Source of the DNA: an uncultured Thermogutta sp.
GTDB taxonomy: Bacteria; Planctomycetota; Planctomycetia; Pirellulales; Thermoguttaceae
Direction: 5' to 3'
Length of the DNA: 64,000 nucleotides
Assembly: GCA_937128505.1 (NCBI GenBank)
Contig: CAKZMM010000019.1
Span: forward strand, 1-64,000
In this document: in pieces, positions 1 through 64,000 of the stretch
Numbering within the stretch: position 1 is the first letter of the stretch
How the letters are laid out: each line of letters opens with the position of its first letter
Notes under the pieces: model-generated
Seen by the model: the letters and a program-made list of their open reading frames with translations, nothing else
What the model was told of the DNA's origin: nothing
The model's database searches: none
Translations under genes and position numbers: made by a program

Positions 1-300
1 CTTAATCTGGAAAGCCAATTTACGCTTGATCCAAGGAGTCTGATAGCTTCAATAAGCTTACAAATTCAGGAAACATCTACCTTGCGGATCGATTCGTCTC
101 GCCTTTCTGCAATAGCCCGTCCTATGTCCGCGACTTCGTATTACCTTAGATGCCAAGCGATTTCAGCCGAATCATAGCCATCGCGTCACAACCGCAAGGG
201 CCCTATTTGAACCGAATTTTTTCCCGTTATCTGCCCCTCATCAGAGCCATTTCTGCCGTGCACCAAAAGGTTCTTATTGCGACCAGGATGGCTCAGTGGC
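1..300. other. non-coding left edge
   Basis: I see no credible gene here. The stretch lies downstream of the minus-strand lipoprotein gene that ends at 301. No clear terminator hairpin was found. Confidence 0.5.
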
Positions 301-2472
301 TCACTCTGATTTTTCCGCGGAAACCCTCGGAACTTCCAACGAGGGAATCTCAATCCGGAGGATCTCTATTTGAATGTCATTTTCTTGTTGAGGGCCGACG
401 AAATCCTCGGGACGGGCCGCGGTAAGCCGCACGTCGGTACTCGCGCACCGACCTTCCTTATCTTCCGCCCAGTGATCCAACCAAATTCCGTATCGAATGG
501 GCCGCTCTATAGCACCGGGCAATGCACGCTTGTAATAGTTCGTTAGAGTGGTCGCTTTTGCCCGATCAACAAAGCGGCAATACTCGAGCTCCAAGAAATG
601 CGTACTTTTCGCTGCCTGAGTTGGCTCGATTAATCCCAGAGTATCCGAGTCAATGGAAACGTGAAGCCGAAAACTGGGCAAATCTGCCCGATGCAGGCGA
701 AAGCGTAAACGTTTCTCTAAGCTGTTGTCAGCATCCGGTGCGGTGGATGAAACCTGCGAGCAAACTTCTGTCAGATGCCTCAGCATCGCATAGGTGAAGT
801 TAAACCAGCGTTGATATAAGTTTCGATCGCGAGCCTCCGAAGGACCGCCAGAGACTAATTGGGGCACTCCAAACTCCCGCGGCTGCCGGACCGCGCCCGC
901 AGAGTAACTCACACTCCTTGGGACCGGCTCTTCTGGGACAAGGAAGCCATAGGAGCTTTGATAGTGGAGTCTTAAAAGTTTCTTCAGAACGACAAGCCCA
1001 CCGGGGTCAGAGGCAAAGTATCGCGAAGCTTGGGAAGGGGCCTCGGACGATTCGGAGAATGAGGACAGTCCAATTCTTGCCGATTCTGGCCCTTCCAGCC
1101 AGCGACGAAGAAACACCTGGAATAAGGTTTGCCGAACAATGGGCTGAGGCACCGACATCGAAAAAGCCAACAGGCCGGGCGAATCCTGAAGAAAAATGAC
1201 CTGATTCAGATGGTTCACTACCGTTTGAGCGTTCTTGCTATCCCAGATTCGCAAAGCGATCCTTTTCGTGGCAAGAGAACCGTCGCCAGCCGGCTTCCAG
1301 ACCCAATCGGTGGGCGTGTCAACCAAAGGACGCATACTCGATTCCACCAGAGCGGCTTCCCATGCGGTCTGACTGAGGTCCAATGCGGCCCGCCAAATGT
1401 TGGGATGACGTTCGCGGGCCGAACAGTCTAACACAGCCAAGATGACCGGGGCATTAGCAGGGTCTGAAGTGCTTAGCAAGTTAAAAACCGTCTGGCGAAG
1501 CGGTCCACCTGGTACCTGAGCAAACACAACGAACAATTCTTTTCGTACCTCAGGCACAGTAGTCTGTCGAAGTAACTCCTCCAAAGGTTGCTTTAACCAG
1601 ATGACTTCCTGTTCCGAGGAAGCCCAACTGTACAGATGGGCCAAATCTAACCAAAGCTGAGAGCGAACTTTTTTCGAAAATTCGTCTTCCGCCTGCACCA
1701 AGCGCGGTAGCCATTCCCTAATTAAAGCCTGATCGTGGCGTCGTGCAGCCTCACGCCATGCATTTCGCAAGGCGCGCTCCGCGTTATTTGTTTGATTTGT
1801 TCTCAGGGCATCCAACACCGCAAGACAGCGCACCAAATCCCGCGCATTTCTTCCCGATCGATCGGAGCGAACCGGCACGAACTCATCATCTGGCGTACCA
1901 GCAGGCGTAGCCGACTGATACTGTTGGAAGTAAAGTTCAAGCAATTCAGAAAGTTTTTCGGCAGCTCCAGGGTCCCCGACATATAGCTGCCCCAAAAACA
2001 ATATCGCGTCCTCCAGACGCGGCGAATCAGTTTTCCAAGCTTCCCGGTAGTGATCGATTTGCCAATCATGGAAACTTTCTGGCAAGGTGATTTCCGGAGG
2101 CTTTTGAGGAGCTGCGGTCGCAGCTTCGTCGCTGTAATCAACCTCTTGAACTCCCTCGGCAGCCGAAGTCGTGGTCGGTGGGGCAGACGGCGGTGTGGAT
2201 TCTCTGGGAGCTCGTCCAGCGCGCTGCGAAGCACTCTCCTTCTGTAGGGCAACTTGCTCCTGCTTTTCCCTCTCGAGCTCTTCTTCTCTCCGTTTTTTAT
2301 ATTGAGCCAGCCATTCCTCCTCGCTCATTCCGCCCCATTTTTGAAACCGAGGATCTTTACTCCCGCCGCACCCTGTCGCTCCTGCGAGAATCATGCCCAG
2401 AAGGAAAGGCAAAGCTGCCGAAAGCAACCAGGAACACCAAGTGGGTGCTTTAGTTCGATTTGCTGGTAACAC
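301..2472 (-). CDS. hypothetical lipoprotein, 723 aa
   Basis: I do not recognise the family. The N-terminus has a basic start, a hydrophobic core at about residues 14-33 and a Cys near residue 35 in the context AGATGC, so a lipoprotein signal is likely though the lipobox is weak. A charged, Glu/Lys/Arg-rich coiled-coil-like stretch (about 48-75) and a Ser/Thr/Pro-rich linker (about 80-110) follow. The rest is soluble and rich in helix-forming residues with many Trp and Leu, which could be helical repeats. The start is GTG at 2472, with GGAGA five to six bases upstream; no ATG fits ahead of the signal. It is probably anchored on the outer face of the inner membrane or in the periplasm. It stands alone, with no partner gene close by. 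Confidence 0.8.
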   Translation of the reverse strand: MLPANRTKAPTWCSWLLSAALPFLLGMILAGATGCGGSKDPRFQKWGGMSEEEWLAQYKKRREEELEREKQEQVALQKESASQRAGRAPRESTPPSAPPTTTSAAEGVQEVDYSDEAATAAPQKPPEITLPESFHDWQIDHYREAWKTDSPRLEDAILFLGQLYVGDPGAAEKLSELLELYFQQYQSATPAGTPDDEFVPVRSDRSGRNARDLVRCLAVLDALRTNQTNNAERALRNAWREAARRHDQALIREWLPRLVQAEDEFSKKVRSQLWLDLAHLYSWASSEQEVIWLKQPLEELLRQTTVPEVRKELFVVFAQVPGGPLRQTVFNLLSTSDPANAPVILAVLDCSARERHPNIWRAALDLSQTAWEAALVESSMRPLVDTPTDWVWKPAGDGSLATKRIALRIWDSKNAQTVVNHLNQVIFLQDSPGLLAFSMSVPQPIVRQTLFQVFLRRWLEGPESARIGLSSFSESSEAPSQASRYFASDPGGLVVLKKLLRLHYQSSYGFLVPEEPVPRSVSYSAGAVRQPREFGVPQLVSGGPSEARDRNLYQRWFNFTYAMLRHLTEVCSQVSSTAPDADNSLEKRLRFRLHRADLPSFRLHVSIDSDTLGLIEPTQAAKSTHFLELEYCRFVDRAKATTLTNYYKRALPGAIERPIRYGIWLDHWAEDKEGRCASTDVRLTAARPEDFVGPQQENDIQIEILRIEIPSLEVPRVSAEKSE

Positions 2473-2559
2473 GCTTGTCTCCGACTGCTTCGTCGCCGCG
2501 GGCTAACTAAATTTGAGGGATCTTGATCCCGCACAAAAAATCGGATGGCCTCCCGGCAA

Positions 2560-2589
2560 AATGTGGCCAAGCGAAATGTGGCTAAGCGA
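2560..2589. repeat. 15-bp tandem duplication
   Basis: AATGTGGCCAAGCGA at 2560-2574 is followed directly by AATGTGGCTAAGCGA at 2575-2589, with one mismatch. Confidence 0.85.
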
Positions 2590-2716
2590 ACCAATTTCAG
2601 TTCAAAAAGAATTTCTCAACCGGAAACTGACAAAAGGCATTCGCACACATTGCTGGGATATCCGCTACATTTACCGGACGAAAACCTCTCCTTCGCCCTA
2701 ATGCTAGTGGCAGTTT

Positions 2717-2762
2717 GTTAGGGAACTATTAGGGAATTGTTAGGAATCTGTTAAGGGAAACT
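2717..2762. repeat. four 11-bp-period GTTAGGGAA repeats
   Basis: The units are GTTAGGGAACT (2717), ATTAGGGAATT (2728), GTTAGGAATCT (2739) and GTTAAGGGAAACT (2750). The period is 11 bp, about one helical turn, so all copies face the same side of the DNA. The array sits about 160 bp upstream of the plus-strand gene at 2922. It could be an operator array or simply a local duplication. Confidence 0.75.
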
Positions 2763-2888
2763 GTGGTGCGAAGATTCCCGCTTAGAATGGAGCAACCTGG
2801 GATAGTCGGGAAAGAGGAAACGGAATAATTGGTGCTGGAGATTAGTTAAAGTTGAGGATCTGCAAAAACTGTTCATTCCTTAGCGGGC

Positions 2889-2914
2889 AGATGCAAGGAT
2901 TAGATGCAAGGATT
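2889..2914. repeat. 13-bp perfect tandem duplication at a ribosome-binding site
   Basis: AGATGCAAGGATT occurs twice without a gap, at 2889-2901 and 2902-2914. Each copy contains AAGGA. The AAGGA in the second copy lies about 9 bases before the ATG at 2922, so the duplication copied the likely Shine-Dalgarno sequence. Confidence 0.85.
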
Positions 2915-2921
2915 ATAAGTT

Positions 2922-3590
2922 ATGCCGCTCAAAGCTGCCGGGTCGCGGGGCTCAATGTGGATGGCTAACACCCCACTGATCCTAGGGGTGGCTGTGGGTA
3001 TCCTGCTTGTTGGTGCGGTGGGTTGGTGGTTTTTTGGCCGGGGCTCAAGTCAGCCCGCCTCATTGCCTGCAAGCGCGCAAAGTCGGCCGGCCAATCCGAA
3101 CCCTGCAAGCGCCGTGGATGGGGGAGCCGCCGAGCTTCGCTCCCGGCTCGCTGCGCTGGAGGAAAGGGTTGCGGCGATGGAAGCTCGCTGGGGGCAGGGG
3201 TCGGAAGGATTGCCCGATCCCCTGACGAGGATCGCAAAGCTGGAAGAACAACTCCGAGTTTTGGAGGCCCGAACGGCAGGAAGCCGCTCGGGCAGAATCG
3301 GGACGATCAACGAACTTCGCGTGCCGGCAATGCAATCGAATGATGGGCCCATGGTGACGCCGGAAATTCAAGTTGGGCGTTCCCCGTGGCGGGCATCTTG
3401 TCGGATTATTCGCCGAGTGTCTGAGCCATCTGAGGTCGTGGTGGAAGTCTTCTCCAGCCAAAATCGTGACCAGCCCATTGCCCGGTTGACCGGCAATAGC
3501 AGTCAGGAAATTCGCGGGGAACCGGGGGGCTATTTTTTCCGTATCAAGGCTGTCGGGGCGGATGTCGTGGTTGCATGGGATACCCCGTGA
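2922..3590 (+). CDS. membrane-anchored coiled-coil protein, 222 aa, unknown function
   Basis: One N-terminal transmembrane segment is visible (about residues 18-40, ending WWFFGRG). An Ala/Ser/Pro linker and a leucine-zipper-like coiled coil (about 68-118, with repeated LEE/LEA pattern) follow. The small C-terminal domain (about 130-222) is beta-rich. The topology, a short cytoplasmic N-terminus and a periplasmic coiled coil with a beta domain, suggests a cell-envelope protein. The start at 2922 is supported by AAGGA about 9 bases upstream; an ATG a few codons on (before the membrane segment) is also possible. No close partner gene exists. The family is not recognised. Confidence 0.75.
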   Translation: MPLKAAGSRGSMWMANTPLILGVAVGILLVGAVGWWFFGRGSSQPASLPASAQSRPANPNPASAVDGGAAELRSRLAALEERVAAMEARWGQGSEGLPDPLTRIAKLEEQLRVLEARTAGSRSGRIGTINELRVPAMQSNDGPMVTPEIQVGRSPWRASCRIIRRVSEPSEVVVEVFSSQNRDQPIARLTGNSSQEIRGEPGGYFFRIKAVGADVVVAWDTP

Positions 3591-3619
3591 GAATTCTGTG
3601 GGGTACCCCTTGAGAATTC
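3581..3619. repeat. 23-bp-period tandem duplication across a stop codon
   Basis: TACCCCGTGAGAATTC (3581-3596) recurs as TACCCCTTGAGAATTC (3604-3619), 15 of 16 bases identical. The first copy contains the stop codon of the 222-aa gene. Confidence 0.75.
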
Positions 3620-4032
3620 GCCGGACGGCTCTCGAACAAGGGTTACTTTCGTACTCCCCGCTTCGCCGACACTTGTGGTACGAATCACCTCCAAGTGTTA
3701 CGAATCAGGTCCAATTGTCGAACCGCAAATCCCTCGAAGTCCTCTAGATCGTTAGATCATTAAACGCGGTGGGAAAAGCGTCGCGTAGCGCTCCGTAAGA
3801 CACAGCCGCGTCGCCACACACAAAGTGATGGAAGAAGGCTGAACTTATAATGAGATAAGATAGCCAAGGCTCTTTGTGCGTCAATTCATGCGGGGATGCA
3901 ACTTTTTGCGATTCCTGCTGCGAAATGAGCAAGCAGACTTCGCGAAGGCAAGAACCGGGTTCCATTCAAGCGATTTACCGCCTTTGCCATAAGACGACTT
4001 TCGCTACGCGGACAAACGGGAACCCGCTGAAA
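3591..4032. other. convergent spacer
   Basis: This lies between two converging genes. It holds the repeats at 3581-3619 and 3679-3718 and nothing else I can identify. Confidence 0.5.
3679..3718. repeat. 20-bp tandem duplication with hairpin potential
   Basis: TACGAATCACCTCCAAGTGT (3679-3698) is followed by TACGAATCAGGTCCAATTGT (3699-3718), with 17 of 20 bases identical. ACACTTG at 3670-3676 is the reverse complement of CAAGTGT at 3692-3698, so a hairpin can form. Confidence 0.75.
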
Positions 4033-5214
4033 TCATGCGAGTTGAACGGTCCACTGGCGTTTGGAGCACGCGGCTAAGACTCGGCGGTTAACGGTCACTC
4101 CTAAGCCCGGTCCACGAAGAGCGGGGGCCCAACCCCGTTTTCCCAGTGTCAAATCTTCTTTAGTGATGAGTCGCCGAAAGAGGAGTCGGTCGTATGAACC
4201 TTCAAGATAGCGGAGGCCTCCTACGGAAGTGGCAAAGTGCCGGCCTGCCGCCGATAAGATGCCAGTTTCCCCGGGATGACACCCGAGTTGGTACCCCAGC
4301 CCCACGGACCGAGCCCAAGCAGCGATGCGAAGACTCGGCAAGAATCCGCCGCACTTGGAGAGGCGGATATTAATCAGATCGCACACTTTGAGATCTACCG
4401 CACGTCGAGCATCGGCCAGGCTACAGACCGATTCATCCAGCATAATCGGAATCTTAATTTGCTGCCGAACGGCGGCGAGGACAGAAAGCTGGTGATCTGG
4501 CACCGGTTGTTCAATGCAACTAATTCGATATGGTTCTAGGCTCGCAGCCAGGCGAATAAATTCCTCAGGCGACCATGCGCCGTTGGCATCCAGACGAAGA
4601 TCAATTTCGGGTCCGAGGAGGCGACGAATACGCTGTACTTGTTTCAAATCTTGGGAGCCGGGTAGGCCTACCTTCAGTTTACATTGTGCAAAGCCGTACC
4701 ATCGCACCCAACATGCGATAAGAAGTTGAGTCCACGCATCCTTGCCCGCGATGGTGGCCGAGAAGCGCACCGAGTCTTGTGGATCATAAATCGCGGAGGC
4801 CGGCGCAAAGGTAGCCGTCACGGAACTTACCGGCTGGGAGAAAAGACGGCCAAAAGCATCCAGAATACTCAGCTCCAAGGCACACCGAAGGGAATTTCCG
4901 AAAGCTTGACGCGGATCATAACACGTTGCGGGAATTCTCAGACGATCGCAGAGGGAAATGGCTTCTTCCCAACTGCGAACATCTTCGCGAAGCAAATCGG
5001 ACCAAGAAGCCCCGATAAATTCTTGCCAAACGGCCTCAAGCTTTTCCCCTGTGACCAAGGCACGCGGAACCCCTTCGCCCCAACCTTCCACACCGTTGGC
5101 CAGCCGGCAGCAGACGACCAGGTTCTCGGAATAGGTGTACCGAGCTTTGGCGTGGTGAACAGATCGGCGAAGCGGCACACGGATCCAATACCCGGCCAAC
5201 TGGATGATCCGCAT
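4033..5214 (-). CDS. enolase-superfamily enzyme (muconate cycloisomerase / o-succinylbenzoate synthase / dipeptide epimerase-like)
   Basis: The 393-aa protein has the two-domain enolase-superfamily layout: an N-terminal capping domain from MRIIQLAGYW and a C-terminal barrel. Family residues are present: the K-L-K catalytic pair (K179/K181), the metal ligands D in DANGAW, E in IEQPVP and D in LDESV, and a further Lys in SKCGG. This places it in the muconate-cycloisomerase/OSBS/dipeptide-epimerase branch, which abstracts a proton alpha to a carboxylate; the substrate cannot be read from sequence. The ATG at 5214 matches the usual family N-terminus. A TTG at 5343 would add 43 residues without family resemblance. 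The gene is downstream of the epimerase gene (stop at 5360) on the same strand, probably in one transcript with the GH3 and PKS arm. Confidence 0.85.
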   Translation of the reverse strand: MRIIQLAGYWIRVPLRRSVHHAKARYTYSENLVVCCRLANGVEGWGEGVPRALVTGEKLEAVWQEFIGASWSDLLREDVRSWEEAISLCDRLRIPATCYDPRQAFGNSLRCALELSILDAFGRLFSQPVSSVTATFAPASAIYDPQDSVRFSATIAGKDAWTQLLIACWVRWYGFAQCKLKVGLPGSQDLKQVQRIRRLLGPEIDLRLDANGAWSPEEFIRLAASLEPYRISCIEQPVPDHQLSVLAAVRQQIKIPIMLDESVCSLADARRAVDLKVCDLINIRLSKCGGFLPSLRIAAWARSVGLGYQLGCHPGETGILSAAGRHFATSVGGLRYLEGSYDRLLFRRLITKEDLTLGKRGWAPALRGPGLGVTVNRRVLAACSKRQWTVQLA

Positions 5215-5359
5215 GGCTACAAGTCGTCCCCACTTGGCAAAATCTGCATCCAGTGCACGATGCTCCACTGCGTCGCTAAAGTCCCAACGATCGATGCGGG
5301 GGTCCCGGGAAACTTTCGGGGGCTCAGCACCGCGCTTCGGCAAGTATGTCGCTTAAGTC

Positions 5360-6376
5360 TTACCGGTCCGCCCGGGGGCTAGGGGCTTTTGCCAGTGCCC
5401 AATCCAACGTCTCCTTGATTCCCTCCTGAAAATCGACCCGGGGCTGGTATCCCAAAATCTGCTTTGCCTTTTCGATCGAAAAGTCGAGGTTCAAAGCCAT
5501 GAACTTGATGCGTGCCCGAGTCAGCAAGGGTGGTGTTCGTCGTCCGGTCCATCGCGCCCAAGCCTCCACCAGAGTGCACACAAGCTTCGCGAGCCATAAT
5601 GGAACCTTTCCGGGCCTCGGCTTGCCCAGATAGTCTGCAATGGTATTGAGGTATTCTTGTCGAGTAACCAGGCGTTCATCCCGAATATTAAAAATTTCGC
5701 CTACCGCTTTTTCGTTGTCGATGGCCAAAAAGATCGCATCGACCAAGTTGCCCACGTAGGTGTTGTTCAGTACCTTCATGCCGTCGCCCAAGAATCGGAT
5801 GCGACCGCTGGCAAAGTTTTCTATTACCCGCGGTATCGAGTGCCGCTCGCCTTGCCCATACACAAAACCCGGACGCAAAATCACCGCCGGAAAACCGAAT
5901 TGCTCGATATGTTGGCGAAGGATCAATTCACCCTCGGCTTTTGTCCGCGTATACCCGTCGAGGCCGTGGTAATCGGGCGGCACAGTTTCATCAGTTCCGA
6001 AATGATCTTTCCCGGCGTACACACCCAAGGTACTGATGTGGATAAATCGGCGCAACGTTGGCTCGCGCTCCAGTGCGGTTATCAAATGTTCCAATCCCAC
6101 CACATTGATGCGGCGGTACTCCTCCAGGGGGCCCCAATCGCCAATATGGGCCGCCGCATGAACGACAACTTGAACCCCGTTGACGGCAGGTGCCAACGTC
6201 TCGGGCTGTCCGAGGTCGGCTTCCACCATCTGGACGTCGAGGTCTTCCAAGGCGCTTCGGTCACTTGTGGGCCGCACCATCGCACGTACACGATATCCCT
6301 CTTGGATCGCTCGACGCACGACGTGCAGGCCGATCATTCCGCTGGCCCCCGTGACGAGCATGAGTTCTCCGCGCAC
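5360..6376 (-). CDS. NAD(P)-dependent epimerase/dehydratase family protein (extended SDR)
   Basis: This is an extended short-chain dehydrogenase/reductase of 338 aa, a usual length. The Rossmann motif TGASGMIG (residues 9-16), the HAAAHIGDW region and the catalytic set S115/T116, Y142 and K146 (YTRTK) are all visible. The C-terminal half resembles the 3-beta-hydroxysteroid dehydrogenase/dihydroflavonol-reductase branch. The reaction is probably oxidation or reduction of a hydroxyl or keto group using NAD(P); the substrate is unknown. The start is GTG at 6376, supported by GAGAGGG six to seven bases upstream; an ATG at 6361 is the alternative. Its position between GH3 and the enolase-like gene suggests a tailoring role in the PKS-associated pathway. 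Confidence 0.9.
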   Translation of the reverse strand: MRGELMLVTGASGMIGLHVVRRAIQEGYRVRAMVRPTSDRSALEDLDVQMVEADLGQPETLAPAVNGVQVVVHAAAHIGDWGPLEEYRRINVVGLEHLITALEREPTLRRFIHISTLGVYAGKDHFGTDETVPPDYHGLDGYTRTKAEGELILRQHIEQFGFPAVILRPGFVYGQGERHSIPRVIENFASGRIRFLGDGMKVLNNTYVGNLVDAIFLAIDNEKAVGEIFNIRDERLVTRQEYLNTIADYLGKPRPGKVPLWLAKLVCTLVEAWARWTGRRTPPLLTRARIKFMALNLDFSIEKAKQILGYQPRVDFQEGIKETLDWALAKAPSPRADR

Positions 6377-6930
6377 GATCCGACCCTCTCATTCGGCTAC
6401 ACTTCGGTTTTTGACCTCACAATCTACTTTCATTCCCACGAGATTTTACCTAGGGCCGAGATTTCTTTGATATCCCTCCACCCCAAGGAGCACGGGCCTC
6501 TTTACTTCCAAACTTTCAAGCCGCTCCAAAACGGATCACTGCATTGGCCTGAAAGAAATCCCACCTCAATGTATTAGGAAAGCTGTTCAAGGAAAAGGGT
6601 CCCACGGTTGAGCAATCTGTATGGATGCAGAGGCTCAATTTTTCCATTACACTCACATGGAACTTTATTTTTTGCATTGGAACCAGATTGGAATAGTTTT
6701 GCTTTCCTATCATTTTCTAGGTCGGTCAGGACGATACTCGCCGCAATAGCTCGGACGCTACTTCCGGAACCAAAATATTGCTCAGACCTTGACCCACGTT
6801 GTGGCGGGGATGCTCCCGACCGTTAAGGAGAATTACAAGAAGGCTTAGAACGGATTTAAAATAACGGGGTGGCTGCGGACAAAATACCGCATCAACCTCG
6901 AGGGCGTAACTTTGGCCACGCGTTCGCCAA
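6377..6930. other. spacer between epimerase and GH3 genes
   Basis: There are about 550 bases without a convincing gene. The downstream epimerase gene may have its own promoter here. Nothing specific was seen. Confidence 0.4.
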
Positions 6931-8697
6931 TCAGTTTAAAGTGTTCTGCCACGAGGTGGGAGTTTGCTCACGGTTCTCTCCCATATCCAAATGGGTACCG
7001 GAAAAACCGAAGCCTTCGCCGACGGGAGCCTTAGGAGTTTCCAACGATTTTCGAGCAATTTCTAGAAGCCGATCGATGAAGTCCAAATCCGCCACTAGGC
7101 AAGGATGCTTGTACTCCTCGAAATTCCCGCGGCTTGCGGTCCGGTGCAGTCGCAAAGCACGAAATGTACCCGGCGGAACGATTTGCACCCGCAGCGGAGC
7201 CACCCGACGTGTCTCCAACCGATTGGCGTACTCGCAGTTGATCGCAGCCAGCTCGGCGTTGACGGTAACAGCAAGCTCTTGTTGCCGTCCGCAATATGGC
7301 CCTGGCTCGAGCAGAAGCACATATTGGGGTCGCTCTCCCATCACGGGTGCCACTGTGAAAGCTTGAGCGGGCCAACCAAATCGCTTAAAAACCCGCTGTA
7401 CAGCCTCGATCACTTGTGCTTCGGTGAGCTTTTCGCCGGTAAAGCTCGAAAAGTGAGCCCCCTTATTTCGAAATTCCACGAGGGGTACTTCTCCCACAAA
7501 ACCGGTACAGCGCACTACGTCACGAATGTCGTAGCGGTATAGTCCGGAAGAGGTAGTTAACAAGATGTAGTAGTCCTTCCCCTCCTCGAGCTCATGCGCT
7601 TCGAGAACCGTGGGTTGAGGCCGACCGTACTCCTCCTCGGGAATAAACTCGAAGAAATGGTGGCAATACTCAAGGATCCCAGAACTGGTACCATCTTCAA
7701 AAGGAATCGACATGTGTCCTTCGCTCGCTGAAAGCCCGTGATCCCGAAGGGCAACTTTGCCATAATACTCCTCTAAAAGCGGCAAGAAGACCCGCACGGA
7801 TCCCCCCATCCACACGGCGAGGACCGAAAGTTCCGGCCAAATTGCCGGGAAATACAGCCGGCCATACTGCCGAATGATTCCCTCGAGCTCGCGCGCGCGA
7901 CGCGGACTTTTTCTCAGATACCCGCTCAAGTGGCGACGCACCTCTGATGGGACTTCAAGATCTTCTCGAAGCCCTCCATCGAAAATATCCCGCACTAGGT
8001 ATTCGCGCTCGGCGTCAGCCATCCGGGCAAACTCCACGAGGGTGCTCGGATTAGCCGTTCCAATCATGCCCACTTTCTTGCTTACAAGGGCTAACCGCAG
8101 CGCCGTATAGTGCTTGGCAAACGGATTATGAATCTTGATGATGCTCGAAGGTAGCAAAAATCTGGACCGGGCGACCCACGGTGCGGTCTCGGTAACAAGC
8201 CCACTGATATTGCCGCACGGGATTCTTGCTTCAGTGAAGAACTGTTGCCAATCGCTGGCGAGTTTGAGCGTCTTTTTCACCACTAAATCTTTGTGATCCC
8301 AGTACAGACGCAACCCCCAAATATTCCACCCCCGGCGGTACTCCCGGAAGAAATGATTGGTAATAGGGATGAATTTTGGTTGGCTGGTGGTTCCGGAGGT
8401 CAGGGCAAACATGAGGACCCGGGTATCCGGTCCGTACATCGCTGCGAGGTCGCCCTTTTTCAGCCGTTCGATCCAGGGACGGTAGTACTCGTAATCAGTA
8501 ATCGGCACGTGTTTTCGAAAGTCATCCAAAGAGTGAATTTTGGAAAAGCTGTGCTTTCGGCCGAAGTCCGTCGCGGCGTTTCGGGCAATCTTTTCCATTA
8601 AAACACGATGCTGTTCCTGACGACCGCAACGCGCCCCAAGTATGAAGCGTTGAAAACGTCGGTATCTAATGTACAAATAGGCGTATCGATGCAGCAT
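6931..8697 (-). CDS. GH3 auxin-responsive-promoter family protein (acyl-acid amido synthetase-like)
   Basis: The 588-aa protein matches the GH3 fold of the acyl-adenylate superfamily over its whole length. Visible marks include the ATP-binding loop LTSGTTSQPKFIP near residue 108-120, a central TANPSTL segment and the late YRYDIRDVVRC and EKLTEAQV motifs. Plant GH3 enzymes adenylate a carboxylic acid and join it to an amino acid; bacterial substrates are mostly unknown. Here the natural guess, by inference, is an acyl chain made by the nearby PKS. The start at 8697 is chosen because GGAGG lies nine bases upstream; ATG 8706 directly abuts that site, and GTG 8727 is also open. The KPR-like gene lies 75 bp upstream on the same strand. 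Confidence 0.9.
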   Translation of the reverse strand: MLHRYAYLYIRYRRFQRFILGARCGRQEQHRVLMEKIARNAATDFGRKHSFSKIHSLDDFRKHVPITDYEYYRPWIERLKKGDLAAMYGPDTRVLMFALTSGTTSQPKFIPITNHFFREYRRGWNIWGLRLYWDHKDLVVKKTLKLASDWQQFFTEARIPCGNISGLVTETAPWVARSRFLLPSSIIKIHNPFAKHYTALRLALVSKKVGMIGTANPSTLVEFARMADAEREYLVRDIFDGGLREDLEVPSEVRRHLSGYLRKSPRRARELEGIIRQYGRLYFPAIWPELSVLAVWMGGSVRVFLPLLEEYYGKVALRDHGLSASEGHMSIPFEDGTSSGILEYCHHFFEFIPEEEYGRPQPTVLEAHELEEGKDYYILLTTSSGLYRYDIRDVVRCTGFVGEVPLVEFRNKGAHFSSFTGEKLTEAQVIEAVQRVFKRFGWPAQAFTVAPVMGERPQYVLLLEPGPYCGRQQELAVTVNAELAAINCEYANRLETRRVAPLRVQIVPPGTFRALRLHRTASRGNFEEYKHPCLVADLDFIDRLLEIARKSLETPKAPVGEGFGFSGTHLDMGENREQTPTSWQNTLN

Positions 8698-8772
8698 GAT
8701 GGGCATCCTCCGGTGAGCTGAAAGCACTAAACGCCCCCTTGGCTCCTCCAGCCACCCATTTCAGAACGAGGC

Positions 8773-9888
8773 TTAATCCTCCCCGGCCGAGGGCTCCCCA
8801 TCGGCTTGTGTCTCTTCCCCTAAATTCATGTCATCACACCTCGCCGCACCGCTTTGAAGCTCCGCAAATTTTCTAATGACCTCCTTCCGGGTGAAAAACT
8901 TCCCCGCCCCGCGCTTTTCCAGTTCATGCACCAACCGGACGACTAGTTCATTAAAAGGCGTGTCCATTCCCACCTTTTGACCCAAACGCACGATTTGTCC
9001 GTTGATAAAGTCCACTTCTGTTTTCTTGCCCAGCAATAGGTCCTGATACAAGGAAAAAATGATGGGACGCCGGTTATACTTTAATCGGGCAATCTGACCG
9101 ACGAAAAAGCCCACCATCGGCCAATCCAATAGGTGAAGAACCCGCCGTAACCCATCGATGCCCGGGCGGCTGGGGATTGGATGAACGGGAATTTCGGCCT
9201 TCGCCAGGACCTCTTCGACTTCCCGAAGTAACGGCCATGCCACGTGCCGTCGCCACGGACGATACACAATTCCCTTGGAAATAAAGTTGGAGCCCGACAG
9301 GCATGAGGCATAACCCAATGCATTCATCGCTAATTTGTTATAACGAACAGCGTGAATGTTCTCGGTCCTTTCTACCCGCAGTCCGGTTTGCTTGAGGACG
9401 TCGCAAGCCACAATCGCCGCTTTTTCGCCCAGAGGGATAATCGGCCCCAACAAGGTCGGCCCGTCTAGTTGTAAGCTGACGACTCCGGGAGAAGGTATGG
9501 CGACATTGATCGCCGTCATGGCGGCCACGACCCGTTCGGGCATCACGTACTGGGTGAAAAGCGCATCATTGATCCCGTTCTGAATGGTCACCAGAATACT
9601 ATGACCGATAAACGGAGTCACCGAATCCATGGCCGCCTGCGTGGCTTGGGATTTAATGCAAATAAGCAGGAGATCGCTATCCGCTAAAGCACTGGGCTCC
9701 GTCTCCATGCGTACCGGAACTCGAAGCTTTTTTTTCCCGAATAGAATCTCGAGCGCCCCTTGTTCGCGCACTGTTTCGGCGTGTGGCCCGCGGCCGACCA
9801 ACACCACATCGCAATGAGGCGCGCGGTGCTGCAGTAGCCCTCCGAAAAAGGAACCGATTGCGCCAGCACCCAAAATTCCGATTTTCAT
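8773..9888 (-). CDS. 2-dehydropantoate 2-reductase-like (ketopantoate reductase/ApbA family)
   Basis: The 371-aa protein has the ApbA/PanE architecture. The N-terminal NADP-binding domain has GAGAIG at residues 7-12 and the conserved QNG at about 103-105. The C-terminal helical domain has the catalytic Lys in YNKLAMNA (K185). PanE reduces 2-dehydropantoate to pantoate for coenzyme A, the source of phosphopantetheine. The protein is longer than typical PanE (about 300 aa) because of an acidic C-terminal tail of about 40 residues. Many ApbA-family paralogues in secondary-metabolism clusters act on other 2-oxo acids, so either pantoate supply or tailoring is possible. The start ATG at 9888 has a purine-rich AGAAGCGGGA upstream. 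Confidence 0.85.
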   Translation of the reverse strand: MKIGILGAGAIGSFFGGLLQHRAPHCDVVLVGRGPHAETVREQGALEILFGKKKLRVPVRMETEPSALADSDLLLICIKSQATQAAMDSVTPFIGHSILVTIQNGINDALFTQYVMPERVVAAMTAINVAIPSPGVVSLQLDGPTLLGPIIPLGEKAAIVACDVLKQTGLRVERTENIHAVRYNKLAMNALGYASCLSGSNFISKGIVYRPWRRHVAWPLLREVEEVLAKAEIPVHPIPSRPGIDGLRRVLHLLDWPMVGFFVGQIARLKYNRRPIIFSLYQDLLLGKKTEVDFINGQIVRLGQKVGMDTPFNELVVRLVHELEKRGAGKFFTRKEVIRKFAELQSGAARCDDMNLGEETQADGEPSAGED

Positions 9889-10250
9889 GTCGTCCCGCTT
9901 CTCATGTTGTATTCCGGCGGATCGGCGGTCGCCTTATGCGCCTGGGAAAAATGTGATGCGCCCGAAAAAATCTGATCTTCCTGCATCATTTGCGAAATGG
10001 TGACACTTCAGAAGCGAATCCGTTCGTTTGTCCTCTGCCGCTAAGTGTCAGATTTACCCCAAAGCGCTGAGCTGCGTGCGAAACTGTCGCCGGCAAGTTC
10101 AGCAGTTTTCCTCGAACCGAGCGCTAAAAAACAGGCCGCGAATGTGTCGGGCAAAATCTCGCAACAAATTTGGCCTCATGCCGCCGGCAAATCGCCTATT
10201 TCACCCGGTCCTCGTTTTGTGAGGCATCTGGCAAAGCCTTGCCCCGTTTA
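9889..10250. other. spacer between PKS and KPR genes
   Basis: This spacer holds the imperfect repeat at 9936-9974. No gene and no clear terminator for the PKS was seen. Confidence 0.45.
9936..9974. repeat. about 20-bp imperfect tandem duplication
   Basis: ATGCGCCTGGGAAAAATGTG (9936-9955) is followed by ATGCGCCCGAAAAAATCTG (9956-9974). About 15 positions agree when one base gap is allowed. Confidence 0.55.
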
Positions 10251-13200
10251 TTAACGCTGTGCCAGCGAAACATGACGCAGAGCTTGCTCCAATTCGTTCA
10301 ATAGGTGCTGGGCTAACTCGGTAACGTTAGGGCGATTCATCATGCTGAAGTGGTCACCGGGAACCTCGATGATCCGAAACCGTTGTCCCGAAACTTTGCC
10401 CCAACCAAGGTCTGCGTCCAAACGCTTTCCCGACAGCTCTGCCAACTTGCCGCGCACCGCCGGGAGGAACATGAGGATTTCCGCCTCTATCGGACGCAGC
10501 TCGTAGTGCAAGACGAATCGGACATGTTCACGAGCGACCTCGCAGAGACGCCGAATAAATTCCGGCGAGGCACCCGCCGGCACCGCCCCTTGCTTCTTGG
10601 CTTGTTCAAGTGCGGCGAGATATACAGCTTCTTTTTGCAAATTTCTTAACTCGTCATATGACAACTGGATCGGCGCGGGCGTGAAATGATTTGTGAACTG
10701 TACGAGGTCGCAAAGAAATCGGGCCTCATTTCCCAGGTCGACCCCCTCGTAAATGTCAGGGACAGGAGTATCGAAGAAGATGAGCCTTCCCAAATCAGCC
10801 CCGTCCGCCAAAAGTCTTCGAGCCAGCGCGAAGGCATAAATTCCACCGGCGGACCAACCTGCCAAAAAATACGGTCCGGTAGGCTGATAGCTGCGAATGG
10901 CAGACCAGTATTCCTCGATCATTTCATCGAGGGAGTGGTGAGGCTCCAGCACGCCCTCCGCCCCCCTGGCCCGAAGCGCACAGATCGGCCAATGTTCCGA
11001 AAGCTCCGCGGCCAAGTCCTGATAACAGCGAAAATCGCCCCCGAGCGGATGGATGCAGAATAGCGGCGGACGCCCATCGCCCTTCCCCAGCGGCACAATG
11101 GGAGACCATGCAGCTTTCTGACCGGTTTCCGTTCTCAGCACATCGGCCGATTGTTCGGTAAGCAGCTTTGCCGCCAAATCTGCCAGAGTGGAAAGACTCG
11201 GACTTTCCACGAAAGCTGCCATCGGTAGATTGAAGGCCAAACGAGCTTCGAGATTGTTCTTCAATTCCATCGCCATGAGGGAATCCATCCCCAAAGCGCT
11301 CAAGGGCTGATCGGGGTCGATTCCCCCAGCCTCTAACCCCATGATGCGTGCAAGCTCCTTGCCGAAGTAATCCACCAGTAAGCCTTTGCGCTCCTCCATC
11401 GGCCTGGAGCGAAGGGTAGCTAGAAATTCGTGATCGACCGTGCCTGACTGCTCCGCTACTTCCGGAGCTGCTTGTTCCCCTGAAAGTTCATCTAGTAGCG
11501 GCATCTTACGTCCGCCGAGAACCTGCCGAACCCGTGCCCAATCCGCGTCGATAACCACCACATCCGCCCTGGGTTGCTGAAGGAGTGCTTCCAAGAGCGC
11601 TAAGCCGTTACTGGGCGAAAGCAGCCGCATTCCCCGAGCCGCGATTCGTTGGGCCCCCGAATCAATGGCCATCCCGACCTCCGCCCAAGGTCCCCAGCAA
11701 ATCGAAATTGCCGGCAGCCCCGCAGCTTGTCGCGCTACCGCCAAAGCGTCGAGGAAAGCATTCGCCGCCGCATAATTGGTTTGCCCGGGCGATCCCAACA
11801 CACCGGCTACCGATGAGAACATGATGAAGAAATCGAGCGGGTCATCCTTCGTCAAATCATGCAGGTTCCAAGCACCATCCACCTTAGGCCGTATGGGAGC
11901 TAAAAGCTGTTCCTTATTCATTTGGGGGAGTAAACCATCGGCCAGCACACCCGCGGCATGGATCACTCCCCGCAAGGGCGGGAAGTCGCCCCGTCGCTTT
12001 GCCAACTCCCGAGCTACGGCGTCGTGGTCGGAAACATCGACTTGCATCAAATAAAACCGCGCGCCCTGCTGCTCCATGGCTTGCAAGATTTCCCGGGTTG
12101 ATTGGCCCGGCGAACGTCTGGCCATCAGTGCCAGATGCCGGGCCCCCTTACGAACCAACCACTCCGCCACCTTAAGTCCCAAAGCCCCCAGGCCGCCGGT
12201 AATCAGATAGGTTGCGTCGGGCCGAATGGCAAAATCCTTCTCGTCGACACCCTTGCCGATTCCAAGTTCGGATGGGACCACGACCGCACTCCCGGGCGTG
12301 GTCCGCGCTTCAATCGTGGACGCGGTTGGGGCGGGGTGTTCTGGCGTCGCTCCTTTCCCGTGACTTGTGGCAACGCCGAGCGAACTTTGCTTTTCTGAGA
12401 CTTTGGATAGCGAGATAACGATTTTTCCTATGTTCTTCCTTTGAGCCATGTACCGGAAAGCCGCCCGCAATTGCTCGACTGGAAATTCCGTCAAAGGCAA
12501 GGGGCGGTAACTTCCTTCGGCGAATCGCTCCATGATCTCGGCAAATAGTTGCCGGATGAGCTGGGGCCGCTGACGCAGCATTCGATCCAAATCGATAGCG
12601 AAATAGGAAAGGTTATCTTGAAAAGGAAGCAATCCGATCATGCGGTTCTGGTAGATATCCGTTTTGCCGATCTCCAAGAACCGCCCGTAAGCCCGCAACA
12701 ACCGTAGGCTCTCCGTGATCGCATCGCCGGGGAGAGAATTCAGAACAACATCTACCCCTTCCTGTCGAGTGATGCGGCGGATTTCATCGGCGAAGGAGAG
12801 GCTTCGCGAATCAAGAACATGGGAAACGCCGAGACTGCGGAGGAATTTACGTTTTTCCTCGCTGCCGGCTGTGGTAAAGATCTCCGCGCCGATATGTTGG
12901 GCAATCTGAATGGCCGCTAGACCTACCCCGCCTGCCCCGGCGTGAATCAGCACGCGCTCATCTGGCTGAAGCCGCCCAAGCCACACCAGGGCGTAATATG
13001 CCGTCAAGAAGCTGATCGGTATGGTGGCGGCCTCTTGGAAAGAAAGCCCCGAGGGCTTGTGCACAAGGGCATATTCAGCACTCAAGGCATGCGACGCGAA
13101 ACTGTAGGGCGCTACCCCCAGAACTTCATCCCCCGGCTTAAAGCGGCTTACCTCTTCGCCAACCGCTGTGACCACGCCAGCGCACTCGATTCCCAAGGGA

Positions 13201-16200
13201 ACCACCGGATCGGTGATTCCAGGGTACAAGCCAAGCGCTTTGAGAACGTCGCTGAAATTTAAACCGTCAGCACGAACTTCGATCTCCACCCGATCCCCGG
13301 TGGGAGCCAGTCGCTCCAGTTTCTCAAAACCAAGCGCATCGAAGCTTCCCGGCTTGCCGAGCCGTACACGGAACGGCCCCTTGGACGGTGGCACTTGCCC
13401 AGTACCACCCCCTTCTCTAATGAGCTCATGAGCGGGTATCAGGCGCGGCACGAAGCGGCGATCGGATCGTATGGCTACCTGAATCTCTTCATCAGATTGC
13501 TGAATCTCGGCCAGGAGTTGAGCCACGCCCACCGCTACTGGTACCACCGGATCCACATCGATAAGTCGGCACCTTAATTCGGGATGTTCCAAGACAAGCG
13601 ACCGCCCAAATCCCCACAAAGGGGCTTGAAATGGATCGACATGCTCCGACGAATACCCTCCTGGTAAATCGTCTCTGGATGCATCAGCAAGCCGCTGCGA
13701 GATAGAATCGCCCTCAGAACGCATCGTCCGTGCCGAGTGATTTACTTCACCTGGTGGAACGCTTTGTCCCCCCTGGCTCACGATAATAAGCTCCCCGCCG
13801 CCACTGCGGGAGCTTCTCAGCAGGTGTTGGGAAACTTGGAGCAAACCGCTCAGCACAATATTCTTGAGCCGTTGCAGCTCCGCAAAAGTTGCGTTCTGCA
13901 TTCGGGCCGCAGGTGTCCGCAAACCCCATAAATAGATTACACCTCGCGGCCGATCCAATCCCGTTGCGCGGAGTCGCGACTCAAGCTCGTTCCAATGGTT
14001 CGGAGATCCCGGGTCGATAGTTACATGGATTAAACGGGACGCCCTTTGAGAGGTTTCCGCATCGATTTGGTTTTCAGACCCTCCGAGACGGTTAACCGCA
14101 GAGGGTTCCGAGTTTGACGACTTGTCAAGAAGTCCTTTTGGCGTCTTTAGAGTTCTCCACTTAAGCTCTTTGCCTGGGGATACTAAAACTAGACGACAAT
14201 CGGTAAAGTCCGCGTGCGAAAGTAAATGGTGTGCCCACTCCGATTGCTCGGCTATTTCGAGGTCGCAAAGAATCCACCAAACCCCCGTTAAATTCTGAGC
14301 ACCTCCCGTTGAAGGTGCCTCATGCCCCAGACGGCTACTTTCCGACGGCGGCGACGATTCTCCTTCCCGGTGAGCCGACAGCGTCCCCGCCCGGACCGCA
14401 TGCTCGGTTTCCGACGGATAGCTCGCTCGACGCGGATTCGATTCTTGCATCCCCCCCGCAAGAACAGATCCTGCATCTCGCCAAGCGACGCGGTATACCA
14501 ATCGTTTGAGCCGATCTTTCTCGCTTTCCAGTTCAGTTCGGCCAACGCGTTCCACCCGAAGACCGCGAATTTCCACAACGACTTGTCCCCGGGAATCGAG
14601 CCAGAAAACATCGGCTTCGACCACCTGAGTGGCAGGACCTTGATCGGGGGAACGCCGCACCGCATAGGCAAATTTGGCCTCGTGTGGTGGCCGATAATTT
14701 CGCAGTTGCCCCAGATATGTTGGCAAGAAAGTGTGGGGATTGTACTGGCCGTCGGCCCCGAGCGGTACTACCCCCGCCGTGATCTGCAACGAGGCATCCA
14801 GCCATGCGGGATGAAGGAGATAGTCGGACGCTTGCCGTTCAACATCCGGCGGAGGCTGCAAGTGTGCGATCGCATCCGCCCGGCGCCGCCGCAAGCGATC
14901 CAACCCCTGAAATAGTGGCCCATATTGGAGTTGGCGGGCTCCCATCAGTTGGTAGAACTCTTCCCGACTTTTGACATCGACCACCTGCTCATCAAATCGG
15001 TCGAGATCAATCGCGGGGAGATCTTCACCATCAGGGCAATTCGCCTCAGAGCGAATCCTGCCACAAGCATGCAGGGTCCATCGAAGCTGACCATCCGTGG
15101 CATCTGCTGGGGCACTAAAAACCTCGAAGCTCGCTACACCCACAGCCTGCTCAGAAACAGCTACTTGCACAATCCGCGCGGCGTTCTCCGGCAGGAAAAG
15201 AGCATGCTGAAGCGACAAATCTTCGACCGTGTGTTTTCCCGGCCCAAAAAGCTCTCGCGCAATAGCCAGGCCTATTTCCGCATAAAAAGCAGCAGGGACA
15301 ACCGGCGTGCCTTGCAATCGGTGATCTTTGAGATAAGCGGGTGAGGTCTGCGAAATTTGATTCTCATAAATGCGTTGGGGCAAGGCCGTTGGAACCCGCA
15401 CGCCTAAAAGAGGATGCACCACAGGCCCCTTGGCTGCGGTAGCAAGCGACGTCCTTCGAGGTTTGGGTTCGAACCAATAACGGCTGCGTTCGAACGGATA
15501 GGTGGGCAGTTGACACCGCTTCCTCGGCCAGTACTGGTCGAACGCCTTCCAGTCGATGCGTGCGCCGGCTAGGTATAGTTCGCCGAAACTATCGAGCAGC
15601 ACTTCCCAATCGTCGTGCCCTTTTCGCAGAGATGGCGCCGATACCCCCCGCCAATTACTCACGCAACGCCGGGCCATACCCAAAAGAATGGGTGCCGGCC
15701 CCAACTCTAACCAAACATCGGGCCGCTGAGCATGTAAGCATTCCACTCCCTGCGCGAAAAGCACAGCATGGCGAATATGATTGCGCCAGTAACGAGCATC
15801 CGGAATTCCCTCCAAAAACTCGCCGGTGACATTTGAGACAATCGGCACCCGCGGCTCCTGAAAGGGTATTTGCCGGGCAAAATCCTCGAAGGTATCGAGG
15901 ATTGGATCCATTAAAGGACTATGGAAAGCATGCGACACCGCGAGGGGATGAGTGTTTATCCCTTGTTTCTCGAACGCCTGGGCCAGCTCGCTCACCAGAT
16001 CGGCTTTGCCGGAGATTACCGTGTTTGTCGGCCCATTGATGGCAGCCACACTAACCTGGCTTTCCAGACCTTCTAAATGAGGCCGCACCACCTCTTCGCT
16101 TGCGAAGATCACTGCCATCATCCCGTCTCGAGGTAGTTCGGCCATCAGCCGGGCGCGTTCGGTAATTAGACGCAGCCCATCTTCGAGCGAAAATACGCCG

Positions 16201-18251
16201 GCAATACACGCCGCGACATACTCCCCCACGCTATGCCCCAAGATATAATCCGGCTCGATACCCCACGAAAGCCACAGCTTGGCCAACGCGTATTCCAGCG
16301 CAAAAAGTGCCGGCTGAGTGTACAAAGTTTCATCGAGTAGGGAATGAAGAGGCACCCCTTCACTTTGAGAATGTTTTGCTCCGAGTGCCGCGCTACTGGG
16401 TGGCTCTTCTGACTGAGGATATAAAACATCGAGCAGTCCGACCGGAAGATGCGGCCGCAGGATAGCGTCACATTGCTCCAAAGCTTCCCGAAATGGAGGG
16501 CATGTCTCCCATAACTTACGGCCCATTCCCACGTACTGCGAACCCTGACCGGTGAAAAGAAAAACGATTTTGGGACGCCCCAGCAGCTTCACTTGACCCG
16601 ATTTGACCCCCGGCTGTCGCTTGCCCGTTAGGTAGTCATCTAACCGCCTGGCCATCTGTGCCCGCGAGGCAGCGCAAATTGCAAGACGTTGATTGAAATG
16701 ATTGCGGCCGGAGTTGGCGGTATAGCAGACATTGGGCAAATCTTCGTCCGGGCAATTCTCCAAATACTCCCGATAGCGGCGTGCTAAGTGTTGAAGACTG
16801 CTCGAGCTTTTGGCACTGAGCGTCAATAAGTGAAAAGAGCGATCTCGGTCCACCACCTTCACTTTACGCGGACCGACTTCCTCCACGATAACGTGTACAT
16901 TCGTGCCGCCAAAACCGAAGGAGCTTACCCCCGCAATTCGCCTGCCGGCCAAAGGTTCCCATTCCATCGGTTCTCGGGGGATAATCAGCCGGGTTCCTTC
17001 CAAGCGCACATTGGGATTCAACTCCCTGAGATGCAGCTGTCCAGGGATGATCTCATGGCGCATCATCAAGGCAACCTTAATCAAGCCGGCAATTCCCGAG
17101 GCGGTTTCCGTATGTCCGATATTCGCTTTCACGGAGGTCAACCAGCAGGGGTACTCCCCCTGTTGACTGCGACGAAAGAGCCGTTGCAGCCCCTGGATTT
17201 CAATGGGATCGCCCAGCGGGGTACCCGTCCCATGAGCCTCGATGTAGCTGACCTGAGAAGCCTCCAAACCCGCATTGGCCAACGCTGCCCGGATTACCTC
17301 GTGCTGCGAACGGCTATTGGGGGCCGTAATTCCCGATGTTTTCCCGTCCTGGTTGGCCGCACTGCCGCGGATAACTGCCCAAACATGATCCTCGTCGCGT
17401 ATGGCATCCGTGAGACGCTTTAGGACGATGACTCCGCACCCCTCGCCGCGAACGTATCCGTCAGCGGCTGCATCGAAGGGCCGACACTTACCCGTGGGGG
17501 ATAACATGCGGGCCTTCGAAAAGGCGATCATGACCTCCGGGGAAAGGATGAGGTTCACCCCTCCCACCAGTGCCATATCGGACTCCCGTGCCCGCAAGCT
17601 CTGAACGGCAAGGTGCACGGCAAGCAGCGCCGAGGAGCAAGCCGTATCTACCGAAAGGCTAGGACCCCGAAGGTCCAAAACGTATGAGATTCGATTTGCC
17701 GCGATACTGAGGGCGTTGCCCGTCCCGGCGTGCGCATCAATGTACTCGAGGTGTTTCTCGAAGTGAGTGGGAATTTTCGAATAGTCAGTCGCGCCGATCC
17801 CCACGAAGACCCCGGTTTTTGAGCCGGCAAGTCTTTCCGGCGCGACACCCGCATTTTCCAAAGCTTCCCAAGCTACCTCCAACAGGACCCTTTGCTGGGG
17901 GTCCATTCGCGCCGCTTCCCGCGGCGAAATGCCGAAAAAGACCGGATCGAAAAGGTCCACGCCGTCGATAAATCCGCCCCAACGTGTGGACATCTTTCCG
18001 GGCTTATCGGGATCCGGGTCGTAATACGCATCGACATCCCAGCGGTCTGGGGGGATTTCGCCTGTCGCATCAACCCCTTCAAGGATAAGACGCCAATAAC
18101 TTTGGAGATCCGGAGCTTGGGGAAAGCGGCAGGCCATGCCCACTAAGGCGATCGGCTCGCTTACATCGGTTAAGCTCTGGGCCAATCGCTGCTCGAGAAG
18201 ACGACGCTGTGCGGGTGATAGCTTTGCCAACCGGTCAAACAATTCCCCCAT
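10251..18251 (-). CDS. one-module fully reducing type I polyketide synthase (KS-AT-DH-psiKR-ER-KR-ACP-TE)
   Basis: The protein is 2,666 aa from ATG 18251. KS (about 30-455) has DTACSSA with Cys205, EAHGTGTPLGDP and NIGHTETASG. AT (about 530-850) has GHSVGEY with Ser674 and the malonyl-type HAFH motif. DH (about 905-1190) has DHRLQGTPVVP with His977 and a later HPAWLDASLQ. A low-complexity linker and a degenerate structural KR half follow (about 1190-1600). ER (about 1630-1940) has AGAGGVGLAA near 1770. KR (about 2005-2185) has TGGLGALG and Tyr2160. ACP carries GMDSL with Ser2324. TE has GWSAGG with Ser2467. All domains look active, so each cycle should add a fully saturated C2 unit from malonyl-CoA and then release the acid or ester. 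The start lies 16 bases after the stop of the ligase gene; GTG 18332 would overlap that gene and adds nothing family-like. Confidence 0.95.
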   Translation of the reverse strand: MGELFDRLAKLSPAQRRLLEQRLAQSLTDVSEPIALVGMACRFPQAPDLQSYWRLILEGVDATGEIPPDRWDVDAYYDPDPDKPGKMSTRWGGFIDGVDLFDPVFFGISPREAARMDPQQRVLLEVAWEALENAGVAPERLAGSKTGVFVGIGATDYSKIPTHFEKHLEYIDAHAGTGNALSIAANRISYVLDLRGPSLSVDTACSSALLAVHLAVQSLRARESDMALVGGVNLILSPEVMIAFSKARMLSPTGKCRPFDAAADGYVRGEGCGVIVLKRLTDAIRDEDHVWAVIRGSAANQDGKTSGITAPNSRSQHEVIRAALANAGLEASQVSYIEAHGTGTPLGDPIEIQGLQRLFRRSQQGEYPCWLTSVKANIGHTETASGIAGLIKVALMMRHEIIPGQLHLRELNPNVRLEGTRLIIPREPMEWEPLAGRRIAGVSSFGFGGTNVHVIVEEVGPRKVKVVDRDRSFHLLTLSAKSSSSLQHLARRYREYLENCPDEDLPNVCYTANSGRNHFNQRLAICAASRAQMARRLDDYLTGKRQPGVKSGQVKLLGRPKIVFLFTGQGSQYVGMGRKLWETCPPFREALEQCDAILRPHLPVGLLDVLYPQSEEPPSSAALGAKHSQSEGVPLHSLLDETLYTQPALFALEYALAKLWLSWGIEPDYILGHSVGEYVAACIAGVFSLEDGLRLITERARLMAELPRDGMMAVIFASEEVVRPHLEGLESQVSVAAINGPTNTVISGKADLVSELAQAFEKQGINTHPLAVSHAFHSPLMDPILDTFEDFARQIPFQEPRVPIVSNVTGEFLEGIPDARYWRNHIRHAVLFAQGVECLHAQRPDVWLELGPAPILLGMARRCVSNWRGVSAPSLRKGHDDWEVLLDSFGELYLAGARIDWKAFDQYWPRKRCQLPTYPFERSRYWFEPKPRRTSLATAAKGPVVHPLLGVRVPTALPQRIYENQISQTSPAYLKDHRLQGTPVVPAAFYAEIGLAIARELFGPGKHTVEDLSLQHALFLPENAARIVQVAVSEQAVGVASFEVFSAPADATDGQLRWTLHACGRIRSEANCPDGEDLPAIDLDRFDEQVVDVKSREEFYQLMGARQLQYGPLFQGLDRLRRRRADAIAHLQPPPDVERQASDYLLHPAWLDASLQITAGVVPLGADGQYNPHTFLPTYLGQLRNYRPPHEAKFAYAVRRSPDQGPATQVVEADVFWLDSRGQVVVEIRGLRVERVGRTELESEKDRLKRLVYRVAWRDAGSVLAGGMQESNPRRASYPSETEHAVRAGTLSAHREGESSPPSESSRLGHEAPSTGGAQNLTGVWWILCDLEIAEQSEWAHHLLSHADFTDCRLVLVSPGKELKWRTLKTPKGLLDKSSNSEPSAVNRLGGSENQIDAETSQRASRLIHVTIDPGSPNHWNELESRLRATGLDRPRGVIYLWGLRTPAARMQNATFAELQRLKNIVLSGLLQVSQHLLRSSRSGGGELIIVSQGGQSVPPGEVNHSARTMRSEGDSISQRLADASRDDLPGGYSSEHVDPFQAPLWGFGRSLVLEHPELRCRLIDVDPVVPVAVGVAQLLAEIQQSDEEIQVAIRSDRRFVPRLIPAHELIREGGGTGQVPPSKGPFRVRLGKPGSFDALGFEKLERLAPTGDRVEIEVRADGLNFSDVLKALGLYPGITDPVVPLGIECAGVVTAVGEEVSRFKPGDEVLGVAPYSFASHALSAEYALVHKPSGLSFQEAATIPISFLTAYYALVWLGRLQPDERVLIHAGAGGVGLAAIQIAQHIGAEIFTTAGSEEKRKFLRSLGVSHVLDSRSLSFADEIRRITRQEGVDVVLNSLPGDAITESLRLLRAYGRFLEIGKTDIYQNRMIGLLPFQDNLSYFAIDLDRMLRQRPQLIRQLFAEIMERFAEGSYRPLPLTEFPVEQLRAAFRYMAQRKNIGKIVISLSKVSEKQSSLGVATSHGKGATPEHPAPTASTIEARTTPGSAVVVPSELGIGKGVDEKDFAIRPDATYLITGGLGALGLKVAEWLVRKGARHLALMARRSPGQSTREILQAMEQQGARFYLMQVDVSDHDAVARELAKRRGDFPPLRGVIHAAGVLADGLLPQMNKEQLLAPIRPKVDGAWNLHDLTKDDPLDFFIMFSSVAGVLGSPGQTNYAAANAFLDALAVARQAAGLPAISICWGPWAEVGMAIDSGAQRIAARGMRLLSPSNGLALLEALLQQPRADVVVIDADWARVRQVLGGRKMPLLDELSGEQAAPEVAEQSGTVDHEFLATLRSRPMEERKGLLVDYFGKELARIMGLEAGGIDPDQPLSALGMDSLMAMELKNNLEARLAFNLPMAAFVESPSLSTLADLAAKLLTEQSADVLRTETGQKAAWSPIVPLGKGDGRPPLFCIHPLGGDFRCYQDLAAELSEHWPICALRARGAEGVLEPHHSLDEMIEEYWSAIRSYQPTGPYFLAGWSAGGIYAFALARRLLADGADLGRLIFFDTPVPDIYEGVDLGNEARFLCDLVQFTNHFTPAPIQLSYDELRNLQKEAVYLAALEQAKKQGAVPAGASPEFIRRLCEVAREHVRFVLHYELRPIEAEILMFLPAVRGKLAELSGKRLDADLGWGKVSGQRFRIIEVPGDHFSMMNRPNVTELAQHLLNELEQALRHVSLAQR

Positions 18252-18267
18252 GCGTCCGAAAATCCCT

Positions 18268-20652
18268 TTAAGAGTGGTGCTGCGAGATCCTATTGCCGGA
18301 TGTATTGGGTGTGGCGGAGACTTCACCGTCACCCAAGCGTTCTACCTCCGCCAACAAGTCCTCAAACTCCTTCGTTGCCGACAAAGGCTCTGCCGTGGGT
18401 TCACAGAGTTCCTCCTCAGGTACACGCCCAGCGGCCATCGCAGCAAGATACTCAGCCAAGCTGGCAGGCGTGGGATAATTCCAAACCAATGTCGGTGTCA
18501 ATTGCAAATTCAATGCTTGCTCCAATTCTTCGGCCAACTCCACCGCTGCCAGCGAGTCCAGACCATACTCCGCAAATGGTCGAAAGCGATCAACCTCTTC
18601 CGGGGCAACCCCCGCTCTGTCCACCAACCAACTGAGCAAGACCTCCTCAATTTGTTGAGCCAAACGCCGAACGCCGGCCTCTGAGAAATCCCGTGCCGAA
18701 GCGAGTAGTTTCGTCAGTTTTCCGTTTCTCCCATTCCCCGAGGAGGAAAGCCTTCCCGCGGCCAGCTCCTGGCGCGATGAACCCTCACGTCTCTCTCCGT
18801 TTCCCGAGGACGTCAATTGGCGCGGGGGAGCTTCTATACCTGTAACCCGTTCCCTCGTTTGGGGCCCCGAGGCTGCCTCCGTTTTTACGTTCTTTACCCA
18901 TTCAGCAATCACTTTGAGTTGACCATTCAGGTACCACTCACGGCAAAGGTTTCTTTGAATTTTGCCACTCGTGGTTCGCGGCAGGCTGGCCTGGCGAATT
19001 AGAACTACCGCATGTAATTCGACTTCATGCTCCTCAGCAATTAGGCGACGAATTTCTCGTATTACCTCAGCCAAATCGAGATGGCGATAATGTCGATCAA
19101 CTTCCTGAACAACAACCAACCTCTCTTGACCGTCGATATCTACTGCGAAAGCCGCGCCTGCACTCGGCAGCAACGCCGGATGGGCGTGTTGTACCGTTAA
19201 CTCGAGATCCTGAGGATAGAGATTTCGGCCTCGAATTATGATTACTTCTTTTATTCGTCCGGTAACGTAAAGCTCCCCATTAAGGATGAATCCTAGGTCC
19301 CCGGTACGGAGATATGGACCTTCCCCCGTGGGGCTCAACTGAGCGCGGAAGATCCTTTCGTTCTCCTCTTCCCGGTTCCAGTAACCAACCGCAACGTTTT
19401 CACCTTTGAGCCAGATCTCGCCAACTTGCCCAGGGCCAACGCGTTCCCCAGTTTCCGCGTTTACGATCGCTATCTCCTGCCGCAAAAGCCCAGAGCCGCA
19501 ACCCACCAACGGTTGCGAGTGGCTTTTTGCGCTTTCATCCACAGGCTCCACTCGATGGTTTGCCAGCGCTTCTCGGCTCACATACAAGACCGCAGGCTTC
19601 CGCGGGCCAATTCCCCCGGAAGCAAGCAGCGTTGCCTCCGCCAATCCATAACACGGATACAACGCCGCGGGGTTAAAACCGCAGGGAGCAAAAGCACGCG
19701 CGAAGTTTTCCAAGGTCTCCGCTCGAATGGGTTCCGCCCCACAAAATGCCACTCGCCAGCAGCTTAGATCCAGTTTCTCCTTTTCCTCGTCCGTGATCTT
19801 TCGGACGCACAAGTCGTACGAGAAGTTTGGGCCACCACTCACTAGGGCCCGATTCTCCGAAATCGCTTCTAGCCAGCGGACCGGGCGTTGCAGGAAGCTG
19901 GTGGGTGACATCAAAACGCTGTGGCCCCCCGTGTAGAGTGCCATCAAGATCCCGCCGATCAACCCCATATCGTGATACGCGGGCAACCAGAATACGCCTA
20001 CCCCAGGTTGCTCCGGAACCTTGACCCACGGAATATCAAACCCGCACCGAATCATCTCCAGATTGGCCATTAGGTTGCGGTGCGAGATCATGACCCCCTT
20101 AGGTTCGCTTGTAGAGCCGGAGGTGTACTGCAAGAAGGCGAGGTCCTCCGGCTTAAGCTCCGGTCGCTCCCAAGCTTGCGCGAACTCAGGAGCGATCGAA
20201 TCGATGGTAATCCATCGCAGCGCACCTAACTCAGGGGCGACCCGGGCTATATCTAGGGTTGTTAGGGTTTGCGAGGTCGTCAGAGCTACAGACGCCCCGC
20301 AGTCTTTTGCGATGGCGGTCAACCGGGGCATGGGCCGTTTTGGCTTAGGGTAGGTAGCAGGAACAGCCAGAACTCCTGCACAGATGCAGCCGAAAAAGGC
20401 TGCCACAAAGTCAAGCCCCGGCGGAAAAACCAAAAGTACTCTGTCTAACGGCCGTGCAAAACGCTGCAAATGTCCGGCGATGGTCTTCGCACGCTCATAA
20501 AGTTCGCCAAACGTTAGGTGCGAATCAGCCTCATTCTCGAAACAGAAGCGGTAAACCTCTCTGTCTGGTCGGGCCGAGGCTTGCCATTCCAGAACCTCGA
20601 GCAACGTCCTCAGGTTGGCAGGACCACCGGAAGCTACGAATGCTTGCGACAT
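18268..20652 (-). CDS. fatty acyl-AMP ligase fused to an acyl carrier protein (FAAL-ACP)
   Basis: The 794-aa protein has an adenylate-forming domain over about residues 1-580 and a carrier domain near the C-terminus. Adenylation motifs include QYTSGSTSEPKGVMISH, the YPCYGLAEATL region and YLRTGDLGF followed by GRIKEVII. The pattern around ISHRNLMANLEMI and VFWLPAYHDMGLIGG is typical of FAALs, which make acyl-AMP and pass the acyl group to an ACP rather than to CoA. The C-terminal ACP has YGLDSLAAVEL with Ser700 as the phosphopantetheine site. A low-complexity linker (about 585-650) joins the two. It sits directly upstream of the PKS and almost certainly supplies its fatty acyl starter. Its promoter should lie in the long spacer above 20652. 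Confidence 0.93.
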   Translation of the reverse strand: MSQAFVASGGPANLRTLLEVLEWQASARPDREVYRFCFENEADSHLTFGELYERAKTIAGHLQRFARPLDRVLLVFPPGLDFVAAFFGCICAGVLAVPATYPKPKRPMPRLTAIAKDCGASVALTTSQTLTTLDIARVAPELGALRWITIDSIAPEFAQAWERPELKPEDLAFLQYTSGSTSEPKGVMISHRNLMANLEMIRCGFDIPWVKVPEQPGVGVFWLPAYHDMGLIGGILMALYTGGHSVLMSPTSFLQRPVRWLEAISENRALVSGGPNFSYDLCVRKITDEEKEKLDLSCWRVAFCGAEPIRAETLENFARAFAPCGFNPAALYPCYGLAEATLLASGGIGPRKPAVLYVSREALANHRVEPVDESAKSHSQPLVGCGSGLLRQEIAIVNAETGERVGPGQVGEIWLKGENVAVGYWNREEENERIFRAQLSPTGEGPYLRTGDLGFILNGELYVTGRIKEVIIIRGRNLYPQDLELTVQHAHPALLPSAGAAFAVDIDGQERLVVVQEVDRHYRHLDLAEVIREIRRLIAEEHEVELHAVVLIRQASLPRTTSGKIQRNLCREWYLNGQLKVIAEWVKNVKTEAASGPQTRERVTGIEAPPRQLTSSGNGERREGSSRQELAAGRLSSSGNGRNGKLTKLLASARDFSEAGVRRLAQQIEEVLLSWLVDRAGVAPEEVDRFRPFAEYGLDSLAAVELAEELEQALNLQLTPTLVWNYPTPASLAEYLAAMAAGRVPEEELCEPTAEPLSATKEFEDLLAEVERLGDGEVSATPNTSGNRISQHHS

Positions 20653-21136
20653 CAGCGAGGCTTCCTACGGATTCGGGTTTTAGCCGTCGATTGGCCGACA
20701 AAAATATTCAACCTTCAGGGGGGAGTACAACTACTTGAACACGATCCCAACCGTCACCAGTGTAGGCCGTTCGATGCAATAAAAGATGTCGCTCCTCGCA
20801 CTTAAAAGTATCAGTATCGAGGTATGGCGCGGATTAAGCTTTCCAACCCTCCCATGGTCGCCGCTCGAATCCACATTACCCAGCGACTGGTCGGCGATTC
20901 GTCTGAAAACAAACTACAAGGTATTTCGCTAAACTACACATTTTAACTTGGTTAGGTTAAATGGATAGAGCAAGCCAAAAACGGGCTTTTTGTGGGAAAA
21001 TAGAGATTTTATCGGCGGCCTCACCTTTAGGCAAACACCCAGCGAGCATCCGAACGTTCGGTGCATGTCTTATTGCGACATCTCCCTGGTGCAATTTCCC
21101 AAACCTCGGATTCGTCTTAACATGCTAGTAGTTCGA

Positions 21137-21163
21137 TTTTTCTTAATCCTTTTTTCTTAATCC
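21137..21163. repeat. 13/14-bp tandem duplication, TTTTTCTTAATCC
   Basis: TTTTTCTTAATCC (21137-21149) is followed by TTTTTTCTTAATCC (21150-21163). The same CTTAATC core recurs at 21469-21507. Confidence 0.75.
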
Positions 21164-21468
21164 TTGAAAGAGCTACATTTTTCGAAGAAATAGCAGACCC
21201 ACGTTCATCAAAGATTATTATCGCTAGAATTTAAATAAATTTAAGACGGCAAGTTATATTTTGCACTCTAAGCAAAATTTTTTGTTACCTTTTTTGGGGG
21301 GACTTTTATTACCAACTTTTTGGAGGGATTAAATAAATTTGTAGCGATACTTTTCTGGGCTTTTTGTCTCCTCTTGAGTGGAGCACTATGGAAAGCTTCG
21401 GCGGATCGCTCAATGTGCATCGCTAAAGTTAGTGGTTGCGGGGATAAAAGCGGGCAACTCAGTTAACC

Positions 21469-21507
21469 TTTCTTGTCTTAATCCTGCATTTCTTGCCTTA
21501 ATCTGCA
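21469..21507. repeat. 20-bp tandem duplication with CTTAATC core
   Basis: TTTCTTGTCTTAATCCTGCA (21469-21488) is followed by TTTCTTGCCTTAATCTGCA (21489-21507), which differs by one substitution and one deleted base. Confidence 0.8.
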
Positions 21508-21660
21508 TTTTCCGACATTTGCTTTGGTAGGGTTGAGCTTAACTCCGACTCGGCTAAACTCTGAGATTGAATTGCTGAAAGTAAACTAATAGCATGCATA
21601 TACTGACTTTTTATTTCGAGCATGCTTTCGCGGGACGAAAACCGTCGCAAAATCCCCCTC

Positions 21661-21684
21661 TATTTGTGCGATTATTTGTGCGAT
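21661..21684. repeat. 12-bp perfect tandem duplication
   Basis: TATTTGTGCGAT occurs twice without a gap, at 21661-21672 and 21673-21684. Confidence 0.85.
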
Positions 21685-22209
21685 CCAACAGCGAAGCAGC
21701 CTTCCATGGTATGGTGCAGCCGAACTCTCCGCTCTTAACCCACTCGTGTATCCCGTTTTTCGGCGTTCCGCGATTAATGACTCCGCTAAGGTAACCCCTT
21801 GTTTACGTCAAATTATTTGGGCTCGATTTGGGTTTTTCGAAATTGTCCGCGTTCATTACCAAAAAGTCTCAGCGCGACTCACTTCGGGCTTTGGTGGCCG
21901 CGGGCAACCTGACCTTAGAGGCTGAGGCGCAAATAACGTTCCAATTCCCTTCGATTTGCGCAGTTCTTCCTATACATCTAAATAGCTATCATTATAGTCG
22001 ACTATTTTCGCGGCGTGCCTCCTGTTGGCATTTCCCCCTTTTAGTCTTAATGCGGCCAAGAGTTATCCGGACTTTGGCGAAGTCTCGGAAAATTCGTCAG
22101 TAATGGACACGCTCTGTGTAATGTGGAGAATTTGGCGTAATCGCAAAAAAAGAAACTTTAAGACAACCGGCAAAACATGCTTACCGCTGATGCTTTCTAA
22201 GGAGAGTAC

Positions 22210-23004
22210 GTGATGACTGGCGGCGGGGCCGAGTGTATGCGCGAGCTGCGCCTGTGGTTCCCCTGGCTTCGCGAGGATTTAACGGACGTTCGGCTCTGGC
22301 TAATTTGCTTCAATTATGCGGGGGGCGGCACCTGGATTTTCGGGCGATGGCAACAGGCGTTTCCCCGGGAAATTCAGGTCCTTCCGGCCATGCTCCCCGG
22401 TCGGGAGTCCCGATTTTCCGAAAAGCCGTACGAGTCGCTCGAATCGCTAAGCTCAGTATTAGCTAAGCTGGTTGCGGAGTTGACGCGCGATACTCCGTAT
22501 GCAATTTTTGGTCACAGTTTTGGGGGTTATTTGGGATACGAGCTGATCAGGCTTCTGGTGAAAGAGGGGTATAAGCCTCCGGTTTGTTTTTTCGCGAGTG
22601 GTTGCCGAGCCCCTCATTTAACGCGATTTTGCTCCGAGATGCATCATCTCCCCGATCCGGAGTTCAAAGAGGCGGTGGAAAAGCGTTTCGGTGCTTTACC
22701 GAAAGTAATCGCACGGGATCCCGTGCTCCTTCCGATCTATTTGCGGTCGATACGCGCAGATTTGGCGATCCTGGAGCGCTATGCCTATACCGCCGGCAAG
22801 CCGCTGCCGTGTCCAATATTTGCCCTCGGCGCTTCAGACGATCTGGAGGTTCCGGTGCCCGATTTGATCGCTTGGGTGGAACACACTCGCGAAAAGTTTA
22901 TCGCGGAATTATTTTCGGGGGGGCATTTTTTCATCAGGTTGCGGCAAGACGAAGTGCTTCGAGTTCTATCGCGACGCTTGAGCTTGTGGGTGGAAACCTG
23001 GTAG
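22210..23004 (+). CDS. type II thioesterase
   Basis: This 264-aa alpha/beta hydrolase is of the GrsT/RifR type. It has the early FNYAGGGTWIFGRWQ and MLPGRESRF motifs, the nucleophile elbow GHSFGGYLGYEL with Ser103, an Asp in GASDDLEVP and the late His in SGGHFFIRL. Type II thioesterases hydrolyse stalled or mis-primed acyl groups from carrier proteins of PKS/NRPS lines. The start is GTG 22210, or ATG 22213, after AAGGAGAG. It stands opposite the FAAL-PKS arm across the divergent spacer, so it probably serves that PKS. Confidence 0.92.
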   Translation: MMTGGGAECMRELRLWFPWLREDLTDVRLWLICFNYAGGGTWIFGRWQQAFPREIQVLPAMLPGRESRFSEKPYESLESLSSVLAKLVAELTRDTPYAIFGHSFGGYLGYELIRLLVKEGYKPPVCFFASGCRAPHLTRFCSEMHHLPDPEFKEAVEKRFGALPKVIARDPVLLPIYLRSIRADLAILERYAYTAGKPLPCPIFALGASDDLEVPVPDLIAWVEHTREKFIAELFSGGHFFIRLRQDEVLRVLSRRLSLWVETW

Positions 23005-23173
23005 CGTGTTGTCGCACCAAGGGAATAGAGGCGATTGCCTTAATTCCGTAGTGCCTTCATTTGCTGGAAATGCTTTTCCTTGAAATGTTTTGGAGTAATC
23101 GGGGAGGATTAGCAACCCTCGGCCCTGAATCGCTTGGGGCTCTATTAGAGCCTACCCGTTTATTTGTTTTTCC

Positions 23174-24058
23174 ATGAGTAGTTGGCCCGATCCATCGGTA
23201 TCTAATGCAAACAAGCCACCTTTACCAATTGGTGTGGTTCATCTTTGGAGGTGGCGGACAGACAACGTGTGCCGTGATCGACTCTGCATAGAGATCCTTT
23301 CGCCAGACGAACGAGAGCGCTTATCCCGACTGGGCACCGAGCGGCAGCAGCTACGATTTTGCGTTGCGCGATTGGGGCTGCGGAGTTTGCTGAGCGGGTA
23401 TGCCGGAGTTCCGCCCGGCGCTTTGCGGTTCGAATACGATTCCGCAGGAAAGCCGCGTATTTCCCCCAATCATGGGGAGGAGATTCGGTTCAACCTGTCT
23501 CATTCGGGGGACTGGGTAGTCTTGGCACTTGTGAGAGGGGCGGAGATCGGCGTTGATCTGGAACTTATCCGGCAGGTGCCCACATTGATTTCTTTGGCAG
23601 AGCGTTTTTTTTCGGAAAGGGAGTTTAGCATCCTGAACAGTAGGGAGGGAAAGGATCGCGAGATTCTTTTTTTCCGATTATGGACCTGCAAAGAGGCCGT
23701 GTTGAAAGCCATCGGAAAGGGACTAACTTATCCGTTGGAGAAGGTCGAAGTGCCTTGGTTATGTTGCTCGGAGGTTTGTGTAGCTCATTCGCCGATAGAG
23801 ACCATCCTGGATCGAGCCGGTGATAAGGATGGTCCATTGGTCCTAGATAGAGTTCACCAAATACAAATCGATGAGGTAGGGCTTGATCCGATGGTAAGTA
23901 GCCGGTGGTGGGTTGTTGAATTTATCCCGGCTTTTGGTTATATAGGGGCGTTGGCAATAGACCGGCAGCCGGCGCAAGTCGAGTTTTTTACTTGGAACGG
24001 TTTAACCTCCGCTCACACGGATGGTGGGGCGTCGACGTCGACCCAACCAATCGCGTAG
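23174..24058 (+). CDS. 4'-phosphopantetheinyl transferase, Sfp/Gsp superfamily
   Basis: The 294-aa protein has the Sfp-type hallmark motifs: GVDLELI (metal-binding D128 and E130) and WTCKEAVLKAIGKGL (W170, K173, E174), plus FNLSHSGDWV upstream. It moves the phosphopantetheine arm of CoA onto carrier-protein serines, here most likely Ser2324 of the PKS and Ser700 of the ligase. It is about 170 bp downstream of the type II thioesterase gene on the same strand. The last residues (Ser/Thr/Ala-rich, after FFTWNGL) coincide with a 28-bp direct repeat that spans the stop codon, so the tail may be a recent addition. Confidence 0.92.
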   Translation: MSSWPDPSVSNANKPPLPIGVVHLWRWRTDNVCRDRLCIEILSPDERERLSRLGTERQQLRFCVARLGLRSLLSGYAGVPPGALRFEYDSAGKPRISPNHGEEIRFNLSHSGDWVVLALVRGAEIGVDLELIRQVPTLISLAERFFSEREFSILNSREGKDREILFFRLWTCKEAVLKAIGKGLTYPLEKVEVPWLCCSEVCVAHSPIETILDRAGDKDGPLVLDRVHQIQIDEVGLDPMVSSRWWVVEFIPAFGYIGALAIDRQPAQVEFFTWNGLTSAHTDGGASTSTQPIA

Positions 24059-24088
24059 TCGTTTAACGTCCCCTCACACAGATGGTGG
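24000..24088. repeat. 28-bp direct repeat, 61-bp period, across the PPTase stop
   Basis: The unit beginning GTTTAACCTCC and ending GGATGGTGG (24000-24027) recurs at 24061-24088 with 25 of 28 bases identical. The first copy is coding and the second lies just beyond the stop codon. Confidence 0.8.
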
Positions 24089-24354
24089 TTTGCCGCATGA
24101 TTGACTTGTGTCTGTATTCAACCTTGTCGGGTCGAAAAACGATCATCTAGCGGCAGCCGATTTGCCGGCAAATCGGAGATGATTTTGGGGCAGGGGCAAC
24201 TGGATTGGCAGGGTTAAACGGATTATCACCGAACGACCAAGCGCCGTAATTGGCAACCAAGAGACAGATGTCAACAAGAGGGGCACAAAGTAGTTTAGGA
24301 GAAGACAATTTACCCTGGTCGCGCGAAGCTTATCAGCCAAAGGAGTGTGAGCCG

Positions 24355-26547
24355 ATGAAAGACTTCCCAGGCTTTGGATTGCAACCTTTTGAGATCGGCC
24401 TTGGCCGTGTGGGGGCTCTGAGCGTTGAGGGTCGAAGCCTTGTGCGGCTTTTTGTCGCGGCAGTTGTCGTGAGCTTACCTTTCACCGTGCAGGGGGGCGG
24501 TATGCGAAATGTGCGGGGGAGCGATCAGTCAGAAGCCTCCAAGACCAATGCTTTGGAAATAGGCTGGGCAAATCAACCCGTAATGGACTCGTTGAATGCT
24601 CATTATATCAGCAACCGAGCCCCCCTAAAGCCGAACCCTTTCATCAAACTGCCGGTGGGGGCGATTAAGCCGGAGGGCTGGTTGCGACGGCAGTTGGAAT
24701 TGGAAGCTGAGGGGTTTACCGGCCATCTGAAAGAACTGAGTCAATTTCTTGTTGAAGAGAACAACGCCTGGTTAAGTCCCACCGGCGAAGGGCGTAATCA
24801 CTGGGAAGAGGTACCTTACTGGTTAAAAGGGTTCATTGATCTCGGTTATGTGCTCGATAATCAGCGGATCATTCAGGAAGCTCATCGATGGGTTGAAGCC
24901 GCCATCCGAAGTCAGCGGCCAGATGGCTGGTTTGGACCTGAGGCTAACCGAAGCGTTGGATCACGGCGAGCGCCGGGTAAACCGGACCTATGGCCGAACA
25001 TGATCATGCTTAATGTCCTTGAATCATATTACGAGTATTCTGGGGACCCACGGGTCATCGAGCTGATGAAGGGGTATTTTCGGTGGCAACTTCAAGTTCC
25101 CGATGCGGATTTCTTAGCTCCGTTTTGGCAGCAGCAACGTGCCGGGGATAACATGGCCAGCGTTTATTGGCTCTACAACCGGACCGGCGATGCCTGGTTA
25201 CTCGATTTGGCTACCAAGATTCATCGCAATATGGCTCCGTGGCATATAGAGGTTGCCAGTTGGCATGGGGTGAACATTTGTCAATGCTTCCGGGCACCGG
25301 CAATTTATTGGATGCAGTCCCATGATCCGCTTCATTTGGCGGCTGCGGAGCGCAACTATCAGCAGGTGATGGCACTTTATGGGCAGGTACCCGGGGGGAT
25401 GTTCGGGGCAGATGAAAATTGTCGGCCGGGCTATGATGATCCGCGTCAGGCTGCGGAAAGCTGTTCGATGGCTGAAATGATGCTCTCGCACGAGATGATG
25501 TTAACGATTACTGGGGAGCGCGTCTGGGCCGACCGGTGCGAAGATGTTGCCTTCAACTCCTTCCCCGCATGCATGACCGCAGACCTCAAGGCGCTTCACT
25601 ATTTGACGGCGCCGAATATGGTTCTTTGCGATGCAGGAAGCAAATCCCCGGGCCTCCAGAATAGCGGCCCCATGCTTTTGTTCGATCCGTATGGTCATCG
25701 GTGTTGCCAGCATAATATTGGTCACGGTTGGCCGCGATTTGTGCAGCATCTGTGGCTGGCTACTCCTGATAATGGCCTTTTAGCCGCCATGTATGCTCCT
25801 TGTCGAGTGACGGCTCTGGTTGCCGAGGGAGAACGCATCACAATCATCGAAAAGACACGATATCCTTTCGAATCTCGCGTGCGGCTGGAATTTTCGATGG
25901 AGCGGCCAGTGGTATTTCCCGTTTATTTGCGCGTGCCGGGATGGTGCCCACGGCTTGCGGTATGGCTCAATGGAGAGCAGATCGCTTTGGAAGGATTGCC
26001 GAGTGGTTATTTACGGATCCAGCGGCCGTGGCGAAACGGGGACCAGCTGGAGCTGGATTTCGAGATGCCGTTAAAGGTGGTTCGATGGGTGAAAAACAAA
26101 AATAGTGTTTCTGTTTATCGCGGGCCGTTAGCCTTTTCACTCAAAATTGGTGAAAAGTACGTTCGCCGTGGGGGAACAGATCGTTGGCCGGCCTGGGAGA
26201 TTCATCCAACGACTCCGTGGAACTACGGATTAATTTTGGATCCGGATGTTCCTGAGCGTGGTTTTGAGGTGCTGGCTCAACCGTGGCCGGAGGATGATCA
26301 ACCTTTCTGCGTCGACGGTGCGCCGATCGCACTGCGGACTCGGGCAAAAAAGATTCCCGAGTGGACCTTGGACGATTTGGGACTGGTCGGTCCGCTTTGT
26401 CCAAGCCCTGTGCTCTCCGATGAGCCCGAGGAGACGGTGACGCTCATTCCGATGGGTTGTGCCCGACTACGCATTAGTTCTTTCCCGACGATCGGCACGG
26501 GACCCGAAGCCCAGCGTTGGGTGCCGACAAAGCTCGGGGGTGAGTGA
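24355..26547 (+). CDS. secreted GH127-type glycoside hydrolase (DUF1680, beta-L-arabinofuranosidase-like)
   Basis: The 730-aa protein has an N-terminal hydrophobic segment (about 30-48, VRLFVAAVVVSLPF) consistent with export. An (alpha/alpha)6 barrel follows, beginning KPNPFIKLPVG, then C-terminal beta domains. The GH127 active site is recognisable: E354 in GADENC, E368-x-C370 in AAESC, and the C450-C451 pair in HRCCQHN. In characterised GH127 (HypBA1) the equivalent Glu and three Cys bind zinc and catalyse. The enzyme probably releases beta-L-arabinofuranose or a similar sugar from plant or algal glycans. The start at 24355 is favoured by AAAGGAG; an upstream in-frame ATG at 24250 is possible. 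The gene stands alone between the PKS region and the Tad genes. Confidence 0.9.
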   Translation: MKDFPGFGLQPFEIGLGRVGALSVEGRSLVRLFVAAVVVSLPFTVQGGGMRNVRGSDQSEASKTNALEIGWANQPVMDSLNAHYISNRAPLKPNPFIKLPVGAIKPEGWLRRQLELEAEGFTGHLKELSQFLVEENNAWLSPTGEGRNHWEEVPYWLKGFIDLGYVLDNQRIIQEAHRWVEAAIRSQRPDGWFGPEANRSVGSRRAPGKPDLWPNMIMLNVLESYYEYSGDPRVIELMKGYFRWQLQVPDADFLAPFWQQQRAGDNMASVYWLYNRTGDAWLLDLATKIHRNMAPWHIEVASWHGVNICQCFRAPAIYWMQSHDPLHLAAAERNYQQVMALYGQVPGGMFGADENCRPGYDDPRQAAESCSMAEMMLSHEMMLTITGERVWADRCEDVAFNSFPACMTADLKALHYLTAPNMVLCDAGSKSPGLQNSGPMLLFDPYGHRCCQHNIGHGWPRFVQHLWLATPDNGLLAAMYAPCRVTALVAEGERITIIEKTRYPFESRVRLEFSMERPVVFPVYLRVPGWCPRLAVWLNGEQIALEGLPSGYLRIQRPWRNGDQLELDFEMPLKVVRWVKNKNSVSVYRGPLAFSLKIGEKYVRRGGTDRWPAWEIHPTTPWNYGLILDPDVPERGFEVLAQPWPEDDQPFCVDGAPIALRTRAKKIPEWTLDDLGLVGPLCPSPVLSDEPEETVTLIPMGCARLRISSFPTIGTGPEAQRWVPTKLGGE

Positions 26548-27095
26548 AAGCCTTGTTCCGAGTTTTATTGGGCGCCCTCGCGAAGCTCATCAGGAAATCA
26601 TCGGGCCGGGCCAACCTCGTTCGCTTTGAACCGAGAATTTTTTGGTGACGGCGGCGAAACGAAGCGATCACACTGTGGCTCGCGGCTTTCTACGATAGGC
26701 AAATAGGCTTGCCTATTCTGCCGGCCTTAAGATCGCTATGAACGCTTCTTTAGAGACGCTTCTTTAGGAAGTTTTCAACTATTGTTTTTTGGTCTCAGTT
26801 TACCTTGCAATTTTGCTCGCCGATTTTGGGTAGTTCTGTTCCGCCGGCCGATACCCCCTTGTCCGAGCTAGCCTTTTTACTTTGGGATGGAATCCTTGGA
26901 TCAACTCGCAAAATGCGATTTGACAATTGGAAAAGTTGACCTAGGCTTCATTTCAGAGGGAGCAAGTGGAAGCGACCTCTGGGAGAAAACGGATTGGGTG
27001 GTGGCCGGAAGCTCTTGTCGGACGCCTATCGATCTTATCGCCAGGCGTTGTGGCTTCGGCTGCCGCAAAAGGCCTGCAGCCTCTCTTCCTCGATA
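26548..27095. other. spacer upstream of the riboswitch
   Basis: No gene was seen. It contains an inverted repeat ATAGGCAA/TTGCCTAT (26695-26702 and 26709-26716) without a T-run, and the 12-bp repeat at 26742-26767. The promoter of the riboswitch-pilin transcript should lie near its right end. Confidence 0.45.
26742..26767. repeat. 12-bp perfect direct repeat, 14-bp period
   Basis: ACGCTTCTTTAG occurs at 26742-26753 and 26756-26767. Confidence 0.8.
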
Positions 27096-27170
27096 AAGGC
27101 AAACCGGTCGTAAGGCCGGGACGCAAAGCCAAGGGCCAGCAGGAAATGGCTGGTAGCCTGGCTGCCGAAA
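27096..27170 (+). promoter_or_regulatory. cyclic di-GMP-I (GEMM-I) riboswitch
   Basis: The aptamer core fits the GEMM-I consensus closely. AGGCAAACC opens the P2 arm and CCGGUC-GUAA-GGCCGG forms P2 with a GNRA-type tetraloop. The hallmark GGGACGCAAAGCC follows. The second arm, GGCCAGCAGG to UGGCUGG, comes next, and GUAGCCUGGCUGCCGA closes the junction and P1. In the family, c-di-GMP binds at the three-way junction and changes transcription or translation of the gene behind it. Here the next gene, about 200 bp on, is the Flp pilin. I could not identify the expression platform. Confidence rests on the conserved motifs, not on folding. Confidence 0.9.
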
Positions 27171-27366
27171 GGAAGGGAGATGCACCCGGCGAGGAAAGAG
27201 GCATTGTGACGTTTGACAATCGGGAGCTGGCCGGTGCGGTGCAGGCCGACGCTCAGATGGACCGGTGGCGGGCATCGAAAGGCTCCCAAACTAGTTGCAC
27301 CTGCGTCCCGATCTCCGCCTCATTCGGTAACGGCGGGGGACGCATTATGTAAGGGGAGGTTTTTCT

Positions 27367-27552
27367 ATGAAGTGGTTCGCACCTGTCCGCCGTTTCCTCG
27401 CCTCTGAGGATGGCCCAACGGCCGTCGAGTACGCGGTCATGCTGGCGCTGATCGTCATCGTCTGCCTTGCGGCGATCAGTTCGCTCGGTACCGCAACCCG
27501 TGAGACATTCCAGGGTGTGACCGACGCCATTAGCGGGAGCGGCGGCCCATAG
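27367..27552 (+). CDS. flp: Flp-type pilin (Flp/Fap family)
   Basis: This 61-aa prepilin has a short leader ending SEDG, then PTAVEYAVMLALIVIVCLAAI. Cleavage after Gly16 leaves Glu at +5 and Tyr at +6, the Flp signature, followed by the single hydrophobic assembly helix. It is the major subunit of the type IVb Tad pilus. GGGGAGG lies just upstream of the ATG. It follows the c-di-GMP riboswitch and precedes prepilin peptidase, TadE and CpaB genes on the same strand, so expression of the pilus is probably tied to c-di-GMP. Confidence 0.95.
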   Translation: MKWFAPVRRFLASEDGPTAVEYAVMLALIVIVCLAAISSLGTATRETFQGVTDAISGSGGP

Positions 27553-27780
27553 TCGGTATTCGTCGCTTGCGCGGGCTGCGGCGTGAATTTGCTTTCCCGA
27601 TCGCATGCCCGGCCGACCCATTGGATCGTCCATCTGCCTCCTGGGCCCTCGTCGGGAGTCTTCGACGGGGGCCGATTTGTTTTCGGTTATCTGCATACCC
27701 GCGACCAGCTTCCGCATTTGTTGTAATGATCCGGCCTTCTTAGGGCATACAGACCAGCTTGCCCCCGGTTACAGGCTCCC

Positions 27781-27814
27781 TTTCATTCATGCGATCCTTT
27801 CATTGATGCGATCG
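27781..27814. repeat. 17-bp tandem duplication
   Basis: TTTCATTCATGCGATCC (27781-27797) is followed by TTTCATTGATGCGATCG (27798-27814), with two mismatches. Confidence 0.8.
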
Positions 27815-28373
27815 TACGGATTATGCCGCCTACTGTCTCCCCAGCATCTTGTGTAGCCGGTTTTGGGATGCCCCGATTATGGGGTTCGCAGGCGCCCGTT
27901 ATGGATGCGAAACTCTCGAGTTTTGCCCTCGCAGGATGCACACCAGTATGGCGGGCTTACGCGTGTGGCGTGCGACAACCGCGTAAAATCCCCGCTCCTA
28001 TTTTTCCGCAGGGAATGCTTTTATGACCTAAATTTGAATGGGGGAGTAATCGCCTCGGGAAGATGTGGCCGCAAAGTGTAGGCTTTCGTGATTGCTCGTT
28101 ACGAGCAGGACCGTCGTGCCTATTACCGGTTTAGCCTTCGCGGCAAAAGGCTTCAGAGAAGGGAGCGAGTTCGAGATAAGAAGAAAGCGATCTTATAAAA
28201 ACCGAAAGTGACTTACAAAAGCAGAGTGCTACACGGAGAGCTATTCGCGGAGGAGTAGGCTACGAGGGGAACCACTCAAGAGCGGTTTGCTAGAACACTA
28301 CGAGCAGTGAGCATGCCGATCCGAGTAAGTTTATGCGGTATGTAGATGTGCGGTGTAGGTAGGAAATAAACGA

Positions 28374-28496
28374 ATGACCTTTATGGGTCAGGCTTTTGCG
28401 AAAGCTATTCAGGAGGGTCAGATCGATCGCGGTTTTGATGTTTTTGCGCGTTTTTTTGAGGTGCATCGATGCCCCCGCTATTTGCCCCGGAATTGA
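28374..28496 (+). CDS. possible 40-codon peptide, unknown
   Basis: A short open frame starts MTFMGQAFAKAIQEGQ and has a plausible amphipathic helix. No convincing ribosome-binding site and no family resemblance were seen. It is listed only because it lies in the otherwise empty gap before the prepilin peptidase. It may well be chance. Confidence 0.2.
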   Translation: MTFMGQAFAKAIQEGQIDRGFDVFARFFEVHRCPRYLPRN

Positions 28497-28720
28497 GCAT
28501 CCTCGCGACGCAGTGGCTCATTGAAATTGCGATATTTTTCGGCACTGCATTTTGGCTTTTGTTTTTGGTTCCAAACTCGGGGTGAGTTTGCCTTGGAGGA
28601 AGGCATCAATCGCCTGCCCCCAGCAGAGTGCTCTAGGATCAGGGGCGGATCATCGATTGCCGCTGAAGACAGTCAAGAAACACGTAGCCTAACCATTAAG
28701 TGTCAAAGAGGCAAATGGCC

Positions 28721-29299
28721 ATGTTGAGTGCTGCGGAATTGTCGCTCGGTGAACATGTTACCCACCTGGTGAAACTGGTGGGCTGGATCGTGACGGTATT
28801 CCTGGTGGTAGCTGCGCTTATTGACGGGCTTAAGCTGCGAGTGCCGAATTGGCTTACTTTCTCTATGGTCTTAAGTGGCTGGATGGCGGGCGGTCTACTG
28901 TTCGGCTGGGAAGGGTTGGGAGCCAGCCTCCTAGGAACGGCCGTCGGGCTAGGGCTTTTGCTACCCCTTTACGCCATAGGCGGCATGGGCGCAGGGGACG
29001 TAAAGCTGTTAGCCGGAGTGGGGGCGTGGATTGGCGCCGCAGGGACTGTTTGGGGCTTCGTCTTTTCCGCCCTTATCGGGGGTGTACTCGCGTTTGTGAT
29101 AGCCTCCCTGAAAAAGGGATTTTGGCAACATCAGCGGGAGCTTTTGGCGTTATTCACAGAGGTCATTACCCTACGCAACCCTGCAGTCCTTGCGGCTCAA
29201 GCGGCAGAGCGCAAACCACACGCGGTGCTTTTACCTTACGGGATCCCTATCGCTATCGGCTGCATTGGCTACTTCTTGATCCAGGGGATGCTTGTATGA
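28721..29299 (+). CDS. tadV: prepilin peptidase (TadV/CpaA, A24 aspartic protease)
   Basis: This 192-aa polytopic membrane protein has the A24 catalytic pair: Asp in ALIDGLKLRVPNWLT and Asp in GGMGAGDVKLLAG, the GxGD motif of the family. It cleaves the leader of Flp prepilin and pseudopilins such as TadE. The ATG at 28721 has AGAGG nine bases upstream; GTG 28700 and ATG 28715 are alternatives. Its stop overlaps the TadE start by four bases (ATGA), so the two are translationally coupled. A loop of about 45 residues before the last helix is larger than in minimal TadV proteins. Confidence 0.92.
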   Translation: MLSAAELSLGEHVTHLVKLVGWIVTVFLVVAALIDGLKLRVPNWLTFSMVLSGWMAGGLLFGWEGLGASLLGTAVGLGLLLPLYAIGGMGAGDVKLLAGVGAWIGAAGTVWGFVFSALIGGVLAFVIASLKKGFWQHQRELLALFTEVITLRNPAVLAAQAAERKPHAVLLPYGIPIAIGCIGYFLIQGMLV

Positions 29300-29937
29300 A
29301 GCACGCACGATTCCTCTCAACGCTAGGGATGCGGTTTTCGATGGTTAAAGATTCTGCCATTTCTCCCAATCATTCGTACCACACTCATCGGGATCATACG
29401 AGCAATCCTTACGCACAAAGGATCGAGCCTAAAAGGACAGCGGTCTTGGAGCCGCAAAAAACGAGTTCGTCCGAGCTCTCTTTTGTAGTCGCTTATTCTC
29501 GAGGAAATTCCGTGACATCCGGCGGGGTGCGGGGGTCTTTCTTGCGGGCCCGGTCTGGAGCAGCGGTGGTGGAGTTTGCCATCGTGGCCCCACTCTTTTT
29601 CTTACTGGTGTTAGGAATCATCGAATTCGGCCGCATGGTGATGGTGCAGCAAGTTCTGACTAATGCATCCCGCGAAGGAGCTCGCGTGGCGGTGCTCGAT
29701 AATGTCACCCTTGAAGATGTGCTTGCCCGCACCAATATGCTGCTTGTGTCAGCAGGAGTTCAGGGAGCGACCATCGCCGTTTCGCCAAATCCGCCATCTT
29801 CGGCAGGATACGGCGAGCCTGTGACGGTGACGGTCAGGGTTCCGTTTAGCCGAGTGAGTTGGTTGCCAACACCGATGTATTTGGGAGATTTCACACTGCA
29901 GGCTACCACCGTGATGCGTCGAGAAACCGTGCAATAG
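29296..29937 (+). CDS. TadE-like pseudopilin
   Basis: The 213-aa protein has a TadE core: ARSGAAVVEFAIVAPLFF, a hydrophobic helix, then EFGRMVMVQQVLTNASREGAR and a C-terminal beta part. Cleavage by the upstream peptidase is expected before AAVVEF. The N-terminal region ahead of the pilin-like motif is unusually long (about 85 residues, polar, His/Arg-rich), so either the true start is further in or there is an added cytoplasmic segment. It overlaps the TadV gene by ATGA. In Tad systems TadE-like minor pseudopilins are needed for pilus assembly. Confidence 0.88.
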   Translation: MKHARFLSTLGMRFSMVKDSAISPNHSYHTHRDHTSNPYAQRIEPKRTAVLEPQKTSSSELSFVVAYSRGNSVTSGGVRGSFLRARSGAAVVEFAIVAPLFFLLVLGIIEFGRMVMVQQVLTNASREGARVAVLDNVTLEDVLARTNMLLVSAGVQGATIAVSPNPPSSAGYGEPVTVTVRVPFSRVSWLPTPMYLGDFTLQATTVMRRETVQ

Positions 29938-30312
29938 GGCCGTCTTGGTGTGACGATGCGGCGGGAACAAACCAAAAAATTTCCCGCGGGCGATAAGGTC
30001 AAGAATTGCCGCGGACCTTGCCCGTGTGTTAGTCGGCTCGGCGATCTGGAATGCCGTATCACATGGGCTAAGAGCCAAACCCTAGATTGCGGCGGTTGCA
30101 AACGTGGGCCGAGTAATTCCGTACCCAGCTTAGAAGTCATAAGCCAACAGCCTAGAAATCATAAACCAACGCGCTAAAAGTCATAAGCCAGAGGTTATTC
30201 ACCCACAAGTGATTCTCGCTGGTTCATCAGTTTCCTCGGCCAGCAAGTCTGTCGGCCGGGAGGCAAGAAGAAAGTTGAACCGGAACGAGAAAGGACGATG
30301 AGGAGCTCGAGC
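29938..30312. other. spacer between tadE-like and cpaB genes
   Basis: This spacer holds the three-copy repeat at 30129-30194. There is no gene. A Shine-Dalgarno AGGAG at 30301-30305 precedes the cpaB ATG at 30313. Confidence 0.5.
30129..30194. repeat. three tandem copies of a 21-23-bp unit
   Basis: The units are CTTAGAAGTCATAAGCCAAC.. (30129), CCTAGAAATCATAAACCAAC.. (30151) and CTAAAAGTCATAAGCCAGAGG (30174). The shared core is TAGAAGTCATAAGCCA with scattered changes. Confidence 0.8.
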
Positions 30313-31518
30313 ATGCGGGCAAAATCGGTAGTTTTACTCGTCATTGCATTGGGCTGCGGCCTCGTTGCCGCCCTGGGCGTTACTCAGGTGATGTCCCGAC
30401 GAACCGCCGCTGCGGCGGCCCCTACGATGGAGTTTACACCGATTATTGTAGCGGCCACGGACATTCCCATGGGTGACCTCATTATGCCGGAAATGATTCG
30501 CGCCGAACCGTGGCCAAAACATAAAGTCCCTCCAAGCGCTATTTCAAAACTTGAGAACGTGGAAGGGCGTCGCCCGAAAACCAAGCTCTATGCCAATACG
30601 CCGATCTTGGAAACCCAGCTTCTGGGCACGGGAGAGTCCGCTGCCAATCCCACGGAACACATCCCGCCGGGATACCGGGTCGTTTCGGTCCAAGTGGACG
30701 AGGTGGCCGGTGCAGGACGCTTGATCCGCCCCGGAGACCGGGTCGATCTGCTCGTATTCATGCAGCGAAATCCGAACCGGGGTATCCTGGAAACGGCAAC
30801 ACGCACAGTGCTCCAGGATGTAAAAGTTTTTGCCGTCGGCGACCAATTCGACCTCCAGCAGGCAGAGGGGAAAAAATCCATCGTTGCCCGAACCGTTTCT
30901 CTTCTTGTGACGCCGCGGCAAGCCGAGGTTTTGATGTTGGCGACGGAACTTGGATCGATTCGCCTTTCGTTGCGGAGCTACGCGGACATGCAGGTGGTGG
31001 ATCTTCCCGGCTCCTCGCCTGATGAGCTCCATGCCCGCACCGCTGCTGCTGATATGGCGAGCTCCCGAGGTAGTTCACTGGCTCCCGGAACGCCCTCGCC
31101 ACAGTCCGATGGCTCAGAAGCTTTTCTCCAATACCTGGCGGCTCAACAGGCCAAAGCTTCGGGCCAATCGCCGGAGCAATCTTCCACGCGGCAGCAATGG
31201 GTGATGCGGCTGATTCAGGGGCCGCAGTTGTCTCAGGTGGTCATGACGGCCACCAGCACACATTCAGGGACTGCCGGGCAAGGGGTGCTTCAATTGTGGG
31301 AGGTTCAGGAAGGAACTCCTTCCGCTACTGGTACGGAGGTGGTTTCTGATGTTGCACATCCGGTCCCAGCTATGGCAGACGAATTAACTGCTGAAAGTGC
31401 TCCGGCAAATCCACAAACCTCACCAGCGGCTGAGCCCGTTGCCGCAGAAGACCCACATCAGGCACCGGAGCCTGATGACGCACGCCCGGACGAAGACTCG
31501 CAGAACCGTTCGATCTAG
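30313..31518 (+). CDS. cpaB: Flp pilus assembly protein CpaB/RcpC
   Basis: The 401-aa protein opens MRAKSVVLLVIALGCGLVAALG, one membrane anchor typical of CpaB. An SAF-like domain (about 45-110, VVAATDIPMGDLIMPEMI) follows, then the RcpC/CpaB core (PPGYRVVSVQVDEVAG..RPGDRVDLLV..TVLQDVKVFAVG..TLLVTPRQAEVL-like segments). The last about 160 residues are low-complexity and acidic, longer than in many CpaB proteins. CpaB is a periplasmic partner of the outer-membrane Tad secretin. The ATG at 30313 is preferred because AGGAG lies seven bases before it; ATG 30298 is the alternative. The secretin (cpaC), ATPase (tadA) and tadB/tadC genes are not in this window. Confidence 0.93.
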   Translation: MRAKSVVLLVIALGCGLVAALGVTQVMSRRTAAAAAPTMEFTPIIVAATDIPMGDLIMPEMIRAEPWPKHKVPPSAISKLENVEGRRPKTKLYANTPILETQLLGTGESAANPTEHIPPGYRVVSVQVDEVAGAGRLIRPGDRVDLLVFMQRNPNRGILETATRTVLQDVKVFAVGDQFDLQQAEGKKSIVARTVSLLVTPRQAEVLMLATELGSIRLSLRSYADMQVVDLPGSSPDELHARTAAADMASSRGSSLAPGTPSPQSDGSEAFLQYLAAQQAKASGQSPEQSSTRQQWVMRLIQGPQLSQVVMTATSTHSGTAGQGVLQLWEVQEGTPSATGTEVVSDVAHPVPAMADELTAESAPANPQTSPAAEPVAAEDPHQAPEPDDARPDEDSQNRSI

Positions 31519-31992
31519 TGCCGCCGAATTTCGGTGGATTCGAGAAAGATCGAGAACGCCGACCGAAGCCGACAGCGCTGCCGGAAGCATCATAGCGGTG
31601 CAAATCCAAAACCCTTTCGATTCTAAGCCCCGCCTCAACTAGGGGTTCCAGGCCTGAAGTACGGAGTGGCAATTTCGAGCAAATCGGTTGCCACTTGACC
31701 TCCAATCGACCTGAAGAACGACCGGCTGATCGTGCGACACTGCTATGCGTTATCGATCACACAAAACAAAACCCTGCACCTAGATTTCGCGCTCTGGTAG
31801 AAGCTGGCCCGGGCTTCATCCCTTCGCCTGAGTTCCTCGGTTTTTGCCTTTCATCTTTGGGCGATTTTCTGCTTATCTGGTTAACAAAACCCTGAGAGCT
31901 CCCCCCGCTTCCGTTAATTCAACTCCTGGACTTCCTCCGATATAGTATTATTTGTAGATAAGCGATGAAACCCTCGACTTAAAGGTGGAGCT
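31519..31992. other. spacer
   Basis: No gene was seen between cpaB and the ROK-family gene. AAAGGTGGAG stands ahead of the ATG at 31993. Confidence 0.45.
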
Positions 31993-33357
31993 ATGGCTGG
32001 CAAAGTCTTCATAGGTGTGGATATTGGGGGAACCAAAATCCAGGCAAGCCTAATCAGCGAAACGGGGAAGGTGCTTGAAGCCGAACGAGAAAAAACCCCG
32101 CGAAACGGCGGACCGGAGGCCGTTTGCCAAACTCTTGAACATGTAATCGACAGCCTTTTAAAAAGTTCTCAGTTCGACCTGCGCGATGTCACGGCTTTGG
32201 GCGTTGGCGTACCGGGGGTTGTGAATCCGAAAACGGGGGAAGTGATCGTTACTCCGAATATGAGTTTGGCTCCATTCCCCTTGGGCCAGTGGCTTCGTGA
32301 TCGCTTTAGAATTCCTGCCGTTGTGGGGAACGACTGTAATCTGGGCACCTTCGGAGAATGTTGGCTTGGCGCGGGCCGCGGGTCGAGAAGTGCTTTCGGC
32401 ATCTTCGTGGGCACCGGGATCGGAGGCGGCTTCGTGGCGAAAGGAAAGATCTGGTATGGTGCTCGGATGGCCGCCGCCGAAGTGGGCCACATTGTTATGC
32501 AGATGGGCGGTCCGCTTTGCAACTGCGGGAACCGCGGGTGTCTGGAGGCTTTGGCCAGCCGTACGGCGATCGAACGGCAGCTTCGCGAAGCGGTCGCTGC
32601 AGGCCGCGGCACGGTCCTGACCGAATGGCTCACGGAAACCGATCAATTGATCCGATCAAGTCTGCTACGCGATGCCTTGGAGGCTGACGATGCTTTGGTG
32701 AAGGAGACTTTAGAAAAAGCTGCGGAAGTGATCGGCCATGCTTGTTTGACCATTCGACACCTTTTTGATCCGGAGGTGATCATTTTGGGTGGCGGTGTGA
32801 TGGAGGCTTGTGGGCATTTTATGCTGCCGATCATTCAGCAGGTAGTGGCCGACGATAAACTTCCGGGAGCTTTTCGTGCAGGCAAACTTGTGGCTTCTCT
32901 TCTGCAGGACAATGCAGTGGTTTTAGGTGCGGCGGCTTTGGCCGGCCGCGTTGCAAGGTTGAAAAACTTTAAGCGGCGAGCATTTCGTCCGGCAAATTAT
33001 CCCGTGTTGGCTGCCGTCAAATTCGGCATGATTTCAATAGGTGATCGGACGTATACATCCGACGTTTATATTTTCCCTGATGGCCGTGTTAAGAAGCGCA
33101 AGAAAGGCTTGGCTCGGAAAACTACGGGTAGCTCGCACCTAATTGGCGTGGAAGAGATCATGCAGGTGTGCAAATGGGCACCCGATGTGCTTTTCGTCGG
33201 TACGGGCCATGCCTCGTGTGCGCGGCTAACGCCGGAAGCCAACGAATGGCTTGCACGAATGCAAGTCGAAGTAAGGCCAATCGCAACCCCCGACCTGCCC
33301 GTAGCCTTTAATCAATGCGAAGGTCGAAAGGCAGCAATTATTCACGTCACATGCTAA
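31993..33357 (+). CDS. ROK-family sugar kinase fused to an Mth938-like domain
   Basis: Residues 1-325 form a ROK kinase. The ATP site is DIGGTK near residue 10, the probable catalytic Asp is D114 in VGNDCN, and GTGIGGG follows. The zinc motif is H166 with C176, C178 and C183 (LCNCGNRGCLEA). ROK enzymes phosphorylate glucose or amino sugars, or act as regulators; no DNA-binding domain is present, so a kinase is likely. Residues about 345-454 match the Mth938/DUF498 (NDUFAF3-like) fold: ISIGDRTYTSDVYIFPDG, VLFVGTGHASCARL and VAFNQCEGRKAAIIHVTC. No stop separates the two parts, so this is a true fusion, which I do not know from other kinases. The function of the second domain is unknown. Confidence 0.88.
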   Translation: MAGKVFIGVDIGGTKIQASLISETGKVLEAEREKTPRNGGPEAVCQTLEHVIDSLLKSSQFDLRDVTALGVGVPGVVNPKTGEVIVTPNMSLAPFPLGQWLRDRFRIPAVVGNDCNLGTFGECWLGAGRGSRSAFGIFVGTGIGGGFVAKGKIWYGARMAAAEVGHIVMQMGGPLCNCGNRGCLEALASRTAIERQLREAVAAGRGTVLTEWLTETDQLIRSSLLRDALEADDALVKETLEKAAEVIGHACLTIRHLFDPEVIILGGGVMEACGHFMLPIIQQVVADDKLPGAFRAGKLVASLLQDNAVVLGAAALAGRVARLKNFKRRAFRPANYPVLAAVKFGMISIGDRTYTSDVYIFPDGRVKKRKKGLARKTTGSSHLIGVEEIMQVCKWAPDVLFVGTGHASCARLTPEANEWLARMQVEVRPIATPDLPVAFNQCEGRKAAIIHVTC

Positions 33358-33702
33358 GCTTACAAGAACGCGTCGACCCCCTCGAGCTACCCAACGATGG
33401 CACTTGCCAGGGGCCGGCCAAGTATTGGGCGCTCCTTCAAGGCGTCGCGAAGGCTCACCGTCTCACCTTCCCAGCCTTCCGCGAATTCTGAACCGGTCGG
33501 ATGGTCATGGCCGGAGGCTTTTACCCCTCTTTCGGAGGAATAAGCCCCCCTTTGCGGCAAGCGTTTGTCCAAACGTATTTATGTGAGCCTCCAGCCGAGG
33601 GCACAATTTCCCCCAAAGCAAGGGCAATATCTGCGATGATTTGAGGGATCTGTTCTACGAAAATGGGCGGGCGGTTTTTCGAGATCGCCGGTAAGCCGCC
33701 TC
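33358..33702. other. convergent spacer
   Basis: This lies between converging genes. Nothing specific was seen. Confidence 0.4.
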
Positions 33703-35136
33703 TCAGCCTTCTTCGATTACCTTCAAGCCCATTAAGTGGCACAGGTGATACACGCTCTGCGTGTGATCCCCGTAAAACACCACGCGGTGTAGGAGGGTCA
33801 TCATATCTTCCCCGGGCACAGCACTGCTCCAGTTGTAGGCCATCTTTACCGCGTCGCGGACTTCGGTAACGATCTGCGTCCGGCAGGCGCGGACAGACCG
33901 AGCCGGTACTTCGATGATCTTACCCGTGGAAAGAAGCATCGTATCCAAATTGATCAATTTAGCACGGGTCACAACTTGGCCAATTCGGTACTGCACCTCC
34001 GGCACACAGCCGCTTCCTTGCACCTCCGAGTGACCGCGCAGTAAGAACGGCGCAACCGGCCCCTCCGGCCCGTCCATTTTCAAAGGAGCCGTGCAGTGGG
34101 CAGTCCACAAGGCGTTTTTCGAGGTATCGAACGTGGCATTACCCTGGAAGCCTGGGATGTCAAATGCGTATTGGAAGAGAAGCATCGTCAGAAGCGAATC
34201 CATATCGCCTTCGCAGGCGGCAGGAATCCCTTTATCGCGGAGCCGGGCGAATCCAAGGCAAGGGAATCCGCGAGGCAGCCACCCCATGCAAGTGCCTACT
34301 GCCAAACCTTGAGCTTGTTCTTGGTCCATCAACTGCTGCAAAGCGATGCTGACCCGCGCCGCCTTGAGGATATCTTCCTCGTTCGGCTCAACGATCTCTT
34401 TCGCGTTCTCGGTCCACCATTTGGCTTCCTCACGAACGGCAGCTTCGTCGGCAGCTTGAAGCATTTCGTCGAAACGTGCCTGCTCCACCACTACGACATC
34501 GGCCCCTAAGCACTCTTTCACCTTTTCCGGCGAACAAGCCGGTGGGGTGCCACGCGCCGGCAGGAAAAGGACGATCCTTGTTCGCTTCATCAGGGGGGGA
34601 ACCCTCAAGAGGCGAACGGCACGCTCCAGCTCGTTTAGGTCGCTACTGGCTAGGAGCGTGGCGCGGTCCCCCGCCCACTGCCAACGAAACGGATACATCC
34701 AGTCGTGTCCACTCGCGGGCAACGAAAAGACCGCAAGCGGGTGGCCGTTTTTGCGAATCGGCTCCACCATTCTCAGCAAGGCCCCGATGTGCATATTGAT
34801 CACCAGGACCGGCGCGGCCTCTCCGACCTGTTGGAGAACTTGCCGAGTTTCCTCCGCGTTTCGGGCTTCACCGAGGATTAGTTCGACGTTGGCTAAGTCT
34901 TGTTCCGCCTGTCGCAACCGGTTTTGAATAGCCTCTTTCTGAGAGGGATCTACGTTCCATCCGCGATCGGATGGACCCGGTGGCCCTGCAAAAATCACCG
35001 CGATTTTTGGCTTCCCAGGGGGGGGTGGGGGGGTCGAATTGGCGAAGCTAGCCGCCGTCCAATTCCCCACGGCAAGCATTAATCCTCCCAAGCCACTGGC
35101 TTCCAGGAATTCGCGACGATTGCAGTGTTCACACAT
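33703..35136 (-). CDS. Tat-exported L-fucose/L-arabinose isomerase-like protein
   Basis: The 477-aa protein begins with a Tat-like signal: NRREFLEASGLGGLMLAVG, twin Arg and a hydrophobic stretch, then a Pro-rich linker. The mature part starts PKIAVIFAGPP and has Rossmann-like alternating segments. Its overall layout, including GIPAACEGDMDSLLTMLL and the late HLCHLMGLKVI, resembles the L-fucose isomerase C-terminal family seen in exported planctomycete proteins. True isomerase activity is uncertain, and it may be a binding or related carbohydrate enzyme. The ATG at 35136 is chosen because AGGAGG stands seven to eight bases upstream. Solitary gene. Confidence 0.75.
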   Translation of the reverse strand: MCEHCNRREFLEASGLGGLMLAVGNWTAASFANSTPPPPPGKPKIAVIFAGPPGPSDRGWNVDPSQKEAIQNRLRQAEQDLANVELILGEARNAEETRQVLQQVGEAAPVLVINMHIGALLRMVEPIRKNGHPLAVFSLPASGHDWMYPFRWQWAGDRATLLASSDLNELERAVRLLRVPPLMKRTRIVLFLPARGTPPACSPEKVKECLGADVVVVEQARFDEMLQAADEAAVREEAKWWTENAKEIVEPNEEDILKAARVSIALQQLMDQEQAQGLAVGTCMGWLPRGFPCLGFARLRDKGIPAACEGDMDSLLTMLLFQYAFDIPGFQGNATFDTSKNALWTAHCTAPLKMDGPEGPVAPFLLRGHSEVQGSGCVPEVQYRIGQVVTRAKLINLDTMLLSTGKIIEVPARSVRACRTQIVTEVRDAVKMAYNWSSAVPGEDMMTLLHRVVFYGDHTQSVYHLCHLMGLKVIEEG

Positions 35137-36759
35137 GATCCTGACCTCCTCGTGGGTTAAAAGGTTTGCTCCACAGTGGCATGCAAAATCGCTGAAGCGC
35201 ACCGAAAGAGGGAGCCAACTGCGGTTAATCTCGCTCTAGCCCTGCTCTTGGGATATGCTGGAGGCCGCAATTACTATGGTGTTTCTTCCGCCGAAGGACC
35301 GTCCTCACAGAAAGCCGATTTCCTTGGCAAATCGAATCTGACTATCGGGGGTGGTGAGTTCACGGTAATCGAGCGAAATTCGATTGTCAACCGTAGCAGT
35401 GACAAATTTAACAGCCTAAATTCGAACGATCGCACCTGGTGGACGTGGTAACGGAGAACAAGCTTCGCAAACTTGTGCTGGTTTTTCTGTGAAAGCTGGC
35501 GGTGGGGAGGCTTGGAAGTCCTCGCGGAGCATTCGGGAGTGGCCCACATCGAATTTGGGTAAATTCAAATTTGGGTAAATATGTCACGATTATCGACAAT
35601 TTGTCGCTTGCACGTAGTTGGTCCCCCCTAATTTCTATCGGTAATTTCTTCGGTGTAAGAATCTTCTCGATGAGCAGCGTTAACTTCTCCCTGATTGTGG
35701 CACCCACGTGAGTTAAAGACCGAAGTCTGCCCTCCCGCGGGAGATTGCATTGGTACAGGTTTTTTCTTGCTTCGACATTCGCCCCAGCTTTGCAAACTTT
35801 TGCTGGGCGAGGCCATCTTTAAAAATTTTTGTCGCGCAAAGCAGCCGAGACCCATCATCCGCCGAATCTGATCCTCGCCCAATCGCATTAACCCCTGCGG
35901 ATGTACGGCCAAGCGGATGTACGGATGAAAGAGTTAAGGGGCTGGGGCGCGAATTTCAACCTGCGCACGGAGTCAGTTACGTGACCATCTTTCAGACTAA
36001 CGAGCCGAAGCGAATTTCAACCCGCGTATGGCGCCCTTGGGACCGAAATTCCCGGGGTTGTGCCAAAAAGCCCGGCCGTGCCGAAGATTTAGAATTGACC
36101 GGATGTTCTGTTCGCGTTAGTCTGCCCAAACTCGTCAAGCTCACTTAGTCCTTAGCAGCGGCTTGGTTTGCAAATCCGGCTTGAACTCCTGGGAGAGTTA
36201 GGGAAGGTATTTGATAAACAGGATAAACCCGGAAAGGTACGAGAAATGCACTTTGTTGCTCGAGATTAATGGCGCCTGGAATTTGCGATCAATTTGTCTG
36301 CGAAATTGCGTTGAACTTGTGTTTCTTTGAAAGGGTGGCTGGTTTGGGCTGAATTGCCATTTTTTGCGATGGATTTGCCGGTAGCTGGGGCAGTCAACGG
36401 TTAGAAAGGTGTGGGGGCAGTGGAGGTGAAACCCGGCTCCCGGAGAAACGGAGAGAAGCACCGATTACTTGGGGCCAAACCGCCGAAGGGTGAAGAACTC
36501 ATTTAATTGGCTGGGCGAACTTTGGAAAGCCGGACAAACAATCCGCCCAAACGTCGGCCCTAAAGGCGAGACCATCTTCGGCTCATTGTTTGAGACAGTT
36601 TGCTTTATGCGAATTCGCAGATGATCCAAATGCGCCGATTCGGTTGCTAATTCTCGTATTTACTGACCTACAAACCTACTTTTCAACTGACCGTTTCGTG
36701 TCGAAATCTGCTTAGGAACCCGGGGTCTACATTGGGGATTCCGCGGCGGTTAAATAGCT
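35137..36759. other. 1.6-kb spacer with short duplications
   Basis: No gene was seen. It carries AATTTGGGTAAAT twice (35552-35564 and 35568-35580), GCGGATGTACGG twice (35897-35908 and 35913-35924), and GCGAATTTCAACCTGCG (35949-35965) repeated as GCGAATTTCAACCCGCG (36010-36026) with a 61-bp period. The remainder shows no structure I could assign. Confidence 0.5.
35897..36026. repeat. two local direct-repeat pairs
   Basis: GCGGATGTACGG is duplicated exactly with a 16-bp period (35897 and 35913). GCGAATTTCAACCYGCG is duplicated with one mismatch and a 61-bp period (35949 and 36010). Confidence 0.75.
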
Positions 36760-37680
36760 ATGGTAGCACTCGGACTTTCCGGAAAATGCCGCAGCCTTAG
36801 CCTTGGATCCGTGTGCCTGGCACTCAGCTTACTTTTCGGCTGCTCTCAACTTCAAGTTACTGAGAGGATGCACCGCCCCAGCCTTCTGACAAAGCCACGA
36901 ATGAACCCGGGCAGTTGTGCTTTCGAAGTTTTCTTTGTGCGTATACCCGTGGGTGATCCTTTAGGCAACGACCAGATTTGGTCGCAGGTCGATGAGACGC
37001 GAATTGACTTGGCAACCCGGGAAGAACTTGCGGCCAATGGCTTTCGCGTGGGTGTTGTGGGTGCCCAACTGCCGGAAGGACTAGCCCAATTGCTCCAGAT
37101 CAAGCACGAGGCCTGTACAGCGGATTCTGGAACTGAAGAGGAAGATGTTGGCTTTTCGGTTGCTGCGTTGGGTGAGGAGCCGCAAGTTGTGCGACGCCAT
37201 TTGCAGGTTCCGCCGGGTCAACGCCGCGAAATCTACTTGACTCCCCCCCGGGATCAGTTCACGGTGCTTACAGCTAGCTCGAAAGGTTGCCGCGGCCGCA
37301 GTTATGAGCTCGGCCAACCGGCCCTGGCGCTCCGCTGGTTTTGTGATACTCAGCGAAAGTGTATGGTCGAGCTAACCCCGGAAATTCACTTCGGTCAGAG
37401 TAGGACCCGTTTTGCTGCCGAGGAGGGCAATTTTCGGATCGAGGTGACCCGGTCCAAAGAAAGTTTCGATCAACTAAGACTGCGCGTGGGCATCTCGCCG
37501 GGGGAGATCCTCATTCTGGGATGTTATCCTGAACGTCCCGGTAGCCTTGGCCACGGGGCTTTTGTTCTTCATGACGAGGATCGGCAGGAGCAGCGGCTGT
37601 TGCTCATCCGTCTGGTGCAGATTCAGCACGACGAGCTTTTTTCGCCGGATCAAGTCCGAAAGTGGACTGAATCCAGTTAA
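36760..37680 (+). CDS. hypothetical lipoprotein, 306 aa
   Basis: The signal peptide ends SLLFGC with Cys28, a good lipobox, so export and lipid attachment are likely. The mature part has conserved-looking segments FEVFFVRIPVGDPLGNDQIW and VDETRIDLATREELAANGFRVGVVG, then a beta-rich half. I have the impression of a planctomycete-restricted family, but I cannot name it. No convincing ribosome-binding site precedes the ATG. It is an isolated gene flanked by long spacers. Confidence 0.75.
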   Translation: MVALGLSGKCRSLSLGSVCLALSLLFGCSQLQVTERMHRPSLLTKPRMNPGSCAFEVFFVRIPVGDPLGNDQIWSQVDETRIDLATREELAANGFRVGVVGAQLPEGLAQLLQIKHEACTADSGTEEEDVGFSVAALGEEPQVVRRHLQVPPGQRREIYLTPPRDQFTVLTASSKGCRGRSYELGQPALALRWFCDTQRKCMVELTPEIHFGQSRTRFAAEEGNFRIEVTRSKESFDQLRLRVGISPGEILILGCYPERPGSLGHGAFVLHDEDRQEQRLLLIRLVQIQHDELFSPDQVRKWTESS

Positions 37681-38915
37681 ACGGACCGTAAATTGAGGGT
37701 TAGCTAAGCCATTACTTCGATCAATTCGGGCTTACGGCCCGTGAGTTTTCCCAGTTTACCCAAGCCACCGTGTGAACCAGTTAGAGTACTTTCAAAACTT
37801 TTTGTTTGACCTCGTACGAAGTTAAATAAGCCGTAGCGACGAATGCATTCGCGAACTGCACACGAATTACGGGATCTTATTATGAAGATTACCAAATATT
37901 ATTGTGAGTATTATGTTTCTTACCATGACTGATTCTATGTAACGAGTATGCAACGACAGGGAGAAAGCAAGCGAAAAATCATAAAGGCTAATGGCTTTCT
38001 TGTGGTTTGCTGCGTATATAACAAGAGAACTGTGGCATACTGATGGTTGCTTAATACTCGACGCCGATTTTCGCTACTGGATTTAAAGCGGGGCAATCCA
38101 GGCCATTAATCACTTCAATTTTGATGCATTTGGTTGTAATAACCTGAGAGAAGACGACAGAAAGTCGTTTTCCTTTGTTTTGCTTCGGCGGGCAGGCCGG
38201 TTCGAGCAGTTGACCCGGGCACCAACATATACGCTCGGTAAAGTGCAGGATTAGCAAAGATTCTCAACCCAAGAACCCTCATTTGACGGGATTCGTAGGT
38301 CTAAGAGCGAGTCCGAGATTCAGTTTAAAAGGCAAGTCCGAGATTGTTGAAATGACCCCATAACATCGCGGCAGATTTTAGTCAGCCCCGGAGGAACCGA
38401 TAACTCTTGAAGGAACCATCAACGCGGATCAGGCACCATCCTGGGAGACAACAAGAGTTTAAAGATACCCCCTTTCTTGGGGGGTGGTTTCACCGGAAAG
38501 AGGATACAAGAAGGTGTTGGAATCAGTAAATGTCTCAATAAATATCATTTTCACGAGGAAACATCGCCCCTAAGACACAACGCCGTCGTCATCAACTCTC
38601 TTGAGTTGTCAGGTTGGAAATCTGCTGCCTGCACATCGGCCGCGAGAGTCCCGATGGTGATATGAAAGTTGCTTTTACCTTCGGGTAATGAAACAGGTTT
38701 AGCCGGGGTTGCGAGACTTCTCCAATCTGGGCGATGAGCTTCGGATAAGCCGTATGAATACCGGCCGAGAGAGCTTCCATCGGGAAACGAAATGAAAGGT
38801 TGATGAGTCTGACTAAATGCCTAGAGGAAGTGGCAAGTTGATTAGAGTTGGCTTCGGAGAAACTCACACAGGAAAAAATGGACCTGACGAAGAGGTACAA
38901 TGTGTCGTGTCAAGC
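37681..38915. other. 1.2-kb spacer
   Basis: No gene was found. A C5/G6 hairpin (38467-38485) and a repeated AGTCCGAGATT (38310-38320 and 38335-38345) are the only structures noticed. A stretch at 37850-38040 is AT-rich. Confidence 0.45.
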
Positions 38916-39584
38916 ATGGAGACAACTCGCGCTTCTGTTCGTCCGCGGCGTTTATCGGCGGCTGACTGGGACGCATTTTACCGGGAAGGCACCCCCGCCT
39001 GGGACACCGGCAAACCCGCCGCCGAACTGCTCAGTATCCTGAAAGAAGGCTTAGTGAAACGAGGGTCGGTTCTCGATGTCGGTTGCGGTTCGGGGGCCAA
39101 TGCGGTGGCTTTGGCCCGGCTCGGGTTCGACGTGACGGCTATAGATTTCTCCCCCACGGCAATCGAACGAGCGCGTACCCGGGCTGAGCTGGCTGGGGTT
39201 AATATCCGCTTTGTGCTGGAGGATGCGTTCGAATTCGCACGGAGTAGCCCGGAGACGTTCGATTTCGTCCTCGACGCTGGCTTTTACCATTTCGTGCGGC
39301 AGTTCGCCCTAAACCAGTATCTGGATTTCCTCTGGCGGGTCACTCGGCCGGGGTCCTCATGCTTGGTGATCGCCGGAGCAACCGGGGAAGCGGCTGAAGG
39401 AGGGCCCCCTCAAGTGTCGGAAGAAGAAGTACGGCTTGAATTAGGGCGACTCTTCGAGTTCCGCCACTTGCGACCATGCCGACTGGAAAGTCCGTATCGG
39501 CCGGAAGGCTACTTGGCTTGGTCGTGCTTGCTTCATCGACCGGTTCCCCCACCACTAAATCAAGCATGCCGAAAAACGTCCTGA
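38916..39584 (+). CDS. class I SAM-dependent methyltransferase
   Basis: From ATG 38916 this is a 222-aa protein. Motif I is VLDVGCGSGANAVALARLG, motif II is VTAIDFSP, and FVLDAGFYHFV is the post-II region. The opening DWDAFYREGTPAWDTGKPA resembles the thiopurine/chalcogen-methyltransferase-like group of small-molecule methyltransferases. The substrate is unknown. GTG 38907 is a close alternative with AGAGG upstream, and the frame is open back to 38817. Confidence 0.88.
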   Translation: METTRASVRPRRLSAADWDAFYREGTPAWDTGKPAAELLSILKEGLVKRGSVLDVGCGSGANAVALARLGFDVTAIDFSPTAIERARTRAELAGVNIRFVLEDAFEFARSSPETFDFVLDAGFYHFVRQFALNQYLDFLWRVTRPGSSCLVIAGATGEAAEGGPPQVSEEEVRLELGRLFEFRHLRPCRLESPYRPEGYLAWSCLLHRPVPPPLNQACRKTS

Positions 39585-40037
39585 TAAGGGTCCAGCCCAT
39601 TGGGCAGCGTGCCCGCGCGAAGAAAACCCGCTATTGAACGCGAATTCTCATTATGCTTGACTTGGTGGCCCTCGAATTCACCGAGCGCGGCCCTTGGAGC
39701 CTCGCTGGGTTTAGTCTCGTTTACTCACTCCATCATTGGTTTCCTGTAAACGCTCAATAGACGGAAGCTGCTCTTATACAGCCTCATGTCGGCTTGAAGC
39801 TGGGCGGAGGCCCGGCGTCGAGGTCTACCGGCTTGCGGCGCTTTTCAATGAACCTTTTGCGAAGAGGTTCCCCCACCTGCGGCTGCGGTTACGGGCTTTG
39901 TGAATCTGCGGACCGGCTGCCCTGGGATGGGGAAAGTTCTCCTTAAGGTCCCTTGCCTCCGGAACTGTCAATCTCTTACAAGGCGACGCCGGATGATTAG
40001 CACGTTAAAAGCACCTTTTTTGCCGCAATTTAGCGGG
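39585..40037. other. convergent spacer
   Basis: No gene or repeat was seen. Confidence 0.4.
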
Positions 40038-41414
40038 TCATTTCTCATTTTCTGAAGATATGATCTCAAGATCTTCTAGCAAAATCACCTCGAGTCGCGA
40101 CGGAGGAGGGTAAGGAGGGTCGCGCGGGCGGTCTCGATTGGCCGGCAGGGTCTCCCAGCGGAGAATATAGCGCCCACGGGGCGCCCGGCCCGCGTCACTT
40201 GCAGTACGAACGCCTATGCCGGGAAAAGAGGATTCGACCTTGCGTAATTCAGCCGGTAAAGCGGGGGCAATAGAGCGGAGTTCCTTGATCGTCAAAGTCT
40301 CTTCGTCCAAAATCCACCTGCCACTCCCGTATCGCACGTGATGAAAATCCTGCTGCAATAATCCAGGTCCAGCGGGTCGTATCTCACTGGCGACGATTTC
40401 GACAACGATTGTCCCGTGGCCGCCGAACTCCCAGCGATAGTCCCAGCTACTGATCGGGCGGATATTCCAGAAGTCGTTTTCCCAGCGTGCCGCGAAAATC
40501 TGGCTGCGACCTTCCGGATCATATCGGTGATATGAGAGGATCGGTCGCCGCTGGTGGTCGAAACCCACGCGATGACCCACGTTAATCATCCCCCCTCCAA
40601 CGGGGGTGGCATCCACGATCACATGCGGATTATCCGGGGTTATGGGCAAACAGATGGCACGGCCGGCGATGCTTTCCCAACGTTCTAGATCCGGCGATCG
40701 GGCATAGCAAAGGGTGTGGTTCGTGGTACAATCACCGCTGTTACGCCACATCCAACAAACATGCCACCAGCCATCCGGCCCCAGTTTTGGCCCCGATGGA
40801 TACGCACTCATTTCCTCTCCGCCGTCCCACAGCGGCTCGTCAAACAGGCGGCGCCAGCTCTGCGAGTTCGCATCATAAATATTGAAAAATTGTTTGCCCC
40901 TGCCGCTGGCTCCGAGCCGGTAGAAAAATATCAAAGTCCCATCGGGCCGCGTGATGAATTGGGGATAGGTGCATCTTTGTTCATCATGGCCTACCATGCG
41001 ATGAATCGCTTCAAAGGTGCTGATATCATCCGGTTCTCTGGTGCGAAAATAAGTCAGAGGCTGATTGTGCATGTTCCCCGCCAAGTGCAACCGCCCCGTA
41101 GTGTCCCGGGCCATGACGATATTGTTGTGACTATCCCAGCCCACCCTGGAATCCAGTTTTTGTTTGACCCACCCGTTTTCGGACAGCTTACGTGAGGCGA
41201 CCGTCAGCACGCGATCCGCGTCGTAGTAGGCAACATATTGGGAATCTCCGGCCGTAAGGAGAAAAAAGCCGACCGGATGGCCCGCCCACACGCGATCTAC
41301 CTCCCACCGTCCGAGAACCCCCACGCTTTCGAGCGAATTTTCGTCAGCGCTTGCCCACAACAAATTCCCCCCGAATACGGTCGCCAAGAGTGGCGCAAAG
41401 CAAAAACGAGTCAT
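40038..41414 (-). CDS. secreted BNR-repeat (sialidase-fold) protein
   Basis: The 458-aa protein has a signal peptide (MTRFCFAPLLATVFGGNLLWA). The mature region has repeated Asp/Trp/Gly-rich blade motifs such as GWDSHNNIVMARDTTGRLHLAGN, FITRPDGTLIFFYR and YPSGPKLGPDGWWHVCWMW, fitting the BNR_4 family of seven-bladed propellers. Some relatives are polysaccharide lyases or glycosidases; the catalytic identity cannot be read here. ATG 41414 is used because TTGGAGA lies about nine bases upstream; a longer frame opens at 41477. A role in polysaccharide use, as for the GH127 enzyme, is an inference. Confidence 0.82.
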   Translation of the reverse strand: MTRFCFAPLLATVFGGNLLWASADENSLESVGVLGRWEVDRVWAGHPVGFFLLTAGDSQYVAYYDADRVLTVASRKLSENGWVKQKLDSRVGWDSHNNIVMARDTTGRLHLAGNMHNQPLTYFRTREPDDISTFEAIHRMVGHDEQRCTYPQFITRPDGTLIFFYRLGASGRGKQFFNIYDANSQSWRRLFDEPLWDGGEEMSAYPSGPKLGPDGWWHVCWMWRNSGDCTTNHTLCYARSPDLERWESIAGRAICLPITPDNPHVIVDATPVGGGMINVGHRVGFDHQRRPILSYHRYDPEGRSQIFAARWENDFWNIRPISSWDYRWEFGGHGTIVVEIVASEIRPAGPGLLQQDFHHVRYGSGRWILDEETLTIKELRSIAPALPAELRKVESSFPGIGVRTASDAGRAPRGRYILRWETLPANRDRPRDPPYPPPSRLEVILLEDLEIISSENEK

Positions 41415-41896
41415 TACTTGTGTCTCCAAAGGTGATTTATCACTGGGAAAAGGCTCGTCCAAGGTAGTGTGAGGCATGTCGGTGGCAGGCAGGGTGAGGC
41501 CCCCGTTACCGTCACAGCTCGGCTAACCGAGTGGTGGCGTACTCAGAACCCCGGCACCATGCCAGCCCTTACATTATCGAAACTCCACTGGTAGAGGGAA
41601 TCACCGTAGCGAGATTTTTCTGGCCGCGATTGCCTGCATTACGAGGCGAACGTCGGCGAGGTTCTGTTAAGCCAAGCCCCTGAGGGTTACTTTGCCGCAA
41701 CAGGGCGGAAGATGACTGCGGTTGCCACACGGCCGCAACGCAACACAACGGGGCATATCCGACGCAGTGTGGGCGTTGATCGGATCGGTAGGCTCTCGGT
41801 CGCTGCTCCTCGGATTGCTCGGGGAAGGAACCTCCGAACCGAGAGGATTCTAATGATGGTGGTTGGCAGCCACCGCTCGGTGATGCCCTGGGCCAA
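41415..41896. other. spacer
   Basis: No gene was seen between the BNR protein gene and the broken DUF1232 gene. Confidence 0.4.
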
Positions 41897-42264
41897 TTAG
41901 GAAAACCACTGCTTCAAGGTTTCTTCGGCACGCTTCTTGTGGATATCCTTTAGATGCGTAGCTAGGGTGGTGATAGCAGATGACAGCACTCCGAGGTCAT
42001 CTGTATATCGAGGTCATCTGTATATCCGGCCGCCGGAATCAAATCGGCAATCGCATCGAGCGGAACAATGAAGTAGGCCAGTGCCCTAAAGATAATGCTT
42101 TTAGCCCAAGCGGGTGTGGCTGGGTCCACGGCACAGTAGTAAAGCGACAAAGCTTTTTCAACCACGACTTTCCCGGCAGCTAACGCGTATTTGCCAAGCT
42201 TGGCCCAAAAACTCTCTTCGGAATAGTGCTGCTTGGGTTCGGACCCTGAGTTGTCGTCTCCCAT
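41897..42264 (-). pseudogene. DUF1232 (YkvA-like) protein, frameshifted by a 17-bp duplication
   Basis: The start (42264) reads through the DUF1232 core, LSLYYCAVDPATPAWAKSII and YFIVPLDAIADLIPAAGYTDDL, then loses the family C-terminus and stops at 41962. A 17-bp segment, CGAGGTCATCTGTATAT, is present twice in tandem (41992-42008 and 42009-42025). Removing one copy restores TDDLGVLSSAITTLA and a tail ending AEETLKQWFS with a stop at 41897. That tail is exactly what YkvA-type proteins show. The product as written is a 100-aa truncated form. DUF1232 proteins are small membrane proteins of unknown function. Either a recent mutation or a read/assembly error could explain it. Confidence 0.88.
41992..42025. 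repeat. exact 17-bp tandem duplication
   Basis: Two identical abutting 17-bp copies lie inside the DUF1232 gene and shift its frame. Confidence 0.95.
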
Positions 42265-42572
42265 CTGTTTCGTCCTAGCAAGAAATTCTGAGAGGGTTCT
42301 CCCCTAATCACGAGGCGAATCGTTCGGCCGCCTGCTCTCTTGTACCCCGCCGACCACGGCCCCGGAAAAAGCTATAATATTGCGACCTCCTCAACGACGA
42401 AAAGTACGCTGCTGCCGCCATCACCAATGCCCTGTTTCTGTGGGGCTTTCGCCGGTTTACCTCTAACGAGTTCTCCAAAAATCGGCTCGTAAATTCAGCC
42501 TATCGATCGGTAGGGAAGCCGTCAAGCTCGTCAAGCCCCAACCGATCATCTTAAGGTCTCGATACGGGCCCC
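42265..42572. other. spacer
   Basis: Nothing was identified. Confidence 0.4.
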
Positions 42573-43664
42573 TTAGCTTTCGGATTCTTGGAAGGTTAGC
42601 TCCAAGCGACGGCCTTCGCGAAAGCTCCGTTGAGCCTCGTGCACTGTCAAAATCGCTCGATAGGCATCATCGAGTTCACTTGGCCGACAGCCTTGCTGAG
42701 TGGCCGCCCAATAGAAGTGCAGAAGCAACTGCTCTTCCACAGATTTCTCTTGCTCGACGGTTTCGAAGTGTTGGCCCGCCTCATCAAACCAGACTACGGT
42801 ACTCGGGGGGTCCACGAAGGCGACACCGTTCCGACACCGAACCTGAAGAAGGGGTGGCGGACGGTAATGAATGGCCTCCTGCCATTGTGAAGGGAAATAA
42901 CAACCGCAGCTAATTTGGGCGATCGGGCCGGTTCCAAAACTCTCTTCACTGTAATCCAGGCTTAGCATGGTGTAACCGGCGGGATGCTCGCCGGAAAACT
43001 GCGGAAAAGCCACCCCCATAACCCAACGAGCAGGCCGCCCTATGATGTAATTACACCAATCGACCTGCTCAACCAACTCCCGGAGCATCAACCGCCAAAT
43101 CTTTTCGATGGGCAAAGCCGGCATGGGTAGCCGACGGTGGCAGAACACGATTTGAGGAGCTCCCAAGCGGGTTGCCGCCAGTTCCTTAAGACGAATGGTG
43201 GCGGGTGAGAGACGGCGTCCAAAACCCACCATCACCATCGCATTGCCGGCGATGGCTCGACGCCTAATTTCGCGAACTTCATCCAAACTCAGTTCAGTGG
43301 GGTTTGCCAGGAAAACAGGCTTCCCCAACACACAACTCGCGAACGCCGGTAAAGGGCCAAACCACCCGGGGCCTAAAATCAAGACTGCCGACACATCCGA
43401 TCGCCGCACCAAAGCCTGAAAACTGTCCACGGCGCTGGCAGCGGATTCCTGGGCCGCCAATTCCGCCCGCCGCGCTACAGGATCACAAATTGCCTGTACC
43501 TTAAGTCGATCCATCAATTGACGAAGTGCCGGTCGATAGCGACTCTCCCAATTGTCGCCCAACCCGACTATACCGACGTTTAACCGATCCAATTCCCGGC
43601 CCCTTTTCGCTGGAGTGCTGATTTGCTTTTCCTGTTTTTTGATTACTTCGCGATGCCCAACCAT
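42573..43664 (-). CDS. Gfo/Idh/MocA-family oxidoreductase
   Basis: From ATG 43664 this is a 363-aa protein. The N-terminal NAD(P)-binding domain has VGIVGLGDNW and CDPVARRAELAA, and the lysine-containing EKP-type position is replaced by GKPVFLANP. The C-terminal alpha/beta domain follows. The family oxidises or reduces sugars and related polyols. The missing Glu-Lys-Pro (here Gly-Lys-Pro keeps the Lys) is a mild deviation. A TTG at 43703 would add 13 residues. Confidence 0.85.
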   Translation of the reverse strand: MVGHREVIKKQEKQISTPAKRGRELDRLNVGIVGLGDNWESRYRPALRQLMDRLKVQAICDPVARRAELAAQESAASAVDSFQALVRRSDVSAVLILGPGWFGPLPAFASCVLGKPVFLANPTELSLDEVREIRRRAIAGNAMVMVGFGRRLSPATIRLKELAATRLGAPQIVFCHRRLPMPALPIEKIWRLMLRELVEQVDWCNYIIGRPARWVMGVAFPQFSGEHPAGYTMLSLDYSEESFGTGPIAQISCGCYFPSQWQEAIHYRPPPLLQVRCRNGVAFVDPPSTVVWFDEAGQHFETVEQEKSVEEQLLLHFYWAATQQGCRPSELDDAYRAILTVHEAQRSFREGRRLELTFQESES

Positions 43665-44210
43665 TTTTACATGCCGAATACGGGTGGAAAAGTGCCGGGA
43701 CAATCCCAGGCCCTAGGGAGGGTTTTTACAAGGTAGATTGTCGTGAGAAGATTAGGAAAAAAGGGAAATCTCGCGGGGGACCAACCGCAGCAGGTAGCAG
43801 CCGGAGAAATTTTCGACCCTGTCGAGCCGGGGAAAGGACGAGCTCTCTAAAAGTCGGATGCCTTGCAATCCCCACCGGGCGACATAGATCGCCAAGCAAA
43901 ATCTGCCGAGAGGTGCCAATTCGAGCTCGTGATTGATATTGTGAAAGTATCCCCTCGGCTAAATGAACCCTAGCCCCACAAACATGGGAAAACCAGGCGA
44001 ACTGTGCTTGACCCCGGTTTCCTGATTATTGAGCAATGGGCCCGGGTTCCGAGGTTTCCGCCGGCTGGGTACCCGGTGCGGCCGTTGATGGCACGAAGCA
44101 CTCTCTGCCAATTCCTGAGGTGGAGGCGAATCGGTTGAAGGGGACTTTTTCGAAGTTAAATTCGGCGGACTTTGCGGCCGGTTGGAGGCCCCCTCTGCTG
44201 CCGCGGTCGG
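43665..44210. other. spacer downstream of the exporter operon
   Basis: No gene was seen. The 3' end of the DUF4340 gene lies at its right edge. Confidence 0.4.
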
Positions 44211-46175
44211 TTACGGGGCAGTGGCGGCCGCTTGTCCTTCGGGGGTTTCCGTGGTATCCGTGGGCTGTGGACCACCTGCGGCGCTGCCAGAAGCATCGGT
44301 GCCGGATGTGCTCGCCGAGGGCTGTGAACTCCCGCCGCTTGCCGCCGAGGTCGTCTTCTTTTTAATGATATCCTGCCGACTCAAGTGGATTTTCCGGTAC
44401 ACCTCATCGGAAATGATATAGTACCAGTCAGCAAAACGATCATTCAGCTGATTAACCCGCTCCTGCCCGCGCTTGATTTTTTCTTCGTACTCCTCCTGTT
44501 TGCGTTTATTTTCCTTCTCAATTCTTTCGCGTTCTTGCTTGAGCTGTTCAATTTTCTTCTGCTGGTCTTCCCCAGAAGTTTCGGTCGATGTGGCCGCTTG
44601 TGGTCCGGTTGAGTCCCCGCCTGCCGCGGATTGCGTTACCGTGGTGGCTGAACCGGGGACACCGCTGGATTCAGCCGCTGGCTGCTGGGCAGCACCAGCA
44701 ACCCCCGTCCCTCCCTGCGTTTCCGCGGCTCCGCTAGCCGGTTGAGCTGAGTTCGCGGGGACATCAGCCGCCGGCCCGGCCGTATCCTCACCGGAACCAT
44801 TGCCGGAATGCCCATTTCCCGAACTCTCTGAAGCAGCGGACGGTTGCCCCGCCGATCCGCTGGCAGCCGGGTCAGCCCCATTTCTGGTACCCGGCACCGA
44901 ACCTCCCGCGGAGTTGCTCCCTCCAGATGAGCTCTGAGTCTCGGGAGGCAATTCCGGCAACGGCTCTAAATCTGGTTTGGGTATAGCCTCGGGGTTAAAC
45001 TCCGCCATTACAAACAAATATCGATTCATACCAGTAGCCGGCTTGCTCGAGCTTGCGTCGCTGCCCTGTTGATTTTGCTCACCGGTTTGCTGGCTCTCTT
45101 CACCGGTTCCCGCAATGCCGCCAAAACGAAGCACGTATTGAACACCATCTTTCATTAAGACGGTGATCTCTCCTTCGCTGGAAAGGAGCTCATGCCGGTT
45201 TCCCACTCGCACAATATAGAAGCCGCGGTCCGCCAAAGACTGAACGGTTTGCTGATCGACACGAATTTCGCCCGTATCGCGGAGATTCTTACTCAATCCA
45301 GCCGGCTTTCGGCGGACATCGACAATCTTCAGATCATCCAACGCCCATTTCATGTCATTGAGTTTGGCAGTGTCTAGCTCTTCATCCTCGGCCAAAAGCC
45401 GTGTTTGCCAGCGGCCGGTTTCAAAAACACGGCAATCAACCAGGCTCCACTTGGCATCTTTATCGTCATACTCGACCACCAAGTCACTTCGCGGGATTTG
45501 AGCCCCTTGGACAATATCGATGGAGTAGTCGGAAATACTTACCCGTTTGACATCCCATGTATTCAGTTGCAAAAGATCTTTCTCAATCCAGTCCTCAAAC
45601 CGAGTACTTAGTTTGTCGGTCTTTAAAGCTACGACATAGACCGGGTCTTGATCCCCTCGCCGTATGTAGCGAAGGCCCTCCTGGCCGGGAACTTCCTTGC
45701 CAATGATGAGATTCAGCAGCTCTTTACCGTCTTTGTCGGTCATGACCACTCGCATGCCGACACCAGTCTCGCCGCCTTTTAAGGTTTTGGGATCCGGAGC
45801 AATTACACCAAACATCCCATGGTCACCTGGGCTTTCGCTGGCTACCTCCAACACCTTGAGGCCCATCAGCGAAGCTGCGGCCTCCGCCAGATGATCCTTC
45901 GCATCCGCCGGATAATTCTCGTGCGACGGGATTGACCAACGATTGTTGGCCAGAGCCACCTTGAAGGGCTGGAGACTAGCGGTTTTTTCGTCGAATTTGA
46001 CAATCTCTAAACTTGTCGCCTGAAGGGGATCCTTGAAGTCTGGGAAAAGCTCCTTGCCGACCAACTCCATTGGCTCTCCCGACGGAAGTCTTGGGCGAGC
46101 AGCCCACGCTACAAAAATGGCTAAAAGGGCAACGCCTAGGAAAATCCCCGTTCTCAGATACTCATTACGATTCAT
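44211..46175 (-). CDS. DUF4340 protein of a Gld-like ABC exporter, with low-complexity insert
   Basis: The 654-aa protein has one N-terminal membrane helix (about 7-25, GIFLGVALLAIFVAW) and a large periplasmic DUF4340 region, with repeated strands such as LKVLEVAS, NLIIGKEVPGQEGLRYIRRG and VYVVALKTDKLS. Residues about 410-540 are a Gly/Ser/Ala/Pro-rich low-complexity block with no fold. A charged coiled-coil (EQLKQERERIEKENKRKQ) and the conserved-looking RFADWYYIISDEVYRKIHLSR follow, then a second Ser/Ala/Gly-rich tail. DUF4340 proteins commonly accompany GldA/F/G-type ABC systems. It lies downstream of the two ABC genes on the same strand, about 460 bp away. Confidence 0.88.
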   Translation of the reverse strand: MNRNEYLRTGIFLGVALLAIFVAWAARPRLPSGEPMELVGKELFPDFKDPLQATSLEIVKFDEKTASLQPFKVALANNRWSIPSHENYPADAKDHLAEAAASLMGLKVLEVASESPGDHGMFGVIAPDPKTLKGGETGVGMRVVMTDKDGKELLNLIIGKEVPGQEGLRYIRRGDQDPVYVVALKTDKLSTRFEDWIEKDLLQLNTWDVKRVSISDYSIDIVQGAQIPRSDLVVEYDDKDAKWSLVDCRVFETGRWQTRLLAEDEELDTAKLNDMKWALDDLKIVDVRRKPAGLSKNLRDTGEIRVDQQTVQSLADRGFYIVRVGNRHELLSSEGEITVLMKDGVQYVLRFGGIAGTGEESQQTGEQNQQGSDASSSKPATGMNRYLFVMAEFNPEAIPKPDLEPLPELPPETQSSSGGSNSAGGSVPGTRNGADPAASGSAGQPSAASESSGNGHSGNGSGEDTAGPAADVPANSAQPASGAAETQGGTGVAGAAQQPAAESSGVPGSATTVTQSAAGGDSTGPQAATSTETSGEDQQKKIEQLKQERERIEKENKRKQEEYEEKIKRGQERVNQLNDRFADWYYIISDEVYRKIHLSRQDIIKKKTTSAASGGSSQPSASTSGTDASGSAAGGPQPTDTTETPEGQAAATAP

Positions 46176-46640
46176 AACCCCACCTTTGACCTCTCCGGTA
46201 CCCCTGTTAAGGACAAAGAAAGGTAAAAAAGTTTAATCGATCGTACTGACGTGGAGGACCACTCTCCTCTGGCTGAGGACATCCGAAGTTTAAGCAAACA
46301 ATTCGTGGGAAGCTTCTGGGCGTTGAAATCACGAATGCTCAACTAAGGTTCCCGCCCTAATCGGCGCTACGACATCGTTCGCGTCAACTCCGCTTCCCAG
46401 TCCAAGCCTTCCCATTCTTTCTTGATCGGGAACCCACCATGGTTGATTCGTAACCGCCGAAGATCACTGTCCCGAGCTTGCAAGCAGCACAAATTTTTTA
46501 GTTTGTCGTTTCTTTTTTGACTTTGTCGTTCCTTTTGAAATGAACACGATTTGAGTTTGTCGTTTCTTCTGAAATGAGCACGAATGATGAACATGTTTTC
46601 TGATGGAGTGGTGAAGCCGGACATATACTTCCCACTGGGG
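46176..46640. other. spacer within the exporter operon
   Basis: This 465-bp gap separates the permease-GldG gene and the DUF4340 gene. It contains the three-copy repeat at 46501-46586 and no gene. AAAGGTGG precedes the DUF4340 start. Confidence 0.5.
46501..46586. repeat. three-copy TTTGTCGTTYCTT repeat
   Basis: The units start at 46501 (short, GTTTGTCGTTTCTTTTTTGA), 46521 (CTTTGTCGTTCCTTTTGAAA, continuing to TGAACACGA) and 46555 (GTTTGTCGTTTCTTCTGAAA, continuing to TGAGCACGA). The period is 20 then 34 bp; the first unit looks truncated. Confidence 0.8.
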
Positions 46641-49481
46641 TTAGCGGCGCAACCGCGAGCGGGCCACCCCTTCGTGTTCTCGGTACCGCCGCCACGCAAA
46701 CACGATTGCCCCGATCAACAGCGGAGGAATCGGCGGCAAGGCGACGGCCCAACGTTTGTAGGCATTCTGTACCCGGCGGATCTCAAGATTCAGCTTCGTT
46801 TCGATTTGGTTGATCTTACTGTCTCGTTCCTGCCTGAGCTGCTCCAACTTAGCATCCAGTCGTCGTTGCCCATCTTTTTGCGCCATCGCTACGCGGATGA
46901 GGACATCCTGGAGCGGAATGTCGCCCCGCTGCTTTAGTTCTTCCTCTAGTTTTTTGATCCGCGCATTCAGATTGTTCTCTTCCTCCTCCTTCGCGTTTTC
47001 GAAAGCTTCCATCGCTTCATCCCGAGCCCGAGCAGTTTCGCGTCGTGCCTGTTCCGTAGCCCGTTCGACCCGGGTTAAAGTCCGATGTTTTGGACGTCGT
47101 TTTCGCAGATCCAGGAATCGATCGTCGCCGGCCAAAAAATCCAACACGTTGAGCACGAACGTAACATTATCAAAATCGAACCGGATACCTGCCTCAGGAA
47201 TGTCGCCCTCTTCTCGGAGTCGGAAAAACTCCCGATGCAGCATGTCGATATCCGCGACCACGATGACATTTATTTCTGGTTGCGAGGCCAAAGGGGTACC
47301 GGTTTTTTGGCCCCCTTCTTGTAGATTGGTAGCTGTTTTTTCATCCGCGGGGGAGGAAGAATCGCTCTGTCCATTTCCTCCATTGCCCGCATCTCCATCC
47401 CCGTTGTTAGAACCCACTGAGGGCCCGCCCGTTGCGACAGAAAGTTGCGTAGAATCTGCGGGGAGTTTTCCTCTAATCCAGGCCGCCAGCACATAGGGCA
47501 TGCTGGTCGGATAGCGCCGCCGTGAGGAATTCAATCGCCCCGGCATACCAAACATCGACATTTCCAGCATGTCGCGATATCGAACGAAACCTGTGCGCTC
47601 GCCTGTCTGGACCAGAGGCTGGAATTTTAACTGCGATACATTCAGGCGATTCAACGCCCCGGGAAACGGAAACAGCATATGCTGCAACCCTCTCGTGGCG
47701 GCATGAGAACTGTCAAACGGTTCCCGCGCCCCACAAGCCTCGTCCACGAACACAAATTCCTCATCCAGCTGAGCTAATTTCGGGTATGGGTTGTAATCTT
47801 GCCAGATGATTTGTGTCGGGTCATAGTCAATGCCCAACAAATTCCACAAGCCCTGGAGATTTCCTTTCTCCATGGGACCGCTCATAAACATCGGACCACC
47901 TGGCGGCCGTCGCGGCTCGGAACTGCCAGGCACATGAGAAGCAAAAGCCGGGAAGGGGTCTTCGAAAATAGCAGTCGGTTGACCGCGCCGAATTGCATCC
48001 AGAAAGTTGGTCATTTCCGCCGGCCCGAGGGTCGACGGCTGAACGGCCAACAATACGTCGTATCTCTCCGTAATTGGTTGCGATGGATCCACCTCCACGA
48101 CGGTGTACTGCTTTTCCAATTCATCAATGATCGGCCAGTTTCCGGTACTCGTCATGGTGCGGAAGTCAAACTGGCCGTAAAGCCGGGCATCGGTCCGCAG
48201 CACGCCGACACGCTTCCGCGATTGTTGTGTGACCGTCGCCAGGGAGCGAACCAACTCGTATTCCACCGGAATGCCGCGATCAATGAAAGGGATCTTCACC
48301 TTTTCCAGCCCACAGGAAAACGCCACGCCCATGAACAGGTGAGTTTCCGTGTAAGCCCCCCGATCCAAAACTACCACCCGCCGCGGGGTGATGTTGTAAC
48401 GCTGCTCCGCCAGAGCTGCCTCTTCGCTAAATCGTTCCGTGGAATGAATAGTGACTTGGATTTTGCCGCGGCCCCACGCGCGCAGCTCGCTCAGCATGTT
48501 TATCAAATCGAGTCGCGTTTGAACGTACGCCTCCGGAACTTGCGGGCTGATAAAGGCTTCGATGCGAACGGCACGGTCCAAAGATAAATTACGTAACAAA
48601 TCTTTGGTGGCTGGCGATAAGGAACTGAGTTTCTCGCTTGAAATATCCACCCGAACCGAATACCAGCTCGCCAAGAGGACGACCATCGCACCGGTGATCG
48701 CAAAACAGCTCACCCGAACCGCATAATGGCCACCCATTAATCGCGATTGCAGTCCGATAATCCAGTGGCGGCGACCGATAAGAATCATGCTCAGATAAAG
48801 CATTGCCGCAATGATTGTGGCAAAGTACAGGATGGCCGATAGCGGAACGAGACCGCGATTGAAATCCTGCATTTGTTCCGCGTAACTCCAGTTAGCGAGG
48901 ATTTCGGCTGCCGGCTGACCGAGAATGGCATCCGCTTGAGCCGCAAAGACCAGCGGCATGTTGAAAATCGCCCCGAGGATATACGCGATTGTTAAATTAT
49001 CCGTCAAAAACGAGGCCACCATCCCCACGGCAAGCATCGCCAAACCCACAAACCAATAGCCCAGGTAGGTGGCCAGGAAAAGCCCGCCGTCAGGCTCACC
49101 CAAAAAAGAAAGCACCATCAAATTGCAAAAGGCAGAGAACATCAAAGAAACCGTGTAGATTGCCACCGCCGCCAGATACTTCCCCAACACCACGTCCCAA
49201 TCGCCGGCGGGGATCGTTAACAATAACTCGTCCGTGCCTTGCCTTCTCTCGTCGGCCCAAATGGCCATGGTTATAGCAGGTACAAACACGAGCAGAATGA
49301 ACGTAAACCACTTGTTGAGCTGATCCAAGTTGGCCAAGTTGGCGTTGAAAAACTCATTCGGCCAAAAGGCGCAAATCGTCGTGAGGAGCACAAAAACGCA
49401 GATAAACACATAGCCCGTCGGGTTGGAAAAGTAACTAACAAAATTCCGCTTGAAGACCGCCCAAAGGACTTTTGCATTCAT
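46641..49481 (-). CDS. GldF-GldG fusion: ABC permease joined to auxiliary periplasmic domain
   Basis: The 946-aa protein joins two usual partners. Residues about 1-260 form a six-helix ABC-2 permease (VLWAVFKRNFVSYFSNPTGYVFI, WADERRQGTDELLLTIPAGDWDVVLGK), like GldF. A further membrane helix near 265-285 leads into the GldG-like part (SVRVDISSEKLSSLSPATKDLL, VEYELVRSLATVTQ, YDVLLAVQPSTLGPAEM). Residues about 675-725 are Gly/Asn/Ser-rich low complexity. A coiled coil (about 790-900) and a last helix (about 914-932) follow. The system probably exports or assembles a cell-surface component; GldAFG itself serves gliding motility in Bacteroidetes. ATG 49481 follows GAGAGGCGAT. Confidence 0.92.
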   Translation of the reverse strand: MNAKVLWAVFKRNFVSYFSNPTGYVFICVFVLLTTICAFWPNEFFNANLANLDQLNKWFTFILLVFVPAITMAIWADERRQGTDELLLTIPAGDWDVVLGKYLAAVAIYTVSLMFSAFCNLMVLSFLGEPDGGLFLATYLGYWFVGLAMLAVGMVASFLTDNLTIAYILGAIFNMPLVFAAQADAILGQPAAEILANWSYAEQMQDFNRGLVPLSAILYFATIIAAMLYLSMILIGRRHWIIGLQSRLMGGHYAVRVSCFAITGAMVVLLASWYSVRVDISSEKLSSLSPATKDLLRNLSLDRAVRIEAFISPQVPEAYVQTRLDLINMLSELRAWGRGKIQVTIHSTERFSEEAALAEQRYNITPRRVVVLDRGAYTETHLFMGVAFSCGLEKVKIPFIDRGIPVEYELVRSLATVTQQSRKRVGVLRTDARLYGQFDFRTMTSTGNWPIIDELEKQYTVVEVDPSQPITERYDVLLAVQPSTLGPAEMTNFLDAIRRGQPTAIFEDPFPAFASHVPGSSEPRRPPGGPMFMSGPMEKGNLQGLWNLLGIDYDPTQIIWQDYNPYPKLAQLDEEFVFVDEACGAREPFDSSHAATRGLQHMLFPFPGALNRLNVSQLKFQPLVQTGERTGFVRYRDMLEMSMFGMPGRLNSSRRRYPTSMPYVLAAWIRGKLPADSTQLSVATGGPSVGSNNGDGDAGNGGNGQSDSSSPADEKTATNLQEGGQKTGTPLASQPEINVIVVADIDMLHREFFRLREEGDIPEAGIRFDFDNVTFVLNVLDFLAGDDRFLDLRKRRPKHRTLTRVERATEQARRETARARDEAMEAFENAKEEEENNLNARIKKLEEELKQRGDIPLQDVLIRVAMAQKDGQRRLDAKLEQLRQERDSKINQIETKLNLEIRRVQNAYKRWAVALPPIPPLLIGAIVFAWRRYREHEGVARSRLRR

Positions 49482-49692
49482 ATCGCCTCTCACCTATCCC
49501 TGAAAACGAACCGCTCTTGTCCTTCGCTCACCCCACTACGTTTTCGCATGTTGTATTCGATGGGAAAATCGATGTGAAAAATTGCAGCCGCCCTTTTTCC
49601 CTGGCCTCTTTGCAATAAACCGCCCGCGGCATGCACGGTCGGACTTGCATGTCGCATTCAACCCATGAGGTTGCGGGATGGTACCCCCGTCA

Positions 49693-50502
49693 TTAATCCC
49701 GGATCCCAGCGCCGGTTAAATTGCGGAAAGCCTCGTCGAGCTGTTTACCACCGGCCATTAAGTTCTTGATCGGACCGTCATAAACCAGCCGTCCCTCATC
49801 AATGAACAAGGCTCGGCTTGCCATCGCCTCCACTTCCTGGAGGATATGGGTGGAGAGGAGGATGGTTTTATCACGACCTAATTTCCTGATGGTCTCGCGG
49901 ACCTCGTGAATTTGGTTGGGGTCCAAACCCGCCGTCGGTTCATCCAGTATCAATACCTCCGGCTCGTGAAGCAGGGCCTGAGCCATTCCCACCCGCTGTC
50001 GATAACCTCGAGAGAGCTTCCGTATCGGCTTTTCGAGCACCGACTGCAAGCCGCATAATTCAACGACAGCCTCCATTCGCTGACGTTTGTAACCGCCGTT
50101 TAGCCCACGAGCCTCCGCAAAAAATTTCAGAAGTCCAAGAGGCGTCATATCCAAGTAAAGAGGCCCATTTTCCGGTAAATAGCCAAGTAGCGCTGCCCCT
50201 TGCAGTCTCTCCTTCGCCATGTCGAAGCCGGCGATGCGGGCCACTCCCGCCGAGGGGGCGAGATAGCCGGTCAAAAGCTTCATCGTCGTGCTTTTCCCGG
50301 CTCCATTCGGCCCCAATAAAGCGACGACCTCACCGCGATAGACTCTGAACGTGACTTCGCGGATGGCCGCGAAATCGCCGTAATATTTCGTCAGCCCGAC
50401 GGCTTCGATCATGGCAACTTCTTGTTTCTCAGAACGAGAAACCGTCGCTTCAGCGGGGCTAGAACTTTTCGGCTTGAACTCTGTCGAAAAATCTTCGTTC
50501 AT
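49693..50502 (-). CDS. ABC transporter ATP-binding protein, GldA-like
   Basis: The 269-aa ATPase has Walker A GPNGAGKST (about 64-72), the Q-loop near YLPENGPLY, the signature LSRGYRQRVGMAQAL, Walker B VLILDEPTAGLD (about 181-192) and the H-loop STHILQEVEAM. The N-terminal about 30 residues are an added polar stretch. It energises the permease encoded 200 bp downstream. AAGGAGG lies about nine bases before the ATG at 50502, and this gene opens the operon. Confidence 0.95.
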   Translation of the reverse strand: MNEDFSTEFKPKSSSPAEATVSRSEKQEVAMIEAVGLTKYYGDFAAIREVTFRVYRGEVVALLGPNGAGKSTTMKLLTGYLAPSAGVARIAGFDMAKERLQGAALLGYLPENGPLYLDMTPLGLLKFFAEARGLNGGYKRQRMEAVVELCGLQSVLEKPIRKLSRGYRQRVGMAQALLHEPEVLILDEPTAGLDPNQIHEVRETIRKLGRDKTILLSTHILQEVEAMASRALFIDEGRLVYDGPIKNLMAGGKQLDEAFRNLTGAGIRD

Positions 50503-50614
50503 TTATCCCAGCCTCCTTAAGGTGGCACTTTAACAGCGGTTGCCACCACTCCTAACCAAAGACTCGCGAAAAGGCTTTCTTAAGTAAAGGCTTTGTTGAG
50601 TTTTCTTGCCGCGG

Positions 50615-50654
50615 TTTTAAATCCATTCAACTAATTTTTAATCTATTCAACAAA
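50615..50654. repeat. 20-bp tandem duplication
   Basis: TTTTAAATCCATTCAACTAA (50615-50634) is followed by TTTTTAATCTATTCAACAAA (50635-50654), with 17 of 20 bases identical. Confidence 0.8.
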
Positions 50655-51340
50655 TGCCGACTCAAACAGGCCGACTAACAACACTAAAATACTAACAATT
50701 GTGAACGGCCACTAGTTACTAAAGTCAGTAAAGCCACTTTTGTTCGCTCAGAACTCACTTACCTGCTAGGGGAAGCGATCAATTTCCGCTCGAACCGGCC
50801 CAGCATGTAGAACCGTCTTCTTTACGGTTTGACTGATTGGGGACGTTAACTGGCGACTGCACCCTCAAGCCGGACGGTCGATAAACCCAACCTACGCTAC
50901 GTGCTGACCGCCGGCATATCTAAAAAATGCCGACCTAAAAGGATTCGTCGTCAAAATTTATACACCTTAAGCTCGGCGAGGGTTCATCAACTCGAAGGCG
51001 GCTCAGTCGCACGGGGAAGGCAAGTCGCGCCGCTCGTATCACGGCATATTTTATTTTAATAGTCGGCTGAGTTTAGCAACCGCGGGGCAATTCTCCAAGC
51101 GGGCGTACCGCCGCATTGCCGTTATTGCTCGCCGTGAATCCTTTGTTTTTAATCCTCCTTCTTTCGGCGCTGCCAATTCTTCCACGTCAAAGCTGCCGCG
51201 ATGGGATTGAACCCCGGAGAATCGTAATCCCCGGCGTTTTCAAAGTTTGAGGTAGAAGCTCGATCGTAATCCTACCCCGGTGGTTGGGAAAATGGGAATT
51301 TTTGGAAAAAAGGCTTGTTTTTCCGCAAATACCGCATGCG

Positions 51341-51445
51341 GTCGTAGTGAGATGTGTGCACCAGGGAAATTTGCAGTCTGTAACCCGCAGGGGCTACGCC
51401 GGCGCCGACGTCGTAATCAGATGGGTGCACCAGGGGTATTTGCAG
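51341..51445. repeat. 36-bp direct repeat, 69-bp period
   Basis: A unit starting GTCGTA and ending ATTTGCAG, with the core GTGCACCAGGG, lies at 51341-51376. It recurs at 51410-51445 with 31 of 36 bases identical. Between the copies is a GC-rich 33-bp stretch. No coding role is visible. Confidence 0.8.
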
Positions 51446-51914
51446 ATATGCCCCAACTTATCACGAACGGAGCGCCGGGAAAAAGTGATACTTGTTGGTA
51501 AAAAAGCTCACAATTTGCGCAAACTTCCCAAGATTCCTCTTGAATTGATGCCTTTTGGTTTATTAGTTCCATCTATCGCGTGGGAGCATGCCGAGTAGCA
51601 AAAGCAGCATACCAAAACGGCTGCCGGCGGATTATTAATCACATTAATGCTAACATGTCCTCAATACATGTGTTGAGAAATTTAGTCGCTGTTCAGTGCA
51701 CGCTGTTTAGTTCGTGTACCGCTGCGCTACCGCGCAGCTCCACCCAAACACTAGGCACTCAGGCTAAATTTGCCTGAAGGATGTTTAGTCACACCCGGCT
51801 TTTGAACGCCCCTAGACGGCCGTGACTCAGGTCACTGAAAAGCCTTTCCGGATCTCTTCGTACCCCAAAACCGTTGCAACAGTCCCTTTTTCGACATGAA
51901 GATCCAAAGGAAAC

Positions 51915-51950
51915 GAGATTAGCAGCATTCAAAAGGAGAGATTAGCAGCA
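51915..51950. repeat. 13-bp direct repeat, 23-bp period
   Basis: GAGATTAGCAGCA occurs at 51915-51927 and 51938-51950, each preceded by AAAGG. Confidence 0.8.
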
Positions 51951-52421
51951 CACAGTGGAAAAATGGGGTAAGTTGCCGGGAAAAGATGTTGCGAGTTAGG
52001 ATCACACCGGTCAACGGCGATTCACCCCTAAGTGAGGAAAGGCGAACTGATTAATTTTTAATTTCTCGCGGATTTTGGGGGCTCATTGCAGGGAATTTTC
52101 AGTCTCCTTAAAATAATCGCCTTATTAATCGTGCTGACGGTTTCCACGTTGAGGGTAGGGTATAGCCGGTCAGTTGGGCAAAATCCGCAAATAGAAGCCC
52201 GCCGGCTCAAAGCATGGAAAATAACCTTAAAGCTGTGTTCTAAATCTGGAGCAAATTCTTTTTCGGTGGAAAGAAGCAGAATTTTGCGGCATTTTGCGGC
52301 GAACGCGTCCAGGCAAAAAAGGGACATCCCTGGGCGGTTTTCAAGGGCGATGGCCGCCTTTGAAACTTCGAGAGAGGTTTACGTGTTGAGGTTTTAGGTA
52401 TTGACGTTAGGAGTAGGCTGA

Positions 52422-53462
<1,041 letters not shown>

Positions 53463-54189
53463 TCCACCGATGGGGGGCTAATGTTCCCCGAAAATCCCCC
53501 GATCGCCGATTGTTCCTTAAGGCTCGACAAGGCTTGACTCTGGAGCGGTGTGGCGGGCTAAATCCTTCCCGCCACACCGCGGTTTGTTTCCTTGCGTGTT
53601 ACCTAAGAATCCGGAGCTCAAACAAGCTTTTGTCACGCCCGGGTTTTTTCGCCATCGGTTTTGGATTTGGATTAGGCTTCCACCCTAGAGGTTTCAGGCT
53701 CGGTTCAGGATAAGGAAAGAACTGCGGAAACGGCTGAGCCGACGCGCTCGGTACGCGGCATCGCTCTCCGCTCAATCAGCGATTACGAATGGTTGCTCCG
53801 AGTTCTGACGCATTTGCCTTCTTCTTCCTTTGTCGGGAACTATGGAACTTTGTTTCAAGCCTTGCTTCTCGCGGAGTCATAACTTTTTAATACCTCTGCC
53901 ATCCACCTAAAGAACTAGGGTTGAAAAAGCCGCTCCCGCAAGCCATTGAAACAATTCGAAGAATCGCTCCCTTAAGCTGTTCAAACCAAGATCGAACATG
54001 CGAGCAAAGTTGCAGCAAATCCCTTTATGAAACCGATAGCACACTCGGACGGATTCGGCTATCAGTGACATGCTCCGCGTTCGGGGATCGCAAAACGATG
54101 TGGACCAAGTCAGGTGGGCAATTCCATCGGATTGATAATTTGGCGGAGATTCCTCGGCTGACGTACAGTGCGCTCGGCGGCAAGTAGAG
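53463..54189. other. spacer downstream of GAPDH
   Basis: This spacer contains the terminator at 53545-53580 and nothing else assignable. It leads into the gene-fossil cluster. Confidence 0.45.
53545..53580 (+). terminator. rho-independent-type terminator after GAPDH
   Basis: A perfect 13-bp stem (GCGGTGTGGCGGG with CCCGCCACACCGC) encloses a 10-base loop. A moderately T-rich tail (GGTTTGTTTCC) follows. It lies about 82 bases past the GAPDH stop. Confidence 0.85.
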
Positions 54190-54640
54190 GAGGCCCGAGC
54201 AAAATCGTGCCCCATACCAACTCGGTAATACCACCCCACCGATCCCTGGAATGCGAATTTGGCCGCCGTGCATCAGGTTCGCACCGTAAGCCACGCGGCT
54301 GCGCGAGGGAATGCGCTCCAAGATGCGCCCCGTCGCGGCATCGAGCAGCGTTATCTTGCCATGCGCGGCCTGGGATTGGTCCGGCACTGCGAGCAGCTTT
54401 GAGCCGTCGGGGCAGACGGCGAAAGAACAAGCGTTTTGGGTTGGTTACTCCCACAGAACCTTGTCGGTGCGCAGGTCAAGGCAACCGATAAGCGCATTGG
54501 CATTTGGCGGGGCGGGCGAAGCCGCGTTGATACCCTGAAGATATTTCGCGCCTGGTTCGGAGTAACCGTAGTAGAGCCGGTCGGCGACTGCGCTGCCGTG
54601 CATCCAGCGCCCCGCCCGGCCCGCGTACCATGAACAGGCT
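54190..54640 (-). pseudogene. beta-propeller / quinoprotein-like gene remnant
   Basis: The minus strand reads RLYYGYSEPGAKYLQG and IGCLDLRTDKVLWE, then an in-frame TAA (54445-54447), then the same frame continues CPDGSKLLAVPDQSQAAHGK and ITLLDAATGRILERIPS. These are WD40/YncE or PQQ-propeller-type blades. There is no start and no proper end. The 5' edge runs directly out of VOC-domain sequence in another frame, which suggests a deletion joined two genes. Confidence 0.7.
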
Positions 54641-55681
54641 CGCGACGCCCTGATGACTGGCCAGCGGCGAGGCCACTTCGACACCCTTCGCGGTGAGCGC
54701 GTCGTGCAACGCGTGCATGTCGCGGACGTTGTGCGTCACGTAGTGGGAGACAAGCACGTCGGGAATCTTGCTCGTGTCCGATTCGCGTTGGCCTCTCGGC
54801 GCCCAACACTTGAAGACCGTCGCGCCGGTGGGGAACCGCAATTCCTTTTCGCACGCCAACACGCGGCTCGTCGTCGCCGGTAATTCCTTCGCGCCATACA
54901 CGCCGGTAAAAAATTCGCGCGCCTTCGCGAGATCGGGCAACACGAGGCCGATCTCCAATTCCCGCGCCGCGCCGGGTTGTGCGTCGACGAGTTCAAACGC
55001 GGTGCCGTCAGAGTTGGGCTCGAGTGCCCAACGCGTCGTGCCGGCCTACTTCACGTCCGTGACCTCGAAGCCGAGCCGCTTGAGCCGCGCCACGACGTCG
55101 TTGAGCTTCTCCACCGGAATCGTCAGCACGCGCACCCCGTTGTGGGCGGCAATCTCGGTCGGCAATTTCGCGGGCGGCTGCGCATAGACGCGGACCTTGA
55201 TGGTGGAGTTGCGCGCGGTGAACAGCAACATTCGCATCGCCACGCTGCTGGTGCCGCCACGTGGTTCGCCGCGTGCCACCAACCCGATGCCGTCGGCAAA
55301 GAACTTCGTCGCTTCTTCCGCGCTGCTGGCGCTGAGGCAAATTTCCAGCGAAGGTTTAGTGAGCGAGGAAACCGCATTCACTGGTTCTGCCGGTCTACGT
55401 GAGGCCGTGGTTGTGGGCCGCTCTGGAACGGGCTGCGGCGTCTGTCGCCACGAACAAAAGGCTTGTGTCTCCTCCAGCGTCAGGAAGCCGTCGCCGTCCT
55501 TGTCCATCTGTTTAAACTGCGGCGTTGGAAATTCCTCCGCTCTGACTTTGCCCCCGCCGTTACGGTCAAGTTGCTGGAACCGCTCGGCGAGGCCGCCAGC
55601 GGCGCGTTGTTGCGTCTGGACCGAAGCCGCGAGGCAGGCGAGAATCCTTGAAAGACTGATCAGCGTGATGGTCGTTTTCAT
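54612..55681 (-). pseudogene. secreted EF-hand + tandem VOC (glyoxalase-fold) protein, interrupted
   Basis: From ATG 55681 the frame encodes a signal-like start (MKTTITLISLSRILACLAAS) and two EF-hand-like loops (QLDRNGGGKVRAEEF, the first imperfect, and QMDKDGDGFLTLEE). A VOC module (SLEICLSASSAEEATKFF) runs to FEVTDVK, where a TAG (55046-55048) interrupts. The same frame continues SDGTAFELVDAQPG and a second VOC module, ELEIGLVLPDLAKAREFF to GVASLFMVRGPGG. It then dissolves near 54612. A single nonsense change and a lost 3' end explain the structure. VOC proteins bind metals and small molecules; the original activity is unknown. Confidence 0.8.
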
Positions 55682-55845
55682 GGCTTGGCTTTCCACAGTG
55701 CCTTCAGTTCGTCTTCGGTCACGAAGCCGTCTTTTTTCACGTCGAGGCGGTCAAAAAACACGCCGGGCAATTCGTAGCGGTCGAGTTTGCCATCGCCGTT
55801 CTTGTCGTATTTTTTCATCAGGCCACTCGTGCTGCCACTGGCGCC
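55678..55845 (-). pseudogene. C-terminal fragment of an EF-hand protein
   Basis: The minus strand encodes LMKKYDKNGDGKLDRYELPG and FFDRLDVKKDGFVTEDELKA, two EF-hand loops, and ends at a stop overlapping the next start by four bases (ATGA). The 5' part is missing: upstream codes for nothing similar and instead meets helicase-like sequence on the other strand. Confidence 0.75.
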
Positions 55846-55866
55846 CGCGCCGCCCTGCCGGATGCG

Positions 55867-56020
55867 CCCAAGACCATGCGGGTGGATTACCGGATCGGCG
55901 AGTTCACCTGGGTTTCGGAATAGATCTGCTTCGAGCACACCGGCTACGCCTGCTGGAAGGCCGAGCGCTGGTGGCGACGCCGTTCGCCCGACCCCGTGCC
56001 CGACACGGCCGAGCGGGTCT
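55867..56020 (+). pseudogene. C-terminal fragment of a DEAD/DEAH-type helicase, opposite strand
   Basis: The plus strand reads MRVDYRIGEFTWVSE, a TAG at 55921-55923, then ICFEHTGYACWKAERWW and RRRSPDPVPDTAE. I recognise this from the ends of large DEAD/DEAH helicases linked to phage or restriction systems, where the interrupted position is usually Trp. Nothing of the helicase core is nearby. It is a short relic between two minus-strand genes. Confidence 0.65.
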
Positions 56021-56021
56021 T

Positions 56022-57218
56022 TCATGCCCGGATGAACGTCCTGTTGCGATGCAGGTACCAGAGCAGCACCCATAGGACGGCCGTGGCTCCGGCCCAGGCC
56101 AGCGGCTCGTACCACGCTGGGCCGACATAACGCCGTAGCCCTCCCAGGAAGATCTCGCCGGCCTGGCGCAGCGCGCCGCTGCCCAACTGCCAGGACATGT
56201 AGGCGAAGATTGAATTGGAGCCGATGACCACAAAGGGAAACGCCCAGCGGCGCCACTGCCAGACGTCGATCACGAGATAGAACGCGGCCAAGAGCAACAA
56301 GCTCCATCCCCCGGCATAAAGCACGTAGGAACTGGTCCAGCGGTTCTTGATGATCGGGAACCAGACCCGCCACTCGGTCCAGTTGACCCCGAAGAGCGTT
56401 ACGTGGGGCCAAAGGTCGGCGACCCAACCACTCCAAAACAGGCCTGCGGCCAGAGAGAGGATTCCCCAGGCAGCCAGCCACAGGACCTTTCGGCCGCCCG
56501 ATAGGCCGGACCGCAATAGTTGCCCGGCCAGCACGCCGAGCATCGCGGTGGAGGCGTGCCCGAGAATGCCGACGACCCAGCCTACCTGTTGGCCGCGCCA
56601 CTTGCCGACCAAGCGCTCGGTGATCCAATCGCCGACGTTGCAGCCCGGTGCGAATTTGCCGATTTCATGCCCCGGCCCCGGCACAAACGCCAACAAGGCC
56701 CAGTATCCGACCAGCATCGCGGCGGTGGCAGCAATCCGCCCTCGGGTTCCCAGATTCAAGAACAGAATCGATGCCACCAGGTAGCCCAGCGCGAGCATCT
56801 GCAGCACACTGTAGGTGAGTTCAAACTCCGGCGGATGGTAGCTGAGCAGGTTGCCGTTGACCATCATGCCCAGCACGACGAGGACCGCCACGCGGAGCAC
56901 GATGTGCCCGTAGATTTTCGGCAGCGAGTCGCCGTGGGCGAGCCGCTTGCCGAGCGAGTAGGGAATTGCCGCGCCGATCAGAAACAGGAACAGCGGGAAG
57001 ATCAGATCAATGAAATGAAACCCTTCCCAGGGAACGTGGACCATCTGCTCCGACAGCCTCGCCAAAAAGGGATGCCCACTGGCCTTGGCCACTCCTTGAA
57101 GAACCGTCGCGCCGCCGATGATCCAAAACATGGTGAAGCCGCGCAGGGCATCGAGCGAAACGACCCGCGCCGAAGCAGCGTCCGGCGAATTCAATGGCGT
57201 GAGGTGCTGGTTGTGCAT
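56022..57218 (-). CDS. acyltransferase family membrane protein (DUF5009 / heparan-alpha-glucosaminide N-acetyltransferase-like)
   Basis: The 398-aa protein opens with a cytoplasmic stretch and RVVSLDALRGFTMFWIIGG, the family signature, followed by about ten membrane helices, including FIDLIFPLFLFLIGAAIPYSLGK and GILGHASTAMLGVLAGQLL. HGSNAT/NagX-like proteins transfer acetyl groups across the membrane to amino sugars. The frame is intact and full-length, which is notable among the broken genes on both sides. ATG 57218 fits the family. The frame stays open upstream to 57368 without family resemblance. Confidence 0.88.
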   Translation of the reverse strand: MHNQHLTPLNSPDAASARVVSLDALRGFTMFWIIGGATVLQGVAKASGHPFLARLSEQMVHVPWEGFHFIDLIFPLFLFLIGAAIPYSLGKRLAHGDSLPKIYGHIVLRVAVLVVLGMMVNGNLLSYHPPEFELTYSVLQMLALGYLVASILFLNLGTRGRIAATAAMLVGYWALLAFVPGPGHEIGKFAPGCNVGDWITERLVGKWRGQQVGWVVGILGHASTAMLGVLAGQLLRSGLSGGRKVLWLAAWGILSLAAGLFWSGWVADLWPHVTLFGVNWTEWRVWFPIIKNRWTSSYVLYAGGWSLLLLAAFYLVIDVWQWRRWAFPFVVIGSNSIFAYMSWQLGSGALRQAGEIFLGGLRRYVGPAWYEPLAWAGATAVLWVLLWYLHRNRTFIRA

Positions 57219-57302
57219 GATGGTTCGTCTTGGCTGATTTGCGATACGAGTGAGTGTGGGGGAAGGCCTCCCAACATCGGACATCCCGGGGACACAATAC
57301 GA

Positions 57303-57495
57303 GTTATGGCAATCTGCGCAGCTTTGAAGGGCGGCCACCTTTCTGGGGTCGGAGGACGCGACCGACAACGGCTTCCAAGCGGTCCAGAAAGAGAACTACT
57401 TCCCAACGGCCGACCCGTGCGACCGTGCTCCCGCAACTCGCGAAGTTCCTCCTCGGCCAACGCATTATTTAGGAAGGTGGGCCAGTCGGCGACCA
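57303..57495 (-). pseudogene. C-terminal remnant of a REP-associated (IS200-like) transposase
   Basis: The minus strand reads VADWPTFLNNALAEEELREL and REHGRTGRPLGSS, then after a one-base shift near 57390 continues FLDRLEAVVGRVLRP and QKGGRPSK, to a stop at 57303. This is the recognisable tail of RAYT-type Y1 transposases (GRPLGS..F..RLE..LGR). The catalytic HUH and Tyr parts are missing. Confidence 0.75.
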
Positions 57496-57659
57496 TCGCC
57501 AACAACGGCGAAACCCTAACAGCCCGTTGAAGAAGGTGAGTTTTTCGGTGCGGCTGGAGCTCAGGCCGCGGTCGCGCAGCAGGCGGCGGACAACAAAACA
57601 AAGGCCGACCGACCGGCACCACAACCCCGCAGCAACCCGTGGTGTAGAATCCACACAAC

Positions 57660-58008
57660 CCGCACAAGATAAAAAAGGCCGTGCTCGGCCTGCAATCCTT
57701 CAGCCGTCCCGATTCCGACAAAGTATCCAAACAAGAGTATCTGAAAATAGCCGCCCAGGGGGATCGGGGGCCACCCCAGATGCTCGTGGTGATCCGGACC
57801 GCTTTCCTCCTGGACCCAAGGTAGCGTGTTGTTTGCAAATGTTGCCGTGGGAATACAGTCGGCACTTCCCCTCGAGCCACCGGTCAAGTCCCGCCTCGTC
57901 GAGGATCTGGTCGAGCTTTCGATAGAAGACGCGTCCTTCGGGCTTGGGCAGGTCGGTGGCGGCCACTCACAGTTTCTGCTGCTGGCTTCGCCACATTCCC
58001 AATGCCAT
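57660..58008 (-). pseudogene. 5' fragment of an IS1182/IS5-like transposase
   Basis: From ATG 58008, with GGGAGGGAG just upstream, the frame reads MALGMWRSQQQKL. A TGA at 57967-57969 follows where relatives have Trp, then VAATDLPKPEGRVFY and RKLDQILDEAGLDRWLEGKC. After a frameshift near 57840 it continues PPIPLGGYFQILLFGYFVGI. This matches the N-terminal DUF772 region of such transposases. The catalytic domain is absent. No terminal inverted repeats were found. Confidence 0.75.
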
Positions 58009-58445
58009 CGTGGCTCCCTCCCGTGTCGCACGATGGACATAGGATATCTTTGTTCCCCGACTTTCTCAACGGGCTGCAAGGGCCAAGGGGCCAAAGGCGC
58101 TCCAAAAGAGGAAAGAAAAATGCATGGGAAAGGTTCGCTTGCTCTTTTAGGAATCCGGGGTTCGGCGATCGAGTAGTGACCTAAGCTTAAAACTCTTGAC
58201 TGTCTTGCACGGCAGCCAGTTTTCCCTAACAACGCCCATGAAGCAGCAATCGAATTTTTTCCAGGTGCCCTTCACTTAAATGATTTCAACGCAAAAAGGG
58301 AGCCTCTCGAAAATGCCTATTTGCACTGCTGGTCAAAAATCTTGCTCTCGATTGGTTGCAATCCGATACCTCTGTGAAACAACGTGGAAGAAATGCCCTA
58401 TGTCTCGTTGGGTTCAAAGTCGAGGGGCTTTCTTAACGGCGGGAA
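58009..58445. other. spacer
   Basis: No gene was seen between the transposase relic and the sensor-like gene. Confidence 0.4.
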
Positions 58446-60098
58446 CTAAGGATTGGAAGTGAGCTGACGAGATGAGCGGAAAGCCGCTTCCAGTTTTGGC
58501 ACGAGATCGCGATCTATATAGTCTTTGAGAAAAATGTTCCTTCGGTCTACCCCGGATTGGACGGCTTTCGGAATATTATGGTGGGGATCATAACCGTAGT
58601 CACTGATGACAAAAATTCGGGAAGGCGGGTATTGGTAACGTTCGATTGCAGCTTCAATTACTTCGTGGGCTTCCATATCCTGAAGATGCAACTGAACGAC
58701 AAAGGCATCGTAATTTTCGCGTTCTAGCATGGCTAGCGAACCTCGGCCGGTGCGAACCGTATCAGTCAACGCCCCGTGCCGATCCAACAAATGATGGCAA
58801 TGCAGGCGGAGAGCCTCATCCTGGACGGCCACCAAAATATGCCGGAAGCGAATCGCGGACGGTGTCCATTCTGCCGGATGGAGCTGCACTTCCACCGGCT
58901 GAAGTTGTTGCCCGATTTCAAACACCAGCTTTCTAAGCTTGCTAGCCTCCTCCTGAAAGTGAGCCAAACGCTCTGCTAATTCCGTATCCTGAGCCGCTAC
59001 GGATTGCCTGAGTTCAACAAGCCCCGAAAATAGTTCATCGACCGGAAGGGCAATACTACGGTGAATATCCTCAACCGTCATTTGGCCGGCTGCCAGCTTT
59101 TGAGCTTTCAATAGATCGAAGGTGTATAGAGCCCGGGCGAGTTCACGGCAGTACATCTCGAGGAAAAGTTTATCATCTTGATCAAAGGCGTTGACTGAGA
59201 AACGTTCCACATTGAAGGTTCCGATCACCTCGTTATGCAACATGATTGGCACGGTTAACGAGCTGCGTGCCCCGGCCGCCCCTTCGAGGTAAAGCGGATC
59301 TTTGCTCGTATCATAACAGATATAACTTTGTCCAGTAGACGCTACATAACCGGTAATTCCGTTGTCTGTAGGTCGCGCATAAAGAACTCTACTGACAGCC
59401 GTCTGAGACATGCCCACAGCCAGAAGGGGGCGCAGTTCCTCGGTCTTACGGTCGAGCAGCCTTATCTCCACCACGTCAAACGGCAGCACATCCGCGAGAT
59501 GAACTGAAATCCAATTCTTCAAACACTCAAGCCACTCCGCATCATTCATTTCCACCAAGTGATCGAGCGGGGTTTCCATAAAATTCAAACCCGCTCGGTG
59601 GATTCGCTCGAGGCGATCCCGGTATTCGCACTCCTGGGTGACATCCCGAAGCGTCATTAAGAGTGCCTCACCCTCGCGACTCTCGTCGGGCTCAAGTGGA
59701 ACTACACACAATGATAGAAATAACGAAGGGCGAAGCTTCAAAAGCGTATTCGCAGGTTTGCGGAAACTTAGTGCTTCGAAACACGGCGAATATGACGGGC
59801 CGAGCACCAGGGGACTCCCCAAAACCTGATAAAAATCTTTCCCTTGGAGCTCCTGACCATTGCACCACGACCGGAGTTGCTGGTTTGCCCACCTAATTGT
59901 GTGCTCGGGATCGACCAGGGCTATTCCCACCGGTATTTTGTCCCATAAGCTGGTGTTTTCCCTTGGCATAGTCTGTGGCAGAACTTCGAAGAGTTCATCT
60001 GGCATCAACACTACCCTTTCACGAACCATGGCCAGGTGGCGCCCAAGATTTCGCAATAATCGATCGGCAGGAAGCGATTGCAACAGAGAAGAGGACAA
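58446..60098 (-). CDS. PAS-GAF sensor protein with degenerate receiver domain
   Basis: The protein is up to 550 aa. A PAS domain (about 50-165, IPVGIALVDPEHTIRWAN), a GAF domain (about 190-345, YVASTGQSYICYDTSKDPLY, ARSSLTVPI), a helical linker (about 355-405) and a receiver-like domain (about 418-530) can be seen. The receiver keeps an acidic pair (VQDE), the Ser in FVISDY and the Lys in FLKDY, but the phosphoacceptor Asp is replaced by Gln (AFVVQLHLQDM). There is no kinase, cyclase or DNA-binding domain, so it probably acts through protein contacts. The start is uncertain: TTG 60098, ATG 60029 or ATG 60005, the last with AAGGG eight bases upstream. Confidence 0.85.
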   Translation of the reverse strand: MSSSLLQSLPADRLLRNLGRHLAMVRERVVLMPDELFEVLPQTMPRENTSLWDKIPVGIALVDPEHTIRWANQQLRSWCNGQELQGKDFYQVLGSPLVLGPSYSPCFEALSFRKPANTLLKLRPSLFLSLCVVPLEPDESREGEALLMTLRDVTQECEYRDRLERIHRAGLNFMETPLDHLVEMNDAEWLECLKNWISVHLADVLPFDVVEIRLLDRKTEELRPLLAVGMSQTAVSRVLYARPTDNGITGYVASTGQSYICYDTSKDPLYLEGAAGARSSLTVPIMLHNEVIGTFNVERFSVNAFDQDDKLFLEMYCRELARALYTFDLLKAQKLAAGQMTVEDIHRSIALPVDELFSGLVELRQSVAAQDTELAERLAHFQEEASKLRKLVFEIGQQLQPVEVQLHPAEWTPSAIRFRHILVAVQDEALRLHCHHLLDRHGALTDTVRTGRGSLAMLERENYDAFVVQLHLQDMEAHEVIEAAIERYQYPPSRIFVISDYGYDPHHNIPKAVQSGVDRRNIFLKDYIDRDLVPKLEAAFRSSRQLTSNP

Positions 60099-61738
60099 GC
60101 TCCGGCAGGTTTAACACATCCTGACGCAAGCGGCTTCCCAAAAAACCATTCAGCCACAGCGCCCATACCATGCGTCATAAGCCGGTCAACTGGGGAAAGG
60201 TTACGTTTCATTTCTGTAGTGATTATAGGCCTCATCGGGGCTTCAAACAACTTTTGTGATTCGCGGAAAATCCATTTGGGTATGGAGCTCTGACCCGCAC
60301 TGACCGGTCCCCGCTCGCTTCCCCCATTTGTGCGATAAATCATTTTCTCTTTTGGGCCGTTCGGATAAATTTAAGGTGCTATTTCAGTTCGGGACGCCGA
60401 TGACTGAGCCTTCCAAACTCGCAAAAAACGCGGGATTTCCAAGTTTGAGTGCTCGCCCGGTGGTCGAATCGATTAGCATTCTCCACACTCCTGCTGCCAA
60501 TCGCCAAAGTGTGGCGCACCCCTCGATTTGCTTTTCTGCTTTTTGATCAACTGTTACTACGCCCGAGTACTAGCGACGGAAAACCACGCGGCGTTTCTGC
60601 CAAAGTATTCACCGATGGGAGAACGGGCCCACTGTTCAACCAGAATTGAGCGACTCCCCCCACCCTGCTTCATCGGCGCGCAAGCGCCGTCGAGTTAATG
60701 TCGTGTCTGGGCTGAGGCTCACGGCACGCAAAGCTATGAGAGGTCAGAAATCGCGACACAGTTTCTCTCCCATCGATGGAATCCCCGCAAAAGGCACCCG
60801 AGCCGATTTGCGGAAAGTCACATAAGACTTTGCTCATTGATTGAATCGCGCGAAGTTGCGAAGGAGCAAATATGTGCACCTCGGACCCCCAGAAACCGCC
60901 CTTTCGTGAACTATGGTGAACGCTATCCGGAAAATCGAGGTCCCCGCCCGATTTACCCGTAAGTCACCTAAGCCCGCAAAAAGGATTGAAAACTGTGTTA
61001 AAAGCTCGCCCTTGTTGGGCTGCAATAAAAAAAAGATAGCCGCGATATCAGGGACGCCTCCCCAACGGCTTCTCGCGCAGCGCTCCTTCCGCAGGCAGGA
61101 TGAAAAAGATCACAAAAGATCACGGAAGTCACCAAGCCGAATATTATTTGCTAACCCGCGGGTTTGAGGCGACGGACGACCGCTTGTACCCAGGTCCAAC
61201 CTGCGACTGCATTTTGTTTGCCAACCTCCGAATTTTCGGTCGAACGACTGCTGAAGTTTGCCCGCTGGCGCCTTCCAATCCTTCAGCGACTCATTCCTGG
61301 TGACCCTGGCAACCAAGAAGGGATTTCGCTTAAGAACCTGATAGATTACCGCTGTCGTCGGTCCCGGCAAGTCTTCGCCAATAGAAAAAGCTTCTTAACA
61401 GAAAAGGCTTGTTAGACCTAAAACCCACACATTCGGCAAAAACCTTTCAGGAGGCTCTGGGGTCGCTTCAAGGCATGAAAAAACCGATCTTCCCCAAGAG
61501 GAGGTCAAATGCGCCTCTGGTTAAACTCAAAGGCCTATCGGGGAACAACTCCCGCAGGTTATCGCAACCATTTTCGCGTAGACTGCGGCTCAATCCTCTT
61601 AGAAGTGTAGAAATTGGAAGGGTAGAAATCCGTCAATGCTGAACCACACAAAGCTACTCTTGGCCGTCCATGACGCTGAAAAATTTACCTCTATTTCGCT
61701 GCGATGAGATTGCTGTACCTTAATGAGGGAGGCATGAA
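60099..61738. other. 1.6-kb spacer
   Basis: I saw no believable gene. AAAAGATCAC is repeated in tandem near 61106. The ribosome-binding site GGAGG for the next gene is at its right end. Confidence 0.45.
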
Positions 61739-61993
61739 ATGTCTCGGGCCTTTTTTTTCGCCGTCGGATTCTACGTGCTATTCTTGGGGCTTGAGTGTTT
61801 GTGCGTAGAACGTTTCATCCTTCGGGCTCGAGAACCGGCCGCACAAGCTGCCCCAACTCAGAATGCCTCTGCCCAAGCTTCTTCTCGATTGACTATAACG
61901 CCGGCTCCTTGGACCCCTTGGAGCCTAATCTCAACTGGGGCGGTGGTGTGTCTTTACTCGTTTACCATCCCCGGAAAAAGCGGCGGTAAATAG
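61739..61993 (+). CDS. small single-pass membrane protein, 84 aa
   Basis: The N-terminal hydrophobic helix (AFFFAVGFYVLFLGLECLCV) is followed by ERFILRAREPAA, an Ala/Gln/Ser/Thr linker, PAPWTPWSLISTGAVVCLYSF, a second hydrophobic stretch, and a basic end. GGAGG lies seven bases before the ATG, which supports translation. It resembles small proteins I associate with planctomycete genomes, but I know no function. Confidence 0.75.
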   Translation: MSRAFFFAVGFYVLFLGLECLCVERFILRAREPAAQAAPTQNASAQASSRLTITPAPWTPWSLISTGAVVCLYSFTIPGKSGGK

Positions 61994-63111
61994 TGTTTAA
62001 CCCTCGGAGATGGTAGCGAAGCCATGCCCAATTAAGCACATCGTTGCTGCCGACACCCCCAGGAAACTTGCAAAAAACGGAAAGACCGAAAATCTTAAAA
62101 AAGTTTTCAAGAATTCGCGGTTGGGAGGGGGGAAAGCGGTGGGACTATAGATGGGACAATGTTCTGGCTGCGGGGCCCCGGGCCACTTTCGGGTATCTGC
62201 TATCTGCGATCCTAGGATGGGTAGGAGTTTTGTGCTGGATTGGGCCGATTAATTAAACGATAAGGTGTGAACTTTCTTCATTTGTTCAGTCGCTTGAGTG
62301 CGCTCGCACGCTGAAGGTGAGCGACACCGGCGGCACGCACTCTGATCACGAGGAACAAAATGGGGGCTTTTCCCTTCCAATCCCTCGCGGTTGAGCTCTG
62401 CTTAAAAACTCGCTGGGCTAAGACTCCCCACATTTTCTGCCCGTCCCACGCTCATTAACCTCCGCGGCGGCGTATCCCTAATTTTTTATTCCGGGTAGTA
62501 CTCCCGCCTGCGACCTCGCACTCCCGCAGGCTCGACTATATCTTGCTCAGTCCACTTAGACTTGTTATTCGTCGCATTACTGATAAAATTTTTCATTTCT
62601 CTGGTTTATCCCGTATCAGCACCCCACCTCATCATCCCCAAAGGAGGGTGCTTCGTCCCCTTTGGGATACCGTGGGGCAATCGTTCCCAAAAATCAAAAT
62701 TTGGCCGCCACGAATCCGTGTTTTCAGGGCTCATGCCGAATGAAAATTTCTCATGATTGCAATTTAAGTAAAAAATGAACGGAAGAAGCTACCTTTTACC
62801 TCGCCGCCATCAACACTGATGCTTTCCTTCCGAACCGATCTAATCGGCAAAATCCTCAAACTCTTTTAAACCCACCCGATTCAAACAGCCGATAAGGTCA
62901 CCGATTAAGCCATAGTCCCGAATTCGCGCACGCCGAGAATTGCTGTCTTTTTTGTAGTGATATTACCACTGTTGTTTTGTAAGCGACCTGTTTCCCGTCA
63001 CCGTAGACGCCAGAAACGCAAACTAACTTTGAACTCTCACGGCGAAACTCTGGGGGTGAAAGAGCCAGCAGGGTGAACCGAATGAAAAACTCCTCCTTGC
63101 GAGGGTCGAAT
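61994..63111. other. 1.1-kb spacer
   Basis: No gene was identified. Low-complexity A/T and C-rich stretches are mixed. The 5' region of the next gene lies at its right edge; an in-frame ATG at 63082 is a possible earlier start. Confidence 0.4.
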
Positions 63112-64000
63112 ATGAAACGACCGATTCCCAAACTCTCTCCGGAAAGCCCCAAAAGCTGCCGAGCCTCGGGTGCTGGTGCGTCGAAAGGTGTTTGGCGGCA
63201 GTGGAAGGCAGTTGTGATAGCTTTCTGTTTCGCATTGACATTCGCGTCACCGGCATCTCGAGAAACCTATGGGCAGTCGGCCCAGCCACGAGCGACGAAT
63301 GCCCCCAGTAATCCACTCGGTCGCGTCGGCGAAATCCTCCTCGGAAGCCCGACTCCGCAAGCTCGCCGTCCGGCCGGTTTGCCGCATCAACAACCGCAGC
63401 GGCAGCTCCAAGCCCGTGGAAGTCAGTCGGCGGATTCTTCTCGGGTCCCCCAACCATCGGCCGGCGTCATGGCCCAAACTCAGGCGCGACAGTCGGCGAA
63501 TTTAGGGCAACCATCCCAGCGGGCAACGTCCGGTATATTTGACGCCATTCTTGGCAATGATCCTTTACGCGGCTTAAATCCTCCGGCGGAGCCACCCCCC
63601 GGCGGTGGGACCGCGGGTGCCTCGAGGGTACCAACCGGTGCCGCAACCGCCCCGACAAGCCGCGAATCTTCAGCAAGCGTCGACAACTCTCCGCTCTTTC
63701 CGCGGAGAATGCCAACAAGGAGGAGCTCTTGGCTGCCCGATCGCTCTCAAACCACAAGCGACTTGCTGAGTTCCCCACAAATCGGTTCGTCCGGCCAAAC
63801 AGTAGTAGCTTCGCCGCAAAGCCCGGAGCTACGGCCCCAGAATCTATCCGCGACCACTCCGCCGACGTCCGCTGGCGGAACTACAGGGGTAGCTCCGAGC
63901 AGCCGAATTGATGAGACATACTCGGGGGCGGGGATGCCGCTTTTTCGCCGGGTCCGGGAATTAACCGTCTCTCCTTTTGGCAATCCGGCTACGGCTGAAA
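63112..64000 (+). CDS. exported Pro/Ser/Gln-rich protein, 3' end outside window
   Basis: The frame is open from ATG 63112 (or 63082) to the last base, at least 296 codons without a stop. GAGGG lies close upstream. A basic N-terminus is followed by a hydrophobic stretch (WKAVVIAFCFALTFASPAS) that fits a signal peptide or anchor. A long region rich in Pro, Ser, Gln, Thr and Gly follows with no repeats I can define, then near the edge a more ordered RIDETYSGAGMPLFRRV. The folded domain is presumably beyond the window. Function unknown. Confidence 0.75.
   Translation, partial: MKRPIPKLSPESPKSCRASGAGASKGVWRQWKAVVIAFCFALTFASPASRETYGQSAQPRATNAPSNPLGRVGEILLGSPTPQARRPAGLPHQQPQRQLQARGSQSADSSRVPQPSAGVMAQTQARQSANLGQPSQRATSGIFDAILGNDPLRGLNPPAEPPPGGGTAGASRVPTGAATAPTSRESSASVDNSPLFPRRMPTRRSSWLPDRSQTTSDLLSSPQIGSSGQTVVASPQSPELRPQNLSATTPPTSAGGTTGVAPSSRIDETYSGAGMPLFRRVRELTVSPFGNPATAE

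Follow-up and report, generated by a model that had tools for sequence, protein, structure and literature searches.

The leader of the flp pilin gene in the investigated window, i.e. the whole stretch of 64,000 nucleotides that was analysed, is probably a riboswitch for c-di-GMP whose expression platform is unusual: the aptamer is enclosed by a pseudoknot, and a helix designated PB would act as the switch. We file the aptamer as a member of c-di-GMP-I and the leader as a whole as a new variant. In the proposed mechanism, loop 1 of an H-type pseudoknot accommodates the class-I aptamer as an insert, and helix PA (GGCCUG/CAGGCC) of this pseudoknot crosses the PD/PE stem that bears PF. Without ligand, the helix PB (CCUCG/CGAGG plus GCCUC/GAGGC), which adjoins PA, would hold the 5' strand of the aptamer helix P1; binding of c-di-GMP would allow P1 (CAUCC/GGAUG type) to form, break PB and alter the pseudoknot, and the altered fold of the leader would change the amount of Flp pilin. 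Our guess is that c-di-GMP raises it.

The pilin gene and its neighbors are organized as follows:

27353 to 27359, plus strand: Shine-Dalgarno (SD) sequence GGGGAGG, read from the sequence
27367 to 27552, plus strand: Flp prepilin gene, 61 amino acids, ATG start (PF04964, 36.9 bits)
27644 to 27673, plus strand: terminator-like hairpin 3' of flp with a 13-pair stem and a T-rich tail
28700 to 29299, plus strand: CpaA-like prepilin peptidase (PF01478)
28849 to 29937, plus strand: open frame whose C-terminal part encodes a TadE-like protein (PF07811)
30298 to 31518, plus strand: CpaB/RcpC-like Flp pilus assembly protein (Pfam profile search)

The 61-codon frame exceeds the cut-off of the Flp_Fap profile (32.2 bits) and contains the prepilin-like motif EDGPTAVEYAVMLALI. 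The ATG is located 196 nt from the end of the aptamer, in agreement with the original prediction of a pilin gene about 200 bp downstream. A coding function of the leader itself (frame 26966-27352) was rejected, because the frame has no Pfam match and indels in relatives speak against it. The words TTGACA and TAGGCT, separated by 16 nucleotides (26920-26947), resemble by eye the promoter words that precede flp in the genomes G002 and G005, and in G005 such words are found just 5' of GGCCTG; the pair at 26920-26947 is absent from the output of the promoter scan. Elsewhere in the window, a polyketide-type cluster (10251-24058) comprises an AMP-ligase with carrier domain, a separate thioesterase, a phosphopantetheinyl transferase and a polyketide synthase of 2693 amino acids with KS, AT, DH, zinc-dehydrogenase, KR, carrier and thioesterase domains, and a ROK-family protein (31993-33357) has a C-terminal part with weak similarity to DUF498 (31.1 bits vs. 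a cut-off of 33).

The aptamer is the single element of the window with an Rfam match above the gathering threshold:

27089 to 27170, plus strand: c-di-GMP-I aptamer with P1 core, P2 with GUAA loop, and P3 (RF03167, 76.6 bits; RF01051, 76.2 bits)

In the cmscan search, the full-length match to RF03167 (c-di-GMP-I-GGC) has an E-value of 2e-16 at a cut-off of 59 bits, and RF01051 (c-di-GMP-I) matches at 27088-27169 with a cut-off of 35 bits. The covariance-model check that had been proposed together with the prediction of a c-di-GMP-I riboswitch at this site thus places the element above the thresholds of two families. All four core words that had been quoted for a nearly canonical aptamer are found in the window, and the location was correct; the assumed start at 27096 is seven bases late relative to the Rfam start.

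The distribution of the aptamer was investigated in 60 genomes sampled from the own genome, genus, family and order (RF03167 at E<=0.001), 39 of which harbor a total of 56 sites. A Flp_Fap gene lies downstream of 35 of these sites in 33 genomes, with 150-409 nt to the nearest match, so that the cis-regulatory position in front of a surface or motility gene recurs well beyond the window. The lack of such a conserved motif upstream of related pilins had been named as the finding that would speak against the original prediction. Seen from the pilins, an aptamer is located within 1500 nt upstream of 41 of the 95 Flp_Fap matches and none was detected for the other 54; the same-genus genome G002 has flp with neither an aptamer nor a domain match. 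Tad or TadE-like domains were found downstream of 14 and none downstream of five of the 21 non-flp sites, 19 of which were covered by a domain scan of hand-chosen downstream frames. The genome of the window itself harbors a second aptamer copy (C187:92493-92593, 66.1 bits) 791 nt before the gene of a TadG-like Tad/vWA protein of 902 amino acids, with a short ORF in between. The order-wide sample contains an aptamer match in 121 of 246 genomes, and a 20-base pattern of the flp-type aptamer retrieved 21 database records, namely 18 from planctomycetes (nine from Pirellulales or its families) and three from other phyla. The earlier view of an aptamer in front of flp is hence correct, and its reading as a control of the pilin RNA by c-di-GMP is supported as a probable one; the view is also incomplete, since the second copy, the pseudoknot and the helix competing with P1 were missing from it.

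An alignment of the flp leaders revealed conservation 5' as well as 3' of the aptamer, and GGCCUG on its 5' side is complementary to CAGGCC 169 nt downstream (helix PA). The elements of the pseudoknot in the window are:

27071 to 27078, plus strand: PA 5' strand GGCCTGCA, perfect 8-nt complement of 27240-27247; the flanking pairs covary
27220 to 27289, plus strand: pseudoknot domain, stems PD, PE and PF around the PA 3' strand (models R1 and R2)
27222 to 27227, plus strand: PD 5' strand GGGAGC (fold, family covariation)
27233 to 27237, plus strand: PE 5' strand GGTGC (family alignment, fold; the constrained minimum free energy (MFE) fold of the window pairs the region differently)
27240 to 27247, plus strand: PA 3' strand TGCAGGCC in the PD/PE bulge (PA pairing tests, fold)
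27248 to 27270, plus strand: region of the PF hairpin, which is weak in the window (family alignment)
27272 to 27276, plus strand: PE 3' strand GCATC (family alignment, fold)
27282 to 27287, plus strand: PD 3' strand GCTCCC (fold, family covariation)

Pairing of PA was counted in 40 distinct leaders with an upstream GCCTG, excluding L008 and the eroded leader of G024, and compared with 20,000 shuffles that ignore the kinship of the leaders. Altogether 271 of 280 cells are paired (shuffled mean 260.7, maximum 269), but the anchor words predetermine most of the PA core; at the two flanking pairs, which they leave free, 71 of 80 cells are paired and no shuffle reached this value (mean 60.7, maximum 68). 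In register 97% of the cells pair, compared with at most 43% when the strands are slid by one to three columns. Sequence variants with retained pairing are TGCCTGC/GCAGGCA in G003 and AGCCTG/CAGGCT in G042, G044 and G059. PA crosses PD/PE, and the whole structure therefore represents an H-type pseudoknot. The 5' element could also fold into a hairpin by itself (GGC CUGNN GCC); this local structure, which was seen first and may have another role, was set aside in favor of the long-range pairings PA and PB.

The stems around the PA 3' strand were recognized in 32 leaders folded with the CAGG anchor kept unpaired (set by hand for L009, L010, L022 and L023), most of which share by eye PD, an internal loop, PE, a 5' bulge with CAGGCC, and PF. 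RNAalifold predicted no pairs on the 30-sequence MAFFT alignment A1, which leaves out L008 (same leader as L007) and L034 (domain cut short) and looks misaligned. The covariance model R1 was built from 14 leaders, including the window, that were hand-picked because they align well (alignment A2), and its structure was written by hand after a RNAalifold run that held CAGGCC unpaired. R1 scores 51.2 bits in the window, which is one of its seeds, and this is the sole match of the genome at E<=1; among 76 loci it recovers 25 leaders at E<0.02, 11 of them non-seeds including one that is identical to a seed. At the same threshold it misses 12 of the 35 flp-class aptamer leaders, three of which lack a CAGG anchor within 56-199 nt 3' of the aptamer. 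In the 24 leaders realigned as A4, which omits 12 of 36 sources unreached by R1 and is fitted to the hand-written structure so that its counts lean towards it, 88.5% of the 470 PD/PE/PF cells are paired and 17 of the 20 pairs exhibit two-sided changes (88 such cells vs. a shuffled mean of 26.9). The covariation score of the same 24 leaders is 0.572, compared with 0.257 in shuffled and 0.076-0.157 in slid controls. The window itself keeps few of the eight consensus pairs of PF, two of them G-U, and its constrained MFE fold differs there and deviates inside PD.

No plus-strand family of Rfam 15 matches the domain (27190-27290) at E<=10, and no Rfam match covers it in the loci of seven leaders at E<=5. 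A chance match on the minus strand, GNAS-AS1_4 with 15.4 bits vs. a cut-off of 50, overlaps 27112-27226 including the start of the domain. A ribozyme was considered and rejected: the only ribozyme match in the leader is Twister-P5 (13.8 bits vs. a cut-off of 37.6) within the aptamer, and the strand order of the domain presumably differs from the topology of the HDV ribozyme.

The nucleotides that separate PA from the aptamer, together with the first aptamer bases (GCCUC...CCUCG), are complementary to a downstream CGAGG..GAGGC, which results in helix PB:

27079 to 27092, plus strand: PB 5' strand GCCTCTCTTCCTCG, overlapping the P1 strand of the aptamer (permutation test; MFE fold with 27190-27202)
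27081 to 27089, plus strand: 5' strand of an extended P1, CTCTCTTCC, the putative ligand-bound alternative (9 bp with 27171-27179)
27171 to 27179, plus strand: 3' strand of the extended P1, GGAAGGGAG (fold)
27190 to 27202, plus strand: PB 3' strand CGAGGAAAGAGGC (permutation test, MFE fold; similar motif in the family leaders)

PB takes the P1 strand, and both helices are thus mutually exclusive. On average, own PB partners pair more stably than swapped ones in 15 leaders from the family of the window (-18.8 vs. -16.6 kcal/mol; 5 of 10,000 permutations as low) and in 15 other leaders (-18.9 vs. -15.6 kcal/mol; 1 of 10,000). Because the partners are alike, only six of the 30 leaders have their own partner in first place. 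The PB fold is the MFE structure of the window (-59.0 kcal/mol, compared with -57.1 for a forced extended P1), and the gap between PB and P1 amounts to 8.5 when another segment is folded and just two P1 pairs are forced. Across the native sequences of the 30 leaders the PB-forced fold is predicted to be lower than the P1-forced one, with two P1 pairs forced, in 28 (median gap 6.35 kcal/mol), and free MFE folds contain PB pairs in the P1 strand of 23 leaders and P1 in one; ligand, pseudoknot and tertiary contacts do not contribute to these energies. Two other planctomycete flp leaders (L114, L116) retain the aptamer and by eye PB-like letters, but R2 does not match them at E<=0.1 and their downstream region is different.

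The pseudoknot domain also occurs without the aptamer. The model R2 detected 28 places in 27 of the 246 genomes of the order and, among 294 genomes of the phylum that include few of this order, matched only the window's genome and G026, where an aptamer site precedes flp and the domain is present as well; both sweeps used strict filters and scored few candidates per genome. Twelve of the 21 pattern-matched records match R2 (nine already in the sample; L123, L128 and L130 in addition) and nine do not, and the match of L128 is located about 1 kb away from that of the aptamer pattern. In the 13 places that were read out, the Flp motif starts 102-122 nt 3' of the domain. An aptamer is located upstream of the domain in 22 of the 28 places, and the remaining six, which have no recognizable aptamer, yielded no riboswitch in cmscan at E<=1. 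By eye, loop 1 is occupied by a short U-rich linker in G005, by a plain hairpin in G012:C156, G409 and G413, and by another stretch in G370; the flp leader L098 (G024:C103) contains the domain together with an apparently eroded aptamer (GCGCAAAGC...GTTGCCGAAAGGGTG). The flanking pairs of PA are complete in the aptamer-less leaders of G005, G012:C156 and G413, one of two is present in G409, and none in G370, whose anchor was picked by a position rule while another candidate pairs better.

Given these places with and without aptamer, the c-di-GMP sensor looks like a modular part of a larger folded RNA. A more far-reaching and tentative reading, to which we assign somewhat less than even chances, is that the flp-leader pseudoknot represents an autonomous class of regulatory RNA in Pirellulales with a function of its own, and that its loop 1 acquired or lost the c-di-GMP aptamer as a sensor module in the course of evolution. 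If this holds true, one RNA regulator would gain or lose second-messenger control through aptamer insertion. The partly failing PA flanks in two of the aptamer-less leaders and the weak PF of the window lower our confidence in this modular reading as well as in the riboswitch model.

A simpler scenario is that of a c-di-GMP-I riboswitch of the usual kind, which has a terminator or a structure covering the SD as its ordinary platform and in which the additional conserved stems are incidental. The near-canonical aptamer is in line with it, and in the same genomes a simple SD hairpin immediately follows the aptamer at many non-flp sites: by eye about 15 of the 21 show a short hairpin of the type GCAACC...GGUUGC over the SD, and TTGC follows the aptamer directly at 13 of 21 non-flp vs. 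3 of 35 flp sites. Predicted structures of this kind suggest translational control at the non-flp sites. In L003 (G000:C187) and other such sites the hairpin covers the SD of a short ORF, and several of these ORFs begin alike (MSxCxSSLAF) and then diverge. In L124 (Gemmataceae MAG) and L125 (Desulfuromonadaceae MAG), the aptamer is by eye followed by a hairpin and a T-run like a classic terminator. The SD of the window is predicted to be paired mostly with the PD-PF region (0.81; unpaired 0.18), which gives slightly more weight to the ordinary platform. However, no plus-strand terminator-like site (hairpin plus T-run) lies between 27170 and 27367, all three plus-strand sites being located 3' of flp, and the three sites of the whole stretch do not clearly exceed the number in shuffles (mean 1.6, sd 1.4); the flp leader thus has no intrinsic-terminator platform. 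SD sequestration was likewise rejected as a common mechanism, because the partners of the SD are spread over six labelled regions in partition-function folds of 31 leaders. One further structure precedes the SD in the window:

27302 to 27344, plus strand: hairpin between pseudoknot and Shine-Dalgarno (MFE fold)

The 106-nt stretch examined for this hairpin does not exceed shuffled sequences in stability (z -0.66; 44 of 200 shuffles reach the same value). The extra stems covary and also occur without aptamer, and altogether we regard the ordinary platform as improbable. With no terminator in the leader and by analogy with the non-flp sites, the control of flp would most likely be exerted at translation or mRNA stability.

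The opposite scenario regards the pseudoknot as the primary regulator, e.g. a second-ligand riboswitch, a protein-binding site or a ribozyme, with the c-di-GMP aptamer as a mere modulator. Six of 28 domain places without recognizable aptamer are in agreement with such a role, and so is the sequence of PA, which is nearly invariant beyond the needs of pairing, albeit partly fixed by the anchor words. Most aptamers and ribozymes contain invariant single-stranded bases, unlike the domain outside PA, where few were found; together with the missing plus-strand Rfam match over the domain, this makes a primary role of the pseudoknot rather unlikely, yet a stronger competitor than the ordinary platform. 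The least probable alternative, to which we give very little credit, concerns the ligand: according to the Rfam name c-di-GMP-I-GGC, whose model outscores RF01051 by 0.4 bits, the aptamer might bind a molecule other than c-di-GMP. Our reading of model and name presumes that A47G defines the GGC variant, and at the position taken as A47 the window has A (GGGACGCAAAGCC), not the G of the GGC consensus (GCAAA instead of GCGAA). The same A is found in 55 of the 56 aptamer sites including the window, the last site being unparsed, and G does not occur there in any of the 55 that were parsed. The ligand-contact letters, which we take to be positions G20, A47 and C92 of class I, correspond to the G of GGCAAACC, the first A of GCAAAGCC and the C of GCCGA. 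The G at the presumed position 20 speaks against 3',3'-cGAMP, since the corresponding GEMM-Ib riboswitches presumably carry an A there. Judged by its letters, the flp-leader aptamer is of the canonical class-I type, and c-di-GMP is likely its ligand; the genome contains four GGDEF matches, and c-di-GMP is thus probably made by the organism.

To our knowledge, little is known about the control of attachment in the planctomycete phylum. The c-di-GMP-responsive riboswitch proposed here would tie the second messenger directly to Flp/Tad pilus mRNAs of planctomycetes, and the sites in front of Tad genes amount to a Tad-pilus regulon predicted from sequence. Versions of the conserved RNA domain, which has no match in Rfam 15, with and without aptamer allow a comparison at the bench, and the competition of PB with P1 makes the switch testable. 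The genome paper of Thermogutta terrifontis lists a RF01051 match, whose gene is unnamed in section 11 of that paper (PMC5673643), so the presence of c-di-GMP-I in a planctomycete is already in print. A literature search that covered few subscription papers retrieved neither a c-di-GMP riboswitch in front of Flp pilins nor a flp-leader pseudoknot.

The flp leader shares the aptamer core, P2 with a GNRA-type loop, P3 and the canonical binding letters with c-di-GMP-I (GEMM-I, RF01051), but differs by the enclosing pseudoknot domain, the competition of PB with P1 and the lack of a terminator-like site. RF03167 (c-di-GMP-I-GGC) is the best-scoring Rfam model, but the A at position 47 sets the leader apart from it. 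The second copy in the same genome and the similar non-flp sites, often located before Tad-pilus genes, belong to the same aptamer family, whereas their SD hairpin directly follows the aptamer and R1 finds nothing at E<=1 in L003, the locus of the second copy. H-type pseudoknots serve as platforms in the preQ1-II and SAM-II riboswitches, which have crossing stems and an inserted hairpin in common with the flp leader, and no such Rfam family matches the domain. In Clostridioides difficile a c-di-GMP-II aptamer is combined with a group I ribozyme; the flp leader differs from this system by its class-I aptamer and by the lack of an above-cut-off match to any known ribozyme family, and both have in common that an aptamer is coupled to a second structured RNA.
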